Source of the DNA: Ilumatobacteraceae bacterium | GTDB lineage: Bacteria; Actinomycetota; Acidimicrobiia; Acidimicrobiales; Ilumatobacteraceae | Length of the DNA: 48,968 bases | NCBI GenBank assembly: GCA_009694565.1 | Contig: SHUR01000003.1 | Location: 1 to 48,968 of the forward strand | Direction: 5' to 3' | Part shown: positions 1 through 48,968 of the stretch, piece after piece | Layout of the letters: each line of letters opens with the position of its first letter | Position numbering within the stretch: the stretch's first letter is position 1 | The notes under the pieces: generated by a model | Seen by the model: only the letters and a program-made list of their open reading frames with translations | What the model was told of the DNA's origin: nothing | Database searches by the model: none | Made by a program: the position numbers and the translations under genes

Positions 1-789
1 GGCGACCCTGAATCTGAATTCCGTGAACAATCAGAAACTGAAGTGATTGGTTGTTCTGATGCCATCTGTGTCAGTTGCACAGAAGAAGAGCGTCAGTTCT
101 TGTCTCTGTACGGACCTCCACCAGGAAAAATTGAAATTGTTGCACCTGGAGTAGAGCACGCTTTCTTTGCACCTGGTGACAAGCGTGGCGCACGTAAAGC
201 TCTTGAACTTGGTAGCGGTCCTGTGTTGTTGTTCGTTGGCCGCATTCAGCCACTAAAAGGTGCAGATGTTGCAGTGCGCTCACTTGCTGAGTTGGGACGC
301 AAAGATGCGGTGCTCCTTATTGTTGGTGGTGCAAGTGGCACTGAAGGCGAAACTGAATTAGCCCATGTTTATTCACTTATTGAAGAACTCGGAGTTCACG
401 GGCAAGTGCGCTTCGTTGCGCCACAACCTCACCACATTTTGTCTACGTATTACCGCGCCGCGGATGTTGTCTTAGTTCCAAGTCGCAGTGAAAGTTTTGG
501 ACTTGTTGCATTAGAAGCAGCTGCATGTGGAATTCCTGTAGTTGCAACAGCAGTAGGTGGACTTCTCAACATTATTGAGGATGGCCGTACAGGTTTCTTA
601 GTTCCAGATCGTCAACCAGATATTTTTGCTCGTCATATCGCGACCATTCTTGATGACCCGTCAGTTGCAGCAAATATGTCTGCACAAGCGGCAGAGCGCG
701 CAAAGGCCTACACATGGAGCTTTGCTGCGGCCCGTTTGCGCCGTGCGTATTCAGACCTCACGTCGCGTGACCGGGTTGTGTGTAAGTAG
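1..789 (+). CDS. mshA: MshA-like glycosyltransferase, GT4 family (5' end missing)
   Basis: The reading frame is open from base 1, so the N-terminal acceptor-binding half lies outside the window; 262 codons remain. What is seen is the C-terminal Rossmann domain of a GT-B, family 4 retaining glycosyltransferase: the FVGRIQPLKG strand and loop near codons 78-87, and the SESFGLVALEAAACGIPVV donor-sugar loop near codons 162-180, with the E-x7-E spacing. MshA joins GlcNAc from UDP-GlcNAc to inositol-3-phosphate in the first step of mycothiol synthesis. The MshA assignment rests on sequence flavour (SLYGPPPGKIEIVAPGVE segment) and on the YbjN gene that follows, the same pair as in mycobacteria. Another actinobacterial GT4 enzyme remains possible. 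Confidence 0.75.
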   Translation, partial: GDPESEFREQSETEVIGCSDAICVSCTEEERQFLSLYGPPPGKIEIVAPGVEHAFFAPGDKRGARKALELGSGPVLLFVGRIQPLKGADVAVRSLAELGRKDAVLLIVGGASGTEGETELAHVYSLIEELGVHGQVRFVAPQPHHILSTYYRAADVVLVPSRSESFGLVALEAAACGIPVVATAVGGLLNIIEDGRTGFLVPDRQPDIFARHIATILDDPSVAANMSAQAAERAKAYTWSFAAARLRRAYSDLTSRDRVVCK

Positions 790-797
790 AAACAGCT

Positions 798-1259
798 ATG
801 AGTGAGCTATTTGGTAACACGCATCTTGAATTGCTCGATCGGCAAATTACGGCGTGGCTAATGACCATGATGGAACGCGATGACACAATTGTTGCAGTCG
901 ATCGTGGCGAACCAGACGAGTACCGCTGGTATGTGCGCATGCATGGCGAAGAAAAAGAATTTACAACTGTGTGGTTTACACTTGGCCAACGCACACTTCA
1001 GTTTGAAACGTATGTCATGCCCGCACCAGAAGAAAATGCAGAGCAATTGTATGAACATGTGTTGAGGCGCAACGAGTCATTAGTAGGAGTGCATTTTGCT
1101 ATCGGCATTGAAGACGCAATTTTCTTGCGCGGTGAATTGCCCTTACGCATGGTCGATGCAGATGAGCTCGACCGCGTGGTCGGAACGCTCTATGCCACTG
1201 TTGAGCGTATTTTCCCCACGATCATTCGAATTGGTTTCGCCAGTCACTTTGCCGACTGA
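798..1259 (+). CDS. YbjN-domain protein of the type next to mshA
   Basis: A soluble 153-residue protein without signal peptide or membrane segment. The block WYVRMHGEEKEFTTVWFTLG (about residues 38-57), then FETYVMPAPEENAEQLYEHV, is characteristic of the small YbjN / type III secretion chaperone-like fold proteins encoded directly after mshA in mycobacteria (Rv0487 type). It begins 8 bases after the mshA stop, so the two are probably co-transcribed. The biochemical role of the family is not established; conservation next to mshA suggests a supporting role for MshA or for another conserved neighbour. Family call is firm, function unknown. Confidence 0.8.
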   Translation: MSELFGNTHLELLDRQITAWLMTMMERDDTIVAVDRGEPDEYRWYVRMHGEEKEFTTVWFTLGQRTLQFETYVMPAPEENAEQLYEHVLRRNESLVGVHFAIGIEDAIFLRGELPLRMVDADELDRVVGTLYATVERIFPTIIRIGFASHFAD

Positions 1260-1298
1260 GTAATTGCCAAACGGCATTAGGGCTCGCCCACATCTCAA

Positions 1299-1345
1299 GT
1301 GCCGAGGGGCGGGGAGGTCGGGGAAGTCAGCCCCGTCCTCGGCAC
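1299..1345 (+). terminator. Strong GC-rich hairpin after the mshA-ybjN pair
   Basis: The arm GTGCCGAGG (1299-1307) is perfectly complementary to CCTCGGCAC (1337-1345). The stem continues with a GGGG/CCCC pairing (1311-1314 with 1331-1334), leaving a G bulge and a G-T wobble between, and a loop of about 16 nt. No T-tract follows, as is common for actinobacterial terminators. It lies 40 bases after the ybjN-like stop and ends 21 bases before proC. I read it as the terminator of the upstream unit; attenuation of proC is the alternative. Confidence 0.55.
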
Positions 1346-1354
1346 CATCGCCAT

Positions 1355-1366
1355 TAGTGTTGGTCT
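1355..1366 (+). promoter_or_regulatory. Possible -10 element for leaderless proC transcription
   Basis: TAGTGT (1355-1360, pattern TANNNT) is followed by only six bases before the proC ATG. No Shine-Dalgarno sequence is visible. This arrangement fits a leaderless transcript starting at the ATG. A -35 is not clear because the expected place lies in the hairpin. Confidence 0.3.
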
Positions 1367-2161
1367 ATGACTTCACACACTCCACGGCTCGTCATTATTG
1401 GCGGGGGCAATATGGGCACCGCACTAGTCAGTGGCTTGGTAGCTAATGGGTGGGAAGCATCAAGCATCACTGTCGTTGAACTTGATGCCGAAAAGCGGTC
1501 GTTGTTGGAATCAACATTTGGTGTTCGCACGAGTGCAACAGTGGTGGCAGGCGATGGTGCACTGATTGCGGTGAAGCCAGGTGATGCAGCTGCAGTGTGC
1601 GCATCTGCGGCGGCACTAGGAATTCGACGTGTCCTGTCAATTGCTGCGGGAATTTCTGTTGCAACATTGCAAGACGCTGCAGGTACAACAACTGCCACAG
1701 TGCGTGCAATGCCGAATACGCCAGCGTTAGTGGGCGAAGGAGTGTCTGCAATTTGTGGCAGCGGTCAATGCACTGAAGAGGATCTTGCGTGGGCAGAGTC
1801 CTTGTTGAGTGCGGTTGGCATTGTGGTTCGTGTTGATGAAGCGCACATGGATGCAGTGACAGCGGTTGCTGGTTCCGGCCCCGGATATCTGTTCTTGATT
1901 GCAGAGTCACTTCTTGAGGCTGCGCGCGCCGAAGGATTACCCGCGGGTATTGCTGATGTCCTTGTTCGTCAACTGTTCAAAGGTGCTGGCGTTTTGCTCG
2001 CAGAATCAACTGAAAGCCCGGCCACGTTGCGTGAGCGCGTGACATCACCGAACGGTACAACCGCTGCTGGGCTTGGTGTTCTCGAGGCTTCTGGCATTCG
2101 TGAAATTATGCACAACGTCGTGAAGGCAGCTGCCGAACGCAGTGCTGAAATGGGCAAATAG
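1367..2161 (+). CDS. proC: Pyrroline-5-carboxylate reductase
   Basis: Catalyses the last step of proline synthesis, reducing 1-pyrroline-5-carboxylate with NAD(P)H in the cytoplasm. At 264 residues it has normal family length. The N-terminal Rossmann fold starts with the dinucleotide motif IIGGGNMGTA (about residues 10-19). The C-terminal helical dimerisation domain carries AVAGSGPGYLFLIAE (about 166-180) and the family signature LRERVTSPNGTTAAGL (about 221-236). It stands alone between two hairpins: 1299-1345 upstream and the structured element 2222-2322 downstream. Probably leaderless. No unusual residues seen. Confidence 0.95.
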   Translation: MTSHTPRLVIIGGGNMGTALVSGLVANGWEASSITVVELDAEKRSLLESTFGVRTSATVVAGDGALIAVKPGDAAAVCASAAALGIRRVLSIAAGISVATLQDAAGTTTATVRAMPNTPALVGEGVSAICGSGQCTEEDLAWAESLLSAVGIVVRVDEAHMDAVTAVAGSGPGYLFLIAESLLEAARAEGLPAGIADVLVRQLFKGAGVLLAESTESPATLRERVTSPNGTTAAGLGVLEASGIREIMHNVVKAAAERSAEMGK

Positions 2162-2210
2162 GTCACTGTCTTTTTTGTGCGGGCATTTAACTTTTTTGAG
2201 GCAACGGGTG

Positions 2211-2233
2211 TATGGTTGTGACACAGGTCACCA
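2211..2233 (+). promoter_or_regulatory. Possible -10 element overlapping a Rex-like palindrome
   Basis: TATGGT (2211-2216) could be a -10 box; a weak TTAACT lies 18 bases upstream (2187-2192). Overlapping and following it, TTGTGA-N6-TCACCA (2216-2233) matches the Rex operator pattern TTGTGA-N6-TCACAA at all but one of the twelve fixed positions. A repressor there would cover the transcription start. A Rex gene is present in this window at 5605. The same bases may instead simply form the start of the structured RNA, so the assignment is tentative. Confidence 0.35.
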
Positions 2234-2322
2234 GCACCGGGAAACCAATGCTGGGAGTCGCGCTCAGCAATGAGCTGCGCCGAGAGGACCGGTGCCGTCG
2301 GGGGGTTGGCACCGGTCCTCCC
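2222..2322 (+). ncRNA. Candidate structured leader or small RNA before the SAM hydrolase
   Basis: Three hairpins can be drawn by eye. A: CCAGCA (2231-2236) with TGCTGG (2249-2254). B: GCTCA (2262-2266) with TGAGC (2271-2275), closed by a GCAA (GNRA) tetraloop and extended by CGC/GCG (2259-2261 with 2277-2279) around one bulged T. C: the perfect 13-bp hairpin 2284-2320. GCACCGG (2234-2240) can also pair with CCGGTGC (2289-2295), which would open both A and C, so a switch is possible. The element ends 45 bases before the SAM hydrolase ATG. It does not resemble SAM-I, SAM-IV, SAH, cobalamin, TPP, ZTP or SRP RNA consensus as I know them. Leader versus independent sRNA is undecided. Confidence 0.45.
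2284..2320 (+). terminator. Perfect 13-bp hairpin, terminator-like, upstream of the SAM hydrolase
   Basis: GAGGACCGGTGCC (2284-2296) pairs without mismatch with GGCACCGGTCCTC (2308-2320) around an 11-nt G-rich loop. No T-tract follows. Placed 46 bases before the start codon, it could terminate a short RNA that begins near 2220 or act as an attenuator. Confidence 0.6.
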
Positions 2323-2354
2323 GTATGTCTGAGCTCAAATCGCTTCTCTTCCAA

Positions 2355-2366
2355 TATGGTGAACCA
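2355..2366 (+). promoter_or_regulatory. Possible leaderless -10 element of the SAM hydrolase gene
   Basis: TATGGT (2355-2360) followed by six bases and the ATG at 2367 repeats the spacing seen before proC and hemB. The hexamer is identical to that at 2211-2216. If it is used, the hydrolase has its own leaderless transcript and the upstream hairpin closes a separate small RNA. Confidence 0.3.
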
Positions 2367-3224
2367 ATGCATTCACATGTGTCTCTCTTAACTGATTACG
2401 GCCTTAACGATGAATTCGTTGGAGTAATGAAGTGCGTCATCACCGACATGGCACCACATGTGCGTATCACTGACATCACACATGGTATTCCTGCATTTGA
2501 CGTGCGAGCCGGTTCGTTAGCTCTTGCACGCGCAATTCAATATGTGCCGCCTGGAATTGTGATTGCAGTAGTTGACCCTGGGGTTGGTACCTCACGTCGA
2601 GCAATAGCTATTGAAGTATCTGACGGCCGTGGCGTATTAATGGGCCCAGACAATGGGTTGCTCGCGTCTGCTGCTGCAATGGCTGGTGGTGCAGAACGAG
2701 TTTTTGAACTTAGTAACGCGATGCTTCACATTGAAGCGCCTGGCACAACCTTTGCAGGCCGTGATATTTTTGCTCCTGTTGCAGGATTTTTGTGTAACGG
2801 TGGAGCCATTGAAGAAATTGGTGAACAAATTGATTCAGCAAGTGTGATGCCGGGACTAGTACCGATTCCGACTAATGAGACACATGCAACGTATGGCGAC
2901 GGTGTGCGTTGCGAGATCACATGGGTCGATGTGTATGGAAATTGCCAGCTAAACATCGGACCAGAAGACCTGGTGCACCTTGGACCAGTCCTTCGTTTAG
3001 TCATTGGAGATGATGTGCGTAGTGCACGAATGACATCGCATTTCGCCGACATTGATGGCGGAGCAATTGGCGCTGTCACTGATTCATACGGCATGGTGGC
3101 TTTGGCCGTTGACAGAGGTTCAGCTGCTGAGGTGCTGCGTGTCGGTGCCGGAGACGGGGTCTATGTCTATGCAGGACAAGTAGATGGCGCCACGTCTGCG
3201 GTGTCTATCCGGCCAGCGAAGTAA
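2367..3224 (+). CDS. S-adenosyl-L-methionine hydrolase (DUF62 / SAM hydroxide adenosyltransferase family)
   Basis: Family members use water to cleave SAM to adenosine and methionine; fluorinases and chlorinases are halide-using relatives. A 285-residue protein starting MHSHVSLLTDYGLND. Motifs in order: LLTDYGLNDEFVGVMK (about 7-22), VVDPGVGTSRRAI (68-80), MGPDNGLLA (92-100), GRDIFAP (131-137) and DVYGNCQLN (188-196). These cover the nucleoside and methionine sites of the trimer interface in the family. The ATG at 2367 was chosen because family members start just before LLTD; an earlier GTG at 2292 would put the start inside a perfect hairpin. Probably housekeeping removal of SAM or its inactive epimer; the exact substrate is inferred. 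A structured RNA element precedes the gene. Confidence 0.88.
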   Translation: MHSHVSLLTDYGLNDEFVGVMKCVITDMAPHVRITDITHGIPAFDVRAGSLALARAIQYVPPGIVIAVVDPGVGTSRRAIAIEVSDGRGVLMGPDNGLLASAAAMAGGAERVFELSNAMLHIEAPGTTFAGRDIFAPVAGFLCNGGAIEEIGEQIDSASVMPGLVPIPTNETHATYGDGVRCEITWVDVYGNCQLNIGPEDLVHLGPVLRLVIGDDVRSARMTSHFADIDGGAIGAVTDSYGMVALAVDRGSAAEVLRVGAGDGVYVYAGQVDGATSAVSIRPAK

Positions 3225-3233
3225 GGTGTATGA

Positions 3234-3320
3234 GTGCGCCCTGCAACAACTTTGACCATCGCCCTTCTTATTGGGGTCATTATGGCAGCGGGCATTCTCA
3301 ATCTTTTGCTGATGAAATAA
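3234..3320 (+). CDS. Single-span membrane peptide of 28 residues
   Basis: A GTG start followed by 27 codons gives a peptide with a short basic N-terminus (V/M-R-P-A-T-T), one hydrophobic helix of about 20 residues (TLTIALLIGVIMAAGILNLL) and a terminal lysine. An AAGG lies upstream at 3223-3226. It sits 9 bases after the SAM hydrolase stop and 13 bases before the acyl-CoA synthetase start, so it fills the gap exactly. The hydrophobic profile and fit between neighbours support a real gene. Function unknown; no homologue recognised. Confidence 0.55.
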   Translation: MRPATTLTIALLIGVIMAAGILNLLLMK

Positions 3321-3333
3321 GGACCATAACAGT

Positions 3334-4821
3334 ATGAATCTTGCTCATATTCTCGATGCACACCCCGATTCATCTCCAGCGTTAGTGAGTCGCGGTCGTA
3401 ACACCACGTACGGAACATTGCGTCAACAAATTGCCAGCATGCGTGGTGCATTACTTCGTGAAAATGTTGGCAAAGGTGATGTCGTTGCATTGTTGTGCGG
3501 CAATAGTCGCTATTTTGCTATTTCTTATTTCGCAGCCATTGGTATTGGTGCAATCGTTGCACCCTTGAATCCCACTAGTCCTGCACCTGAAATCGAAGGT
3601 GAGCTGCTGGTGATTAAACCGACGGCTGTCGTTATAGAACCTTCTGCTGCTGCCGCATGGGAACTTGTTCCTTCAGTCACATCATCTGCGGTACGCGTAG
3701 TAATCAGTACTGAAGGCCATTCAATTCCAGGGGCTCTCACGATTGACGATATGTTGTCTGGTGCCCCTGCTGACATCATCGAGGTTGAATCTTCACATCC
3801 CGCTGTGTACATGTTCACCAGCGGTACTGCTGGATCACCTAAAGCAGCAGTGCTGACGCACAATAATTTGCTCACCAATATTCACCAAGCAAATGTTGCT
3901 GAACATATCGGGCCTGACGATGTCACGTTTGGCGTATTGCCGTTGTTCCATATTTTCGGTCTCAACGTTGTACTTGGAACAACTCTTGCTGGTGGAGGAT
4001 GCGTGGTGTTGGTACAACGGTTTGACCCGGTGTCGGCAATGGAAACAATCGCCGAACGCAAAGTCACTGTTTTGCCTGGTGCGCCCAGCATGTGGATGGC
4101 ATTAGCTCAACTTGATCATCCAACGCCCGATGGGTTTGCTGGAGTTCGTATCGCATTGTCTGGCGCGGCAAAATTGCCAGAGCAAATCAGTCAATCAATC
4201 AGCGCGCGTTTCGGACTTCAGGTCTACGAAGGGTATGGCCTCACTGAAGCTGCACCCGTGGTGACTACATCAGTTGGCTTGACATGGATCCCCGGTTCTA
4301 TTGGTCGAACTGTTCCGGGGATTGAACTTCGTTTAGTCGATGAGAACGGTGATGATGTTCTTGTTGGTGACAGTGGAGAAATTTGGATTCGTGGAGAAAA
4401 CATTTTTGCGGGATATCTCGATGATCCAGAAGCCACAGCACGAGTGTTAACTCGTGATGGTTGGTTGCGTACTGGCGACATTGCTGTTGTCGACGAAGAT
4501 GGACATCTGTATATGGTCGATCGCATGAAAGATCTCATCATCGTGTCTGGCTTTAACGTTTTCCCAGCTGAAGTGGAAGGTGTTCTTAGCGTGCATCCTG
4601 ATATTGCGGAAGTTGTTGTGGTAGGAACGCCACATCCACATACGGGTGAAGCTGTACGCGCATATGTTGTCACTCGTAATGGCATTCATCTTGATGAAGA
4701 TGCAATTATCGATTACTGCCGTACAAAATTGGCACGATACAAGTGCCCATCAAAGGTGTTGTTTGTTGATGCGCTTCCGCGCAATCTCATCGGAAAAGTT
4801 CAACGCTTCGCTTTACGGTAG
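3334..4821 (+). CDS. Fatty-acyl-CoA synthetase / AMP-dependent ligase
   Basis: A 495-residue class I adenylate-forming enzyme that activates a carboxylic acid with ATP and transfers it to CoA. Motifs: phosphate loop TSGTAGSPKAAVLTHNN (162-178), GYGLTEAAP (300-308), TGDIAVVDEDG with the ribose-binding Asp (380-390), hinge DRMKDLIIVSGFNVFP (396-411) and the C-terminal catalytic Lys488 in NLIGKVQRF. The length and the GFNVFPAEVE block resemble FadD-type fatty-acid ligases, but the chain-length preference cannot be read from sequence. AAGGA at 3319-3323 serves as ribosome binding site. The 3' end overlaps the convergent membrane-protein gene by 35 bases. Confidence 0.9.
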   Translation: MNLAHILDAHPDSSPALVSRGRNTTYGTLRQQIASMRGALLRENVGKGDVVALLCGNSRYFAISYFAAIGIGAIVAPLNPTSPAPEIEGELLVIKPTAVVIEPSAAAAWELVPSVTSSAVRVVISTEGHSIPGALTIDDMLSGAPADIIEVESSHPAVYMFTSGTAGSPKAAVLTHNNLLTNIHQANVAEHIGPDDVTFGVLPLFHIFGLNVVLGTTLAGGGCVVLVQRFDPVSAMETIAERKVTVLPGAPSMWMALAQLDHPTPDGFAGVRIALSGAAKLPEQISQSISARFGLQVYEGYGLTEAAPVVTTSVGLTWIPGSIGRTVPGIELRLVDENGDDVLVGDSGEIWIRGENIFAGYLDDPEATARVLTRDGWLRTGDIAVVDEDGHLYMVDRMKDLIIVSGFNVFPAEVEGVLSVHPDIAEVVVVGTPHPHTGEAVRAYVVTRNGIHLDEDAIIDYCRTKLARYKCPSKVLFVDALPRNLIGKVQRFALR

Positions 4822-5536
4822 GTGATTGAGTGGCGGTACTTGCCACTAAGAACCCTGCAAATAAAATTGCAATGCCCAGCATGAGCGAGACGGCAAATGC
4901 GGTGTCTTCGCCCAGGCGCCCAGACATTGTTCCGCTTGCAGCCAACGTGGCTGCACCAAGGGCAATGAGCGCGTTACCAATTGCAAGTTTTGGAGCTGAG
5001 GTCACATGTCGTTGCACAGTTGACGACAGTGCGGGATTTGCGCCACGCATCACGCGCCACGCTGACCAGATGGCTCCACCAAACAGAATGAGCGCAGGAA
5101 TTGATGAACCGACAGCGGCGAGAATGCGGGGTAGTGCCGAAAAGAGGTCACGTCCCTGAGGCATATCTGTTGGATTGATGGCGTCCTTCATTGGTGCGGT
5201 GAGGATGATGCCGGCTGAAAATCCGCTGAAAACAAGAAGACATTGGGCGACAATGCGGCCCGTTCGTTGGCCAGCAAGGAGATATACGGTGCCGAGCGCG
5301 AGCCAAGGAACATTGATGACGGCGCCAAAGAGGAAAAAGACTCGAAAGGAGGCCGAACTCCAGCCCCGAGCTTCTGCCCACCAGAGTGCGAGAGCGGCGA
5401 TGGCGAAAAGGCCCATCGCGATGGTCCAGGCCAGTTCATGGGGTTGGTGCCTGCGCAGCCAGCGATCAAAGGTGCTGAGACCAAAGGCCACAGCGATGAT
5501 GAAGGAAGCTGCGGCAAGGGCCGTATTGAGGGTCAC
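4787..5536 (-). CDS. Multispanning membrane protein of unknown function
   Basis: A 249-residue hydrophobic protein with about seven predicted membrane helices (near 5-22, 36-54, 64-88, 96-113, 136-160, 184-203 and 213-232), no signal peptide and no recognisable catalytic motif. The central loop with MKDAINPTDMPQGRDLFSAL is the most polar part. It starts at GTG 5536, divergent from rex, and its 3' end overlaps the convergent acyl-CoA synthetase. A -10-like TAACAT seven bases before the start suggests leaderless transcription. Composition and codon use match its neighbours. Role unknown. Confidence 0.7.
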   Translation of the reverse strand: MTLNTALAAASFIIAVAFGLSTFDRWLRRHQPHELAWTIAMGLFAIAALALWWAEARGWSSASFRVFFLFGAVINVPWLALGTVYLLAGQRTGRIVAQCLLVFSGFSAGIILTAPMKDAINPTDMPQGRDLFSALPRILAAVGSSIPALILFGGAIWSAWRVMRGANPALSSTVQRHVTSAPKLAIGNALIALGAATLAASGTMSGRLGEDTAFAVSLMLGIAILFAGFLVASTATQSPTVKRSVELFR

Positions 5537-5549
5537 GGACCCAATGTTA
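5537..5549 (-). promoter_or_regulatory. Possible leaderless -10 element for the minus-strand membrane protein
   Basis: On the minus strand TAACAT (5549 to 5544) is followed by seven bases and the GTG start. No ribosome binding site is seen. The spacing matches other genes here that lack Shine-Dalgarno sequences. Confidence 0.3.
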
Positions 5550-5564
5550 GGCGCGAGGCGACAG

Positions 5565-5588
5565 ACTTCGTGAAATCATGCACGAAGT
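5565..5588. promoter_or_regulatory. Probable Rex operator in front of rex
   Basis: A perfect inverted repeat: ACTTCGTG (5565-5572), 8-base spacer, CACGAAGT (5581-5588). The GTG and CAC cores are separated by eight bases, the same spacing as in the Streptomyces Rex operator TGTGAACGCGTTCACA, but the outer bases differ (TTC instead of TTG/T). It lies directly before a TAATAG -10-like hexamer (5588-5593) and 16 bases before the chosen rex start, a good position for autorepression. Confidence 0.55.
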
Positions 5589-5604
5589 AATAGCGTGGGG
5601 GTGC

Positions 5605-6294
5605 ATGTCGGAATCCCCCCGCCGCCGAATCCCAGAAGCCGCCCTCGGGCGTCTTCCCATATATTTGCGCATTCTCGTTGAACTCGGCCACGAAAATGTT
5701 GCGCAAGCGTCAAGTGAACAACTTGCTGAACTCGCAGGAGTCAATGCTGCAAAGGTCCGCAAAGACTTGTCGTACCTCGGCACCTACGGCACTCGAGGCG
5801 TTGGCTATGAAGTGCAGTTTCTTACTGTGCAGATCCAACGTGAACTCGGCTTGAACCAGGCATGGCCGGTTGTTATTGTCGGCGCTGGAAATCTTGGTCA
5901 GGCGATGGCGAACTTCACTGGCATCGCGGAGCGTGGTTTTCACATCGTTGGTGTAGTCGACAAGGACGAATCAAAAATTGGTACGCACGTTGGTGGAGTC
6001 TGCGTCAGTCATGTTGACTCTCTCGCCGAGATTGTTCAATTGCACAAAGTGAGCATTGGAATCATTGCAACACCTGCCACTCATGCTCAAGAAGCAGCTG
6101 ATTCGCTTGTGCGCGCAGGCATTGGATCCATCATGAACTTTGCCCCAACAATTTTGTCCGTGCCTCGCGATGTGCACGTGCGTAAAGTTGATCTTGCGCT
6201 TGAGTTACAAATCCTTAGCTACTACGAAGACTGCCGTAATGGCAACTTGCGCGAAATTCCTGCCGATGGTCGCATAGATCCGGTGAGCGCGTAA
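5605..6294 (+). CDS. rex: Redox-sensing transcriptional repressor Rex
   Basis: Rex is a dimeric DNA-binding repressor that releases its operators when NADH rises relative to NAD+. The 229-residue product has an N-terminal winged helix (about 5-75, with IPEAALGRLPIYLRIL and AAKVRKDLSYLG, the recognition region) and a Rossmann domain with VGAGNLGQA (92-100). An upstream ATG at 5578 would add nine residues but would overlap the palindromic operator; ATG 5605 is preceded by GGGGG and begins MSESPRRRIPEAALGRLP, typical for the family. hemA follows after six bases. In Streptomyces rex is likewise co-transcribed with hemACD and regulates itself, so the same control is inferred here. Confidence 0.95.
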   Translation: MSESPRRRIPEAALGRLPIYLRILVELGHENVAQASSEQLAELAGVNAAKVRKDLSYLGTYGTRGVGYEVQFLTVQIQRELGLNQAWPVVIVGAGNLGQAMANFTGIAERGFHIVGVVDKDESKIGTHVGGVCVSHVDSLAEIVQLHKVSIGIIATPATHAQEAADSLVRAGIGSIMNFAPTILSVPRDVHVRKVDLALELQILSYYEDCRNGNLREIPADGRIDPVSA

Positions 6295-6300
6295 TCCAAT

Positions 6301-7560
6301 ATGTCAATCGTCGTACTTGGTTTTAACTACCACACGAGTCCAGTCACATTGCTTGAGAAGGTAATGATTTCAGGCCCCGCAATGTCTGAGGCTTTGCGTG
6401 TTCTGTCGAGCCACAGTGACATTCGTGAAGTTGTTGTTCTCTCTACGTGCAACCGCACAGAGGTATACGCAGTAGCTGAAAGATTTCACGGGGCACATAC
6501 TGACATTCTTGAATTCTTGTGCGAGACCAGTGGGCTGAGCGCCGACGACATCACACCGCATTTGTATAGCCAATTCGATGATGATGCTGTGGTTCATCTC
6601 TTTGAAGTTGCAGCCGGAATCGATTCAGCTGTTCTCGGCGAAACAGAAATAGTTGGTCAAGTACGTGATGCATGGGATTTTGCAATGAAGCAAGGTACAT
6701 CGCGTAGCACGTTGAATCTTTTGTTCCGTTATGCACTTGAATCTGGAAAGCGTGCCAGAACAGAAACAGGTATTAGCCGCTCTACTGCGTCTGTTGCATA
6801 TGCTGCAGTTGAGATGGCCGAAGAAATTCTCGGGACACTAAACGGTAAACGAGTGCTTGTTGTTGGCGCTGGTGAAATGGGAGAAGGGGTCGCTGGTGCC
6901 CTGTCTCGCGCAGGTACCGAAAGTATTACCGTTCTGAATCGCACCGTTTCTCGGGCAGAAGAACTCGCTGACAAAATTAGTGCTCGAGTCTCTGATTTTG
7001 GAAGTCTCGAATCTGAATTAACTCGAGCAGATGTTGTGTTGACGTGCACTGGTGCTGGCGGAGTCATCATTGATCACGAATTAATGATTCGCGTTCGCCA
7101 GGGCGTTACAACACCAATACTTGTCGTTGATATTGCATTACCGCGTGACGTTGCTGCAAGTGTTGCACAGTTACCTGGCGTGACTTTGCGTGACCTCGAT
7201 CATCTCAGTGATTGGGCACAGCGGGGTATTGACAAGCGAGCATCTGAAGTGAGCCAAGTTCGCGAAATTATTGGTGAAGAAGTGGAACGCTTCCTGCTCG
7301 ATCAAACACAACGACAAGCAGCACCACTAGTCGCCCAATTGCGTGAAGTCGTTGAATCAATTCGCACAGCAGAGATGGAGCGATTCGAGTCAGCGTTGTC
7401 AGCGATGACCCCTGAACAGCGCGAACTCGTGGAATCCATCTCTCACGGCATCATCAACAAGATGCTTCATGCTCCTTCTGTGCGCCTTCGTGAGGCTGCT
7501 GGAACTCCACAGGGAGAACGACTCTCTGCGGCGGTCCGAGATTTGTTTAGTCTCGACTAA
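6301..7560 (+). CDS. hemA: Glutamyl-tRNA reductase
   Basis: Reduces glutamyl-tRNA(Glu) with NADPH to glutamate-1-semialdehyde, the first committed step of C5-route tetrapyrrole synthesis. 419 residues, normal length. The catalytic cysteine is Cys50 in LSTCNRTEVYAV. The NADPH site is VVGAGEMGEGVAGAL (about 187-201), and LNRTVSRAEELA follows. The C-terminal long helix region (from about 310) forms the dimer. It starts with MSIVVLGFNYHTSPV, six bases after rex, which implies co-transcription under Rex and matches the flux-controlling role of this enzyme. Confidence 0.97.
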   Translation: MSIVVLGFNYHTSPVTLLEKVMISGPAMSEALRVLSSHSDIREVVVLSTCNRTEVYAVAERFHGAHTDILEFLCETSGLSADDITPHLYSQFDDDAVVHLFEVAAGIDSAVLGETEIVGQVRDAWDFAMKQGTSRSTLNLLFRYALESGKRARTETGISRSTASVAYAAVEMAEEILGTLNGKRVLVVGAGEMGEGVAGALSRAGTESITVLNRTVSRAEELADKISARVSDFGSLESELTRADVVLTCTGAGGVIIDHELMIRVRQGVTTPILVVDIALPRDVAASVAQLPGVTLRDLDHLSDWAQRGIDKRASEVSQVREIIGEEVERFLLDQTQRQAAPLVAQLREVVESIRTAEMERFESALSAMTPEQRELVESISHGIINKMLHAPSVRLREAAGTPQGERLSAAVRDLFSLD

Positions 7561-7568
7561 GAACATCT

Positions 7569-8453
7569 ATGACAACTATCCGCATCGCCACACGCTCCAG
7601 TGCGCAAGCACGCACTCAGGCCGAGTCAGTTGGGGCATTATTGACAAGTGCCCGTGACGGAGTTGCAGTCGAGTATGTGTTCGTCGATACGCAAGGCGAT
7701 CTCAACGCAACAACACCGTTACATCTCATGGGCGGTCAAGGTGTCTTTGTCAAGGAAGTGCAACGCGCAGTACTTGAGGATCGCGCAGATATCGCCGTAC
7801 ATTCTGCAAAAGATCTCCCATCGCAGAATGCTGTCGGGCTTGTTATTGGTGCCTTTGGTGAACGCCTGACACCTAATGATGCTCTAGTTGGAAAACGACT
7901 AGAAGAACTTGCAGTTGGTGCCACCATTGCCACCGGTTCAGTTCGACGTCGTGCACAACTGATGCGCATTCGTCCTGATCTGCAGTTTGTGGACCTTCGC
8001 GGGAATATTCAGACTCGTTTATCAAAAATTCCTGATGGTGGTGCAATCGTCATGGCGGTTGCGGCATTAGAAATTCTTGGCATGACTTCGCACATTGCTG
8101 AAATTCTTGATCTTGATGTTGCTGTTCCGATGGTGGGACAAGGCAGTGTGGCAATCGAAGCGCGTACTGAAGACGCCCAAACGCTAGCAATCCTTGCCTT
8201 GATTGATCACGCGGCAAGTCGTCGCGCAGTGGAGACAGAACGTGCGTTTCTGGCTGAACTTGGTGCTGGATGTTCGTTGCCGGTTGGTGCGCATCTGTCG
8301 AACGACGGAGTGTTTCGGGCTTTTATGGCAAACGATGATTTCAGTGACTCAGTGCAAATTGTCGGCTCTATTGGAGACTCCGACGACAATCGTATTGTCG
8401 GAATAACTGCAGCAATCGAGTGCCGTACTCGACTTGCAAAGCCACATAACTAG
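7569..8453 (+). CDS. hemC: Porphobilinogen deaminase (hydroxymethylbilane synthase)
   Basis: Polymerises four porphobilinogens into hydroxymethylbilane using a covalent dipyrromethane cofactor. 294 residues. The N-terminus IRIATRSSAQARTQA is the usual family start; the catalytic Asp82 lies in VHSAKDLPS; TGSVRRRAQL (about 125-134) binds the acidic side chains; Cys235 in LGAGCSLPVGAH carries the cofactor. The C-terminal domain is a little short compared with the longest bacterial forms but complete. It begins eight bases after hemA. Confidence 0.96.
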   Translation: MTTIRIATRSSAQARTQAESVGALLTSARDGVAVEYVFVDTQGDLNATTPLHLMGGQGVFVKEVQRAVLEDRADIAVHSAKDLPSQNAVGLVIGAFGERLTPNDALVGKRLEELAVGATIATGSVRRRAQLMRIRPDLQFVDLRGNIQTRLSKIPDGGAIVMAVAALEILGMTSHIAEILDLDVAVPMVGQGSVAIEARTEDAQTLAILALIDHAASRRAVETERAFLAELGAGCSLPVGAHLSNDGVFRAFMANDDFSDSVQIVGSIGDSDDNRIVGITAAIECRTRLAKPHN

Positions 8454-8458
8454 TACAC

Positions 8459-9199
8459 ATGGGCAGTCCTCTTGATAATCGTTCAGTGGTCATCACTCGA
8501 TCCATTTCACAAAATGAATCATTGCGTCGATTACTAGAAGCTCGTGGTGCGCGCGTAGTTGAAGTTCCACTGATTGCTATTACCGAACCTGAAGATGAGG
8601 GACGTGAGCGAGATGAAGTTCTTCAGCACCTTGATGAATTCGATTGGATTGTTGTGACATCACCCAATGGGGCAGATTGTGTATCACCGTTCATCGTTGC
8701 AGCCAATGCTGCTGGTGATGCAGAACGGCTTCCATCCCTCGCAGCTGTTGGCGACGCAACGGCACGTTCGCTTGGTGTTGCAGTAACGATGACCGCACAC
8801 CCTGCAAGAGCCGATGTTCTTGCTGAGCAGTTTCCACATGGCATCGGATCAGTCTTGGTTGTGCAAGGAAATCTGGCAGATGACTTGTTGTGTAGTTCGC
8901 TCAGTGCAAAAGGATGGACAGTGACTCAAGTAGTTGCATATCGCACTGTGCAATTACGACCCACACGCGAAATGATGTTGCCTGCAATGGCAGCCGACGT
9001 GTTGCTGCTGGCATCAGGCAGTGCAGTAACCGCATGGTTCGATGCATTTGGAACCACCACGCCACCGTTTGTGGTGGCGATGGGGCCCTCGACAGCCAAA
9101 GTCGCGTTGGCTCTCGGTATCGATGTGTCGGCGGTAGCGCCCGAACAAACACTTGAATCAATGATTCAGACCGCCGAAAGGGTACTTGCCGCCGTGTAA
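8459..9199 (+). CDS. hemD: Uroporphyrinogen-III synthase
   Basis: Closes hydroxymethylbilane to uroporphyrinogen III with inversion of ring D. 246 residues in two similar alpha/beta domains; the sequence is weakly conserved in the family, but RSVVITRS at the start, VVTSPNGADCV (about 66-76), LVVQGNLADDLL, and the C-terminal LLASGSAVTAW and GPSTAKVALALGI are typical. The free-standing form is unfused, unlike the HemD-CobA fusions of some actinobacteria. No clear ribosome binding site; it begins five bases after the hemC stop, suggesting coupling. Confidence 0.92.
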   Translation: MGSPLDNRSVVITRSISQNESLRRLLEARGARVVEVPLIAITEPEDEGRERDEVLQHLDEFDWIVVTSPNGADCVSPFIVAANAAGDAERLPSLAAVGDATARSLGVAVTMTAHPARADVLAEQFPHGIGSVLVVQGNLADDLLCSSLSAKGWTVTQVVAYRTVQLRPTREMMLPAMAADVLLLASGSAVTAWFDAFGTTTPPFVVAMGPSTAKVALALGIDVSAVAPEQTLESMIQTAERVLAAV

Positions 9200-9234
9200 C
9201 TGGTGGTCCCTGTCGTTGCTGGCGCCATAGCCAA

Positions 9235-9246
9235 TAGCATCACAGT
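9235..9246 (+). promoter_or_regulatory. Possible internal leaderless -10 element for hemB
   Basis: TAGCAT (9235-9240) is followed by six bases and the GTG start of hemB. No Shine-Dalgarno is present in the 47-base hemD-hemB gap. It could give hemB, and perhaps hemL, a second start of transcription independent of Rex. No convincing -35 is visible. Confidence 0.25.
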
Positions 9247-10227
9247 GTGGCTTTCCCCGTTTCACGCCCTCGCCGATTACGTTCCACTCGCGCCATGCGT
9301 GAATTGGTCGCAGAGACCCGCCTTCATGTCTCAGATCTTGTAGCCCCGTTGTTTGTGCGCGAAGGAATTTCTACTCCACAGCCGATTGTGTCGCTGCCGG
9401 GAGTCGTGCAGCACACTCGTGAATCTCTCATCGCCGAGGTAGTTACTTTGCGTGACCTCGGCGTGCGTGCCGTGATTCTGTTTGGAATCCCCATTGCAAA
9501 AGATGCGGTGGGTTCAGGGGCCTATGACCCGAATGGCATTGTCCAGGTCGCGCTTCGAGATCTGCACGCTGCAGTAGGCGATGACATGGTCATCATGGCT
9601 GACCTCTGCATTGATGAGTACACCTCTCACGGCCATTGCGGCATTGTGGGCGCAGATGGTGATGTCGACAACGATGCGACACTTGCCATCTATTGCAAAG
9701 CCGCACTGGCACAAGCAGAGGCCGGCGCGCATGTTGTCGCACCCAGCGGCATGATGGACGGCCAAGTGGGCGCTATTCGAGCCGCACTAGATGGTGCGGG
9801 GCATCAAAATGTGGCGATTATGGCCTATTCAGCAAAGTATGCCTCGGCCCTGTATGGACCATTCCGTGACGCAGTTGACGTGCAAATCGCAGATGGCGGT
9901 CACCGCAAGGGGTACCAACAGGATTGGCGCAATACCCGAGAGTCGATGCGCGAGGTCTTTGAAGATCTTGAACAAGGTGCCGACATTGTGATGATTAAGC
10001 CTGCGCTGTCCTATCTCGATGTCATTACTCGTGTGCGCGAGGCTGTCGATGTGCCAGTAGCTGCATATCATGTGAGCGGCGAGTACTCCATGATCAAAGC
10101 TGCTGCTGAACGCGGATGGATTGATCATGATGCAGTTGCACTCGAGCAGCTGACAGCTATCAAGCGCGCGGGTGCTGACATTATTCTCACGTACCTCACG
10201 CGTTGGTTCGCTGAATATTCTTCATAA
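9247..10227 (+). CDS. hemB: Delta-aminolevulinic acid dehydratase (porphobilinogen synthase)
   Basis: Condenses two 5-aminolevulinates to porphobilinogen. 326 residues, normal length. The metal-binding segment is DLCIDEYTSHGHCG (119-132), with Cys121 and Cys131 and Asp123 in place of the middle cysteine of the three-Cys zinc form, a pattern I recall as usual in actinobacteria. The two Schiff-base lysines are Lys197 in AYSAKYASALYGPF and Lys251 in MIKPALSYLD. The start is GTG 9247, giving the family-typical beginning PVSRPRRLRSTRAMRELV. hemL follows after 11 bases. Confidence 0.96.
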   Translation: MAFPVSRPRRLRSTRAMRELVAETRLHVSDLVAPLFVREGISTPQPIVSLPGVVQHTRESLIAEVVTLRDLGVRAVILFGIPIAKDAVGSGAYDPNGIVQVALRDLHAAVGDDMVIMADLCIDEYTSHGHCGIVGADGDVDNDATLAIYCKAALAQAEAGAHVVAPSGMMDGQVGAIRAALDGAGHQNVAIMAYSAKYASALYGPFRDAVDVQIADGGHRKGYQQDWRNTRESMREVFEDLEQGADIVMIKPALSYLDVITRVREAVDVPVAAYHVSGEYSMIKAAAERGWIDHDAVALEQLTAIKRAGADIILTYLTRWFAEYSS

Positions 10228-10238
10228 GAAAGTACGCA

Positions 10239-11591
10239 ATGAACTCACCGATCCCTTTTTGTGATGCCAAAACCTGTGTCTCTGCGGGCTGTACTGCAAC
10301 TGTGTGCCGTGGTTTGGGAATTGCATCCAACCAAGATTTGTTTGATCGTTCTTCACTCGTCATTCCTGGTGGAGTGAACTCTTCTATTCGCGCATTCAAA
10401 GCTGTTGGAGGTACTCCATATGTTGTGTCCCGTGCTGAGGGTGCATTTGTGTATGACGTGGAAGGTAATGAACTTATTGACTTGGTTCAAAGTTACGGCG
10501 CCATCATTCTTGGACACGCACATCCAAAAGTAACTGAAGCTATTCGTAGTGCAGCAGGAGACGGTACGTCGTATGGCGCGCCCACTCCACGCGAAATGAA
10601 ATTGGCAGAAGTGATATCAGAACGTGTTCCTTCATGTGAACGTGTTCGCTTTATGAACAGCGGAACAGAAGCAACAAGTACAGCTGTGCGTTTGGCACGT
10701 GGAGCAACTGGACGCAAGCGTATTGTTACTTTTCACGGAAACTTTCATGGTGCTACAGATGCATTATTGGCCGCAGGTGGAAGTGGATTAGCAACTCTTG
10801 GATTACCAGGTACTGCTGGTGTTCCCGAAGAAGCTGTTGCAAATACATGGGTGCTGCCGTACAACGTTGTACCAAAGCTTGATAACGATGTTGCCGCAGT
10901 TTTTGTAGAACCTGTTGCGGCAAACATGGGGTTAGTTTCTCCCGCTCCAGGATTTCTTGAGGGACTTCGTGCGGAGTGTGACCGCGTTGGTGCATTACTT
11001 GTGTTTGACGAAGTGATCACAGGATTCCGCCTTGGTTCTGGTGGTGCTCAAGCTAAATACGATGTCAAGCCAGATCTCACGTGTTTCGGGAAAGTTATTG
11101 GTGGTGGATTGCCAATTGGTGCAGTCGGTGGTCGACGCGACATTATGGAAAACCTCACTCCACTTGGTGCTGTATTTCATGCAGGAACCCTTGCGGGAAA
11201 TCCACTTGCCACTGCTGCGGGTCTTGCAGCACTCAATGAATTGTCTGAAGACGTGTATATGGAATTGTCAGCACGTGCGCGTTTTACTGCAGCAATGTTG
11301 CGGGATTCATGTAGTGATGCGGGAATTCCTGCACAGTTTCCAGTTGTTGGAACATTGATCGGAATGTATTTCGGAAATGAACTTGGTACAAAGACTCCAA
11401 CAAATTTTGCTGAGGCACAAACGACAGATGAAGCGTTGTACGCAAAAGTGTTTCATGCATTATTGAGCGGCGGTGTTGCGTTGGCACCAGGAGCATATGA
11501 AGCTGTATTCGTTGGTCTTTCTCACACCGATTCAGTACTTGATCAATTAGCAGTTCGCGTATCTACGGCACTGAAAGGCCTCATGAATTGA
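10239..11591 (+). CDS. hemL: Glutamate-1-semialdehyde 2,1-aminomutase with cysteine-rich N-terminal extension
   Basis: PLP enzyme converting glutamate-1-semialdehyde to 5-aminolevulinate, working with HemA. 450 residues. The conserved part begins at about residue 31 (NQDLFDRSSLVIPGGVNSS); later FMNSGTEATSTAVRLAR (PLP phosphate binding) and the PLP lysine Lys285 in CFGKVIGGGLP. The first 30 residues are unusual: cysteines at 8, 13, 18 and 23, exactly every fifth residue. AGAAAG before ATG 10239 and the 11-base gap to hemB support this start, but a GTG just before Cys23 would remove most of the extension, so the extension is not certain. Confidence 0.93.
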   Translation: MNSPIPFCDAKTCVSAGCTATVCRGLGIASNQDLFDRSSLVIPGGVNSSIRAFKAVGGTPYVVSRAEGAFVYDVEGNELIDLVQSYGAIILGHAHPKVTEAIRSAAGDGTSYGAPTPREMKLAEVISERVPSCERVRFMNSGTEATSTAVRLARGATGRKRIVTFHGNFHGATDALLAAGGSGLATLGLPGTAGVPEEAVANTWVLPYNVVPKLDNDVAAVFVEPVAANMGLVSPAPGFLEGLRAECDRVGALLVFDEVITGFRLGSGGAQAKYDVKPDLTCFGKVIGGGLPIGAVGGRRDIMENLTPLGAVFHAGTLAGNPLATAAGLAALNELSEDVYMELSARARFTAAMLRDSCSDAGIPAQFPVVGTLIGMYFGNELGTKTPTNFAEAQTTDEALYAKVFHALLSGGVALAPGAYEAVFVGLSHTDSVLDQLAVRVSTALKGLMN

Positions 11592-12187
11592 GTCGGCGAA
11601 TCCTTGCGGTGCTACTTGCAGTGTTCGTCGCTGCAATTTTTCTTTTTGCTACCCTTGGGTCGTCGTCGGAAATTTCTGTGACTCAAACACTGCACAAAAT
11701 TGATTTAGTTGCAAGCGTTAATTCAATCAATGTTGATTCTGGATGGTCACAAGAAGGCGGCATTACTCGTGGCGGTGCCTTGCGGTTATCTCTCGATGAC
11801 TTACGAGTATTAACTGTGCAGGACGGAACGTTGACTGCAGAATACGGCTCAATATCGGCATGTATCGACTTCGCAAAACCGAATGCATGTGTACTTTTAG
11901 CAGACATGTTGGGAGATGCGGTTATTTGGTTTGCGCTTGTGCCGTCTGATGTACTTGCGGGCCGAGAAATTTTGACTTTGTCAGGTTTGGTTGACATGCA
12001 AGCAAATGGTGACGAAGGAATCTTGCGAAATGGGTGGGTAGTAAAGTTGGCGACTCCGGTGAAGAGAGAATGCGGTGACAGTGCAACATCGTCACTACGT
12101 GACTTCATCACACGCTTTCCCGATCAACTCAGTAAAACAATTGTGAATCTCACTACAGACAATGCTGTGTCTGTGAAGTGTCGATAA
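11588..12187 (+). CDS. Membrane-anchored extracytoplasmic protein of unknown function
   Basis: 199 residues with an N-terminal SRR, then a hydrophobic helix (about 5-23) that acts as signal peptide or anchor, and a beta-rich, mostly hydrophilic outer part. The outer part holds four cysteines (CIDFAKPNAC pair near 98-107, then one near 161 and the penultimate residue 198) that could form two disulfides. The TTG start overlaps the hemL stop (TTGA), indicating translational coupling. Its stop abuts the stop of the convergent cytochrome gene. No family recognised; being last in the rex-hem unit, a role in haem or cytochrome biogenesis is possible but unproven. Confidence 0.65.
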   Translation: MSRRILAVLLAVFVAAIFLFATLGSSSEISVTQTLHKIDLVASVNSINVDSGWSQEGGITRGGALRLSLDDLRVLTVQDGTLTAEYGSISACIDFAKPNACVLLADMLGDAVIWFALVPSDVLAGREILTLSGLVDMQANGDEGILRNGWVVKLATPVKRECGDSATSSLRDFITRFPDQLSKTIVNLTTDNAVSVKCR

Positions 12188-13000
12188 TTATTTACTAATT
12201 GAAGCGCGAGATTCGGTGCCTACGGCACTTGGTTTTACTTCAAGCATTGCAAAATCTTTTTCGATGCTGTCGAATGTCGAAGCTCCATCTTCTAGTGCCT
12301 TAAAGATTTCTGAATCTGGTGAACACCATGTATCAAATTCTGGCTTCCACTCTTCACTTGCAGGGTCTGCACCAGAGGTGGTGTAGCGCACATGGCAGAC
12401 AACAGAAAGGATTTCTGCTTCAGTAAGAGCTCCGCCAGCTTTTTCGCCTTGCATTGGCATGGGGTTACCGTTGTATGACAGTGGTGCGTGTGCGCCACCT
12501 TCACGTTTTGGATTGCCGTACACTTTGATACCAGCAGCGACGAATTTCTGACTTCCGGTGTAAACGAAGTTCAACATGTCTTCGATATGAGGGAATGTCT
12601 TCATTACTTCACCTTGATACAGAACGCGACCAGCTCCACCGGCACCAGCGGCGCCATGACAACCTGCACACGAACTGTAAGTAGCTGCGCCGATCGACAA
12701 TGGACCGGCAACTACTTTCTCTGCTGGCTTGAGAGCAATCAGGTACAACATTGCCCACGCAGGAAGCAGGGCCAAACTTGTCATCGCCCAAAACGTAATC
12801 TTTTTGCGTGTCTTAGCTGCAACAACATAGGCCGGGTCTTGCACAACGGCTTTCGGAGCCGGGGGTTCTTTTGCCTGTACTGGAGCAGTTGAGGCTGCAG
12901 GAGTAGCAACTGCTGGTGTGCTGTCACTGGTGCTGTCGCCAGACGCTTCTGCACGTCGTGCTTTAGAGCGATTCAGAAGGTGCTCGGGAATCTCGGTCAC
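12188..13000 (-). CDS. Membrane-anchored monoheme cytochrome c with IPEHLL N-terminal motif
   Basis: 270 residues. The cytoplasmic N-terminal 66 residues begin MTEIPEHLLNRSKARRAEA and continue as a Pro/Ala-rich linker. One membrane helix follows (about 68-90), then the periplasmic domain with the haem motif CAGCH (111-115) and a candidate axial methionine in NGNPMPMQG. Cys-containing segments VVCHVRYTT and DTWCSPDS follow. The start is GTG 13000, with AGAGG about nine bases upstream. It is transcribed divergently from the bc cluster. Its first nine residues are identical to those of subunit IV at 15037, so both products probably belong to the same complex or assembly route; it may carry electrons from the bc complex to an oxidase. 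Confidence 0.85.
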   Translation of the reverse strand: MTEIPEHLLNRSKARRAEASGDSTSDSTPAVATPAASTAPVQAKEPPAPKAVVQDPAYVVAAKTRKKITFWAMTSLALLPAWAMLYLIALKPAEKVVAGPLSIGAATYSSCAGCHGAAGAGGAGRVLYQGEVMKTFPHIEDMLNFVYTGSQKFVAAGIKVYGNPKREGGAHAPLSYNGNPMPMQGEKAGGALTEAEILSVVCHVRYTTSGADPASEEWKPEFDTWCSPDSEIFKALEDGASTFDSIEKDFAMLEVKPSAVGTESRASISK

Positions 13001-13330
13001 TGCGCTTACCTCTCGGGGAGACCTGTCAGGCCTCTAAGAAGGCGGGGTGCCCTCAGATGCAATACCTGACCCCTCCACGATAGACAAACATCTCCTCGTG
13101 CAAGTAATCATCTGCCAAAAGTTGAGAAGTTTGTCCGTCGAACCAAACAAGAGGGCTCAATGAAATATGCACAATGGCACAACCTCGCCACGAATAACCT
13201 GCCGAGAATCGCGGGAATTGGTCACATCCAGAAAATGGGATTTTTGCCTCTGCGCTGACTAGTGTTCTATGTGCTTAGGCACCTGCCCCATGACACATCC
13301 GTCACCAGGACCGGAGAAGAAGAATCGTCC
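13001..13330. other. Divergent regulatory region between cytochrome c and the bc cluster
   Basis: 330 bases without a credible gene. Near the minus-strand gene, GTCAGG (13025-13030) and CCTGAC (13065-13070) form an inverted repeat that would fall in its leader. A minus-strand promoter may be TTGCAC/TATCGT, but with a short 15-base spacer. A plus-strand promoter candidate is given separately. No Rex-type palindrome with good fit was found. A GTG at 13262 could extend the plus-strand gene but lacks a ribosome binding site. Confidence 0.5.
13244..13272 (+). promoter_or_regulatory. Candidate promoter of the bc-nuo operon
   Basis: TTGCCT (13244-13249) and CTATGT (13267-13272) are separated by 17 bases, a standard sigma-70-type layout with moderate matches. 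This would give a leader of about 50 nt before the ATG at 13331, which has GGAGAAGAAG upstream. Confidence 0.3.
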
Positions 13331-13807
13331 ATGCTCTCGATTGACATACTCAAATGGCCAGGAGTTAACCAGGCTTTTTTGTTTTCCTTTGCCTTCACAA
13401 CAGCGATGGCTCTTGTTGTCATTCCATTTGGTAAGCGACGCCCTGTTGGCACAGGAACGACATGGGGCGAAGCCATGATTGGCGCTGTGTACGCCCACTT
13501 CGTTTTGTTTCTTGCATTCGGTGTGGTGCCTCACCAATTTCTCGATCATGCCGACAAAAACCTCGGTTGGCGTAAAGACAAACTGTTACTCGGACCCTTT
13601 GACATCTTGAAGCCAAAGGCTTTTGGCGGCAATTTCCCTATGACAATTAGCTATGAAGCAGTGCGCGACATCTTGGTCATTGTCATCCACGTGTACTTCA
13701 TTGCTCTGATGTTGTTTTTGTTTGTTTGGTGGCAAAAGCGCGGAGAACGCGGCGCGAAAGAAATCGAAGTGTCCACATACGGTCGTCCTTTAGTGAAAAA
13801 GAGCTAA
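13331..13807 (+). CDS. Small membrane protein leading the cytochrome bc cluster
   Basis: 158 residues starting MLSIDILKWPGVNQAFLF; ATG 13331 is chosen because GGAGAAGAAG precedes it. Hydrophobic helices are seen near 13-32, 54-70 and 113-135, with a basic C-terminus (GRPLVKKS). The loop after the second helix, VVPHQFLDHADKNLGWRKDK, has two histidines, but there is no haem or iron-sulphur signature. It is followed after six bases by the ferredoxin gene. The position as first gene of the bc operon suggests an accessory or anchoring subunit, possibly the membrane dock for the ferredoxin. No family recognised. Confidence 0.7.
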   Translation: MLSIDILKWPGVNQAFLFSFAFTTAMALVVIPFGKRRPVGTGTTWGEAMIGAVYAHFVLFLAFGVVPHQFLDHADKNLGWRKDKLLLGPFDILKPKAFGGNFPMTISYEAVRDILVIVIHVYFIALMLFLFVWWQKRGERGAKEIEVSTYGRPLVKKS

Positions 13808-13813
13808 ATCTCC

Positions 13814-14227
13814 ATGGCACGCACAGACGCAAACCCACCAATGCCAGAATGGTCAACTGAGTATCAACTCGTTGAGGTGGACGCTGATTACCTCGGCAAG
13901 GCAGTCAAGCCAAAGCAATTTATTCACATTGATCAAAGCGAATGCATCATGTGTGAAGGCTGTGTCGATATTTGTCCGTGGAAGTGCATCCACATGGTGA
14001 CTCCTGATGCAATTGCAGAAGCACTAGACACCGAAATGCCAGGGTCAGACCCGTCTGACAACGTTCTTTTCATCATTGACGATGATGTGTGCACTCGTTG
14101 CGCACTCTGTGTCGACCGTTGCCCAACTGGAGTAATCATCTTGGGCAAAGTCGGGGCACCAGATCCAGATGGTGACAGTCATATCCGAACTAATAATCAT
14201 GGCTACGGCTATGGAATGCGACTCTGA
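13814..14227 (+). CDS. Ferredoxin-like protein with two [4Fe-4S] motifs inside the bc cluster
   Basis: 137 residues without signal peptide, so cytoplasmic. Two full cluster motifs: Cys44, 47, 50 and 54 (ECIMCEGCVDICP, with an extra Cys58) and Cys93, 96, 99 and 103 (VCTRCALCVDRCP). They are separated by a 38-residue insert, longer than in small 2[4Fe-4S] ferredoxins. The N-terminal 40 residues and the Gly/His/Tyr-rich tail are unusual. It lies between the small membrane protein and cytochrome b6, with gaps of 6 and 11 bases. It probably passes electrons between a cytoplasmic donor and the quinone or haem side of the bc complex; this is inference from position. Confidence 0.85.
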   Translation: MARTDANPPMPEWSTEYQLVEVDADYLGKAVKPKQFIHIDQSECIMCEGCVDICPWKCIHMVTPDAIAEALDTEMPGSDPSDNVLFIIDDDVCTRCALCVDRCPTGVIILGKVGAPDPDGDSHIRTNNHGYGYGMRL

Positions 14228-14238
14228 GGTAATTGCCC

Positions 14239-15021
14239 ATGGCAAAAGTTCTTGATAATCCACGTCCGACTCTTAAAGAGCGGACAGCCAAATTAGGCAT
14301 TCAAATGCAGGGCAGCCAGGCATGGAATGCAATTTTCCGTCCTGGTTCAATCTTCCGCAAGGGCTATACAGACAGCCCGCGAAACCGCTCGTACGTCATC
14401 ATGAACTCGGTGCTCTATCACTTGCACCCAGTCAAGGTAAAGCGTCATGCAGTCAAGGTCAGTTACACACTATGCCTTGGTGGTCTCAGCTTCTTCTTGT
14501 TCATTTTGCTAACGGTTACAGGCATTTTCTTAATGTTCTTCTACCGCCCTACCGGTGCTGCTGCGTGGCAAGACATTCAAACATTGCAGACCTCTGTCAC
14601 GTTCGGACTTCTCGTTCGAAACATGCATCGATGGGGAGCACACCTCATGGTGCTTTCAACATTCCTTCACATGTCTCGCGTGTTCTACCACGGTGCGTAC
14701 AAAGCGCCGCGTGAATTCAACTGGGTTATTGGAGTTGTGTTGTTGACACTCACATTGCTTCTGTCCTTTACTGGATATTTGTTGCCATGGGACCAATTGG
14801 CCCTGTGGGCTGTAACTGTCGGTACCAACATGATGGGCTACACCCCAGTGTTCGGATCGCAAGTGCGATTCGTGTTGCTCGGCGGAGTTGAAATTGGTTC
14901 TGAAACATTGCTTCGTTGGTACGTATTGCACGTGCTTATGCTCCCATTTGTCATCGTTATCTTTATGGCCATCCACTTCTGGCGTGTTCGTAAAGACGGC
15001 GGAATTTCCGGACCATTGTGA
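14239..15021 (+). CDS. qcrB: Cytochrome b6-type subunit of the menaquinol-cytochrome c reductase
   Basis: The N-terminal half of a split cytochrome b: 260 residues and four core helices. The haem ligands are His130 and His144 on helix B and His231 and His246 on helix D, with 13 and 14 residues between them as in b6-type proteins. The quinone-site segment TGYLLPWDQLALWAVTVG lies near 178-195. Cys79 in TLCLGG corresponds to the cysteine of chloroplast b6 (YCLGG) that covalently holds the extra haem c-n. ATG 14239 is preferred to TTG 14233 because GAGGT stands eight bases upstream. It transfers electrons from menaquinol across the membrane. Confidence 0.94.
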   Translation: MAKVLDNPRPTLKERTAKLGIQMQGSQAWNAIFRPGSIFRKGYTDSPRNRSYVIMNSVLYHLHPVKVKRHAVKVSYTLCLGGLSFFLFILLTVTGIFLMFFYRPTGAAAWQDIQTLQTSVTFGLLVRNMHRWGAHLMVLSTFLHMSRVFYHGAYKAPREFNWVIGVVLLTLTLLLSFTGYLLPWDQLALWAVTVGTNMMGYTPVFGSQVRFVLLGGVEIGSETLLRWYVLHVLMLPFVIVIFMAIHFWRVRKDGGISGPL

Positions 15022-15036
15022 TCGAGAGGACATCTA

Positions 15037-15765
15037 ATGACTGAAATACCTGAGCATCTCTTAAAGCGAGCAAAAGCAGCTCGCGATAAAGCGGCTGACG
15101 ATGCCGCAACACCAGCCGCTGCCGCTGGTGACTCACGTATTCCTGACCACCTACTCGAGCGCAGCAAAGCAGCTCGCGGAGATGGCGGTGCAGTAGCAGT
15201 TGCGGAAAAGGCGTCTGCAGTTGTTACTTCAACCCCTTCAGCCGGACTGCCAGTTGGTGCTGGTCCTGGTGGACATACACAACGTTTATTGACCGTTGTT
15301 AAGTCTGGTTCTATTCAAGAGACGAAAGCAGCACCAGTTGACAAAGTTCATACATGGCCTCACCTGTTGGCTGTTGAATTTGTTGCAAGTCTCGCATGTA
15401 CAGCGTTCTTGTTCATCTTCTCATGGGTCGTAAACGCACCACTGCTTAACGCAGCCGACTTCAACAAAACCCCGAACCCGTCAAAGGCTCCGTGGTACTT
15501 CCTCGGTTTGCAGGAACTCCTCACTATGTTCCACCCGATGATTGCTGGCGTGACTCTTCCTGGAATGGGACTTGTTGTTCTTATCTTGGCTCCGTTCGTC
15601 GACAAAAACCCTTCGAACAAACCAGAAGATCGTAAGTGGATGACGTCAATGTTCACTTTGTTCCTGATGTTCTGGGCGGTGCTCGTCATCATTGGTTCTT
15701 TCTTCCGCGGCCCCGGATTTAACTTCACCTTCCCTTGGCGTGATGGAATCTTCTTTGAATTGTGA
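15037..15765 (+). CDS. Cytochrome bc subunit IV with duplicated IPEHLL motif at the N-terminus
   Basis: 242 residues. The C-terminal part (about 105-242) is subunit IV, the C-terminal half of cytochrome b, with three helices and the quinol-site motif APWYFLGLQELL, as in Bacillus QcrC, and the end FRGPGFNFTFPW. The N-terminal 80 residues are additional: MTEIPEHLLKRAKAARDKA and, about 35 residues later, RIPDHLLERSKAARG, an internal repeat shared with the cytochrome c at 12188. Unlike Bacillus QcrC there is no fused haem c domain; separate cytochromes are encoded nearby. It follows qcrB by 15 bases. Confidence 0.92.
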   Translation: MTEIPEHLLKRAKAARDKAADDAATPAAAAGDSRIPDHLLERSKAARGDGGAVAVAEKASAVVTSTPSAGLPVGAGPGGHTQRLLTVVKSGSIQETKAAPVDKVHTWPHLLAVEFVASLACTAFLFIFSWVVNAPLLNAADFNKTPNPSKAPWYFLGLQELLTMFHPMIAGVTLPGMGLVVLILAPFVDKNPSNKPEDRKWMTSMFTLFLMFWAVLVIIGSFFRGPGFNFTFPWRDGIFFEL

Positions 15766-15833
15766 TGAAGACAATGAATACCCCCACCAATATTCGACGT
15801 AACGATGCAGAAGCAAGGAACGAACAGTCATGA
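15765..15833 (+). CDS. Possible 22-residue coupled peptide between subunit IV and Rieske
   Basis: The ATG shares its A with the subunit IV stop (TGATG), and the TGA overlaps the Rieske start (ATGA), so translation could run from one gene to the next. The peptide MKTMNTPTNIRRNDAEARNE.. is hydrophilic, without a helix signal. There is no separate ribosome binding site. It may be a coupling device or chance. Confidence 0.3.
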   Translation: MKTMNTPTNIRRNDAEARNEQS

Positions 15834-16678
15834 GCACCGGAATTGTCATCGCAATCGTTGTTATTGCAGCAATCATCTTTGGCCTGATTGTTGTTCTTAC
15901 AACATCACGCTCTTCTGAAGTTCGCGGCGCAGGCGCACTGTCTCGCGAGACTCGCTCTCGCAATACAAAAGCGAACATTTCAGATGCCGCACCAAGCGGT
16001 CGTGAAGTTGAAGCACAAGCCGCCGTTCGTTCAACAGCAGTAGTCAAAGCAGGTCCTGTTGAATTGGCACCTTGGGTCGCGCCTGATGAAGAAGCACTCG
16101 GCGTCTCGCGTCGTATGTTCTTTAACCGCGCAACGGTTACCTTGCTGTCAGTCAGTGTCGGCGCTTTCGGAGCTTCAATAGTTGGTTTTCTCTGGAAAGG
16201 CGCTGAAGGCGGCTTCGGTTCAAAGATCAACGCTGGAAAAATTGATGACGTTGTTCAGTTAATTCGTCAGAACAAGGGCTTCTTGTATTTGTCCGAAGCA
16301 CGTGCTTGGGTTACTGAGTATCCAAAAGATGCACTCGGTAAAGGTAATGCCATTTATGGCGGTCAGGCTCCTGTGTTTTCCGGAATGCAGGCGGGCATTG
16401 TTGCGTTATACCAAAAGTGTCCGCACCTCGGTTGTCGAGTTCCTGAGTGCAAGAGTTCGCAATGGTTTGAATGCCCATGTCATGGTTCTCAGTACAACCG
16501 TGTTGGTGAAAAAAAGGGTGGACCAGCTCCGCGCGGAATGGATCGTTTTGGAGTGTCCATTGCGAACGGTGTTCTTACTATCGACACAGGCGCAGTTTTT
16601 GCAGGACCATCAATTGGAGTGAATACCACTGGTCAAGAAGCCGAAGGACCACATTGTGTCGGCGGAGGAGAGCACTAA
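15830..16678 (+). CDS. qcrA: Rieske iron-sulphur subunit of the cytochrome bc complex
   Basis: 282 residues. A first helix (about 4-24) is followed by a charged linker. A second helix (about 100-122) is preceded by the twin-arginine motif SRRMFF (93-98), the internal Tat signal typical of actinobacterial QcrA. The periplasmic domain holds the [2Fe-2S] ligands Cys197, His199, Cys215 and His218 (CPHLGC and CPCHGSQYN), with Cys202/Cys217 as the disulfide. It receives an electron from menaquinol and passes it to cytochrome c. AAGGAA precedes ATG 15830. Confidence 0.95.
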   Translation: MSTGIVIAIVVIAAIIFGLIVVLTTSRSSEVRGAGALSRETRSRNTKANISDAAPSGREVEAQAAVRSTAVVKAGPVELAPWVAPDEEALGVSRRMFFNRATVTLLSVSVGAFGASIVGFLWKGAEGGFGSKINAGKIDDVVQLIRQNKGFLYLSEARAWVTEYPKDALGKGNAIYGGQAPVFSGMQAGIVALYQKCPHLGCRVPECKSSQWFECPCHGSQYNRVGEKKGGPAPRGMDRFGVSIANGVLTIDTGAVFAGPSIGVNTTGQEAEGPHCVGGGEH

Positions 16679-16680
16679 TC

Positions 16681-17745
16681 ATGTTTGCAGCAACTAGTAC
16701 CTCTATTGCGTGGGTAATTCTTCTCATCTCACTTGCAGGGTGGGCGTTCTACGCATTTTCCAACATTCGGTCATCGCGCGCCGAAATCGGTTCCGAGCAA
16801 AAGCTTGCCGCGAACCGCAAGCCCTACTATGACGACGAAATTCTTGAAGGGCCACGTCTTGAGCGGGTCCAGATTCTTGGGCTTTTCTTCCTTGTCATCA
16901 TCACTATCGCCTTGCCTCTCTACTGGGTTCTTGAACCTGGCCGTGAAGCCGGTGCGCAATTTGGTTTTGAGAAGCGTTTCACGGAGTGGGGAGCGACATT
17001 GTTCGCTCCTACTGCTGATGGCGGATACAACTGTGCAGGTTGCCACGGCGGCATGAAGGCAACTGGTGGCGTTGCTGCGTACGCAATCACTGACCCAAAA
17101 ACGGGCGAAGTGAAATCTGTGTCATGGAAGGCTCCTGCGTTAAACACAGTGATGTATCGCTATACAGATGACGAAGTTCGTTTTGTTTTGAACTACGGCC
17201 GTCCGTTCTCGCCGATGTCTGCCTGGGGAACCATTGGTGGCGGTCCGCTGACCGATCAGTCGGTCACCACACTTATCGAGTACTTGAAGTCAATTCAGAT
17301 TCCGCAAGATAATTGCGTGGAGCCGCGAGGCCCGTACAACCCGACGTGTGATGACGGCCAATTGCCTGTAGCGGAAAACAAAGCGATTATTACTGAAGCA
17401 CAACGGCAAGTTGACAGTGGTACCTACGCAACCGTTGGTGAAGCGCTGTTCAATCTCAATCTCAATTCAGGCGCGTACTCGTGCGCTCGTTGTCATACAA
17501 AGGGTTGGTCGTACGACGATCCACAATCAACCGGCGGTGGTGCTCTCGGGCCAAACCTCACCGGTGGCTCTTCAGTTCGACAGTTCCCGAACCAGTCAGA
17601 CATGATTGCGTTTATTAGTGGTGGCTCAGAATTGGGTAAGCGTTACGGCGAACAAGGTCAGGGAAGTGGTCGAATGCCAGCCTTTGGTCAGGTATACACA
17701 GACGAGCAACTTAAGTCGATCGTGGAATACGTTCGGAGTTTGTGA
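16681..17745 (+). CDS. Diheme cytochrome c of the bc complex
   Basis: 354 residues. Two N-terminal membrane helices (about 5-27 and 64-85) flank a cytoplasmic-type loop; then come two cytochrome c domains with haem motifs CAGCH (118-122) and CARCH (268-272). Candidate axial methionines are in FSPMSAWG and GRMPAFGQ. The segment between the domains includes two cysteines (NCVEP, PTCDD) that may form a disulfide. It replaces cytochrome c1 and its diheme form, as in actinobacterial QcrC, allows direct transfer to an oxidase. ATG 16681 has GGAGGAG upstream; a GTG-like start at 16654 would overlap the Rieske gene without support. Confidence 0.9.
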   Translation: MFAATSTSIAWVILLISLAGWAFYAFSNIRSSRAEIGSEQKLAANRKPYYDDEILEGPRLERVQILGLFFLVIITIALPLYWVLEPGREAGAQFGFEKRFTEWGATLFAPTADGGYNCAGCHGGMKATGGVAAYAITDPKTGEVKSVSWKAPALNTVMYRYTDDEVRFVLNYGRPFSPMSAWGTIGGGPLTDQSVTTLIEYLKSIQIPQDNCVEPRGPYNPTCDDGQLPVAENKAIITEAQRQVDSGTYATVGEALFNLNLNSGAYSCARCHTKGWSYDDPQSTGGGALGPNLTGGSSVRQFPNQSDMIAFISGGSELGKRYGEQGQGSGRMPAFGQVYTDEQLKSIVEYVRSL

Positions 17746-18560
17746 TGTTGTCAGCACTACTTGCAGTCAGTTGGGAACCTGAGATCCGCGGATGGATCAT
17801 CGTCATCATCAGCGTTGCAGTATTGATGGGTTCTACATATCTCATATTGGGTACAAACCTTGGTGCACGCCTTGGTTTTTTGGTAGCCATCACTGCTCTG
17901 GCCGGATGGATGATGTCAATGGCCATCATTTGGGCTGTGTACGGCATCGGATTAAAAGGACCAGAACCCACATGGCATCCGAGTGAACCAATCACCATTG
18001 TTCGTGATGGCGCTCTACTGAATCGAACGGAAATTGTGGAGGGTGCTAGCGACCTCACAGGTCTTAGCCCTGCTGTGGCAGCAAAGAAAATTTCTGATCA
18101 GTTGGTGAGCGAAGGATGGGAATCTCTCGAGGAATCTGATCCTCAACGTGGTCAGGCAGTCGCCTCAGCTGATGAAATTATTCTGATTGAAGCAAAGGAA
18201 TTTGCTGCTGGAGAATTTGTTGCAGTTGCTGTGTATGACAAGGGTGGAGATCGGTATCCGAAACTTGGAGACTCAATTGACTTCCTGGCGTTCAAGCACA
18301 AACCTCGGTATTCAATTGTTGAAATTGCGCCGTTAGTAGCTCAGCGTTCGGAACCTGGTCGAGCACCTGCACGTGTCCAGATCGATGAAACTCAACCTCA
18401 CCGTTACGTCGTAATGATTCGTGATTTGGGTGCGAAGCGTCGCCCAGCGTTCCTCATTGGCTTTGGCTCAGGACTGATCTTCTTTTTGTTGGTATGGGTA
18501 TTGCATCGTCGCGAAGCGCTGTTGCGCAAGAATCTTGCACTCAAGTCCGCGGTGGCCTAG
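17745..18560 (+). CDS. Membrane protein of unknown function between the bc complex and complex I
   Basis: 271 residues. Two helices near the N-terminus (about 17-37 and 43-68), a hydrophilic domain of about 165 residues with many acidic residues, and a last helix (about 238-258) followed by a basic tail. No haem, iron-sulphur or nucleotide motif. ATG 17745 shares its base with the stop of the diheme cytochrome (TGATG), so translation is coupled, and nuoA starts three bases after its stop. The location between two respiratory complexes makes a structural or assembly role likely; no family recognised. Confidence 0.7.
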   Translation: MLSALLAVSWEPEIRGWIIVIISVAVLMGSTYLILGTNLGARLGFLVAITALAGWMMSMAIIWAVYGIGLKGPEPTWHPSEPITIVRDGALLNRTEIVEGASDLTGLSPAVAAKKISDQLVSEGWESLEESDPQRGQAVASADEIILIEAKEFAAGEFVAVAVYDKGGDRYPKLGDSIDFLAFKHKPRYSIVEIAPLVAQRSEPGRAPARVQIDETQPHRYVVMIRDLGAKRRPAFLIGFGSGLIFFLLVWVLHRREALLRKNLALKSAVA

Positions 18561-18563
18561 ATC

Positions 18564-19013
18564 GTGGGCCAGTACCTTCCCATAGTGGTGTTGATGGTGT
18601 TGGCAATTCTGTTTGCCATTATCAGTCTTCTTGCTTCAAAGTTACTTGCGCCTAATCGCCCGAACTCTGCAAAAGAAGCGCCATACGAATGTGGAATTGT
18701 GCCAAGTCGTGAACCACCAGAGCGGTTTCCTGTCAGCTTCTATGTTGTTGCGATGTTGTTCATTATGTTCGACATTGAAATAATTTTTGCGTACCCGTAC
18801 GCCGTTGATCGCGAGTTTCTTGGTACCTACGGATTTTTGGAAATGGCGTCTTTCAGCGCGGTGTTCTTCGTGGCATTCGTGTACATGATTGCTCGCGGGG
18901 CTCTTGACTGGGGTCCACTGCAGCGGGCAAGCAAACTTGAAACTCAAGAGTCACTTGGTTTCACATCAACGGGTTCTGTACGAGTTGTAGGTTCCGAAGG
19001 TCGAGCTGCCTAA
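18564..19013 (+). CDS. nuoA: Complex I subunit NuoA (first cluster)
   Basis: 149 residues, GTG start. Three membrane helices (about 6-28, 60-82, 90-112). The conserved loop [20 protein letters not shown] (about 36-55) contains the cysteine that borders the quinone chamber, and the acidic [13 protein letters not shown] segment (about 68-80) lies in the second helix. A polar C-terminal tail of about 30 residues exceeds the usual length. The gene opens the 14-gene set, which is continuous with the bc cluster; its stop overlaps the nuoB start by one base. Confidence 0.95.
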
Positions 19014-19594
19014 TGGGAGTTGTTCAAAACATTGTCGACGACGGTCTTGGCGGTATGGACCACAACTTTGTTACTGCACGTATCGAAGACCTAGTGAAGT
19101 GGGCACGTTCACGTTCAAGCTGGGGAGCATCGTTCGGTCTTGCATGTTGTGCAATCGAAATGATGGGAACGGGTGCATCGCATTACGACCTTTCCCGTTT
19201 CGGAATGGAAGTGTTTCGTGCATCTCCACGCCAAGCAGACATCATGATTGTCGCTGGTCGAGTCAGTCAGAAAATGGCACCAGTCCTTCGCCAGGTATAC
19301 GACCAGATGATGGAACCCAAATGGGTCATCTCAATGGGCGTATGTGCTTCAAGTGGTGGAATGTTTAACAACTACGCAATTGTGCAAGGTGTCGACCAGA
19401 TCGTTCCTGTTGATGTGTACGCACCCGGATGCCCACCAACTCCTGAAACTCTCATTCATGCCATTGAAACTTTGCATCAGTTGATTGAAGACGGAGAAAT
19501 TATGCGTCGTCGCGCGGCAAACAATGGCGGAGCAGGCGTTGAACTTTCGTCTGAACCCGTCGCGCACGCTTCAGTCACAATTGGTACGAAGTAA
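19013..19594 (+). CDS. nuoB: Complex I subunit NuoB (first cluster), cluster N2
   Basis: 193 residues. Holds the terminal [4Fe-4S] cluster N2 next to the quinone site with ligands Cys45 and Cys46 (GLACCAIEM), Cys111 (MGVCASSGG) and Cys140 (PGCPP). The loop between them, [15 protein letters not shown], is typical. The Ala/His/Glu-containing tail after residue 165 is variable. Start overlaps the nuoA stop (TAATG). Confidence 0.97.
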
Positions 19595-19596
19595 TC

Positions 19597-20100
19597 ATGA
19601 GTGATGCAACAGGCACAGTGGAGAATGCTGTAGAGATTCAGCATGGTTGCCCAGTTCAAGATTCTCACGGACAACGTGTCCTTCATGCTTCGCGTGATCA
19701 GTATGTTTCAGTAATCAAGGCTTTGGCCGACGAGGGATATGAGATGTGCGTTGATCTCACCGGCGCCGATTACCTTGCCATGCCACACCGAACAATTGGT
19801 TTCGGCATTCAACCAGAGCGTTTTGAACTAGTTGTGAACTTGTTGTCATTGTCGCAGCGCAAGAGAATTCGACTACGAGTGCAGGTTCCTGCAGATGATG
19901 TGACCATGCCAACATTGTTTGATATTCATCCTGGGACAGAAGCTCATGAACGTGAAACTTTCGATATGTTCGGAATTGTTTTTATCGGCCATCCAGATAT
20001 GACTCGTATTTTGATGCCAGAAGATTGGGACGGACACCCGTTACGTAAGGACTACAGCCAGGGTGCTATTCCTGTGCAGTTCAAAGGTGCTCACTCATGA
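19597..20100 (+). CDS. nuoC: Complex I subunit NuoC (first cluster)
   Basis: 167 residues, the 30-kDa subunit of the peripheral arm, which packs against NuoD. The C-terminal signature is AHERETFDMFGIVFIGHPDM followed by RILMPEDWDGHPLRKDY (about 140-156). It is separate from nuoD, not fused as in E. coli. The stop overlaps the nuoD start (ATGA). Confidence 0.95.
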   Translation: MSDATGTVENAVEIQHGCPVQDSHGQRVLHASRDQYVSVIKALADEGYEMCVDLTGADYLAMPHRTIGFGIQPERFELVVNLLSLSQRKRIRLRVQVPADDVTMPTLFDIHPGTEAHERETFDMFGIVFIGHPDMTRILMPEDWDGHPLRKDYSQGAIPVQFKGAHS

Positions 20101-21425
20101 CCGTTATCTCTGCAGGTACCGCAGAAGGTGGACAAGAACTCCTGTCACGTAGTGAACTCACCGCAAAGGAATTGCTACGTGAAGTTGGTTCTGTACTACG
20201 CCTGAGCGAAGCAGAAGCTGCTCTTCTCGCTGAAGTAGAGACCGAGGCTCCAGAAGATCAAACGATGATCATCAATATGGGCCCGCAGCACCCAAGTACA
20301 CACGGTGTTCTACGTCTCATGCTCGAACTTCAAGGTGAAACCGTGTTGCGGTGCAAGCCCATCATTGGGTACTTGCACACTGGCATGGAAAAGACTGGTG
20401 AAGCACTGACCTACATGCAGGGTGGCACCAATGTCACTCGCATGGATTATTTGTCACCATTGAATAACGAGCTTGTTTTCTCGATGGCAGTTGAGAAGTT
20501 GCTTGGCATTGATGGCGATATTCCAGAACGTGCTGTGTGGATGCGCATGCTGCTATCAGAATTGAATCGGATGAGCAGTCATCTATTATTCCTCGCAACT
20601 AACGGAATGGACCTTGGCGCAGTGTCCATGATGTTGTACGGATGGCGCGAACGTGAAGATGTTCTTCGTTTCTTCCAAAAGGTGACCGGCCTTCGAATGA
20701 ATCACAACTTCATTCGTCCTGGCGGTGTTGCGGCAGATTTGCCAGCCGGATGGCGTGATGACGTTCTTGCCATTCTTGAAGGCTTGCCATCGCGACTTGA
20801 AGAATATGACATCTTGATGACTGGTCAACCTATTTGGCGCGAACGTCTACAAGGTGTTGGAGTCATCACGGCGCAAGAAGCAATTGCTTTGGGCGCAACT
20901 GGGCCGATTCTTCGTTCGACTGGAGTTGCTTGGGACCTGCGTCGTGACATGCCGTATTTGCACTATGACGAATTGGAATTCGACGTCATCGTTGGTCAAT
21001 ACGGTGATGCATATGACCGTTACTCAATTCGATTCAACGAGATTCGCGAATCAATGCGGATTGTCTATCAGATTCTTGAGCGCATGCCGTCTGGCGATTT
21101 CCGAATACAGAATAAGAAAGTCACGCCACCACCTCGTGCACGCATCGACGAATCAATGGAAGCACTGATTCACCATTTCAAGATCTTTACCGAAGGTTTC
21201 AAAGTTCCAGAGGGCGAAGTGTATGTAGCTATCGAAAGTCCGCGTGGAGAAATTGGTTGTTACATCGTGAGCGATGGCTCATCAAATCCATATCGCATGC
21301 ATGTTCGGGCTCCGTCATTCGTGAACATTCAAACCATGCCGCACATGATGCGGGGCGGGCTAGTTGCTGATGCTGTTGCAGTTATTTCATCCGTTGATCC
21401 TGTACTCGGGGAGGTTGATCGCTAA
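20097..21425 (+). CDS. nuoD: Complex I subunit NuoD (first cluster) with long N-terminal extension
   Basis: 442 residues. The 49-kDa subunit lines the quinone cavity with NuoB. The conserved part begins near residue 58 (MIINMGPQHPSTHGVL), with the HxxxH motif of the quinone site (His65, His69). In IGYLHTGMEK the residue after His94 is Thr95, where mitochondria have the methylated arginine. The first 55 residues are an extra, Glu-rich helical extension; the ATGA overlap with nuoC supports the long start, although ATGs near 20264 also exist. Confidence 0.95.
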   Translation: MTVISAGTAEGGQELLSRSELTAKELLREVGSVLRLSEAEAALLAEVETEAPEDQTMIINMGPQHPSTHGVLRLMLELQGETVLRCKPIIGYLHTGMEKTGEALTYMQGGTNVTRMDYLSPLNNELVFSMAVEKLLGIDGDIPERAVWMRMLLSELNRMSSHLLFLATNGMDLGAVSMMLYGWREREDVLRFFQKVTGLRMNHNFIRPGGVAADLPAGWRDDVLAILEGLPSRLEEYDILMTGQPIWRERLQGVGVITAQEAIALGATGPILRSTGVAWDLRRDMPYLHYDELEFDVIVGQYGDAYDRYSIRFNEIRESMRIVYQILERMPSGDFRIQNKKVTPPPRARIDESMEALIHHFKIFTEGFKVPEGEVYVAIESPRGEIGCYIVSDGSSNPYRMHVRAPSFVNIQTMPHMMRGGLVADAVAVISSVDPVLGEVDR

Positions 21426-22039
21426 TGGCTCGACTAACAGAAGAAAACATTCGCCATTCACGTGAAATAATTGGTCGTTATCCAAAGGCCAGGTCTGCGA
21501 CTATTCCGTTGTTGCACTTAGCTCAGGAACAAGATGGTTACGTCACAAACGAGGCGATGGCGCACATTGCCGAATTAGTCGGAGCGTCACCAGCAGAAGT
21601 GTTCGGAACAGCGTCGTTCTACGAGATGTTCAAATTCGAACCAATAGGTAAGTATCTCATCAATATCTGCGGCACTATGTCGTGTGCATTGTTGGGTGCA
21701 GAAGAACTTATGCATCATGCAGAAGAGCGTCTCGGAATCAAGATGGGTTCCACCACGGCAGATGGAAAATTCACTCTTGAACGTGTCGAATGTCAGGCTG
21801 CATGTACCGAAGCTCCATGCTTGCAAGTGAACTATCGCTATCGTTATCGCGTCACGCCAGATCATCTCGACACACTGATTGCGGATTTGTCAGCCGAAAC
21901 TTTGGTATCAGAAATTCCTTCACACGGAATAGTTGCTTCTATTCGCCAGCACATTCCTGCTGATCGTGGAGTCGGTGCCGTTGCTCCGGAATTAGTCACT
22001 GAGAATCCTGTGTGGCTTGATGGAAAGGCTGCGCTATGA
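21425..22039 (+). CDS. nuoE: Complex I subunit NuoE (NADH module)
   Basis: 204 residues, a thioredoxin-fold protein that carries the [2Fe-2S] cluster N1a. Ligands are Cys82 and Cys87 (CGTMSC) and Cys123 and Cys127 (CQAAC). The N-terminal helical region starts about residue 5. The C-terminal tail (about 160-204) is longer than average. No second-cluster counterpart exists. Confidence 0.95.
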   Translation: MARLTEENIRHSREIIGRYPKARSATIPLLHLAQEQDGYVTNEAMAHIAELVGASPAEVFGTASFYEMFKFEPIGKYLINICGTMSCALLGAEELMHHAEERLGIKMGSTTADGKFTLERVECQAACTEAPCLQVNYRYRYRVTPDHLDTLIADLSAETLVSEIPSHGIVASIRQHIPADRGVGAVAPELVTENPVWLDGKAAL

Positions 22040-23433
22040 CCGGCGGGACCTGGAAACACGCTCCCGGCTTTTATGTCGGTGACCGTCCTCAAGTTGTGAC
22101 ATCGCGTTTTCAATATGAAGACTCGTACACGCTCGAGCGTTACCTTGCCACTGATGGCTATAAAGGATTGCGTTCTGCACTAGCGCGTCCTGCAAGTGAA
22201 ATTCATGATGAAGTAAGGAACGCCACCGTTCTTGGGCGTGGCGGAGCTGGTTTTCCTGCAGGTAATAAATGGGGGCTCATGCCACAAGGTGTATGGCCTC
22301 GCTACCTCGTTGTCAATGGTGACGAAAGTGAGCCAGGCACTTACAAAGACCGCTTGTTAATGGAATGCGATCCTCATCAACTGATTGAAGGTTGTCTGAT
22401 CGCTTCGTATGCAGCTGGTTTGTCGCAATGCTTCCTTTACATACGTGGTGAAATGGCACTTGCTCAAGAACGAATTGCAGCAGCGCTCAACGAGGCATAT
22501 GCAGCCGGATATATCGGTAAAAACATTCTCGGTTCAAATTTCTCTGTTGACATCGTTCTTCACTGGGGTGCTGGTGCCTACGTGGTGGGTGAAGAGACTG
22601 CACTCATTGAAAGCCTTGAAGGCAATCGCGGCATGCCTCGCTTGAAGCCTCCATATTTCCCTGCAGCAAATGGCTTGTACGGACAACCAACTATTGTCAA
22701 CAATGTAGAGACTCTTGCCAACCTGCCTTGGTTGTTGAATAACGGAACTGCTGCATACACAGCAATTGGAACTGCTACTTCTCCTGGCACACGAATGGTT
22801 GCTGTTTCTGGTCATGTCAATCGCCCTGGCGTGTTTGAAATAATCAACGGCATCACAACATTCCGTGACCTGTTGTACGGAGACGAGTTCTGCCAAGGCA
22901 TTCGCAACGGAAACGATCTCAAAGCTTTTGTACCTGGTGGCGGTTCTGCTCCCTGGTTCACTCCCGATCAACTCGATCTTCCGTTCGAAGCGAGTCAAGT
23001 GGGACCTGCAGGTTCAATGCTTGGTTCTGGCGCCGTCATGGTGATGGACTCAACCACAGACATTCCGCGTGCAGCACTCACCCTTACTCGTTTCTATGCT
23101 CATGAATCGTGTGGAAAATGCACACCTTGTCGAGAAGGTGGAACATGGCTTGAGCGTATTTTGTCTCGGGTTGTTGATGGCAAAGGCACAGATGCTGACC
23201 TTGATCAACTCTTTGAAGTGGGCGAATCTATTTGTCCCGGCGCATTCCCTCATGCCTCAAACGAGAAACTCGGAATTGCTGCGGTGCCATTTCCGTATCG
23301 TATGAACACCATCTGTTTCGTTGGACCATCTGCGTACGCGCCGGTTCATTCGGCTCTGACCTTGTTCCGCAGTGAATTCGACGCGCGCATCGTGAAGCGC
23401 ACCATGATCAAAGTAACGGCGGTTTCGGAATGA
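22036..23433 (+). CDS. nuoF: Complex I subunit NuoF (NADH dehydrogenase, FMN)
   Basis: 465 residues. Binds NADH and FMN and holds [4Fe-4S] cluster N3. The FMN loop is GRGGAGFPAGNKW (67-79), followed by NGDESEPGTYKDR (about 95-107) for the nucleotide. The cluster ligands are Cys359, 362 and 365 (SCGKCTPCREGG) and Cys400 (SICPG). This confirms that the first complex is NADH-oxidising. ATGA overlap with nuoE. Confidence 0.97.
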   Translation: MTGGTWKHAPGFYVGDRPQVVTSRFQYEDSYTLERYLATDGYKGLRSALARPASEIHDEVRNATVLGRGGAGFPAGNKWGLMPQGVWPRYLVVNGDESEPGTYKDRLLMECDPHQLIEGCLIASYAAGLSQCFLYIRGEMALAQERIAAALNEAYAAGYIGKNILGSNFSVDIVLHWGAGAYVVGEETALIESLEGNRGMPRLKPPYFPAANGLYGQPTIVNNVETLANLPWLLNNGTAAYTAIGTATSPGTRMVAVSGHVNRPGVFEIINGITTFRDLLYGDEFCQGIRNGNDLKAFVPGGGSAPWFTPDQLDLPFEASQVGPAGSMLGSGAVMVMDSTTDIPRAALTLTRFYAHESCGKCTPCREGGTWLERILSRVVDGKGTDADLDQLFEVGESICPGAFPHASNEKLGIAAVPFPYRMNTICFVGPSAYAPVHSALTLFRSEFDARIVKRTMIKVTAVSE

Positions 23434-25796
23434 CCACTATTGACACCACCGACACGAACGACATGCCGCCTCAAGACCCGAACGCAGTGTCAATCACTAT
23501 TAATGGTCGTACCGTTTCAGCGCGTAAAGGCGATTTCATCATTGCGGCAGCAGACAGTATTGACGAATATATTCCACGTTTTTGCTATCACCCACGCATG
23601 AGCTCAGTCGGCATGTGCCGTCAGTGCATGGTTGAAGTAGAGGGGCCTCGTGGCCCCATGATGGTTGTCAGTTGTATGACTCCAGTTGCTGATGGGCAAA
23701 TCGTGCGCACAGATACGCCACAGGTGAAGCGTGCGCAAGAAGGCATGATCGAGCTACTGCTTGCGAATCACCCTCTTGACTGCCCAGTTTGTGACAAGGG
23801 TGGGGAGTGCCCATTGCAAGACCAGGCGTTCAGCCATGGTGCAGGCGAGAGTCGCTTTGTGGAAGAGAAGCGCCATTTTGAAAAGCCAATTCCAATCAGC
23901 GATTTGGTATTTCTTGATCGTGAACGCTGCATCTTGTGCGATCGCTGCACGCGTTTTGCTGATGAAGTAGCAGGCGATCCTCTTATCAGTTTCACTCAGC
24001 GTGGAAATAACACTCAAGTAATGACCTTCCCTGATGAACCGTTTGCTTCATACTTTTCTGGCAATACTGTGCAAATTTGTCCGGTGGGCGCGCTCACCGC
24101 ATCGCCGTACCGGTTCAAGGCTCGTCCGTGGGACCTTGAACAACGCGAAAGCACATGCACGACGTGTTCTGTTGGTTGTCGAACAGTTGTTCAGTCGAGC
24201 CGTGATGAACTGTTGCGCTACCAAGGTGTCGATAGTGATCCGGTGAACTGGGGTTGGTTGTGTGACAAGGGACGTTTCAACTTCCAGTCAACGAATTCAG
24301 ACGATCGCCTCTCAACTCCGCAAATCAAGTCGGGTGACTCCTTTGTTGCATCGTCATGGTCTGATGCTCTTGACTCGGTTGCTCGTGTAATCCGTCATTC
24401 GCGGGAAGGGTCAGTAGCAATTCTTGGTGGTGCTCGCGGAACAAACGAAGACGCATTCATGTGGGGTGCTCTGGCTGATGCAGCTGGAATCACAATGCGC
24501 GACGCTAATCTTGACGACGGACTTCCAGCATCTATTTTCTCGTATCCACAAGCGACAATTGATTCTGCATGTGCCGGTGGCACCGTGATTCTTTTGGCTC
24601 CAGACATCAAGGAAGAACTTCCAGTGTTGTATCTGCGACTTCGTGATGCGGTCCAGAAGAAGAGGATTCGTCTCATTGAGATTTCATCTCACGAAACTGG
24701 TCTGACAAAGTACGCATGGAAATCAATCCGCGCTGAGTCGGGAACTGCTGCTGCTGCTGTCCCTGGGCTTCTTGCACAAGCAGATGTTTCTGCACAACTT
24801 GCATCTGGCCCAGTAGTCGTTGTTACTGGTCGTCCAAACCTTGCAGAATCAGCATCACACACGATGGACGCTCTCTCTGGAGTTCTTGCGGTTGCGCCAT
24901 CAGCAAGTGTATTGCCGGTCCTGCGTCGCGGAAATGTCCGAGGCGCACTGTCGCTTGGACTTGCGCCACTAAATGGCAATGACGCTGCAACCATTCTTGA
25001 AGCATCAGCGAAGGGCGATGTTGATTGCCTCATCCTTCTTGGCGCAGACCCACTCTCTGATGTTGCTGACGTTGATCTTGCTCGTCGAGGAATCGCGGGA
25101 GCCAAGTTTATAGTTGCCATTGATACCTTTCTCACAGATAGTGCGTCACATGCAGATGTTGTATTGCCGGCAGCTGCCTATGGTGAAAAAGATGGCACCA
25201 CGATGAATCTTGAGGGCCGAGTAACTTCTGTCGTGCAAAAAATTACTCCTCACGGAACATCACGGGCAGACTGGATGATTGCAGTCGAACTCCTGACACT
25301 TCTTGGTCACGAATCAAACTTCACCACATTGTCAGACATTCAACGTGCGATGTCTGCTGCAGTTCCCGGTTTCGGAAGCACCACTACTGCGGTAGCGATC
25401 AAGCGCGACGGAGTCGTCGTATCTGTGACTCAGCGAAGTCCTGAGTCAGCTGCGACAAGTGTTGCTCCACCTCGCAACTCCTATGAATTTCGCCTTGATC
25501 TCAGTCGTAAGTTGTTCGACCGCGCGATCGGCACGATAACGAGTCCGTCGCTCGCTAACTTGGCGGCCGAAGCGAACATCTTTATTCACCCACTTGATCT
25601 TGATCGTGTGGGTGCTGCTGAAGGAACAAATGTGCGAGTTTCGAATTCGCACAGTTCCATTGTTCTGCCAGTCCGTGGGTCATTCTCGATACCTCGCGGA
25701 ACAGCATGGGTGCCGTTCAATCAGATCGGCGCTGATGTGCGCGAACTCGTTCGTCGCAATGAATCAATCATTGACGTCAGAATTGAATCAATGTGA
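23430..25796 (+). CDS. nuoG: Complex I subunit NuoG (NADH module)
   Basis: 788 residues. [2Fe-2S] cluster N1b: Cys52, 63, 66 and 82. [4Fe-4S] N5: His114 with Cys118, 121 and 127. N4: Cys167, 170, 173 and 217. Cys243, 246, 250 and 278 (TCTTCSVGC ... WLCDKGRF) give the off-pathway cluster N7, which only some bacteria keep. The rest is a molybdopterin-oxidoreductase-like domain without cofactor. All ligands are intact. ATGA overlap with nuoF. Confidence 0.96.
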   Translation: MTTIDTTDTNDMPPQDPNAVSITINGRTVSARKGDFIIAAADSIDEYIPRFCYHPRMSSVGMCRQCMVEVEGPRGPMMVVSCMTPVADGQIVRTDTPQVKRAQEGMIELLLANHPLDCPVCDKGGECPLQDQAFSHGAGESRFVEEKRHFEKPIPISDLVFLDRERCILCDRCTRFADEVAGDPLISFTQRGNNTQVMTFPDEPFASYFSGNTVQICPVGALTASPYRFKARPWDLEQRESTCTTCSVGCRTVVQSSRDELLRYQGVDSDPVNWGWLCDKGRFNFQSTNSDDRLSTPQIKSGDSFVASSWSDALDSVARVIRHSREGSVAILGGARGTNEDAFMWGALADAAGITMRDANLDDGLPASIFSYPQATIDSACAGGTVILLAPDIKEELPVLYLRLRDAVQKKRIRLIEISSHETGLTKYAWKSIRAESGTAAAAVPGLLAQADVSAQLASGPVVVVTGRPNLAESASHTMDALSGVLAVAPSASVLPVLRRGNVRGALSLGLAPLNGNDAATILEASAKGDVDCLILLGADPLSDVADVDLARRGIAGAKFIVAIDTFLTDSASHADVVLPAAAYGEKDGTTMNLEGRVTSVVQKITPHGTSRADWMIAVELLTLLGHESNFTTLSDIQRAMSAAVPGFGSTTTAVAIKRDGVVVSVTQRSPESAATSVAPPRNSYEFRLDLSRKLFDRAIGTITSPSLANLAAEANIFIHPLDLDRVGAAEGTNVRVSNSHSSIVLPVRGSFSIPRGTAWVPFNQIGADVRELVRRNESIIDVRIESM

Positions 25797-27022
25797 GTTC
25801 AGTAATTTTCGCCATTGATCCTATGTTGGAAGGCAATGTCCTCTGGACGCCATTACTCATAGTCCTTGTGAAAGTACTTCTCGTTTTTGTCGTTGGCTTG
25901 GTCGCAACAATGTTAATGGTGTGGTTCGAACGCAAGGTCATCGCTGGCATGCAGAACCGAGTCGGCCCAAACAAGGCAGGTCCCTGGGGAATCTTGCAAA
26001 CTCTGGCAGACGGAATCAAGTTGTTCTTCAAAGAAGATCTCATTCCTGAACGTTCTGATCGATTCATGTTTCGCTTGGCTCCATACCTTGCCTTGGTCCC
26101 GGCGTTTCTCGCCTTTGCAATCATTCCTCTTGGTGGAGATTTTCGTGATGGCAAGGGCGGGCTCGTCACCTTGTTCGGACATCAAACTCGACTGCAACTA
26201 GCAGACCCACCCGTCGGAGTCCTGTTTGCATTAGCGATTTCTTCTATCGCTGTGTACGGAATCATGTTGGCTGGCTGGTCGAGCGGTTCAAAGTACCCGT
26301 TGCTTGGAGCTGTTCGCGCATCGGCCCAGATGGTTTCCTACGAAGCAGCTCTTGGCTTGTCTCTTGGTGCAGTGCTGTTGGTTTCTGGAACTCTGTCAAC
26401 TGCAGGCATCGTCAACATGCAATCGTCTATTGGAAACTGGAACATAGTGGCAACGGGATTCGTACCGTTCGTCATATTCCTCATCGCCGCTACTGCAGAA
26501 TTGAATCGACCACCGTTTGACTTGGTGGAAGCCGAACAAGAACTTGTTGGCGGATTCAACACTGAATATTCGTCAATTCGGTTTGCGCTGTTCTTTTTGG
26601 CTGAATTCATGAACACGGTCACAATGTCTGCGCTCATAGTGACTCTGTTCTTTGGTGGTCCTCAACCCATTTCTATAGGAAGTACAACTCTAGATATTCC
26701 GTTTATTCCGAACGCAATTGAGGGTACGGTCTGGCTTCTTCTCAAAGTGCTTGTCTTTTTATATATGTACGTATGGTTCCGCGCAACTCTTCCTCGCTTC
26801 CGTTACGACCAACTCATGGACCTCGGTTGGAAGATTCTGATTCCTGGTTCTCTTGGTTGGTTCATGTTGCTTGCTGCACAACGTGTTGGCCGCGATGCCG
26901 GATGGGATCAAATTGTGGTCACCTCGGTGACGGCACTTGTTTTGATTGGTGGATACGGATTACTGCTGGCTGCGCAACGCGTCAGTCGTGTTAATCGCGA
27001 GAAGGATGGAGCGAGCTTCTAA
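25793..27022 (+). CDS. nuoH: Complex I subunit NuoH (first cluster)
   Basis: 409 residues with about eight membrane helices; links the peripheral arm to the membrane arm and forms the quinone entry. Typical segments: [25 protein letters not shown] (split here by positions about 42-66), [17 protein letters not shown] and [21 protein letters not shown] with the acidic residues of the quinone channel. GTG start overlapping the nuoG stop. The N-terminus and C-terminus are a little longer than in the second-cluster NuoH (353 residues). Confidence 0.96.
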
Positions 27023-27675
27023 TGGGCTACTTCGGAGGATTTCTCGTCACCATGCGTCAGCATGGTGCGCGTAACAAGGTCACAACTGAATATTCAGGTG
27101 GCCGTGTATTTCGTCGGAAACACAACGACACCAAAGACGAAAAGATTGCCAAGCCAGAGCGCATGCACGGACGTCACGTTCTTAATCGTTATGAAGACGG
27201 AATGGAAAAGTGCATCGGTTGTGAACTCTGCGCTGGTGTGTGTCCTGCAAAGTGCATTTATGTGCGCGGAGCTGACAATAACCCCGACAATCCAACGTCT
27301 CCGGGTGAGCGCTTCGGTTTCATCTATGAAATTAACTATCTGCGCTGCATCCATTGTGATTTGTGCGTCGAGGCCTGCCCGACAGAAGCTATTACTGAGA
27401 CCAAGTTATTTGAGTTCTCATTTACAAATCGCCAAGATGCGATTTATACGAAGTCCGAATTACTTGTCGACAACCATGGCTTGCCGCAGCACCTTCCTTG
27501 GGAAGACTGGCGCCCAGGCGAAGACCAAAATACATCTGGTTGGATGCGCGCCACTGCGTCTGCCGGTAGTGAAGATTTTGTTGGTGTTGTGTCATGGGGT
27601 GGGGAACTTGGATACGGCGTTCGTCCTGCAGAACCTACGCAAAACATCAGTGATGAATCTGACTTGGAGAAGTGA
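27022..27675 (+). CDS. nuoI: Complex I subunit NuoI (first cluster)
   Basis: 217 residues. Carries clusters N6a and N6b: Cys64, 67, 70 and 74 ([12 protein letters not shown]) and Cys109, 112, 115 and 119 ([12 protein letters not shown]), with an additional Cys78 after the first motif. The N-terminal helix region docks at the membrane; the C-terminal tail after residue 150 is longer than in E. coli and is polar. TAATG overlap with nuoH. Confidence 0.96.
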
Positions 27676-28214
27676 TGGAGCTCTTTGTCTTTGTTGTCGC
27701 TGCAGCAATGGTTCTTGCTGGTGCGTTAGGGGTCGTTACCCGGTCTAACCCCGTGCATGCCGCCATGAGCCTTGTTCTGACTCTGTTTGGCATTGCTGTG
27801 ATGTTTGTTTCACACAACGCGCACTTTTTGGCAGCAGTTCAAGTGATTGTCTATGCCGGAGCAATTGTAGTTCTGTTCTTGTTCGTCATTATGTTGCTTG
27901 GCGTCGACAAGGCAGAAGATCTCAGTGTTGAACCAATTACTAACCAACGCCCACTCGCCGCAATTATCGGAGTGGGTATCAGTGCCATTGTGATCGCCGC
28001 AATTATTTCATCTCGGGCAGGGCTCGGAGCCTCGGGGGAAGGCGTCAATGAGACCACTATCGATTCTCCTGATGCAAATATTCGCCAGTTGGCGCGAGTG
28101 ATTTTCAGTGACAACGTGTTTGCTTTTGAAATCACGTCAGTTCTTTTGTTGGTTGCGGTTGTTGGCACGGTCGTAATGGCACGTAAAAATAAGTCTGTAG
28201 GAATCGGGAAATGA
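27675..28214 (+). CDS. nuoJ: Complex I subunit NuoJ (first cluster)
   Basis: 179 residues with five membrane helices. The third helix, [20 protein letters not shown] (about 57-76), includes the conserved YAGAI-VLF motif and pi-bulge region that changes during the redox cycle. ATG 27675 overlaps the nuoI stop (TGATG); a GTG one codon earlier is less likely. ATGA overlap with nuoK follows. Confidence 0.95.
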
Positions 28215-28537
28215 ATATCATTCTTTCTGTTGTGCAGCCCACGTCGACGTGGTACCTCATTTTGTCCGCAGTGTTGTTTGGTATCGGCACCATCGGAGTC
28301 ATGGTGCGTCGCAACCCTCTCATTATGTTTATGTGCATTGAATTGATGCTGAACGCTGTGAACCTCTCATTCGTCGCTCTATCCAGCCAAATTGCCGACA
28401 TTGATGGCCAAGTCGCGGTATTTTTCGTTCTCGTTGTTGCTGCCGCTGAAGTAGTAGTTGGACTTGGCATCATCGTGTCCATCATGCGACGACGCACCAC
28501 TTTGACTGTCGACGATATGTCAGGACTGAAGGGGTAG
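28211..28537 (+). CDS. nuoK: Complex I subunit NuoK (first cluster)
   Basis: 108 residues, three helices. The conserved glutamates of the proton path are present: one in the [11 protein letters not shown] segment and one in [13 protein letters not shown]. The gene overlaps nuoJ by four bases. N-terminus about eight residues longer than the second-cluster copy. Confidence 0.95.
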
Positions 28538-28542
28538 TTGCC

Positions 28543-30453
28543 ATGTTGGATCTTGTTTGGCTTGTTCCAGCACTGCCATTAGCGGGCTTTTTATTGATTC
28601 TCTTGTTCGGCCGGGTTCTTGGCGAACCAGGTGCCGGAATACTGGCAACAGCGATGACCGCATCCTCTTTTGTTGTAGTGGTTGGCGTATACCTCGACCT
28701 TTTGTCACGTACTGCAGAAGAGCGCCATCACGTCGTCACATTGTTCTCGTGGTTGCCTGTCGGTTCACTGCATGTTGACATGGCTTTCCTCGCAGACCCA
28801 TTGAGCATCACGATGGCGCTCTTTGTCACGGGAATCGGATCTCTCATTCACTTGTACGCAATCGGCTATATGCATGGCGATCCGAAGTTTTCGAAGTTTT
28901 TCCTGTATCTCAACCTTTTTGTTTTCTCCATGTTGATGCTTGTTCTTGGTGAAAACCTTCTCGTTACCTTCCTTGGTTGGGAAGGTGTAGGTGCATGCTC
29001 GTACTTTCTTATCTCTTTCTGGCATACGCGCGACTCTGCAGCAACTGCTGGCAAGAAAGCATTCGTGACCAACAGAGTCGGCGACTGGGGAATGATGGTC
29101 GCGATGTTCCTTGCATTCTCTGCAGTTGGAACATTGTCATATGAAGGTATCAACGCTGCTGCAGAGGGCGGGAAAATCGCTGCTGTAACTGCTACTGGAA
29201 TAGCCATGATGTTGTTTGTCGGTGCATGTGGCAAGAGCGCACAGTTGCCACTGTACATATGGTTGCCCGACGCAATGGAAGGCCCCACTCCGGTTTCAGC
29301 TTTGATTCACGCAGCCACCATGGTGACATCCGGAGTGTTCCTTCTCACGCGTATGTCACCAGTCCTTCACGCGTCGTATCCGTGGGTGGGTGATGTAATT
29401 GCTACTGTTGGAGCTCTTACCGCACTGTTCGCAGCGACTATTGCAGTAGCTCAAACCGATATCAAAAAGGTCTTGGCATATTCCACCGTCTCGCAACTAG
29501 GTTTTATGTTCCTCGCCATCGGTTCCGGTGCGTACGTTGCAGCAATTTTCCATATGGTGACACACGCATTTTTCAAGGCTCTCTTGTTCCTTGGCTCCGG
29601 ATCCGTAATCCATGGCATGCATCATGAACAAGACATGCGCAAGATGGGTGCTCTTCGCAAGTTGATGCCAATCACCGGATTTACCTTCATTATTGGTTGG
29701 TTGGCTATTGCAGGAATCCCACCATTCGCAGGTTTCTGGTCGAAGGATGAAATTCTCCTCGCAGCGTTTGCAAACAATCGTCTTCTCTGGCTCATCGGAG
29801 TCGTCACTGCACTCTTGACCGCGTACTACATGACTCGCCAAGTCATCATGGTTTTCTTCGGTGAAGCACGTTGGCATGATCACGCAGAAGAGAATGGTGC
29901 CCATGGCGACCACACGCCACATGAAAGCCCATGGACGATGGTGACACCACTCGTCGTCCTTGCGGGTTTGTCGATTGTTGGTGGGGCGCTTCAGTTGCCG
30001 TTCTCACACAGCACAAAGTTCCTCGAGCATTGGCTTGAACCAGTGATTCATGATTCAGAGGTGTCTATCTCTGGCACCTGGGCCTATAGCAACAAGTGGT
30101 TGCTATTAGTAGTCGCAATTCTGATTGCTGTAAGTGGAGTTGTTGCATCAATAGCGGTGTATGCCAAAGGCAAGTTCAAGATTATTGAACCAAAAATACT
30201 TGCCGATGCGTGGCGATACGACTCTGCTGTGTCTGCAATAGTCGGTGGTCCTGGGCGCGCAGCCTTTAGCAGCGTTGCTGCGTTCGATGCCAAAGTCGTT
30301 GACGGTGCAGTGAATGGAATTGGTATCGAAGTTCGTGCTGCTAGTGGCCTCTTGCGCAAAATACAGAGTGGACTTGTTCGCACGTATGCATTTGTTATCG
30401 GTCTTGGTGCAGTGGTGCTGCTCGGTTGGTTCCTTCTGAGAGGAATTCTCTAA
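28543..30453 (+). CDS. nuoL: Complex I antiporter-like subunit NuoL (first cluster)
   Basis: 636 residues, usual length. The antiporter core has WLPDAMEGPTPVSALIHAAT (about 240-259) and the downstream HAFFKALLFLGSG helix; the C-terminus carries the long lateral helix region. A short His-rich loop (WHDHAEENGAHGDHTPHE, about 445-462) is present. Near the end a single VVDGAVNGIG motif stands before the last helix. Five bases separate it from nuoK; its stop overlaps the nuoM start. Confidence 0.96.
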   Translation: MLDLVWLVPALPLAGFLLILLFGRVLGEPGAGILATAMTASSFVVVVGVYLDLLSRTAEERHHVVTLFSWLPVGSLHVDMAFLADPLSITMALFVTGIGSLIHLYAIGYMHGDPKFSKFFLYLNLFVFSMLMLVLGENLLVTFLGWEGVGACSYFLISFWHTRDSAATAGKKAFVTNRVGDWGMMVAMFLAFSAVGTLSYEGINAAAEGGKIAAVTATGIAMMLFVGACGKSAQLPLYIWLPDAMEGPTPVSALIHAATMVTSGVFLLTRMSPVLHASYPWVGDVIATVGALTALFAATIAVAQTDIKKVLAYSTVSQLGFMFLAIGSGAYVAAIFHMVTHAFFKALLFLGSGSVIHGMHHEQDMRKMGALRKLMPITGFTFIIGWLAIAGIPPFAGFWSKDEILLAAFANNRLLWLIGVVTALLTAYYMTRQVIMVFFGEARWHDHAEENGAHGDHTPHESPWTMVTPLVVLAGLSIVGGALQLPFSHSTKFLEHWLEPVIHDSEVSISGTWAYSNKWLLLVVAILIAVSGVVASIAVYAKGKFKIIEPKILADAWRYDSAVSAIVGGPGRAAFSSVAAFDAKVVDGAVNGIGIEVRAASGLLRKIQSGLVRTYAFVIGLGAVVLLGWFLLRGIL

Positions 30454-32003
30454 TGCATGCTTCTTTCCCAATTCTGTCGGCGCTTGTCCTACTGCCGATT
30501 CTCGGTGCAGTTCTCATCACAATCATCAGCAATAAGCATCTCGAGTTTGTGAAACTCATCGCGATGCTTTTCAGCGTCGGTGTTGGTGGCATGTCAATTT
30601 GGCTATTGGCCTCTTTCCATTCTCATGATTCTGGATTCCAGTTTGTTTCTCAACATGAATGGGTGACGTCGTGGGGAATCTCGTGGCATCTGGGTGTTGA
30701 CGGGGTTTCTTTATTCCTTGTCGTTCTCACCGGAATCCTTTTTCCACTAGTCATTCTCGGTGTTGATCCACATCACGATCACAAGCGCTACCTGGCATGG
30801 TTGTTGTTGCTTGAAGCAGGTGTGATGGGTAGCTTCCTCAGTCTCGATCTCTTCTTGTTCTTCATCTTTTTTGAAATTGTTCTTGTGCCGATGTATTTCC
30901 TCATTGGTGGATGGGGATACGACAAGCGCGTCTACGCGGCCACAAAGTTCTTTTTGTACACAATGCTCGGGTCCGCGTTCATGCTTGTTGGCATCATTGC
31001 CACGGCGGTGATTGCACGACGCGACATTGGATACCTCACTTTTGACTTGGTCACCCTTGCTGAGCAAGCAAGTTTTGCTACCAATACTGGTCGTTGGCTG
31101 TTCGTGTCATTTGCCATTGCGTTTGCTGTGAAGGTGCCCATCTTCCCGCTGCACACATGGTTGCCTGATGCACATACACAAGCACCAACGGGTGGCTCAG
31201 TCATCTTGGCTGGTGTGTTGTTGAAGATGGGAACGTACGGGTTTCTTCGATTTGGTTTGTACTTGTTCCCATCTGCAGCTGTATGGGCAAAACCGGTGCT
31301 GCTAACACTTGCAGTTATCGGAATCATCTATGGCGCTATCGCTGCCACTATGCAGACTGACCTAAAGCGTCTTGTTGCATATTCATCTGTTGCTCACCTC
31401 GGTTTTATTGTCCTTGGTATTTTTGCCATCACCTCACAATCGCTCACGGGCAGTGTGATGCAAATGGTGAACCACGGTGTTTCTACTGGCGCGTTGTTCT
31501 TGTTGGTCGGAATGATTTACGAACGTCGCCATACCCGTGAAATCGCTGAGTTACGCGGTATTCAATCCGTTGCTCCAATATTCTCGGCGGCATTCATGAT
31601 TGTGATGTTGAGTTCAATTGGCGTGCCAGGACTCAACGGATTTGCCGGAGAGTTTTTGATACTGATTGGTTCATTTCAGTCCGCAAGGTGGTGGACCATT
31701 GTTGCTGCAACCGGCGTCATTCTTGCTGCGCTGTATTTGTTGTGGGCATACCAGCGCGTATTTCACGGTGAACCAGATGAAGCGAATTCAAGTTTCGCTG
31801 AAATGACTTTGCGTGAAGGTGCGCTACTCATGGTGTTTATCGGGCTCATCGGATTCACTGGTCTGTATCCAAAGCCAATGCTTGAGCGAATCGAGCCAAG
31901 CGTCGACAAGTTGGTGGAACATGTTGTCTCGCATAGTGATTACAGAACGCCGACCACACCCAATATTGTGGTGGAGCCTCATGGAGAAAAGGCAGGCGAG
32001 TGA
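30453..32003 (+). CDS. nuoM: Complex I antiporter-like subunit NuoM (first cluster)
   Basis: 516 residues with 14 expected helices. Typical motifs: FEIVLVPMYFLIGGWG (about 141-156) with the key glutamate, and PLHTWLPDAHTQAPTGGSVI (about 232-251). ATG 30453 overlaps the nuoL stop (TAATG); an upstream GTG-type start at 30426 lies within nuoL and is rejected. It pumps protons in the membrane arm between NuoN and NuoL. Confidence 0.96.
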   Translation: MHASFPILSALVLLPILGAVLITIISNKHLEFVKLIAMLFSVGVGGMSIWLLASFHSHDSGFQFVSQHEWVTSWGISWHLGVDGVSLFLVVLTGILFPLVILGVDPHHDHKRYLAWLLLLEAGVMGSFLSLDLFLFFIFFEIVLVPMYFLIGGWGYDKRVYAATKFFLYTMLGSAFMLVGIIATAVIARRDIGYLTFDLVTLAEQASFATNTGRWLFVSFAIAFAVKVPIFPLHTWLPDAHTQAPTGGSVILAGVLLKMGTYGFLRFGLYLFPSAAVWAKPVLLTLAVIGIIYGAIAATMQTDLKRLVAYSSVAHLGFIVLGIFAITSQSLTGSVMQMVNHGVSTGALFLLVGMIYERRHTREIAELRGIQSVAPIFSAAFMIVMLSSIGVPGLNGFAGEFLILIGSFQSARWWTIVAATGVILAALYLLWAYQRVFHGEPDEANSSFAEMTLREGALLMVFIGLIGFTGLYPKPMLERIEPSVDKLVEHVVSHSDYRTPTTPNIVVEPHGEKAGE

Positions 32004-33496
32004 TGGTTTTTGCAGCAACACTTGATGGCCCATCAGTTCCTTGGGTTGAACTGATTCCCATTCTTGCGTTATTGGCTGGTACTTGTTTTCTTTTACTCGT
32101 CGGTTCGCTCGTTCCAACATGGCCACGCCGTGGATATGCATGGGTAACGGGTATCTCAACAACTGTGGCCATCGTTGCAAATGCGGTGAAGTGGAATAAC
32201 TTGTATTACAACAAGGGCGAGACCTTCTTTGCAGATGCCATTGCCATTGATCGGTTCTCTGTTTTGGCAAGCATCACAATTTGTCTGGCAGTAATTCTCA
32301 GCGCGCTCATGCTGTCTGCCTATTTGGTGCGAATGAATGCTGACGGCCCAGAGTTGTATGCCTTGTTACTAACTGCTGCCATTGGCGCATTAGTTATGGT
32401 GTCTGCCAATGACCTGATTGTATTGTTTCTCGGACTTGAAACACTCAGTTTGTCGCTGTATCTCTTAGCTGCAAGCAATCGTGAGCGTGAACAGAGCCAG
32501 GAATCCGGTCTGAAGTACTTCATTCTTGGTGGCTTTTCGTCGGCGTTTTTCTTATACGGAGTGGCATTGATTTTCGGTTCAACGGGAAGCACAAAAATAT
32601 CGGGTATCGGAGAAGCGCTGTCGGGGAGTATCTCCATCGTCGACACAGATGCGATGTTGCTGGTGGGCATAGGCATGTTGCTTGTTGGTCTCGGGTTCAA
32701 AGTATCGGCTGCGCCTTTCCATGTGTGGACCCCTGACGTGTACGAAGGAGCACCAACTCCGGTTACCGCGTTTATGGCATCTGCCGGAAAGGTAGCTGCG
32801 TTTGCCGCCCTCATGCGTGTTCTGTTGGTGGGTCTTGAACAACGCGTTGATGATTGGCGTCCTGTTGTGTGGGCACTCGCAATCCTCACCGTATTTACTG
32901 GTTCGATTTTGGCAGTAGTCCAGACAAACGTAAAACGTATGTTGGCGTATTCATCTATTAGCCATGCCGGGTTTATTCTGGTCGGCGTAGAAGCAGCCGC
33001 CCATATGAGTGGCGACGGCATTGCAAGTTCAATGAACTACCTGGCGATCTACACCGTTTTGGTGATGGGCTCATTTGCCGTTGTTCTTGCACTGTCAGGT
33101 CACACCGATGGCGACACGAACCTCGCCGATTTCAGAGGTTTGGCAAAGCGTCGCCCAGCTCTGGCCTTGGCATTTACAGTTCTATTGTTTGCTCAAGCGG
33201 GAGTTCCATTGACCGCTGGATTTGTTGCAAAATTTGCAGTGATTAAGTCGGCTGTAGAAGCTGACTCGTACGTTCTTGCAGTGGCTGCAATGGTGGCAGC
33301 TGTCATTGGGGCCTATTTGTATCTTCGTATTGCAGTCAGCATGTGGCTAGAAGAACCTGCTTCAGATTCTGAGATCACAATCGACCCGGCCGTTGTTGTT
33401 GTCATTGCAATCGCCGTGGTTGCAACTCTGGTTGTTGGCTTCTTCCCTGAGTTACTACTTCATGCCACACGCCTTGCGCGTTTTGCACCTCGCTAA
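32003..33496 (+). CDS. nuoN: Complex I antiporter-like subunit NuoN (first cluster)
   Basis: 497 residues, third antiporter-like subunit. GLETLSLSLYLLAA contains the conserved glutamate and PFHVWTPDVYEGAPTPVTAF (about 239-258) the core motif, followed by the lysine of SAGKVAAF. ATG 32003 overlaps the nuoM stop (TGATG). It is the last gene of a unit that appears to begin at 13331; the convergent amidohydrolase ends one base away. Confidence 0.96.
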   Translation: MVFAATLDGPSVPWVELIPILALLAGTCFLLLVGSLVPTWPRRGYAWVTGISTTVAIVANAVKWNNLYYNKGETFFADAIAIDRFSVLASITICLAVILSALMLSAYLVRMNADGPELYALLLTAAIGALVMVSANDLIVLFLGLETLSLSLYLLAASNREREQSQESGLKYFILGGFSSAFFLYGVALIFGSTGSTKISGIGEALSGSISIVDTDAMLLVGIGMLLVGLGFKVSAAPFHVWTPDVYEGAPTPVTAFMASAGKVAAFAALMRVLLVGLEQRVDDWRPVVWALAILTVFTGSILAVVQTNVKRMLAYSSISHAGFILVGVEAAAHMSGDGIASSMNYLAIYTVLVMGSFAVVLALSGHTDGDTNLADFRGLAKRRPALALAFTVLLFAQAGVPLTAGFVAKFAVIKSAVEADSYVLAVAAMVAAVIGAYLYLRIAVSMWLEEPASDSEITIDPAVVVVIAIAVVATLVVGFFPELLLHATRLARFAPR

Positions 33497-33497
33497 T

Positions 33498-34187
33498 TTA
33501 ACTGGCGTGAGAAATCAGGGTATTAAATAAACCCTGTTGTGAGGGGTCTTCGCGGGCGGTGTCTTCTGGATGCCATTGCACTGCCACAATCCATGTTGAG
33601 CCTGTGTGTTCGACTGCTTCAATAGTGCCGTCCTGGTGTGTTCCGACAACGACTAGACCAGGTGCAACTTTTTCAATCGCTTGATGATGAAGTGAATGAA
33701 TAAGCGGTTCAGTTGTTCCCATTGCTTGCGCTAAGCGTGATCCAGTGACGACTTGAATACCGTGCATTGTGTCGCGATGGTCAGGAGTCGTCTTGAGATG
33801 TTGCACGAGAGTGCCGCCGAGAGCAACATTGAGAACTTGTTGTCCGCGACACACGGCTAAAACCGGAATGTCGCATTCCATAGCCCGATGGAGAGCAGCA
33901 ATTTCAAAGTCATCAATAAGTTCATTGACACCAAACAATCGGGCCCATTCAGCCGCCCCGTATTTTGAGGGGCTGACATCGCCGCCACCAATCATGAGCA
34001 TTCCATCGCAGCGAGCAATTGTTGCGGCGATGGTTGATACGTCGTTTGTTGGCGGAACAATAACTGGCAGACCACCAGCACGATGGATGGCGTTTATATA
34101 GTTCTGTCCACAACTTGTAACCGGGGTGCGGTGTCCTGTTGCTTCAGGGCTTAGACGTCCTGGAATTACAATCAGCGGTTTGGTCAT
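33498..34187 (-). CDS. Class I glutamine-amidotransferase-like hydrolase (gamma-glutamyl-GABA hydrolase family, C26)
   Basis: 229 residues. The nucleophile is Cys113 in VLAVCRGQQVLNVALGG, with His206 and Glu208 in VQWHPEDT completing the triad. IGGGDVSPSKYG (about 66-77) forms the oxyanion side and matches PuuD-type enzymes, which split gamma-glutamyl-GABA in putrescine degradation. The substrate here is not certain, because no other putrescine genes are nearby. It overlaps the threonine ammonia-lyase gene by four bases on the same strand, so the two are probably co-translated. Confidence 0.85.
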   Translation of the reverse strand: MTKPLIVIPGRLSPEATGHRTPVTSCGQNYINAIHRAGGLPVIVPPTNDVSTIAATIARCDGMLMIGGGDVSPSKYGAAEWARLFGVNELIDDFEIAALHRAMECDIPVLAVCRGQQVLNVALGGTLVQHLKTTPDHRDTMHGIQVVTGSRLAQAMGTTEPLIHSLHHQAIEKVAPGLVVVGTHQDGTIEAVEHTGSTWIVAVQWHPEDTAREDPSQQGLFNTLISHAS

Positions 34188-35395
34188 CCGGCTTCTACTT
34201 CGTCGGCTTCGTATCCGCCATTGCGCACTGCATTCAATACTTCATCAGCATGATCACGGCTACGTACTTCTAGTACAACTTGAACGCCAGTTTCCCGAAC
34301 GTGCAAACTCACACCTTCGCGAACGTGTTCGACTCCGACCAGATTGGCACCAGTCTCGGCAAACAATGTCAGTAAACGTGCAAGGCCACCTGGTCTGTCA
34401 GAGATGCGAACAAACACGATAAGTCTGCGACCAGCTTTTGTTTCGTTACGGCGAATGAGTCCAGGAAGCAAGCCAAGATCAACGTTGCCGCCCGACAGAA
34501 CAACACATGTTGTGCCACTTTGTGCTGGCTTTACCTGGCTACTCATGAGAGCTGAAACACCAACCGCTCCGCCTCCTTCAACGTATAACTTGCCGCGGTC
34601 CAACAAAAAAACCATTGCATCAGCGACAAGATCTTCTTCAACCACAATGATGTCGTCGACATATTGTTCGACAAGTGGACGCGTGAAAGACCCCGGCGAC
34701 TTGACTGCAATTCCGTCCGCCAGCGTGACGATAGGACCGTCTGGGGCAGGAGACCCGGCGTATGGCGCGCAGGCACGCACTTGAACACCGATGACTCGAA
34801 TCTTCGGGTTGAAAGTTTTTAGTGCCATTGCAACACCACCAGTCAACCCGCCTCCACCGAGTGGAATGATGACCAGAGATAAATCTGAAATGTCTTCTAG
34901 CAATTCAAGACCGAGTGTTGCTTGTCCTGCGACAACGATGGGGTCGTCATATGGATGACAGAAGTTCATTCCAGTTGCATCTGCATGTCGTTGTGCTGCA
35001 GTGACGGCGTCAGACAATATTTCCCCACCTTCGCTGAGAATCGCGCCGTATGAGCGCACAGCTTCCATCTTCGACAATGATGCGCCAGCCGGAACAAAAA
35101 TCTGACACGGAACATTGTGATGTCGTGCGGCAAATGCAATTGCTTGAGCATGGTTTCCGGCACTACCCGCGACCACGCCGTGCTTCACTGCATCACCGAG
35201 AGAGGCGAGTTTGCTCATGGCACCGCGAATTTTGAAAGACCCCGTGCGTTGCAAATTTTCAGCCTTGAGCACCACGTTTCCGCCGTACCGTTCGGACAAG
35301 GCAGCGGACTCAGTGATGGGAGTGCGCTTGACGACCCCTATTCCAGCAAGCCGGGCCGCTTCGATGACGGCAGAGTCAATTGGTATAGCTGTCAT
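34184..35395 (-). CDS. ilvA: Threonine ammonia-lyase with C-terminal ACT domain
   Basis: 403 residues. PLP fold type II enzyme that deaminates threonine to 2-oxobutanoate, the entry to isoleucine synthesis or to threonine catabolism. Lys55 in RTGSFKIRGA binds PLP; IPLGGGGLTGGVA (about 175-187) holds the phosphate. The C-terminal region from about 325 (RLIVFVRISDRPGGLARLL) is a single ACT domain, as in the TdcB-like 400-residue forms rather than long IlvA. It begins 20 bases from a divergent gene, with possible leaderless -10 TACGGT on the minus strand. Symbol reflects reaction only. Confidence 0.9.
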   Translation of the reverse strand: MTAIPIDSAVIEAARLAGIGVVKRTPITESAALSERYGGNVVLKAENLQRTGSFKIRGAMSKLASLGDAVKHGVVAGSAGNHAQAIAFAARHHNVPCQIFVPAGASLSKMEAVRSYGAILSEGGEILSDAVTAAQRHADATGMNFCHPYDDPIVVAGQATLGLELLEDISDLSLVIIPLGGGGLTGGVAMALKTFNPKIRVIGVQVRACAPYAGSPAPDGPIVTLADGIAVKSPGSFTRPLVEQYVDDIIVVEEDLVADAMVFLLDRGKLYVEGGGAVGVSALMSSQVKPAQSGTTCVVLSGGNVDLGLLPGLIRRNETKAGRRLIVFVRISDRPGGLARLLTLFAETGANLVGVEHVREGVSLHVRETGVQVVLEVRSRDHADEVLNAVRNGGYEADEVEAG

Positions 35396-35414
35396 CAGCC
35401 CCTACCGTAGTAGG
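35380..35414. promoter_or_regulatory. Compact divergent promoter with symmetric -10 region
   Basis: For the plus gene: TTGGTA (35380-35385), 17-base spacer, TACCGT (35403-35408), then seven bases to the ATG at 35416, so probably leaderless. On the minus strand ACCGTA reads TACGGT, eight bases before the ilvA ATG. The two -10 boxes share five bases in the palindrome CCTAC-CGTA-GTAGG (35401-35414). Only 20 bases separate the start codons. Confidence 0.45.
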
Positions 35415-35415
35415 C

Positions 35416-36117
35416 ATGCGCGCTGTGCTCATCGCTAATAGTGAGGATGCTGATCCTGGTTTTGTTGGACGTGCCTTGCGCCAACGCGGGTACTCATTCA
35501 CTGAATTTATTCGAGAAGACCACCAGAATTGGCCCTCTCTCGACGGCTTTGATCTCGTTGTTGCCATGGGGTCGAATTGGAGCACGTATTGGGATCATAT
35601 TGCAGATCCGGTTCGGGCCGAGCAAACCCTGCTGGCAGATGCCGTGTCCCGGGGTATCGCAATTTTGGGCATTTGCTTTGGCGCACAACAATTGGCAGTC
35701 ACCCTAGGCGGGGCAATCACCCGAGTAGAAACCCCCGAAATCGGCTGGTACCAGGTGTTTCCCGTCTCTGAGGCGGCAAATTCAGCCCCCGAATGCCTGA
35801 CGAGAGGTGATTGGATGCAGTGGCATTACGACCGATTTAGTGTTCCCGCTGGGGCCACGGCCCTTGCTGACTCACCCGTCGGACCCCAGGCCATGATCTG
35901 CGGCAGGGCCCTTGGCCTTCAATTCCACCCTGAGGCGTCTGAATCAATTGTGCGATTGTGGATGACTGGCCAGGGGGCTGATGAAATAGCGGCTCTAGGA
36001 ATAAGCCCCGACGAACTGATTGAAGAGACGAGTTCTCGGGTGGTTGATGCCGAGCAGAGATGCGATGAATTGATTGCATGGTTTTTAGAAAATATCGCAC
36101 AAAGGCACATGGTTTAA
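35416..36117 (+). CDS. Class I glutamine amidotransferase, GMP-synthase-like domain
   Basis: 233 residues. Nucleophile Cys87 in ILGICFGAQQLA, catalytic His171 and Glu173 in LQFHPEAS. No synthetase domain is fused, so it belongs to the free-standing GuaA-like amidotransferases whose substrates are often unknown (gamma-glutamyl hydrolysis is common). The C-terminal 50 residues are helical and acidic. It is divergent from ilvA and stands 62 bases before the second nuo cluster on the same strand, so read-through into nuoA2 is possible. Confidence 0.85.
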   Translation: MRAVLIANSEDADPGFVGRALRQRGYSFTEFIREDHQNWPSLDGFDLVVAMGSNWSTYWDHIADPVRAEQTLLADAVSRGIAILGICFGAQQLAVTLGGAITRVETPEIGWYQVFPVSEAANSAPECLTRGDWMQWHYDRFSVPAGATALADSPVGPQAMICGRALGLQFHPEASESIVRLWMTGQGADEIAALGISPDELIEETSSRVVDAEQRCDELIAWFLENIAQRHMV

Positions 36118-36179
36118 CTGCGTACTGATCCACTGGGAAGTTGGGACGATAGTGAGTCCCCGTAGTAGTTTTGGAAGCG

Positions 36180-36545
36180 ATGTCCCCGTTCCTACGGTCC
36201 TATCTCACTGTTGTGTGGTTTGGACTGGCCTCCTTTCTTGTTGCCGGCTTGCTACTTGGTATTTCGGCACTCATTCGTCCGAATAATCCCAATGCGGAAA
36301 AATTGCTCACCTATGAAAGCGGTGTTGACCCCGTTGGTGATGGTTGGTCACAAAGTCAAATTCGCTATTACGTCTTTGCACTGTTGTTCGTCATCTTCGA
36401 TGTTGAAGCAGTTTTTATATTCCCGTGGGCCACTCAACTAGAGCGGTACGGAGGTTTTGGCCTCGTAGAGATGGGCATATTTGTCGCCATCTTGTTGCTT
36501 GGTCTTGTCTATGCGTGGCGCAAAGGCGTCCTGCGCTGGGTCTAG
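36180..36545 (+). CDS. nuoA: Complex I subunit NuoA (second cluster)
   Basis: 121 residues, three helices. The conserved loop is [17 protein letters not shown] (about 41-57), where the usual cysteine after ESG is absent (the first cluster has YECG), and [14 protein letters not shown] (about 68-81). ATG 36180 is chosen; a TTG at 36171 would add three residues and would leave GGAAG inside the coding region, and neither start has an ideal ribosome binding site. It opens the 11-gene set. Confidence 0.93.
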
Positions 36546-36561
36546 GAATAAGGGTTTTATC

Positions 36562-37116
36562 ATGGGTCTTGTAGATCGCGGTCGGTTGGGCAAACCGCTG
36601 ACACAATTATTTAACCTCGGTCGTTCGTACAGCCTTTGGGTGTACCAATGGGGTCTTGCATGTTGTGCAATTGAAATGGGTGCGGCATTTGGTTCGCCAC
36701 GTTACGACGTCATGCGTCTCGGAGTCATTCCTCTTCCTGCTTCACCGCGTCAAGCAGACCTTGTTGTTATCTCCGGAACTGTTACAGACAAAATGGCGCC
36801 AGCTATTAAGCGTTTGTATGAACAGATGCCCGAGCCGAAGTACGTCATTTCAATGGGTTCATGTGCAAATTGCGGTGGACCTTATTGGGATAGTTATTCA
36901 GTAACAAAGGGAATTGATCAAATCATTCCTGTCGATGTGTACATACCTGGCTGTCCTCCACGACCTGAAGCATTACTTGAAGGAATTGTGTTGTTGCAAC
37001 AACGCATTAAGCACGAAGACATGGGCGCACGTTGGCGCGGCGAAGGCACAAAGTCAATGTACGTCGATGGCGAAACTGCAGAAAAGGGAGGTATCCCCGT
37101 TGTCGTCAACAACTGA
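36562..37116 (+). CDS. nuoB: Complex I subunit NuoB (second cluster), cluster N2
   Basis: 184 residues. N2 ligands Cys34 and Cys35 (GLACCAIEM), Cys101 and Cys131 are present, with an additional Cys104 (SCANCGG). The N-terminus [12 protein letters not shown] and the tail [14 protein letters not shown] differ clearly from the first-cluster copy, so the two are old paralogues rather than recent duplicates. AAGGG precedes ATG 36562. The following nuoC start lies inside its 3' end. Confidence 0.96.
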
Positions 37117-37753
37117 TACCCCAACTGAAACACCACGCGACGATGTGCGCGATCCAGAGATTGCTCGCGTATGTGCAGCGCTCGGAAGTGCTGTGGTTGA
37201 TTCGCTCGTTAAGCCAAACGATGACATGTGGATTCGTGTGACTGCAGATGCATGGCGCTCAACCGGCGACACTTTAAAGAGCCTCGGTTACACCTATTTC
37301 GGATTCATCTCCGCCATTGACTGGTTGCCATCGCCGTATGGTCGCGGTGAAGACGACCCAACTGCGCCACCAGTCGAGCGCAGCAGTGTTATCAAACAGG
37401 GCTACGCAGGTGGTGACACTCGTTTTCAAGTGATTGCGCGTCTTGTGCAACCGTTCACCACACTTGGTATCAATATCAAAGTTGATGTTGATGATTCTCT
37501 AATGGCAATCGATTCATGGTCGCAAGTCTTTGCTGGTGCAAACTGGCATGAGCGCGAAACACATGAGATGTTTGGTATTAGTTTTAATGGTCATCCTGAT
37601 TTGCGCAATATGTATTTGCCAAAAGATTTTGAAGGGTACCCACTACGTAAAGACTTTCCGTTGCTTGCACGCATGGTGAAACCATGGCCCGGAATTGTTG
37701 ATGTTGAGCCACTCCCTGGTGATGACAGTGAAGAGGAAGGTGACGCATCATGA
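37100..37753 (+). CDS. nuoC: Complex I subunit NuoC (second cluster)
   Basis: 217 residues from TTG 37100, chosen because GGGAGG (37086-37091) stands eight bases upstream; the gene then overlaps nuoB by 17 bases. The signature [19 protein letters not shown] and [15 protein letters not shown] is near 155-192. The inserted acidic/proline segment after [14 protein letters not shown] is absent from the first-cluster NuoC, as is the acidic tail [10 protein letters not shown]. Streptomyces second clusters are reported without nuoC, whereas here it is retained. Confidence 0.93.
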
Positions 37754-38922
37754 GTCTTCTCGGAGATCGTCAACAACTTGCATACATCGCAGCGCAAGCT
37801 GCTGACGCGCGCGTCAACGTTGAACTTGAAACAGAGGGCATGACTCTCAACATCGGGCCACAGCATCCTGCCACACACGGAACTTTGCGAATCATTGCTC
37901 GTCTTGATGGCGAACAAGTTCTTTGGGCGGATCCATCGTGCGGCTACATGCACCGTGGTTATGAAAAACTTACTGAAGTTCGTTCGTACCCTCAAGTTAC
38001 ATCGCTGGTAAACCGCATTGACTGGCTTGGATCATTTGCAAACGAAGTTCCCTTCATCTTGGCTGCTGAAAAATTAATGGGTGTTGAAGCGCCATCACGG
38101 GCACAGCACATTCGCACCATCTTGTTTGAATTATCACGTATTGCAAACGTCACTTTGTTTCTCGGTGATCTTGGTGTTCAGCTCGGCGCTGTTACGCCAG
38201 TGTTCTTTGCGTTCCGTGACCGTGAATATGTTTTGAACCTTATTGAAGGTGCAACGGGTGGACGCTTCCATCCAAACTTTGACCGCATCGGTGGATTGAA
38301 AGACGATCTGCCTGCTGGCTTTATCGATGAGACCCGCAATGTCATGAAGAAGCTTCGTGGCTTCTGCGATCAAATCGAAGACCTGTTGTTCGGAAACGAA
38401 ATTTTCCAATCACGTACCCGCGGCATTGGTGTGATTCCGAAAGATGTCGCATTGCAATACGGAATGTCTGGTGCAAACTTGCGTGCAAGTGGAGTTGACT
38501 GGGATCTTCGTCGTGACCAGAAATTGCCTCTTGCGTACGACAAGGTTGACTTCAAAGTCATTACTCATCCAGATGGTGACTCGTTTGCACGTTGCTGGGT
38601 ACGTCTGCAGGAAGTTCGTGAGTCAACACGCATTGTTGATCAACTGCTTGAAACAATTCCTACGGGGCCCATCATGGCTAAGGTGCCAAAGATCATCAAG
38701 GTTCCCGAAGGTGAAGCATGGGTCTCAACTGAGAACCCTCTTGGTGAAATGGGCTACTACGTCGTTTCTCAAGGTGACATGGGGCCATTCCGCGTCAAGA
38801 TTCGCAGCGCATCGTTCAACAACATCTCGATTACTCCGTGGCTATTGAAGGGTGTCTATGTCCCAGACATCATCACCATTCTTGCTTCGTTGTATTTTAT
38901 TCTTGGCGACATTGATCGCTGA
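37750..38922 (+). CDS. nuoD: Complex I subunit NuoD (second cluster), with mitochondrial-type arginine
   Basis: 390 residues. NIGPQHPATHGTL (34-46) gives the quinone-site histidines. SCGYMHRGYEKL (63-74) has Arg69 directly after His68, the position of Arg85 in mature bovine NDUFS2, which NDUFAF7 dimethylates; the first-cluster NuoD has threonine there. A short N-terminal extension of about 30 residues is present. ATGA overlap with nuoC and TGATG with nuoH. The MidA/NDUFAF7-like gene at 46784 is in the same unit. Confidence 0.96.
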   Translation: MSLLGDRQQLAYIAAQAADARVNVELETEGMTLNIGPQHPATHGTLRIIARLDGEQVLWADPSCGYMHRGYEKLTEVRSYPQVTSLVNRIDWLGSFANEVPFILAAEKLMGVEAPSRAQHIRTILFELSRIANVTLFLGDLGVQLGAVTPVFFAFRDREYVLNLIEGATGGRFHPNFDRIGGLKDDLPAGFIDETRNVMKKLRGFCDQIEDLLFGNEIFQSRTRGIGVIPKDVALQYGMSGANLRASGVDWDLRRDQKLPLAYDKVDFKVITHPDGDSFARCWVRLQEVRESTRIVDQLLETIPTGPIMAKVPKIIKVPEGEAWVSTENPLGEMGYYVVSQGDMGPFRVKIRSASFNNISITPWLLKGVYVPDIITILASLYFILGDIDR

Positions 38923-39983
38923 TGAATCTCGCATCTGTGCTTTCTGCTGATCTGCCGTATTGGGCGCAGTCACTTCTTCGTGTTTTAGGCGGGCTTGTTG
39001 CCGTTCTTCTTCCAGCTGGAACAGTGGTGTATCTGTTCTTGTTCAAGATGATGTCGTTCATGCAGTCACGTCTTGGCCCAATGGAAGCTGGCCCCCAGGG
39101 TTCGATGCAACTTTTTGCCGAAGTTGGTAAGTGGCTGCAAAAGGAAGACATCTATCCAGCGCGTGCTGACAAGTTCATCTTCAAGTTGGCTCCGCTGATT
39201 GTCTTGGCGAGCACGTTCCTTTTGGTGGTTGTTGTGCCGTTTGGTCCTGATGCACTGTTTACCGACTTTGAAGCAGGGGTGTTTTATGCACTTGCAGTGT
39301 CGTCGGTATCAGTTCTAGGAATTCTGATTGCCGGTTGGGCGAGTGCTAATAAGTACTCGTTGCTCGGTGGTTTACGTGCAGCTGGTCAGCTCATCGCGTA
39401 TGAACTTCCGATGGTTCTTGCTGTTGTCGGCGTAGTGATCCAGGCTGGCACTATGAACCTGCAACAAATCGTGGTTGCACAAAATGCCGACTCAATGTTT
39501 GGCTTCAGTGGTCTTGGTAACCCATATGTCATTACACAGTTCGTTGGTTTTATCGTGTTTATGATTGCGGTACAGGCTGAACTTACGCAGACTCCGTTCG
39601 ACATGCCCATTGCCGAATCTGAACTCGTGTCTGGTTACATGACTGAATACTCGGGCTTCCGATTCCTGATTTTCTTCATTGGTGAATTTGCGACTGCTGG
39701 TGTGTTCTCCATGATTGCCTCTGTTCTCTTCCTTGGCGGCTGGTCGGTGCCATTCTCGTGGTTCGGTTGGACCACCATCGACAGCATTGACAACTGGATG
39801 AACATCGTCGGACCACTTATCTTGTTCACCAAGATGATTATCGTTGTCTTCTTCATCATGTGGGTGCGCTTTTCATACCCACGTTTCCGTGAAGATCAAT
39901 TGCAGAAGTTTGCTTGGAAAGTTCTTATCCCCGTATCGCTTGCCAACATCATGGTCACAGCAATTCTGAAGGTGGCGTTCTAA
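38922..39983 (+). CDS. nuoH: Complex I subunit NuoH (second cluster)
   Basis: 353 residues, about eight helices. Recognised by FMQSRLGPMEAGPQGSMQLF (about 46-65), the SVLGILIAGWASANKYSLLG region and QTPFDMPIAESELVSGYMTEYSG with the quinone-channel acids, where the first copy has [14 protein letters not shown]. Its stop overlaps the nuoI start. Because nuoE, F and G are missing, nuoH follows nuoD directly. Confidence 0.95.
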   Translation: MNLASVLSADLPYWAQSLLRVLGGLVAVLLPAGTVVYLFLFKMMSFMQSRLGPMEAGPQGSMQLFAEVGKWLQKEDIYPARADKFIFKLAPLIVLASTFLLVVVVPFGPDALFTDFEAGVFYALAVSSVSVLGILIAGWASANKYSLLGGLRAAGQLIAYELPMVLAVVGVVIQAGTMNLQQIVVAQNADSMFGFSGLGNPYVITQFVGFIVFMIAVQAELTQTPFDMPIAESELVSGYMTEYSGFRFLIFFIGEFATAGVFSMIASVLFLGGWSVPFSWFGWTTIDSIDNWMNIVGPLILFTKMIIVVFFIMWVRFSYPRFREDQLQKFAWKVLIPVSLANIMVTAILKVAF

Positions 39984-40474
39984 TGCCAAAAGTTCCTGGT
40001 CTCGTTAAAGGTCTTGGTGTCACTTTCGGCACCATGATGAAAACCTTCAAGGACGGTTCAAACACGGTTCAGTATCCCCATGTAAAAGAAACGCCTCCGC
40101 TTCGTGCCCGTGGTGTTATCGCGCTTCATGAAGGTAACTGCACCTCATGCATGCTGTGTGTTCGTTCATGTCCCGACTGGTGTATCTACATTGAAGGCCA
40201 TAAAGAGATGGCTCCACCGCGTCGCGCTGGTGGTGCTGCTCGTAAAGTCAACAAACTTGATCGCTTTGATATCGACTACGCATTGTGCATGTACTGCGGG
40301 ATCTGCGTTGACGTGTGTCCGTTCGACGCATTGTTCTGGAGTCCTGAGTACGAATATTCAGAACCACGTATTGCTGATCTCTTGCACGACAAAACAAAAC
40401 TTGGAGAGTGGATGGAAACGGTTCCTGAAGCACCAGAACTTGAAGTCGGTGCAGACAAGAAGGGCAAGAAATAG
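39983..40474 (+). CDS. nuoI: Complex I subunit NuoI (second cluster)
   Basis: 163 residues. Two [4Fe-4S] motifs: Cys53, 56, 59 and 63 (CTSCMLCVRSCP) and Cys102, 105, 108 and 112 (CMYCGICVDVCP). A 38-residue basic insert lies between them, and a Glu/Lys tail closes the protein. In complexes without an NADH module this subunit is the likely entry point for electrons from ferredoxin or a flavin partner. ATG 39983 overlaps the nuoH stop (TAATG). Confidence 0.95.
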   Translation: MPKVPGLVKGLGVTFGTMMKTFKDGSNTVQYPHVKETPPLRARGVIALHEGNCTSCMLCVRSCPDWCIYIEGHKEMAPPRRAGGAARKVNKLDRFDIDYALCMYCGICVDVCPFDALFWSPEYEYSEPRIADLLHDKTKLGEWMETVPEAPELEVGADKKGKK

Positions 40475-40986
40475 TGTTTGCCTCTGATGTTCTCGTTGCT
40501 CAAAATATTGGTTTTGCGATCATTGCTACAATCATGGTCATCGGTGCCTTGCGTGTCGTTACAACCAACAATGTTGTCCACGCTGCGTTGTGGTTAGTTG
40601 TTGTTCTTGCCGGTGCAGCAGCACAATACGTATTACTTGCCGCTGAGTTTGTTGCTATTACTCAAGTCCTTGTCTACATCGGTGCTGTAATGGTGTTGTT
40701 CTTGTTCGGAACAATGTTGACGCGTACTCGTATTGGAGCTGAGTCAGATCTCAACAACAAAAATTTGTTTTTCGGAATTTTCGTTGCTCTCACACTATTC
40801 GTTGCAATGGCAATGGCCCTCAATAGCGAATTCGGTAGTGAGAAAATGCCAGCAAATCCTGCAGTCGCAACCACGCAAGAAATTTCGGATCAAATCTTTG
40901 GTCCGTATCTCTTGCCGTTCTGGGCTTTGTCGTTTGTACTGCTAGCCGCTGTAGTCGGAGCCATTGTGCTTGCACGGAGGGACTAA
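40474..40986 (+). CDS. nuoJ: Complex I subunit NuoJ (second cluster)
   Basis: 170 residues, five helices, GTG start sharing a base with the nuoI stop (TAGTG). The motif QVLVYIGAVMVLFLFGTML (about 66-84) is the NuoJ helix-3 signature. No unusual extension. Confidence 0.94.
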   Translation: MFASDVLVAQNIGFAIIATIMVIGALRVVTTNNVVHAALWLVVVLAGAAAQYVLLAAEFVAITQVLVYIGAVMVLFLFGTMLTRTRIGAESDLNNKNLFFGIFVALTLFVAMAMALNSEFGSEKMPANPAVATTQEISDQIFGPYLLPFWALSFVLLAAVVGAIVLARRD

Positions 40987-40988
40987 TT

Positions 40989-41288
40989 ATGTTGGTCAAC
41001 CAATTTCTCTTGCTTGCTGCTGTTTTGTTTTGCATTGGCGTCTATGGCGTTATCGCCCGCAAGAACGCTGTCCTTGTGTTGATGTCAATCGAACTCATTT
41101 TGAACTCAGTAAATATCAATCTGCTGGCCTTCTCTATGCGTAATGGCTCTCTTGATGGCCATACCTTCGCGCTGTACATCATCGCAATTGCCGCTGCCGA
41201 AGTTGGTGTGGGTCTCGCAATGGTCCTCCTCATGTATCGCAATCGCCGTTCTATTGACCTTGATGAACTCTCAGAGATGAAGGGCTGA
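40989..41288 (+). CDS. nuoK: Complex I subunit NuoK (second cluster)
   Basis: 99 residues, three helices. Both conserved glutamates are seen, in LMSIELILNSVN and AAAEVGVGLAMVL. GGAGGG overlaps the end of nuoJ as ribosome binding site. Two bases separate it from nuoJ and four from nuoL. Confidence 0.95.
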   Translation: MLVNQFLLLAAVLFCIGVYGVIARKNAVLVLMSIELILNSVNINLLAFSMRNGSLDGHTFALYIIAIAAAEVGVGLAMVLLMYRNRRSIDLDELSEMKG

Positions 41289-41292
41289 TCCA

Positions 41293-43734
41293 ATGCTTGC
41301 TGAAGCCACAGAAGCAGCACTGAAGTCGGGGTGGTTCCTCGAGCATGCATGGGCCATCCCCGTCATTCCTGCATTGTCGTTCTTTCTTATTATTTTCTTC
41401 GGAAAGCGCATGCCAAAGAAGGGAAGTGAATTCGGCGTTGCTTCCATGATTGGTGCGTTGATCTTTGCTGGTGGTGCTGCATTCCAATGGATTCAACGAG
41501 TCAACGGAGCTCCTGAAGAAGCTTTTGTTTCCCCCGTTGTGAAGACATGGACGTGGTGGCAAAACAGTGGAATAACGTTTGGCATTGGTCAACATGTTGA
41601 CGGACTCACTGTCGCAATTCTTTTGGTTGTTGCGTTTATCTCCACTTTGGTGCAGGTCTATTCACTCGAATATCTGCGTGGAGATCGTCGCTACACTCAC
41701 TTTTTCGCTTCATTGACTTTGTTCTCTGCCGGAATGCTCAACATGGTTGTTGCAGAGAACATGATTCAACTCATCTTGGGTTGGGAAATCATGGGTCTGT
41801 GCTCATTCCTTCTTATTGGTCACTGGTGGGAAGAGGGCGCAAACAGTCGCGCTGCACTGAAAGCGTTCTTCACCACACGCACTGGTGATATCGGTCTTCT
41901 CACAGGCACAGCCATTCTGTTTTTCTCAGCTAATGAATGGACCACAAAGACGCTTGGCGTTTCTGGCTTCTCGATTCGTGGTCTGTCATCGTGGGCGTTG
42001 TCAGGTGACCCTGGCCATGCAGCCATCACAATGGGTGCAATAGCCCTCTTTATTGCAGCTATCGGCAAGAGTGGTCAGTTCCCACTGCACACATGGTTGC
42101 CAGATGCAATGGCTGGTCCAACCCCTGTTAGTTCGCTATTGCATTCATCAACCATGGTTGTTGCTGGTGTGTTCCTCGTCGCTCGTTTGTACCCGGTTTT
42201 CTTCAAAGGCATGGACATCCTTGGGGGCAGCGCCAACTTCATCGTTGTCATCGGTGGCATCACCATCGTTATTGCTGCACTGCTCGCGTTTGTGCAGACA
42301 GATATCAAGAAGGTTCTTGCCTACTCAACAGTAAGCCAACTTGGCTACATGATGATGGGACTTGGTGCCGGTGCATGGTTGCCGGCCGTCTTTCACATCT
42401 TCACGCACGCGTTCTTTAAAGCATGTTTGTTTCTTGGTGCCGGGTCAATCAGCCACAGTTCTTCGCATCACTCATTCGAGATGAAAAAAGACATGGGTGG
42501 GCTTCGCAAGTTCATGCCAATCACTTTTGGCACGTGGATTGTTTCCACTCTTGCTCTCTGTGGAGTGTTCCCCTTCTCTGGGTTCTTTTCAAAAGATGAA
42601 ATCATCGACAACGTTGGGCACAATGGCTACAACGTTTTCATGATTGTTGGACTTGCCGGAGCATTCCTCACTGCGGCCTACATGACGCGCGCAACGTATC
42701 TCACTTTCTTTGGTCAGCCACGTGGTGCATCTGCAGGTGAACATCATGAAGAAGAGAGCCAAGACTCGCATGCGGTACATGATGACCGTGCAGACCATGG
42801 CCACGACACTCATGATTCACACGATGCTCACGCATCACACGGACCACGTGAATCTGGTTGGCTCATCACTGTTCCACTGGTTATCTTGGCAACACTTGCT
42901 CTTGGCTCTGGTTTCTTAAACGCAGCACCATTTGGAGAAAAGTGGGAAAACTTTAAGAAGTGGGTTGAGCCGAGTGCAGAAGTAGTCAACCCCACAGGCA
43001 TTGCTTATGTCGTTGGCGGTGTCGGCGAGGCTCGCGTCGCATCAGATACTCCAACAGACTCAACTGTTGTAGAGGGAGAAGACTCAACTGTTGTAGAAGA
43101 TGAAGCGCACTCCGAGATGTTGGAGGCGACCACTGCCAGTGGTGAAGACACACATTCCAGTGAATCAGTACATCATGAATCGCCGTGCGGAACTGAGACG
43201 CCAGAGCAAGGTGTTTGCGCGGCCCCGCAGCTTAGCCACGCGCCATTCAAGTGGTCTAAGGCCGGACTTTCAATGCTGATTGTTCTCGCCGGCTTCCTTC
43301 TCAGTTTGTTTGTATGCATTCAGTTGTACGAAAAGAAAAACGAGAAGTTTGTTGGCCTCACAGAGCGAAATAAGGCATTGGGCTTTGGATACAAGCTTCT
43401 TGTCAATAAGTACTACCTTGATGTTTTGTATGAAAAAATCATTGTTCGCTCGATCGCACACCCCATTGCCGGTGCGGTGTACTGGTTCAATCAAAAAGTT
43501 CTTGATGGCGTCGTTAACGGAGCAGGTACAACAGCAAAGACCATTGCTGGTTGGGTGTACCGCAATATCGATCAACGCGTGGTCGATGGAGCCGTGAACG
43601 GCACGGGCAGTGTTGCTCAAGGTGCCGGAAGCGCACTTCGTCCTGTTCAGTCTGGAAAAGTCAATCAATATGGGGCGTTGTTGTTCGGCGCAGCCGCCAT
43701 CGGCGCCCTCGTACTCGTCATCGTAAATACCTAG
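41293..43734 (+). CDS. nuoL: Complex I antiporter-like subunit NuoL (second cluster), enlarged
   Basis: 813 residues, about 180 more than the first-cluster NuoL. The core is standard: FPLHTWLPDAMAGPTPVSSL (about 263-282) and HAFFKACLFLGAG. Two insertions stand out. Residues about 480-518 are rich in histidine, aspartate and serine, with ten His. Residues about 579-650 are acidic, with a duplicated DSTVVE segment and two cysteines (SPCGTE, GVCAAP). The C-terminus has two tandem DGxVNGxG motifs (about 738 and 762) before the last helix. Possible metal binding or regulation is inference. The reading frame is intact and in operon context, so this is not a fusion artefact. Confidence 0.94.
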   Translation: MLAEATEAALKSGWFLEHAWAIPVIPALSFFLIIFFGKRMPKKGSEFGVASMIGALIFAGGAAFQWIQRVNGAPEEAFVSPVVKTWTWWQNSGITFGIGQHVDGLTVAILLVVAFISTLVQVYSLEYLRGDRRYTHFFASLTLFSAGMLNMVVAENMIQLILGWEIMGLCSFLLIGHWWEEGANSRAALKAFFTTRTGDIGLLTGTAILFFSANEWTTKTLGVSGFSIRGLSSWALSGDPGHAAITMGAIALFIAAIGKSGQFPLHTWLPDAMAGPTPVSSLLHSSTMVVAGVFLVARLYPVFFKGMDILGGSANFIVVIGGITIVIAALLAFVQTDIKKVLAYSTVSQLGYMMMGLGAGAWLPAVFHIFTHAFFKACLFLGAGSISHSSSHHSFEMKKDMGGLRKFMPITFGTWIVSTLALCGVFPFSGFFSKDEIIDNVGHNGYNVFMIVGLAGAFLTAAYMTRATYLTFFGQPRGASAGEHHEEESQDSHAVHDDRADHGHDTHDSHDAHASHGPRESGWLITVPLVILATLALGSGFLNAAPFGEKWENFKKWVEPSAEVVNPTGIAYVVGGVGEARVASDTPTDSTVVEGEDSTVVEDEAHSEMLEATTASGEDTHSSESVHHESPCGTETPEQGVCAAPQLSHAPFKWSKAGLSMLIVLAGFLLSLFVCIQLYEKKNEKFVGLTERNKALGFGYKLLVNKYYLDVLYEKIIVRSIAHPIAGAVYWFNQKVLDGVVNGAGTTAKTIAGWVYRNIDQRVVDGAVNGTGSVAQGAGSALRPVQSGKVNQYGALLFGAAAIGALVLVIVNT

Positions 43735-43746
43735 GGAGCTACCGCA

Positions 43747-45288
43747 ATGGAAGTCATAAGCAACCACAACTGGGCTCTAACAGTCGGCACATTCTTGCCG
43801 CTTGTCGGAGTTCTGATCATGCTGTTCATACCGAAAGCTGAAGAGGCACTGATTAAATCAGTCGCAATCGCAACAGCAATCGCCACACTCGCTGTGGGTA
43901 TTTACACAATGGTCCAGTTCGACTTCGGCAATGCCGGCGCCATGCAGTTCGTGGCGAAACACGACTGGATTTCAGTCATTAAGTCGTCGTATTACATCGG
44001 CATCGATGGCATCAGCCTTCCGCTCTACCTCCTGTCGATGGTGATCACCGTTCTCGTCATGATTTATTCGTGGGATCACGTGCCATCACCTGGCAACCCA
44101 AAGGCATTCTTCAGCTTGATGTTGATTCTGCAAACAGGTATGGCCGGAACATTCATTGCTCGCGACCTCATCTTGTTCTTCGTGTTCTTCGAACTTGTGC
44201 TTTTGCCGATGTACTTCATGATCGGTGTTTGGGGTGGCGAAAATCGTCAATACGCATCGCTCAAGTTTTTCTTGTACACCATGTTTGGATCGGCTCTCAT
44301 GTTGGTTGCCTTCTTGGCATTATTCTTCAAGACGGGAGCTGAGAGCTTCTCTATTCCGTTCCTCATTGAGCAGGGCGTCAATATTTCACGCACTACTCAA
44401 ATTTGGATTTTCGCCGGAATGTTCGTTGGCTTTGCAGTCAAAGTTCCGATGTTTCCATTCCACACATGGTTGCCAGATGCACATACTCAAGCACCAACAC
44501 AGGGTTCAGTCATCCTTGCTGCAGTGTTGTTGAAGTTGGGTACGTATGGGTTTGTACGTATCGCAATTCCGGTTCTTCCAGAAGCAGCGAGAGCATGGGC
44601 ACCATATATAGGTGGTCTTGCAGTGATCGGAATTATCTACGGTTCGCTTGGCTGTCTTGCACAAACTGATATGAAGCGTCTGATTGCTTTCTCGTCTGTG
44701 GCACATATGGGCTTCGTGATGCTCGGTATTTCAACTCTCACTTCATTCGGTATGAATGCTGCGATGTTTGGCATGGTTGCCCATGGTCTCATCACCGGCA
44801 TGTTGTTCTTCGTTGCTGGTTCTGTCAAAGAGCGTTACCACACGCTGGAAATTAAGCGCATTTCTGGCATGTTGTTGCAGATGCCAAAACTTGGATGGAT
44901 TCTTGGCTTCTGTGCAATGGCGTCACTCGGCTTACCGGGTCTTGCTGGTTTCTGGGGCGAGTTCCCAGCAATCTTGTCTGCATACCAACCAGCTCCGGGA
45001 CTTTCAGTCAATGTGTTCCGCACGTACATGGTGATTGCAGCTATCGGAACAGTCTTTGCTGCCGCTTACTTGTTATGGCTCTTCCAGCGCATCGCATTTG
45101 GTGAACCAGCTGCAGAGTTTGCTGCTGGTCACGGACATGATGAGGACATCCATGATGTCAACAAGTTTGAGTGGATTGCCTGGACACCACTTCTGATCGC
45201 AATTGTTGTCTTTGGTGTGTACCCACAATTGATGTTCAAGGTTCTTGACCCAGCAGTGGGCGTTACTCTAAAGGCTTTCGGAGGCTGA
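43747..45288 (+). CDS. nuoM: Complex I antiporter-like subunit NuoM (second cluster)
   Basis: 513 residues. FFELVLLPMYFMIGVWG (about 140-156) with the key glutamate and PFHTWLPDAHTQAPTQGSVI (about 237-256) identify it. GGGAG at 43734-43738 precedes ATG 43747. A His/Asp-rich loop near the end (GHGHDEDIHDV) is modest. It is more similar in length to the first copy than NuoL is. Confidence 0.95.
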   Translation: MEVISNHNWALTVGTFLPLVGVLIMLFIPKAEEALIKSVAIATAIATLAVGIYTMVQFDFGNAGAMQFVAKHDWISVIKSSYYIGIDGISLPLYLLSMVITVLVMIYSWDHVPSPGNPKAFFSLMLILQTGMAGTFIARDLILFFVFFELVLLPMYFMIGVWGGENRQYASLKFFLYTMFGSALMLVAFLALFFKTGAESFSIPFLIEQGVNISRTTQIWIFAGMFVGFAVKVPMFPFHTWLPDAHTQAPTQGSVILAAVLLKLGTYGFVRIAIPVLPEAARAWAPYIGGLAVIGIIYGSLGCLAQTDMKRLIAFSSVAHMGFVMLGISTLTSFGMNAAMFGMVAHGLITGMLFFVAGSVKERYHTLEIKRISGMLLQMPKLGWILGFCAMASLGLPGLAGFWGEFPAILSAYQPAPGLSVNVFRTYMVIAAIGTVFAAAYLLWLFQRIAFGEPAAEFAAGHGHDEDIHDVNKFEWIAWTPLLIAIVVFGVYPQLMFKVLDPAVGVTLKAFGG

Positions 45289-45291
45289 CCC

Positions 45292-46800
45292 GTGCTAAGC
45301 ACAATCGCCACCGCAGCGTGGTCATCGCCAACAATTGATTACCACGCGTTAGCTCCTGAGATGATTCTTGGGTTAGGTATTGTGCTGCTCTTGTTGCTCG
45401 ACTTGTTCTTGTCTGATGCTCGTAAATGGTTGTTAACCCCTGTCGCAAGTTTTACCTTGCTTGGTGCGTTCATCCCGGTACTGACGTTGGCATTAAACGA
45501 TGCCGGCACGCGACAAATGTTTGACGGTCGTTACGTGATTGATGATTTCAGTTTGGTGATGAAGGGCATGTTCTTACTTGCCGGATACGTAGTTGTTCTT
45601 CTTGCCGCTGACTACATCCGTGAAGGTGACTATTACCAAGGTGAATTTTGGTTCCTCATGCTGTCCAGTATTATGGGAATGGTCATGATGGCATCAAGCC
45701 GCGACCTCATCTCCATTTTCGTGTCGCTTGAGTTCTTATCCATTCCTGCATACATGCTTGCTGCATGGCGCAAGCGTGATTCGCGAAGCAACGAGGCTGG
45801 TATCAAGTACTACCTTCTTGGCGTCTTTGCCTCAGCAATCATGCTGTACGGCATGTCATTGCTCTACGGAATCACGAACTCAACAAAGCTCACTGAGATC
45901 GGTGCTTCTCTTGGTAGCAACCTCTCCTCAATTCGTGCACTCGCGGTGTTCTTCGTGGTCATCGGTTTTGCGTTCAAGATTTCAGCGGTGCCATTTCACA
46001 CGTGGGCGCCTGACACTTATCAAGGTGCACCAACACCTGTTACTGCATTCTTGTCAGTTGCCTCAAAGGCAGCTGGTTTCGTTGCGCTTGTAACGGTTGT
46101 GTATGTCGGATTCCCTGGCTCACACGCCGTGTGGCAGCCCGTCTTTTGGATTCTCTCTGCGGCCACAATGACTCTTGGCAACGTCATGGCATTGAAGCAA
46201 ACAAGCATCGTGCGAATGTTGGCCTATTCATCAATCGCACAGGGCGGTTTCATCCTCATGCCACTCGCCGTTGCTGGTGAAACGGGTGTCGCAGAGTCTG
46301 CGTTACGCGCGGTCGTTACGTACCTCATTGTGTATGCAGCCACCAACCTCGGTGTCTTTGCTGTCGTTATGGTTGTCGCTCGCAAGACACGTAGTGGTGA
46401 AATTTCCTCGTACGGTGGGTTGTTCTCATATGCCCCTGGTATCGCAACTCTGATGACTATCTTTATGGCATCGCTTGCTGGTATCCCGCCGTTTGGTGGT
46501 TGGTTCGGCAAGTTCGCAGCCTTCCAGTCGCTTGTTTCTGCCGGTACAACCTGGGCCTATGTTCTTGCAATCATTGGTGGCGTGAACTCAGTTGTCGCTT
46601 TTGGCTACTACGGCAGCATCTTGCGCGAAATGTGGATGCGCCCTGTTCCAGACGGTGACACATCTCCAGTACCTGTGAAGTCATCACTTGCAGTCGCCCT
46701 TGGTATTACTAGCCTCGCGACATTGTTGTTGGGTGTGTTACCTGGCCTCGTGATTCACTTCGGTGATATTGCCGGTCTAGCCGGTGCCTTCGGCCGCTGA
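45292..46800 (+). CDS. nuoN: Complex I antiporter-like subunit NuoN (second cluster)
   Basis: 502 residues, GTG start three bases after the nuoM stop. SLEFLSIPAYMLAAW carries the conserved glutamate; PFHTWAPDTYQGAPTPVTAF (about 234-253) and SVASKAAGF give the core with lysine. The last 17 bases overlap the methyltransferase gene, so the two are translationally linked. Confidence 0.95.
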   Translation: MLSTIATAAWSSPTIDYHALAPEMILGLGIVLLLLLDLFLSDARKWLLTPVASFTLLGAFIPVLTLALNDAGTRQMFDGRYVIDDFSLVMKGMFLLAGYVVVLLAADYIREGDYYQGEFWFLMLSSIMGMVMMASSRDLISIFVSLEFLSIPAYMLAAWRKRDSRSNEAGIKYYLLGVFASAIMLYGMSLLYGITNSTKLTEIGASLGSNLSSIRALAVFFVVIGFAFKISAVPFHTWAPDTYQGAPTPVTAFLSVASKAAGFVALVTVVYVGFPGSHAVWQPVFWILSAATMTLGNVMALKQTSIVRMLAYSSIAQGGFILMPLAVAGETGVAESALRAVVTYLIVYAATNLGVFAVVMVVARKTRSGEISSYGGLFSYAPGIATLMTIFMASLAGIPPFGGWFGKFAAFQSLVSAGTTWAYVLAIIGGVNSVVAFGYYGSILREMWMRPVPDGDTSPVPVKSSLAVALGITSLATLLLGVLPGLVIHFGDIAGLAGAFGR

Positions 46801-47812
46801 TTCCATTCGCGCTGCGATTGCAGCGTCACAGGGGAGCATTCCGTTCTCTTCGTTCATGGACTTCGCACTGTACAGCGAGCATGGTTTCTATTCAACAAAA
46901 GGACGCGCTGGCCGACGTGGAGATTTCATTACCTCTGCGGAAGTAGGACCGTTGTTCGGAACTGTTCTTGGTCGAGCAATCGATGACGTATGGAATCGTC
47001 TTGGCCAACCGGACAATTTTCAGATTGTGGAAGTGGGTGCTGGTCCTGGAACGTTGGCACGATCTATTCTTGCTGCAGCGCCAGAATGTCTTCAGCGGGG
47101 CGAATACATCACCATTGAAACCAGTGCAACACAGCGGGCGCTTCACCCAGATGGCGTGACATCAACTGACTCAATGCCATCAATCATTGAATACGGCGTA
47201 GTCATCGCCAATGAATTGCTTGACAACATTCCTTTTGAATTGTGGGTATACGACGACGGGTGGCGCGAGGCACATGTGATTGCAACTGGTGAATCTTTTG
47301 CCGAGATCTTGGTGAACTCTCCAGTTTCATCGTTCTTGCCAAGCAGAGCATCACATGGTTCACGTGCACCTATTCAACGTGAAGCCGCGCAGTGGTTGGC
47401 CGATTCATTATCGGTACTACGTCGTGGGTCAGTTATTGCCTTCGATTACTGCACACCTCTAACGGCTGAAGTTGCATCAATGCCGTGGCGCGAATGGTTG
47501 CGAACATACGCAAGCCATGAAAAAGGTAAGCACTACTTACGCAACCCCGGCGAACAAGACATCACAACGCAAGTGCTCATTGATCAATTGACTGTGGTGC
47601 GTGAACCAGATGCAGTGAGAACACAAGCTCAATTTCTTCAGCGGTGGGGCATAGATGAATTGGTGGAAGAGGGCAAGCGGGTGTGGGCTGAACAAGCATC
47701 TGCGCCGACGCTTGCGGCAATAAAAATGCGAAGCCGCGTTACAGAAGCTGAAGCTTTGTTAGATGAAACCGGACTCGGAAATTTCACCGTATTGGAATGG
47801 AATAATCGCTAA
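46784..47812 (+). CDS. MidA/NDUFAF7-family SAM-dependent protein methyltransferase
   Basis: 342 residues of the DUF185 family. In mitochondria the family member NDUFAF7 dimethylates Arg85 of NDUFS2, the NuoD homologue, during complex I assembly. Seen here: FMDFALYSEHGFYS (24-37), GDFITSAEVGPLFG (46-59), the SAM motif VEVGAGPGTLARSIL (82-96), VIANELLDNIPFELW (about 135-149) and the C-terminal GIDELVEEGKR/KMRSRV region. The GTG start lies inside nuoN2, giving a 17-base overlap. The placement in the second nuo unit points to NuoD2 as substrate, which has the target-type arginine. The modification itself is inference. The stop overlaps the convergent transporter gene by four bases. Confidence 0.88.
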   Translation: MPSAADSIRAAIAASQGSIPFSSFMDFALYSEHGFYSTKGRAGRRGDFITSAEVGPLFGTVLGRAIDDVWNRLGQPDNFQIVEVGAGPGTLARSILAAAPECLQRGEYITIETSATQRALHPDGVTSTDSMPSIIEYGVVIANELLDNIPFELWVYDDGWREAHVIATGESFAEILVNSPVSSFLPSRASHGSRAPIQREAAQWLADSLSVLRRGSVIAFDYCTPLTAEVASMPWREWLRTYASHEKGKHYLRNPGEQDITTQVLIDQLTVVREPDAVRTQAQFLQRWGIDELVEEGKRVWAEQASAPTLAAIKMRSRVTEAEALLDETGLGNFTVLEWNNR

Positions 47813-48735
47813 GCGATTTGTTTGTCGGGCCGGCTAGTCAGCCATGCGCCGACCAAGACCACACACATTCCGACAACTGCAAGTGCAGTGACTTTTTCGT
47901 CACGGAATAAAAGCCCAAGAATTGTTGCAACAACAGGGGTGAAGAATACGCCAATCACGCCTCGCACAGCACCGGCACGCACCATCAACATGCCGTACAT
48001 CACATAGGCAAAACCAGTTCCAAACGCACCGAGCACTAAAAGTGCAAAAAATGCCGACCAAGCAAATTGGCTATCAAAGAATGCAGGAATTCCCAGCGGC
48101 AAGGAAAAGAGCAAGGCAAAAAGTTCTTGCCACAACAGAACGGTGAGTGTCCCGTACTTCACTTGCATCTCTCGCGACAAGATGCTGGTGAATGCATAAC
48201 AGCAGGTTGCGGCCAACAAGAAGGCAACACCACGTAGGGATGCGCCCTTTCCGTCGCCAACACTGCCGATCGAGATCAGTGCGATTCCGATGAAACCAAT
48301 GATCACGGCAGTGATGCGTCGAGCAGATGGCATATTGCGGGTCAAAATGGCAGCGGCAACAACGGTGGTAATTGGAATCGAGCCGTTGATCATTCCGGTG
48401 ATGGATGACGAGACTGATTGCTCGGCCAATGGGTAGAGATAGAAGGGAATGGTCATTGCCACGAGACCGAGTAATGCAACGCGCACCATGTCGGACTTGT
48501 CGATGCGTTTACGGGCGGCAGGGAAACAGGCGAGCGCTAGTGCTCCAAAGCCAAGGCGTGCGATGGGCACAACGCCGGTTGCCACGTGGTCAATGGCAAT
48601 GGCAATAAACAGGAAAGATGCACCCCAGGTCAGCGCAACTGCTGAGGTCATGCCCCATTCCGTTGGTCCGAATTGCTGGGCGGTATCGCGCCCGAGGTTT
48701 GACTTTGTCACTTGTTTAGTCTTGCCGCTCGCCAT
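47809..48735 (-). CDS. EamA/DMT-family transporter
   Basis: 308 residues with ten predicted helices in two EamA repeats (about 25-160 and 170-300), characteristic of drug/metabolite transporters such as RhaT/YdcZ-type exporters; substrate unknown. The start at 48735 (MASGKTKQVTKSN) is chosen over a 70-residue longer frame, which would run into the divergent acetyl-CoA synthetase gene and lacks membrane-protein character. It is convergent with the methyltransferase gene. The 54 bases to the divergent gene hold both promoters. Confidence 0.85.
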   Translation of the reverse strand: MASGKTKQVTKSNLGRDTAQQFGPTEWGMTSAVALTWGASFLFIAIAIDHVATGVVPIARLGFGALALACFPAARKRIDKSDMVRVALLGLVAMTIPFYLYPLAEQSVSSSITGMINGSIPITTVVAAAILTRNMPSARRITAVIIGFIGIALISIGSVGDGKGASLRGVAFLLAATCCYAFTSILSREMQVKYGTLTVLLWQELFALLFSLPLGIPAFFDSQFAWSAFFALLVLGAFGTGFAYVMYGMLMVRAGAVRGVIGVFFTPVVATILGLLFRDEKVTALAVVGMCVVLVGAWLTSRPDKQIA

Positions 48736-48789
48736 AGGTAACTGAGGCTTCGTTTCACTAGTGTCATAAGAACCAACTGGGGGTTTCAC

Positions 48790-48968
48790 ATGGCAGATAA
48801 CGACAACCACGACACAATCGATGCTCTTCAATGGGAAAAGCGGACATTTCCACCGTCCGATGCCTTCAAGAAAGACACTCTTGTTGCAGGTACTTTTCTC
48901 TACGACGAAGCCAATGAAGATTACGAGGCTTTTTGGGCGCGTCAAGCCAGTGAGTTGGTGTCATGGGA
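48790..48968 (+). CDS. acsA: Acetyl-CoA synthetase (3' end beyond the window)
   Basis: The first 59 codons and part of the next. The visible segment, with FPPSDAFKKDTLVAGTFLYD (residues 20-39) and YEAFWARQASELVSW (about 45-59), is the N-terminal ACAS_N domain of acetyl-CoA synthetase, which activates acetate with ATP and CoA. The catalytic core is outside the window, so a propionyl-CoA synthetase or another AMP-forming relative cannot be excluded. GGGGG about six bases before the ATG serves as ribosome binding site. Divergent from the EamA transporter. Confidence 0.8.
   Translation, partial: MADNDNHDTIDALQWEKRTFPPSDAFKKDTLVAGTFLYDEANEDYEAFWARQASELVSW

Follow-up and report, generated by a model that had tools for sequence, protein, structure and literature searches.

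A MidA/NDUFAF7-type methyltransferase, encoded in only one of two complex I operons, probably methylates the key arginine of NuoD

Introduction

The window, that is the whole stretch of 48,968 nucleotides analysed here from an Ilumatobacteraceae bacterium, encodes two complexes I, and the last gene of the second operon runs into a gene for a methyltransferase. This locus raises the question whether the enzyme serves the second complex alone and, if so, on which residue it acts. Human NDUFAF7 methylates an arginine of NDUFS2 (PMC3829151), and the corresponding arginine is methylated in Paracoccus and unmodified in E. coli (PMC3750175). The function of MidA in prokaryotes is described as 'only inferred in silico' in PMC12455994, and PMC8042128 presents the function of the methylated arginine beside cluster N2 as unsettled, as mutating the arginine destroys N2 and effects of the methyl groups are inseparable from those of the arginine. 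Two complexes in one cell, one with the NuoD arginine and a modifier and the other with an arginine in NuoB, would offer an internal control for the purpose of the modification.

Results

Two complex I operons with the arginine in different subunits

The features of the two operons are as follows.

18564-33496, forward strand: nuo1 operon, A1 to N1, nuoE1, F1 and G1 included (profile matches, gene order)
19013-19594, forward strand: nuoB1, with Arg83 (Oxidored_q6, 3.2e-28)
19259-19261, forward strand: codon CGA, NuoB1 Arg83, the arginine that would replace that of NuoD in complex 1 (AGR/AGT motif)
20097-21425, forward strand: nuoD1, Thr-in-NuoD type (TIGR01962, 2.8e-165; HTGMEK)
20379-20381, forward strand: codon ACT, NuoD1 Thr95 (GYLHTGMEK)
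36171-46800, forward strand: nuo2 operon, A2-B2-C2-D2-H2-I2-J2-K2-L2-M2-N2, without nuoE, nuoF and nuoG (profile matches, gene order)
36562-37116, forward strand: nuoB2, from a chosen ATG at 36562 (Oxidored_q6, 1.6e-30 for the longer ORF; the longest begins at 36481)
36778-36780, forward strand: codon ACT, NuoB2 Thr73 as numbered from 36562, the threonine half of the arginine swap (codon read)
37750-38922, forward strand: nuoD2, Arg-in-NuoD type (Complex1_49kDa, 4e-80; HRGYEK)
37954-37956, forward strand: codon CGT, NuoD2 Arg69, the presumed methylation target (GYMHRGYEK)

The nuo2 operon thus encodes an 11-subunit complex I (nuoA-D and nuoH-N) without the NADH module. In a NuoF search of 31 genomes, where the curated cut-off of the family was reached in none, one match was found in the genome of the window, and of the 18 further genomes of the genus 16 had NuoF, a second and partial match being present in one of these.

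A preliminary description of the window had named Arg69 (HRG) in NuoD2 and Thr95 (HTG) in NuoD1, and both are read in the sequence. Judging by the HRGxE motif, Arg69 is equivalent to bovine Arg85 and Yarrowia Arg121. The same description had set a complex with modifier and target against one with neither. This stands in so far as NuoD1 is without the arginine; complex 1, however, keeps an arginine, in NuoB1 Arg83, whose AGR/AGT motif marks it as the likely equivalent of Thermus Nqo6 R83 (PMC8042128). The arginine is swapped between subunits, with NuoD2 R69/NuoB2 T73 on one side and NuoD1 T95/NuoB1 R83 on the other. PMC8042128 describes the pair Nqo4 Thr/Nqo6 Arg83 of Thermus thermophilus as an intersubunit residue switch, and the nuo1 pair is the same; the published switch lies between two organisms, whereas here both states occur in one genome, with MidA accompanying one of them.

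The swap extends to other genomes. Among 255 NuoD/NuoB pairs (each from a locus where a single NuoD and a single NuoB could be read, repeats of a context within a genome being counted as one), 169 were Arg/Thr, 83 Thr/Arg and 3 Arg/other residue, so that the switch pattern holds in 252 of 255; neither Arg/Arg nor Thr/Thr was found among them.

The methyltransferase gene

Two further features complete the locus.

46784-46800, forward strand: overlap of the nuoN2 end with the midA start, 17 bases (the nuoN2 stop ends at 46800)
46784-47812, forward strand: midA, MidA/NDUFAF7-type SAM-dependent methyltransferase, 342 aa, GTG start (PF02636, AF2 model, Foldseek, dN/dS)

Pfam searches matched residues 61-272 of the product to PF02636 (1.7e-27; 96.9 bits against a curated cut-off of 23.3), and this ORF accounts for all PF02636 matches in the window's own assembly, which is about 71% complete. 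The AF2 model (pLDDT 93.3) aligned over the whole chain with the solved MidA 5ztz (Foldseek E 1.1e-21, TM 0.79 by query length), the top matches being 4g67, 4f3n, 5ztz, 5zu0 and 1zkd (3.3e-25 to 1.0e-20). By family and fold the ORF is a MidA/NDUFAF7-type methyltransferase, in agreement with the identity first proposed for it. The five entries represent three proteins, namely the solved MidA and bacterial COG1565 structures; matches below rank 6 were rejected as other kinds of methyltransferase (next match 2.3e-06). No NCBIfam family matched at 1e-3, and such a match is not a defining feature of MidA/NDUFAF7. The protein contains EVGAGPG and NELLDN, which we take to be the glycine-rich SAM site and the motif typical of MidA/NDUFAF7, respectively; N143, E144 and D147 are invariant in an alignment of 14. 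Six of the eight comparisons within the genus gave dN/dS of 0.04-0.13 and two were saturated at synonymous sites, which indicates that midA is under purifying selection.

An in-frame stop just 5' of midA leaves GTG 46784 as the sole usual start before Met25, and this GTG with the same 17-base overlap recurs in all 17 genomes of the genus, the present one included, that have both genes in the fetched locus. The gene had been described as fused to the operon by overlap; the overlap is real, but it is an overlap and not a fusion. In most of the others among these 17, additional possible midA starts lie further upstream of the overlapping GTG. Of 31 genomes (the present one and 30 relatives), 28 are MidA-positive, and in the fetched loci of 27 of these midA follows nuoN2; in the remaining one the locus is at a contig edge. 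We consider it likely that midA functions in complex I assembly and has been incorporated into the operon that encodes its client complex.

Co-occurrence of MidA with Arg-type NuoD

Arg-type NuoD was found in 57 of 58 MidA-positive Actinomycetota, in 66 of 66 MidA-positive Chloroflexota (strong matches; the weak partial ones in G318, G368 and G406, which bring the total tally to 69/151, were scored negative) and in 32 of 32 other MidA-positive genomes with residue letters. The last set derives from the typing of 40 of 80 named MidA loci, among which four genomes had no NuoD match, three had remote matches only and one (G254) was counted under Chloroflexota. The converse fails, since 41 of 66 MidA-negative Actinomycetota with letters also have Arg-type NuoD. 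The rule is therefore one-way, MidA being nearly always accompanied by Arg-type NuoD, and modifier and target need not come together. Letters were taken from chosen NuoD loci and cover 66 of 130 MidA-negative Actinomycetota and 53 of 85 MidA-negative Chloroflexota, in some of which one of several NuoDs was read. The Fisher table for Actinomycetota comprised 57 genomes with and 1 without Arg-type NuoD in the MidA-positive class against 50 and 25 in the MidA-negative class. Profile scores gave the type of the 50, with letters for 41 of them, and the table omits 55 MidA-negative genomes in which NuoD searches gave no match or only remote ones.

Chloroflexota with a single NuoD gave 28/28 Arg-type in MidA-positive against 10/25 in MidA-negative genomes (Fisher 5.2e-7, ancestry not removed). 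This class, from which G378 with one very weak match was excluded, combines genomes with exactly one TIGR01962 match (18/18 against 1/16) and a NuoD subtype in which the profile match of the single NuoD is split into two (10/10 against 9/9). Within this subtype genomes with and without MidA are equally of the Arg type, which slightly lowers our confidence in the methylation of Arg69 by MidA and in the wider view given below.

Related genomes are not independent, and in seven independent pairs the median p was 0.06 (the Thr-type rows over-represent the best-scoring NuoD1, and 14 rows lacking an Arg assignment were excluded). These figures leave some room for hitch-hiking, whereby midA was caught at the operon end by chance and kept by operon inheritance, the association reflecting shared ancestry only. 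We regard this as very improbable: MidA never ran opposite to Arg-type NuoD in the seven pairs, and the arrangements vary, midA lying at an operon end, beside a lone nuoD2 in differing orientations, or near other nuoD types in Chloroflexota.

Linkage of midA to nuoD

Of the 58 MidA-positive Actinomycetota, 29 have midA and an Arg-type nuoD no more than 10 kb apart (G165 is included in both counts despite a contig of foreign appearance), as do 11 of the 66 MidA-positive Chloroflexota, against about 0.35 and 0.33, respectively, expected by chance from rough genome sizes. The 11 linked Chloroflexota are uninformative on a preference between types, because their NuoD matches included none of the Thr type. 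Among the 44 MidA-positive Actinomycetota with both types (the Thr type assigned by profile score, with letters read for part), a distance of at most 10 kb separates midA from the Arg-type nuoD in 26 and from the Thr-type in none. This agrees with the paralogue-specific link that the preliminary description had suggested, and a linkage equally frequent with HTG-type operons was not observed in Actinomycetota.

The same count argues against a bacterial MidA that mainly methylates DNA or other proteins, its gene neighbourhood being historical. For such a role speak the 166 called methylated bases, with no well conserved pattern, reported for Wolbachia MidA in dam-/dcm- E. coli (PMC12455994), which nevertheless represent few bases and an overexpressed gene. 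It is also favoured by the rarity of nuo linkage elsewhere, 3 of 80 named loci, where it is a minority state, and by G119, a 95% complete genome in which MidA occurs with NuoD of the Thr type only and one NuoB, of the Arg type, among the matches listed. A missed second NuoD in G119 was considered and rejected, as the NuoB search gave a single NuoB of the Arg type; the genome is either an exception or an assembly gap. Overall, DNA or another protein as the main substrate seems improbable.

Somewhat less improbable, though still unlikely, is that MidA acts elsewhere in complex 2, for instance on NuoB2, on NuoC2 or at another position of NuoD2, the HRG arginine being only a lineage marker of the NuoD types that accompany MidA. 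Arg/Thr switches once on the NuoD tree, so that correlation alone cannot separate the arginine from the rest of its lineage; Arg-type NuoDs without MidA are many, and six f27 genomes read HRA in place of HRG, the nuoD concerned having midA at a distance of up to 10 kb in 6/6. Against this, the substrate of human NDUFAF7 is precisely this arginine, which MidA-positive genomes of both phyla almost invariably carry, and midA also lies near a lone nuoD2, other nuo genes being absent from the stretches read, which points to NuoD and not to another subunit. A literature search, in part of titles and the starts of abstracts, returned among the matches listed no paper linking MidA to NuoD or the MidA family to nuoN.

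Discussion

Methylation of NuoD2 Arg69 by MidA, during assembly of complex 2 only, is the reading that we consider probable. MidA would bind newly made NuoD2 and (di)methylate the HRG arginine, Arg69, prior to docking of NuoD2 onto NuoB2. The modified Arg69 may then sit beside cluster N2, filling the space left by NuoB2 Thr73, and help to lock NuoD2 onto NuoB2; a key-and-lock role of the methylated arginine has been proposed for Yarrowia (PMC8042128). The methylation, its timing and this role are inferred. NuoD1, without arginine at the site, would not be a substrate, and in complex 1 the arginine would already reside in the cluster-holding subunit, as NuoB1 Arg83, making a methylation step unneeded.

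On a wider view, towards which we lean only slightly, bacteria have two ways to place an arginine beside N2, one in NuoB and unmodified, the other in NuoD and finished, in many though not all lineages, by a dedicated MidA; MidA would be tied to the second way across phyla, and this cell would have both, with the modifier in only one operon. Such a tie would extend the MidA-NuoD system beyond Proteobacteria and mitochondria. The one-way rule gives bacterial MidA a substrate prediction, the NuoD arginine.

Comparison with known systems places the locus further. With NDUFAF7/MidA of human and Dictyostelium, which acts on NDUFS2 Arg85, it shares PF02636, the whole-chain fold (5ztz) and the target-type arginine in the partner, but here the gene is bacterial and inside a nuo operon, and the target residue is present in one of two complexes. 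A bacterial origin of the modification, suggested in the preliminary description, had already been published, and Paracoccus is methylated. Dimethylation of the Nqo4 arginine in complex I of the proteobacterium Paracoccus denitrificans was demonstrated by mass spectrometry (PMC3750175); the complex considered here is an actinobacterial one of 11 subunits. E. coli NuoCD is of the Arg type like NuoD2 and its arginine is unmodified (PMC3750175), so that the arginine can work without modification; the E. coli control genome had no PF02636 match among the matches listed.

As to the residue after the NuoD arginine, the idea that glycine must follow when MidA is present was dropped, as Chloroflexota gave 35/40 in MidA-positive and 13/18 in MidA-negative genomes (p 0.26), and glycine after arginine is no general rule for MidA-positive genomes. 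The full Chloroflexota count was 59/66 MidA-positive, with 6/6 in the later-read MidA-negative genomes, and in Actinomycetota glycine followed in 49/57 MidA-positive against 18/41 MidA-negative genomes (Fisher 1.8e-5).

Organization of the two complex I gene sets

Two complex I gene sets lie within the window, and the features relevant here are as follows.

Features of the respiratory gene region
5578-17742: ahead of nuo1, a Rex-like regulator, hemA, hemC, hemD, hemB and an aminotransferase (probably hemL), followed by cytochrome bc1 genes
18564-33496: nuo1, fourteen subunits A to N
36171-46800: nuo2, subunits A, B, C, D and H to N, without E, F and G
41293-43734: NuoL2, 813 aa, containing a long stretch rich in His, Asp and Ser
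46784-47812, forward strand: midA, 342 aa, MidA/NDUFAF7-type methyltransferase gene

Together with nuo1, the segment 5578-17742 encodes a large part of a respiratory chain within a single region. The genus has essentially one NuoF, with one match in the genome itself and one match each in 16 of 18 other genomes, one of which has an additional partial match. Since nuo2 also lacks nuoE, nuoF and nuoG, complex 2 would have to borrow the NADH module or use another electron donor such as ferredoxin.

The midA gene and its product

As the preliminary description stated, midA directly follows nuoN2 and overlaps it by 17 bases (46784-46800). GTG 46784 is the likely start, because the reading frame is closed just upstream, and GTG with the identical overlap recurs in all 17 genomes of the genus showing both genes (this one counted). 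The gene is under purifying selection and its product carries Pfam domain PF02636 (1.7e-27), the only such match in the assembly, which is ~71% complete. For the AlphaFold2 model (pLDDT 93.3), the best structure matches, far above all others, are five solved MidA/COG1565 entries representing three proteins, amongst them the Dictyostelium MidA 5ztz (E 1.1e-21).

Exchange of the arginine between NuoD and NuoB

The residues first reported for NuoD are correct, with Arg69 in HRG of NuoD2 and Thr95 in HTG of NuoD1. In both complexes the NuoB partner bears the complement, Arg83 in NuoB1 and Thr73 in NuoB2. The proposal that one complex has both modifier and target and the other neither therefore holds in that NuoD1 lacks the arginine, but complex 1 is not without it: the residue is placed in NuoB, the cluster N2 subunit. 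Such an 'intersubunit residue switch' is on record for two organisms: the NDUFS2/NDUFS7 pair of Yarrowia is Arg/Thr, the Nqo4/Nqo6 pair of Thermus is Thr/Arg83, and the side chains occupy the same space (PMC8042128). In the present case one genome contains both states.

Amongst 255 distinct readable NuoD/NuoB pairs from 225 other genomes, 169 were Arg/Thr, 83 Thr/Arg and three Arg/other, with no Arg/Arg or Thr/Thr pair. One of the three, L238, is by our reading a remote hydrogenase-like pair; the other two loci, L370 (G206:C93) and L357 (G404), combine NuoD Arg with Trp or Ser in NuoB in place of Thr and are exceptions to the swap. A NuoD tree (FastTree, 323 rows, motif column included) has one Arg/Thr change, so Thr-type NuoD is one old lineage.

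Occurrence of MidA with Arg-type NuoD

MidA was detected in 58 of 188 sample genomes of Actinomycetota, the phylum to which the window belongs. NuoD letters were obtained for every one of the 58, and 57 of them carry the Arg type; the exception, G119 (L372, L420), has Thr-type NuoD only, one NuoB and two good MidA matches. Letters were available for 66 of the 130 MidA-negative genomes, 41 with Arg type and 25 with Thr type only among the NuoDs read. In the Chloroflexota sample (151 genomes, centred on L186), all 66 genomes with a strong MidA match carry Arg-type NuoD. Where a single NuoD is present, it is Arg-type in 28/28 MidA-positive genomes, against 10 Arg-type and 15 Thr-type in the 25 MidA-negative ones (p 5.2e-7). 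This split is confined wholly to genomes with a full-length family match for NuoD (Arg-type in 18/18 MidA-positive vs 1/16 MidA-negative); the other NuoD subtype is Arg-type in 10/10 and 9/9, respectively. Forty genomes with named MidA loci were also searched: no NuoD match was found in four, and the 32 outside the Chloroflexota sample that gave letters all have the Arg type, G256 alone with a Thr type besides. These counts give a one-way rule, so co-occurrence holds in one direction, MidA being nearly always accompanied by Arg-type NuoD, but not in the other, as Arg-type NuoD often occurs without MidA.

Related genomes repeat one history. The Thr-type NuoD tree offers seven supported independent pairs differing in the presence of Arg-type NuoD; MidA follows the same direction in 5.1 of the 7 on average and the opposite never (median p 0.06). 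Along the Arg-type rows there are at least 18 MidA changes, so MidA is often gained or lost while the arginine stays.

Linkage of midA to nuoD

MidA occurs in 28 of the genomes formed by this one and 30 relatives, with nuoN2 upstream in the fetched locus in 27; in the remaining relative midA lies at a contig edge. Across Actinomycetota, 29/58 genomes have midA and an Arg-type nuoD no more than 10 kb apart; in the 44 of them having both NuoD types, midA is this close to the Arg type in 26 and to the Thr type in none, which supports the link to the Arg type. Within 25 kb it meets a Thr-type nuoD in three genomes, because nuo1 lies upstream of nuo2. In Chloroflexota 11/66 are linked within 10 kb to the Arg type; none of these 11 yielded a Thr-type NuoD, which makes them uninformative on the choice between types. 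From rough genome sizes, chance alone would link ~0.35 of the 58 Actinomycetota and 0.33 of the 66 Chloroflexota genomes.

In two genome families, f27 (L090-L095; 12 to 20 kb read) and f38 (L374, L384, L389, L391, L392; 4 to 11 kb read), the stretches around nuoD2 showed no further nuo gene, and midA lies 0.2 to 7 kb from this lone gene, which points to MidA being tied to NuoD rather than to complex I in general. Six such f27 genomes have HRA instead of HRG. At the named MidA loci, many of them short, nuo genes lie near midA in 3/80 (L139, L141, L182). One further locus, L379 (G165:C498:1-11500), holds a nuo2-midA operon close to that of the window; the other NuoD of G165 reads HRS and no other genome of its family in the Actinomycetota sample is MidA-positive, indicating either a foreign contig in the MAG or transfer.

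Possible role of MidA in assembly

Previous work had established the enzyme family, the arginine it targets in man, the methylated Paracoccus complex and the Thermus switch, and a proteobacterial origin has reportedly been published. C2orf56 is another name for NDUFAF7. By evolutionary rate C2orf56 was grouped with other assembly factors, and the passages on it mention no gene linkage (PMC3436739). Our literature searches met no description of a midA gene belonging to just one of two nuo operons, of an arginine swap within one genome, or of a one-way rule that holds in two phyla outside the Proteobacteria. The enzyme is of a known kind, and its arrangement is new and testable.

Human NDUFAF7 methylates the arginine early, before the 400-kDa subcomplex, probably steadying the contact with NDUFS7 (PMC3829151), and in Yarrowia a key-and-lock connection of these subunits has been proposed, with the arginine as one component (PMC8042128). 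By analogy, MidA probably finishes NuoD2 before it meets NuoB2, and in the Thr-type complex the arginine is in place from the start. A less likely rival explanation, that bacterial MidA acts mainly on other substrates such as DNA, is retained after the report of DNA methylation by Wolbachia MidA; the same 2025 paper regards MidA function in prokaryotes as inferred only in silico (PMC12455994). The original observation is confirmed, and its interpretation as a paralogue-specific assembly step of bacterial origin is partly supported and improved by the swap.

For many Arg-type complexes MidA seems dispensable. In E. coli the arginine is present and unmodified (PMC3750175), and the control search of its genome gave no PF02636 match. 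Cys or Asn often follows the arginine in Arg-type NuoD of MidA-negative genomes (L240-L264, L415, L416, L418), with HRC in 15/41 Actinomycetota and HRN in 3/18 Chloroflexota; one MidA-positive genome likewise has HRN, in a second NuoD (L490).
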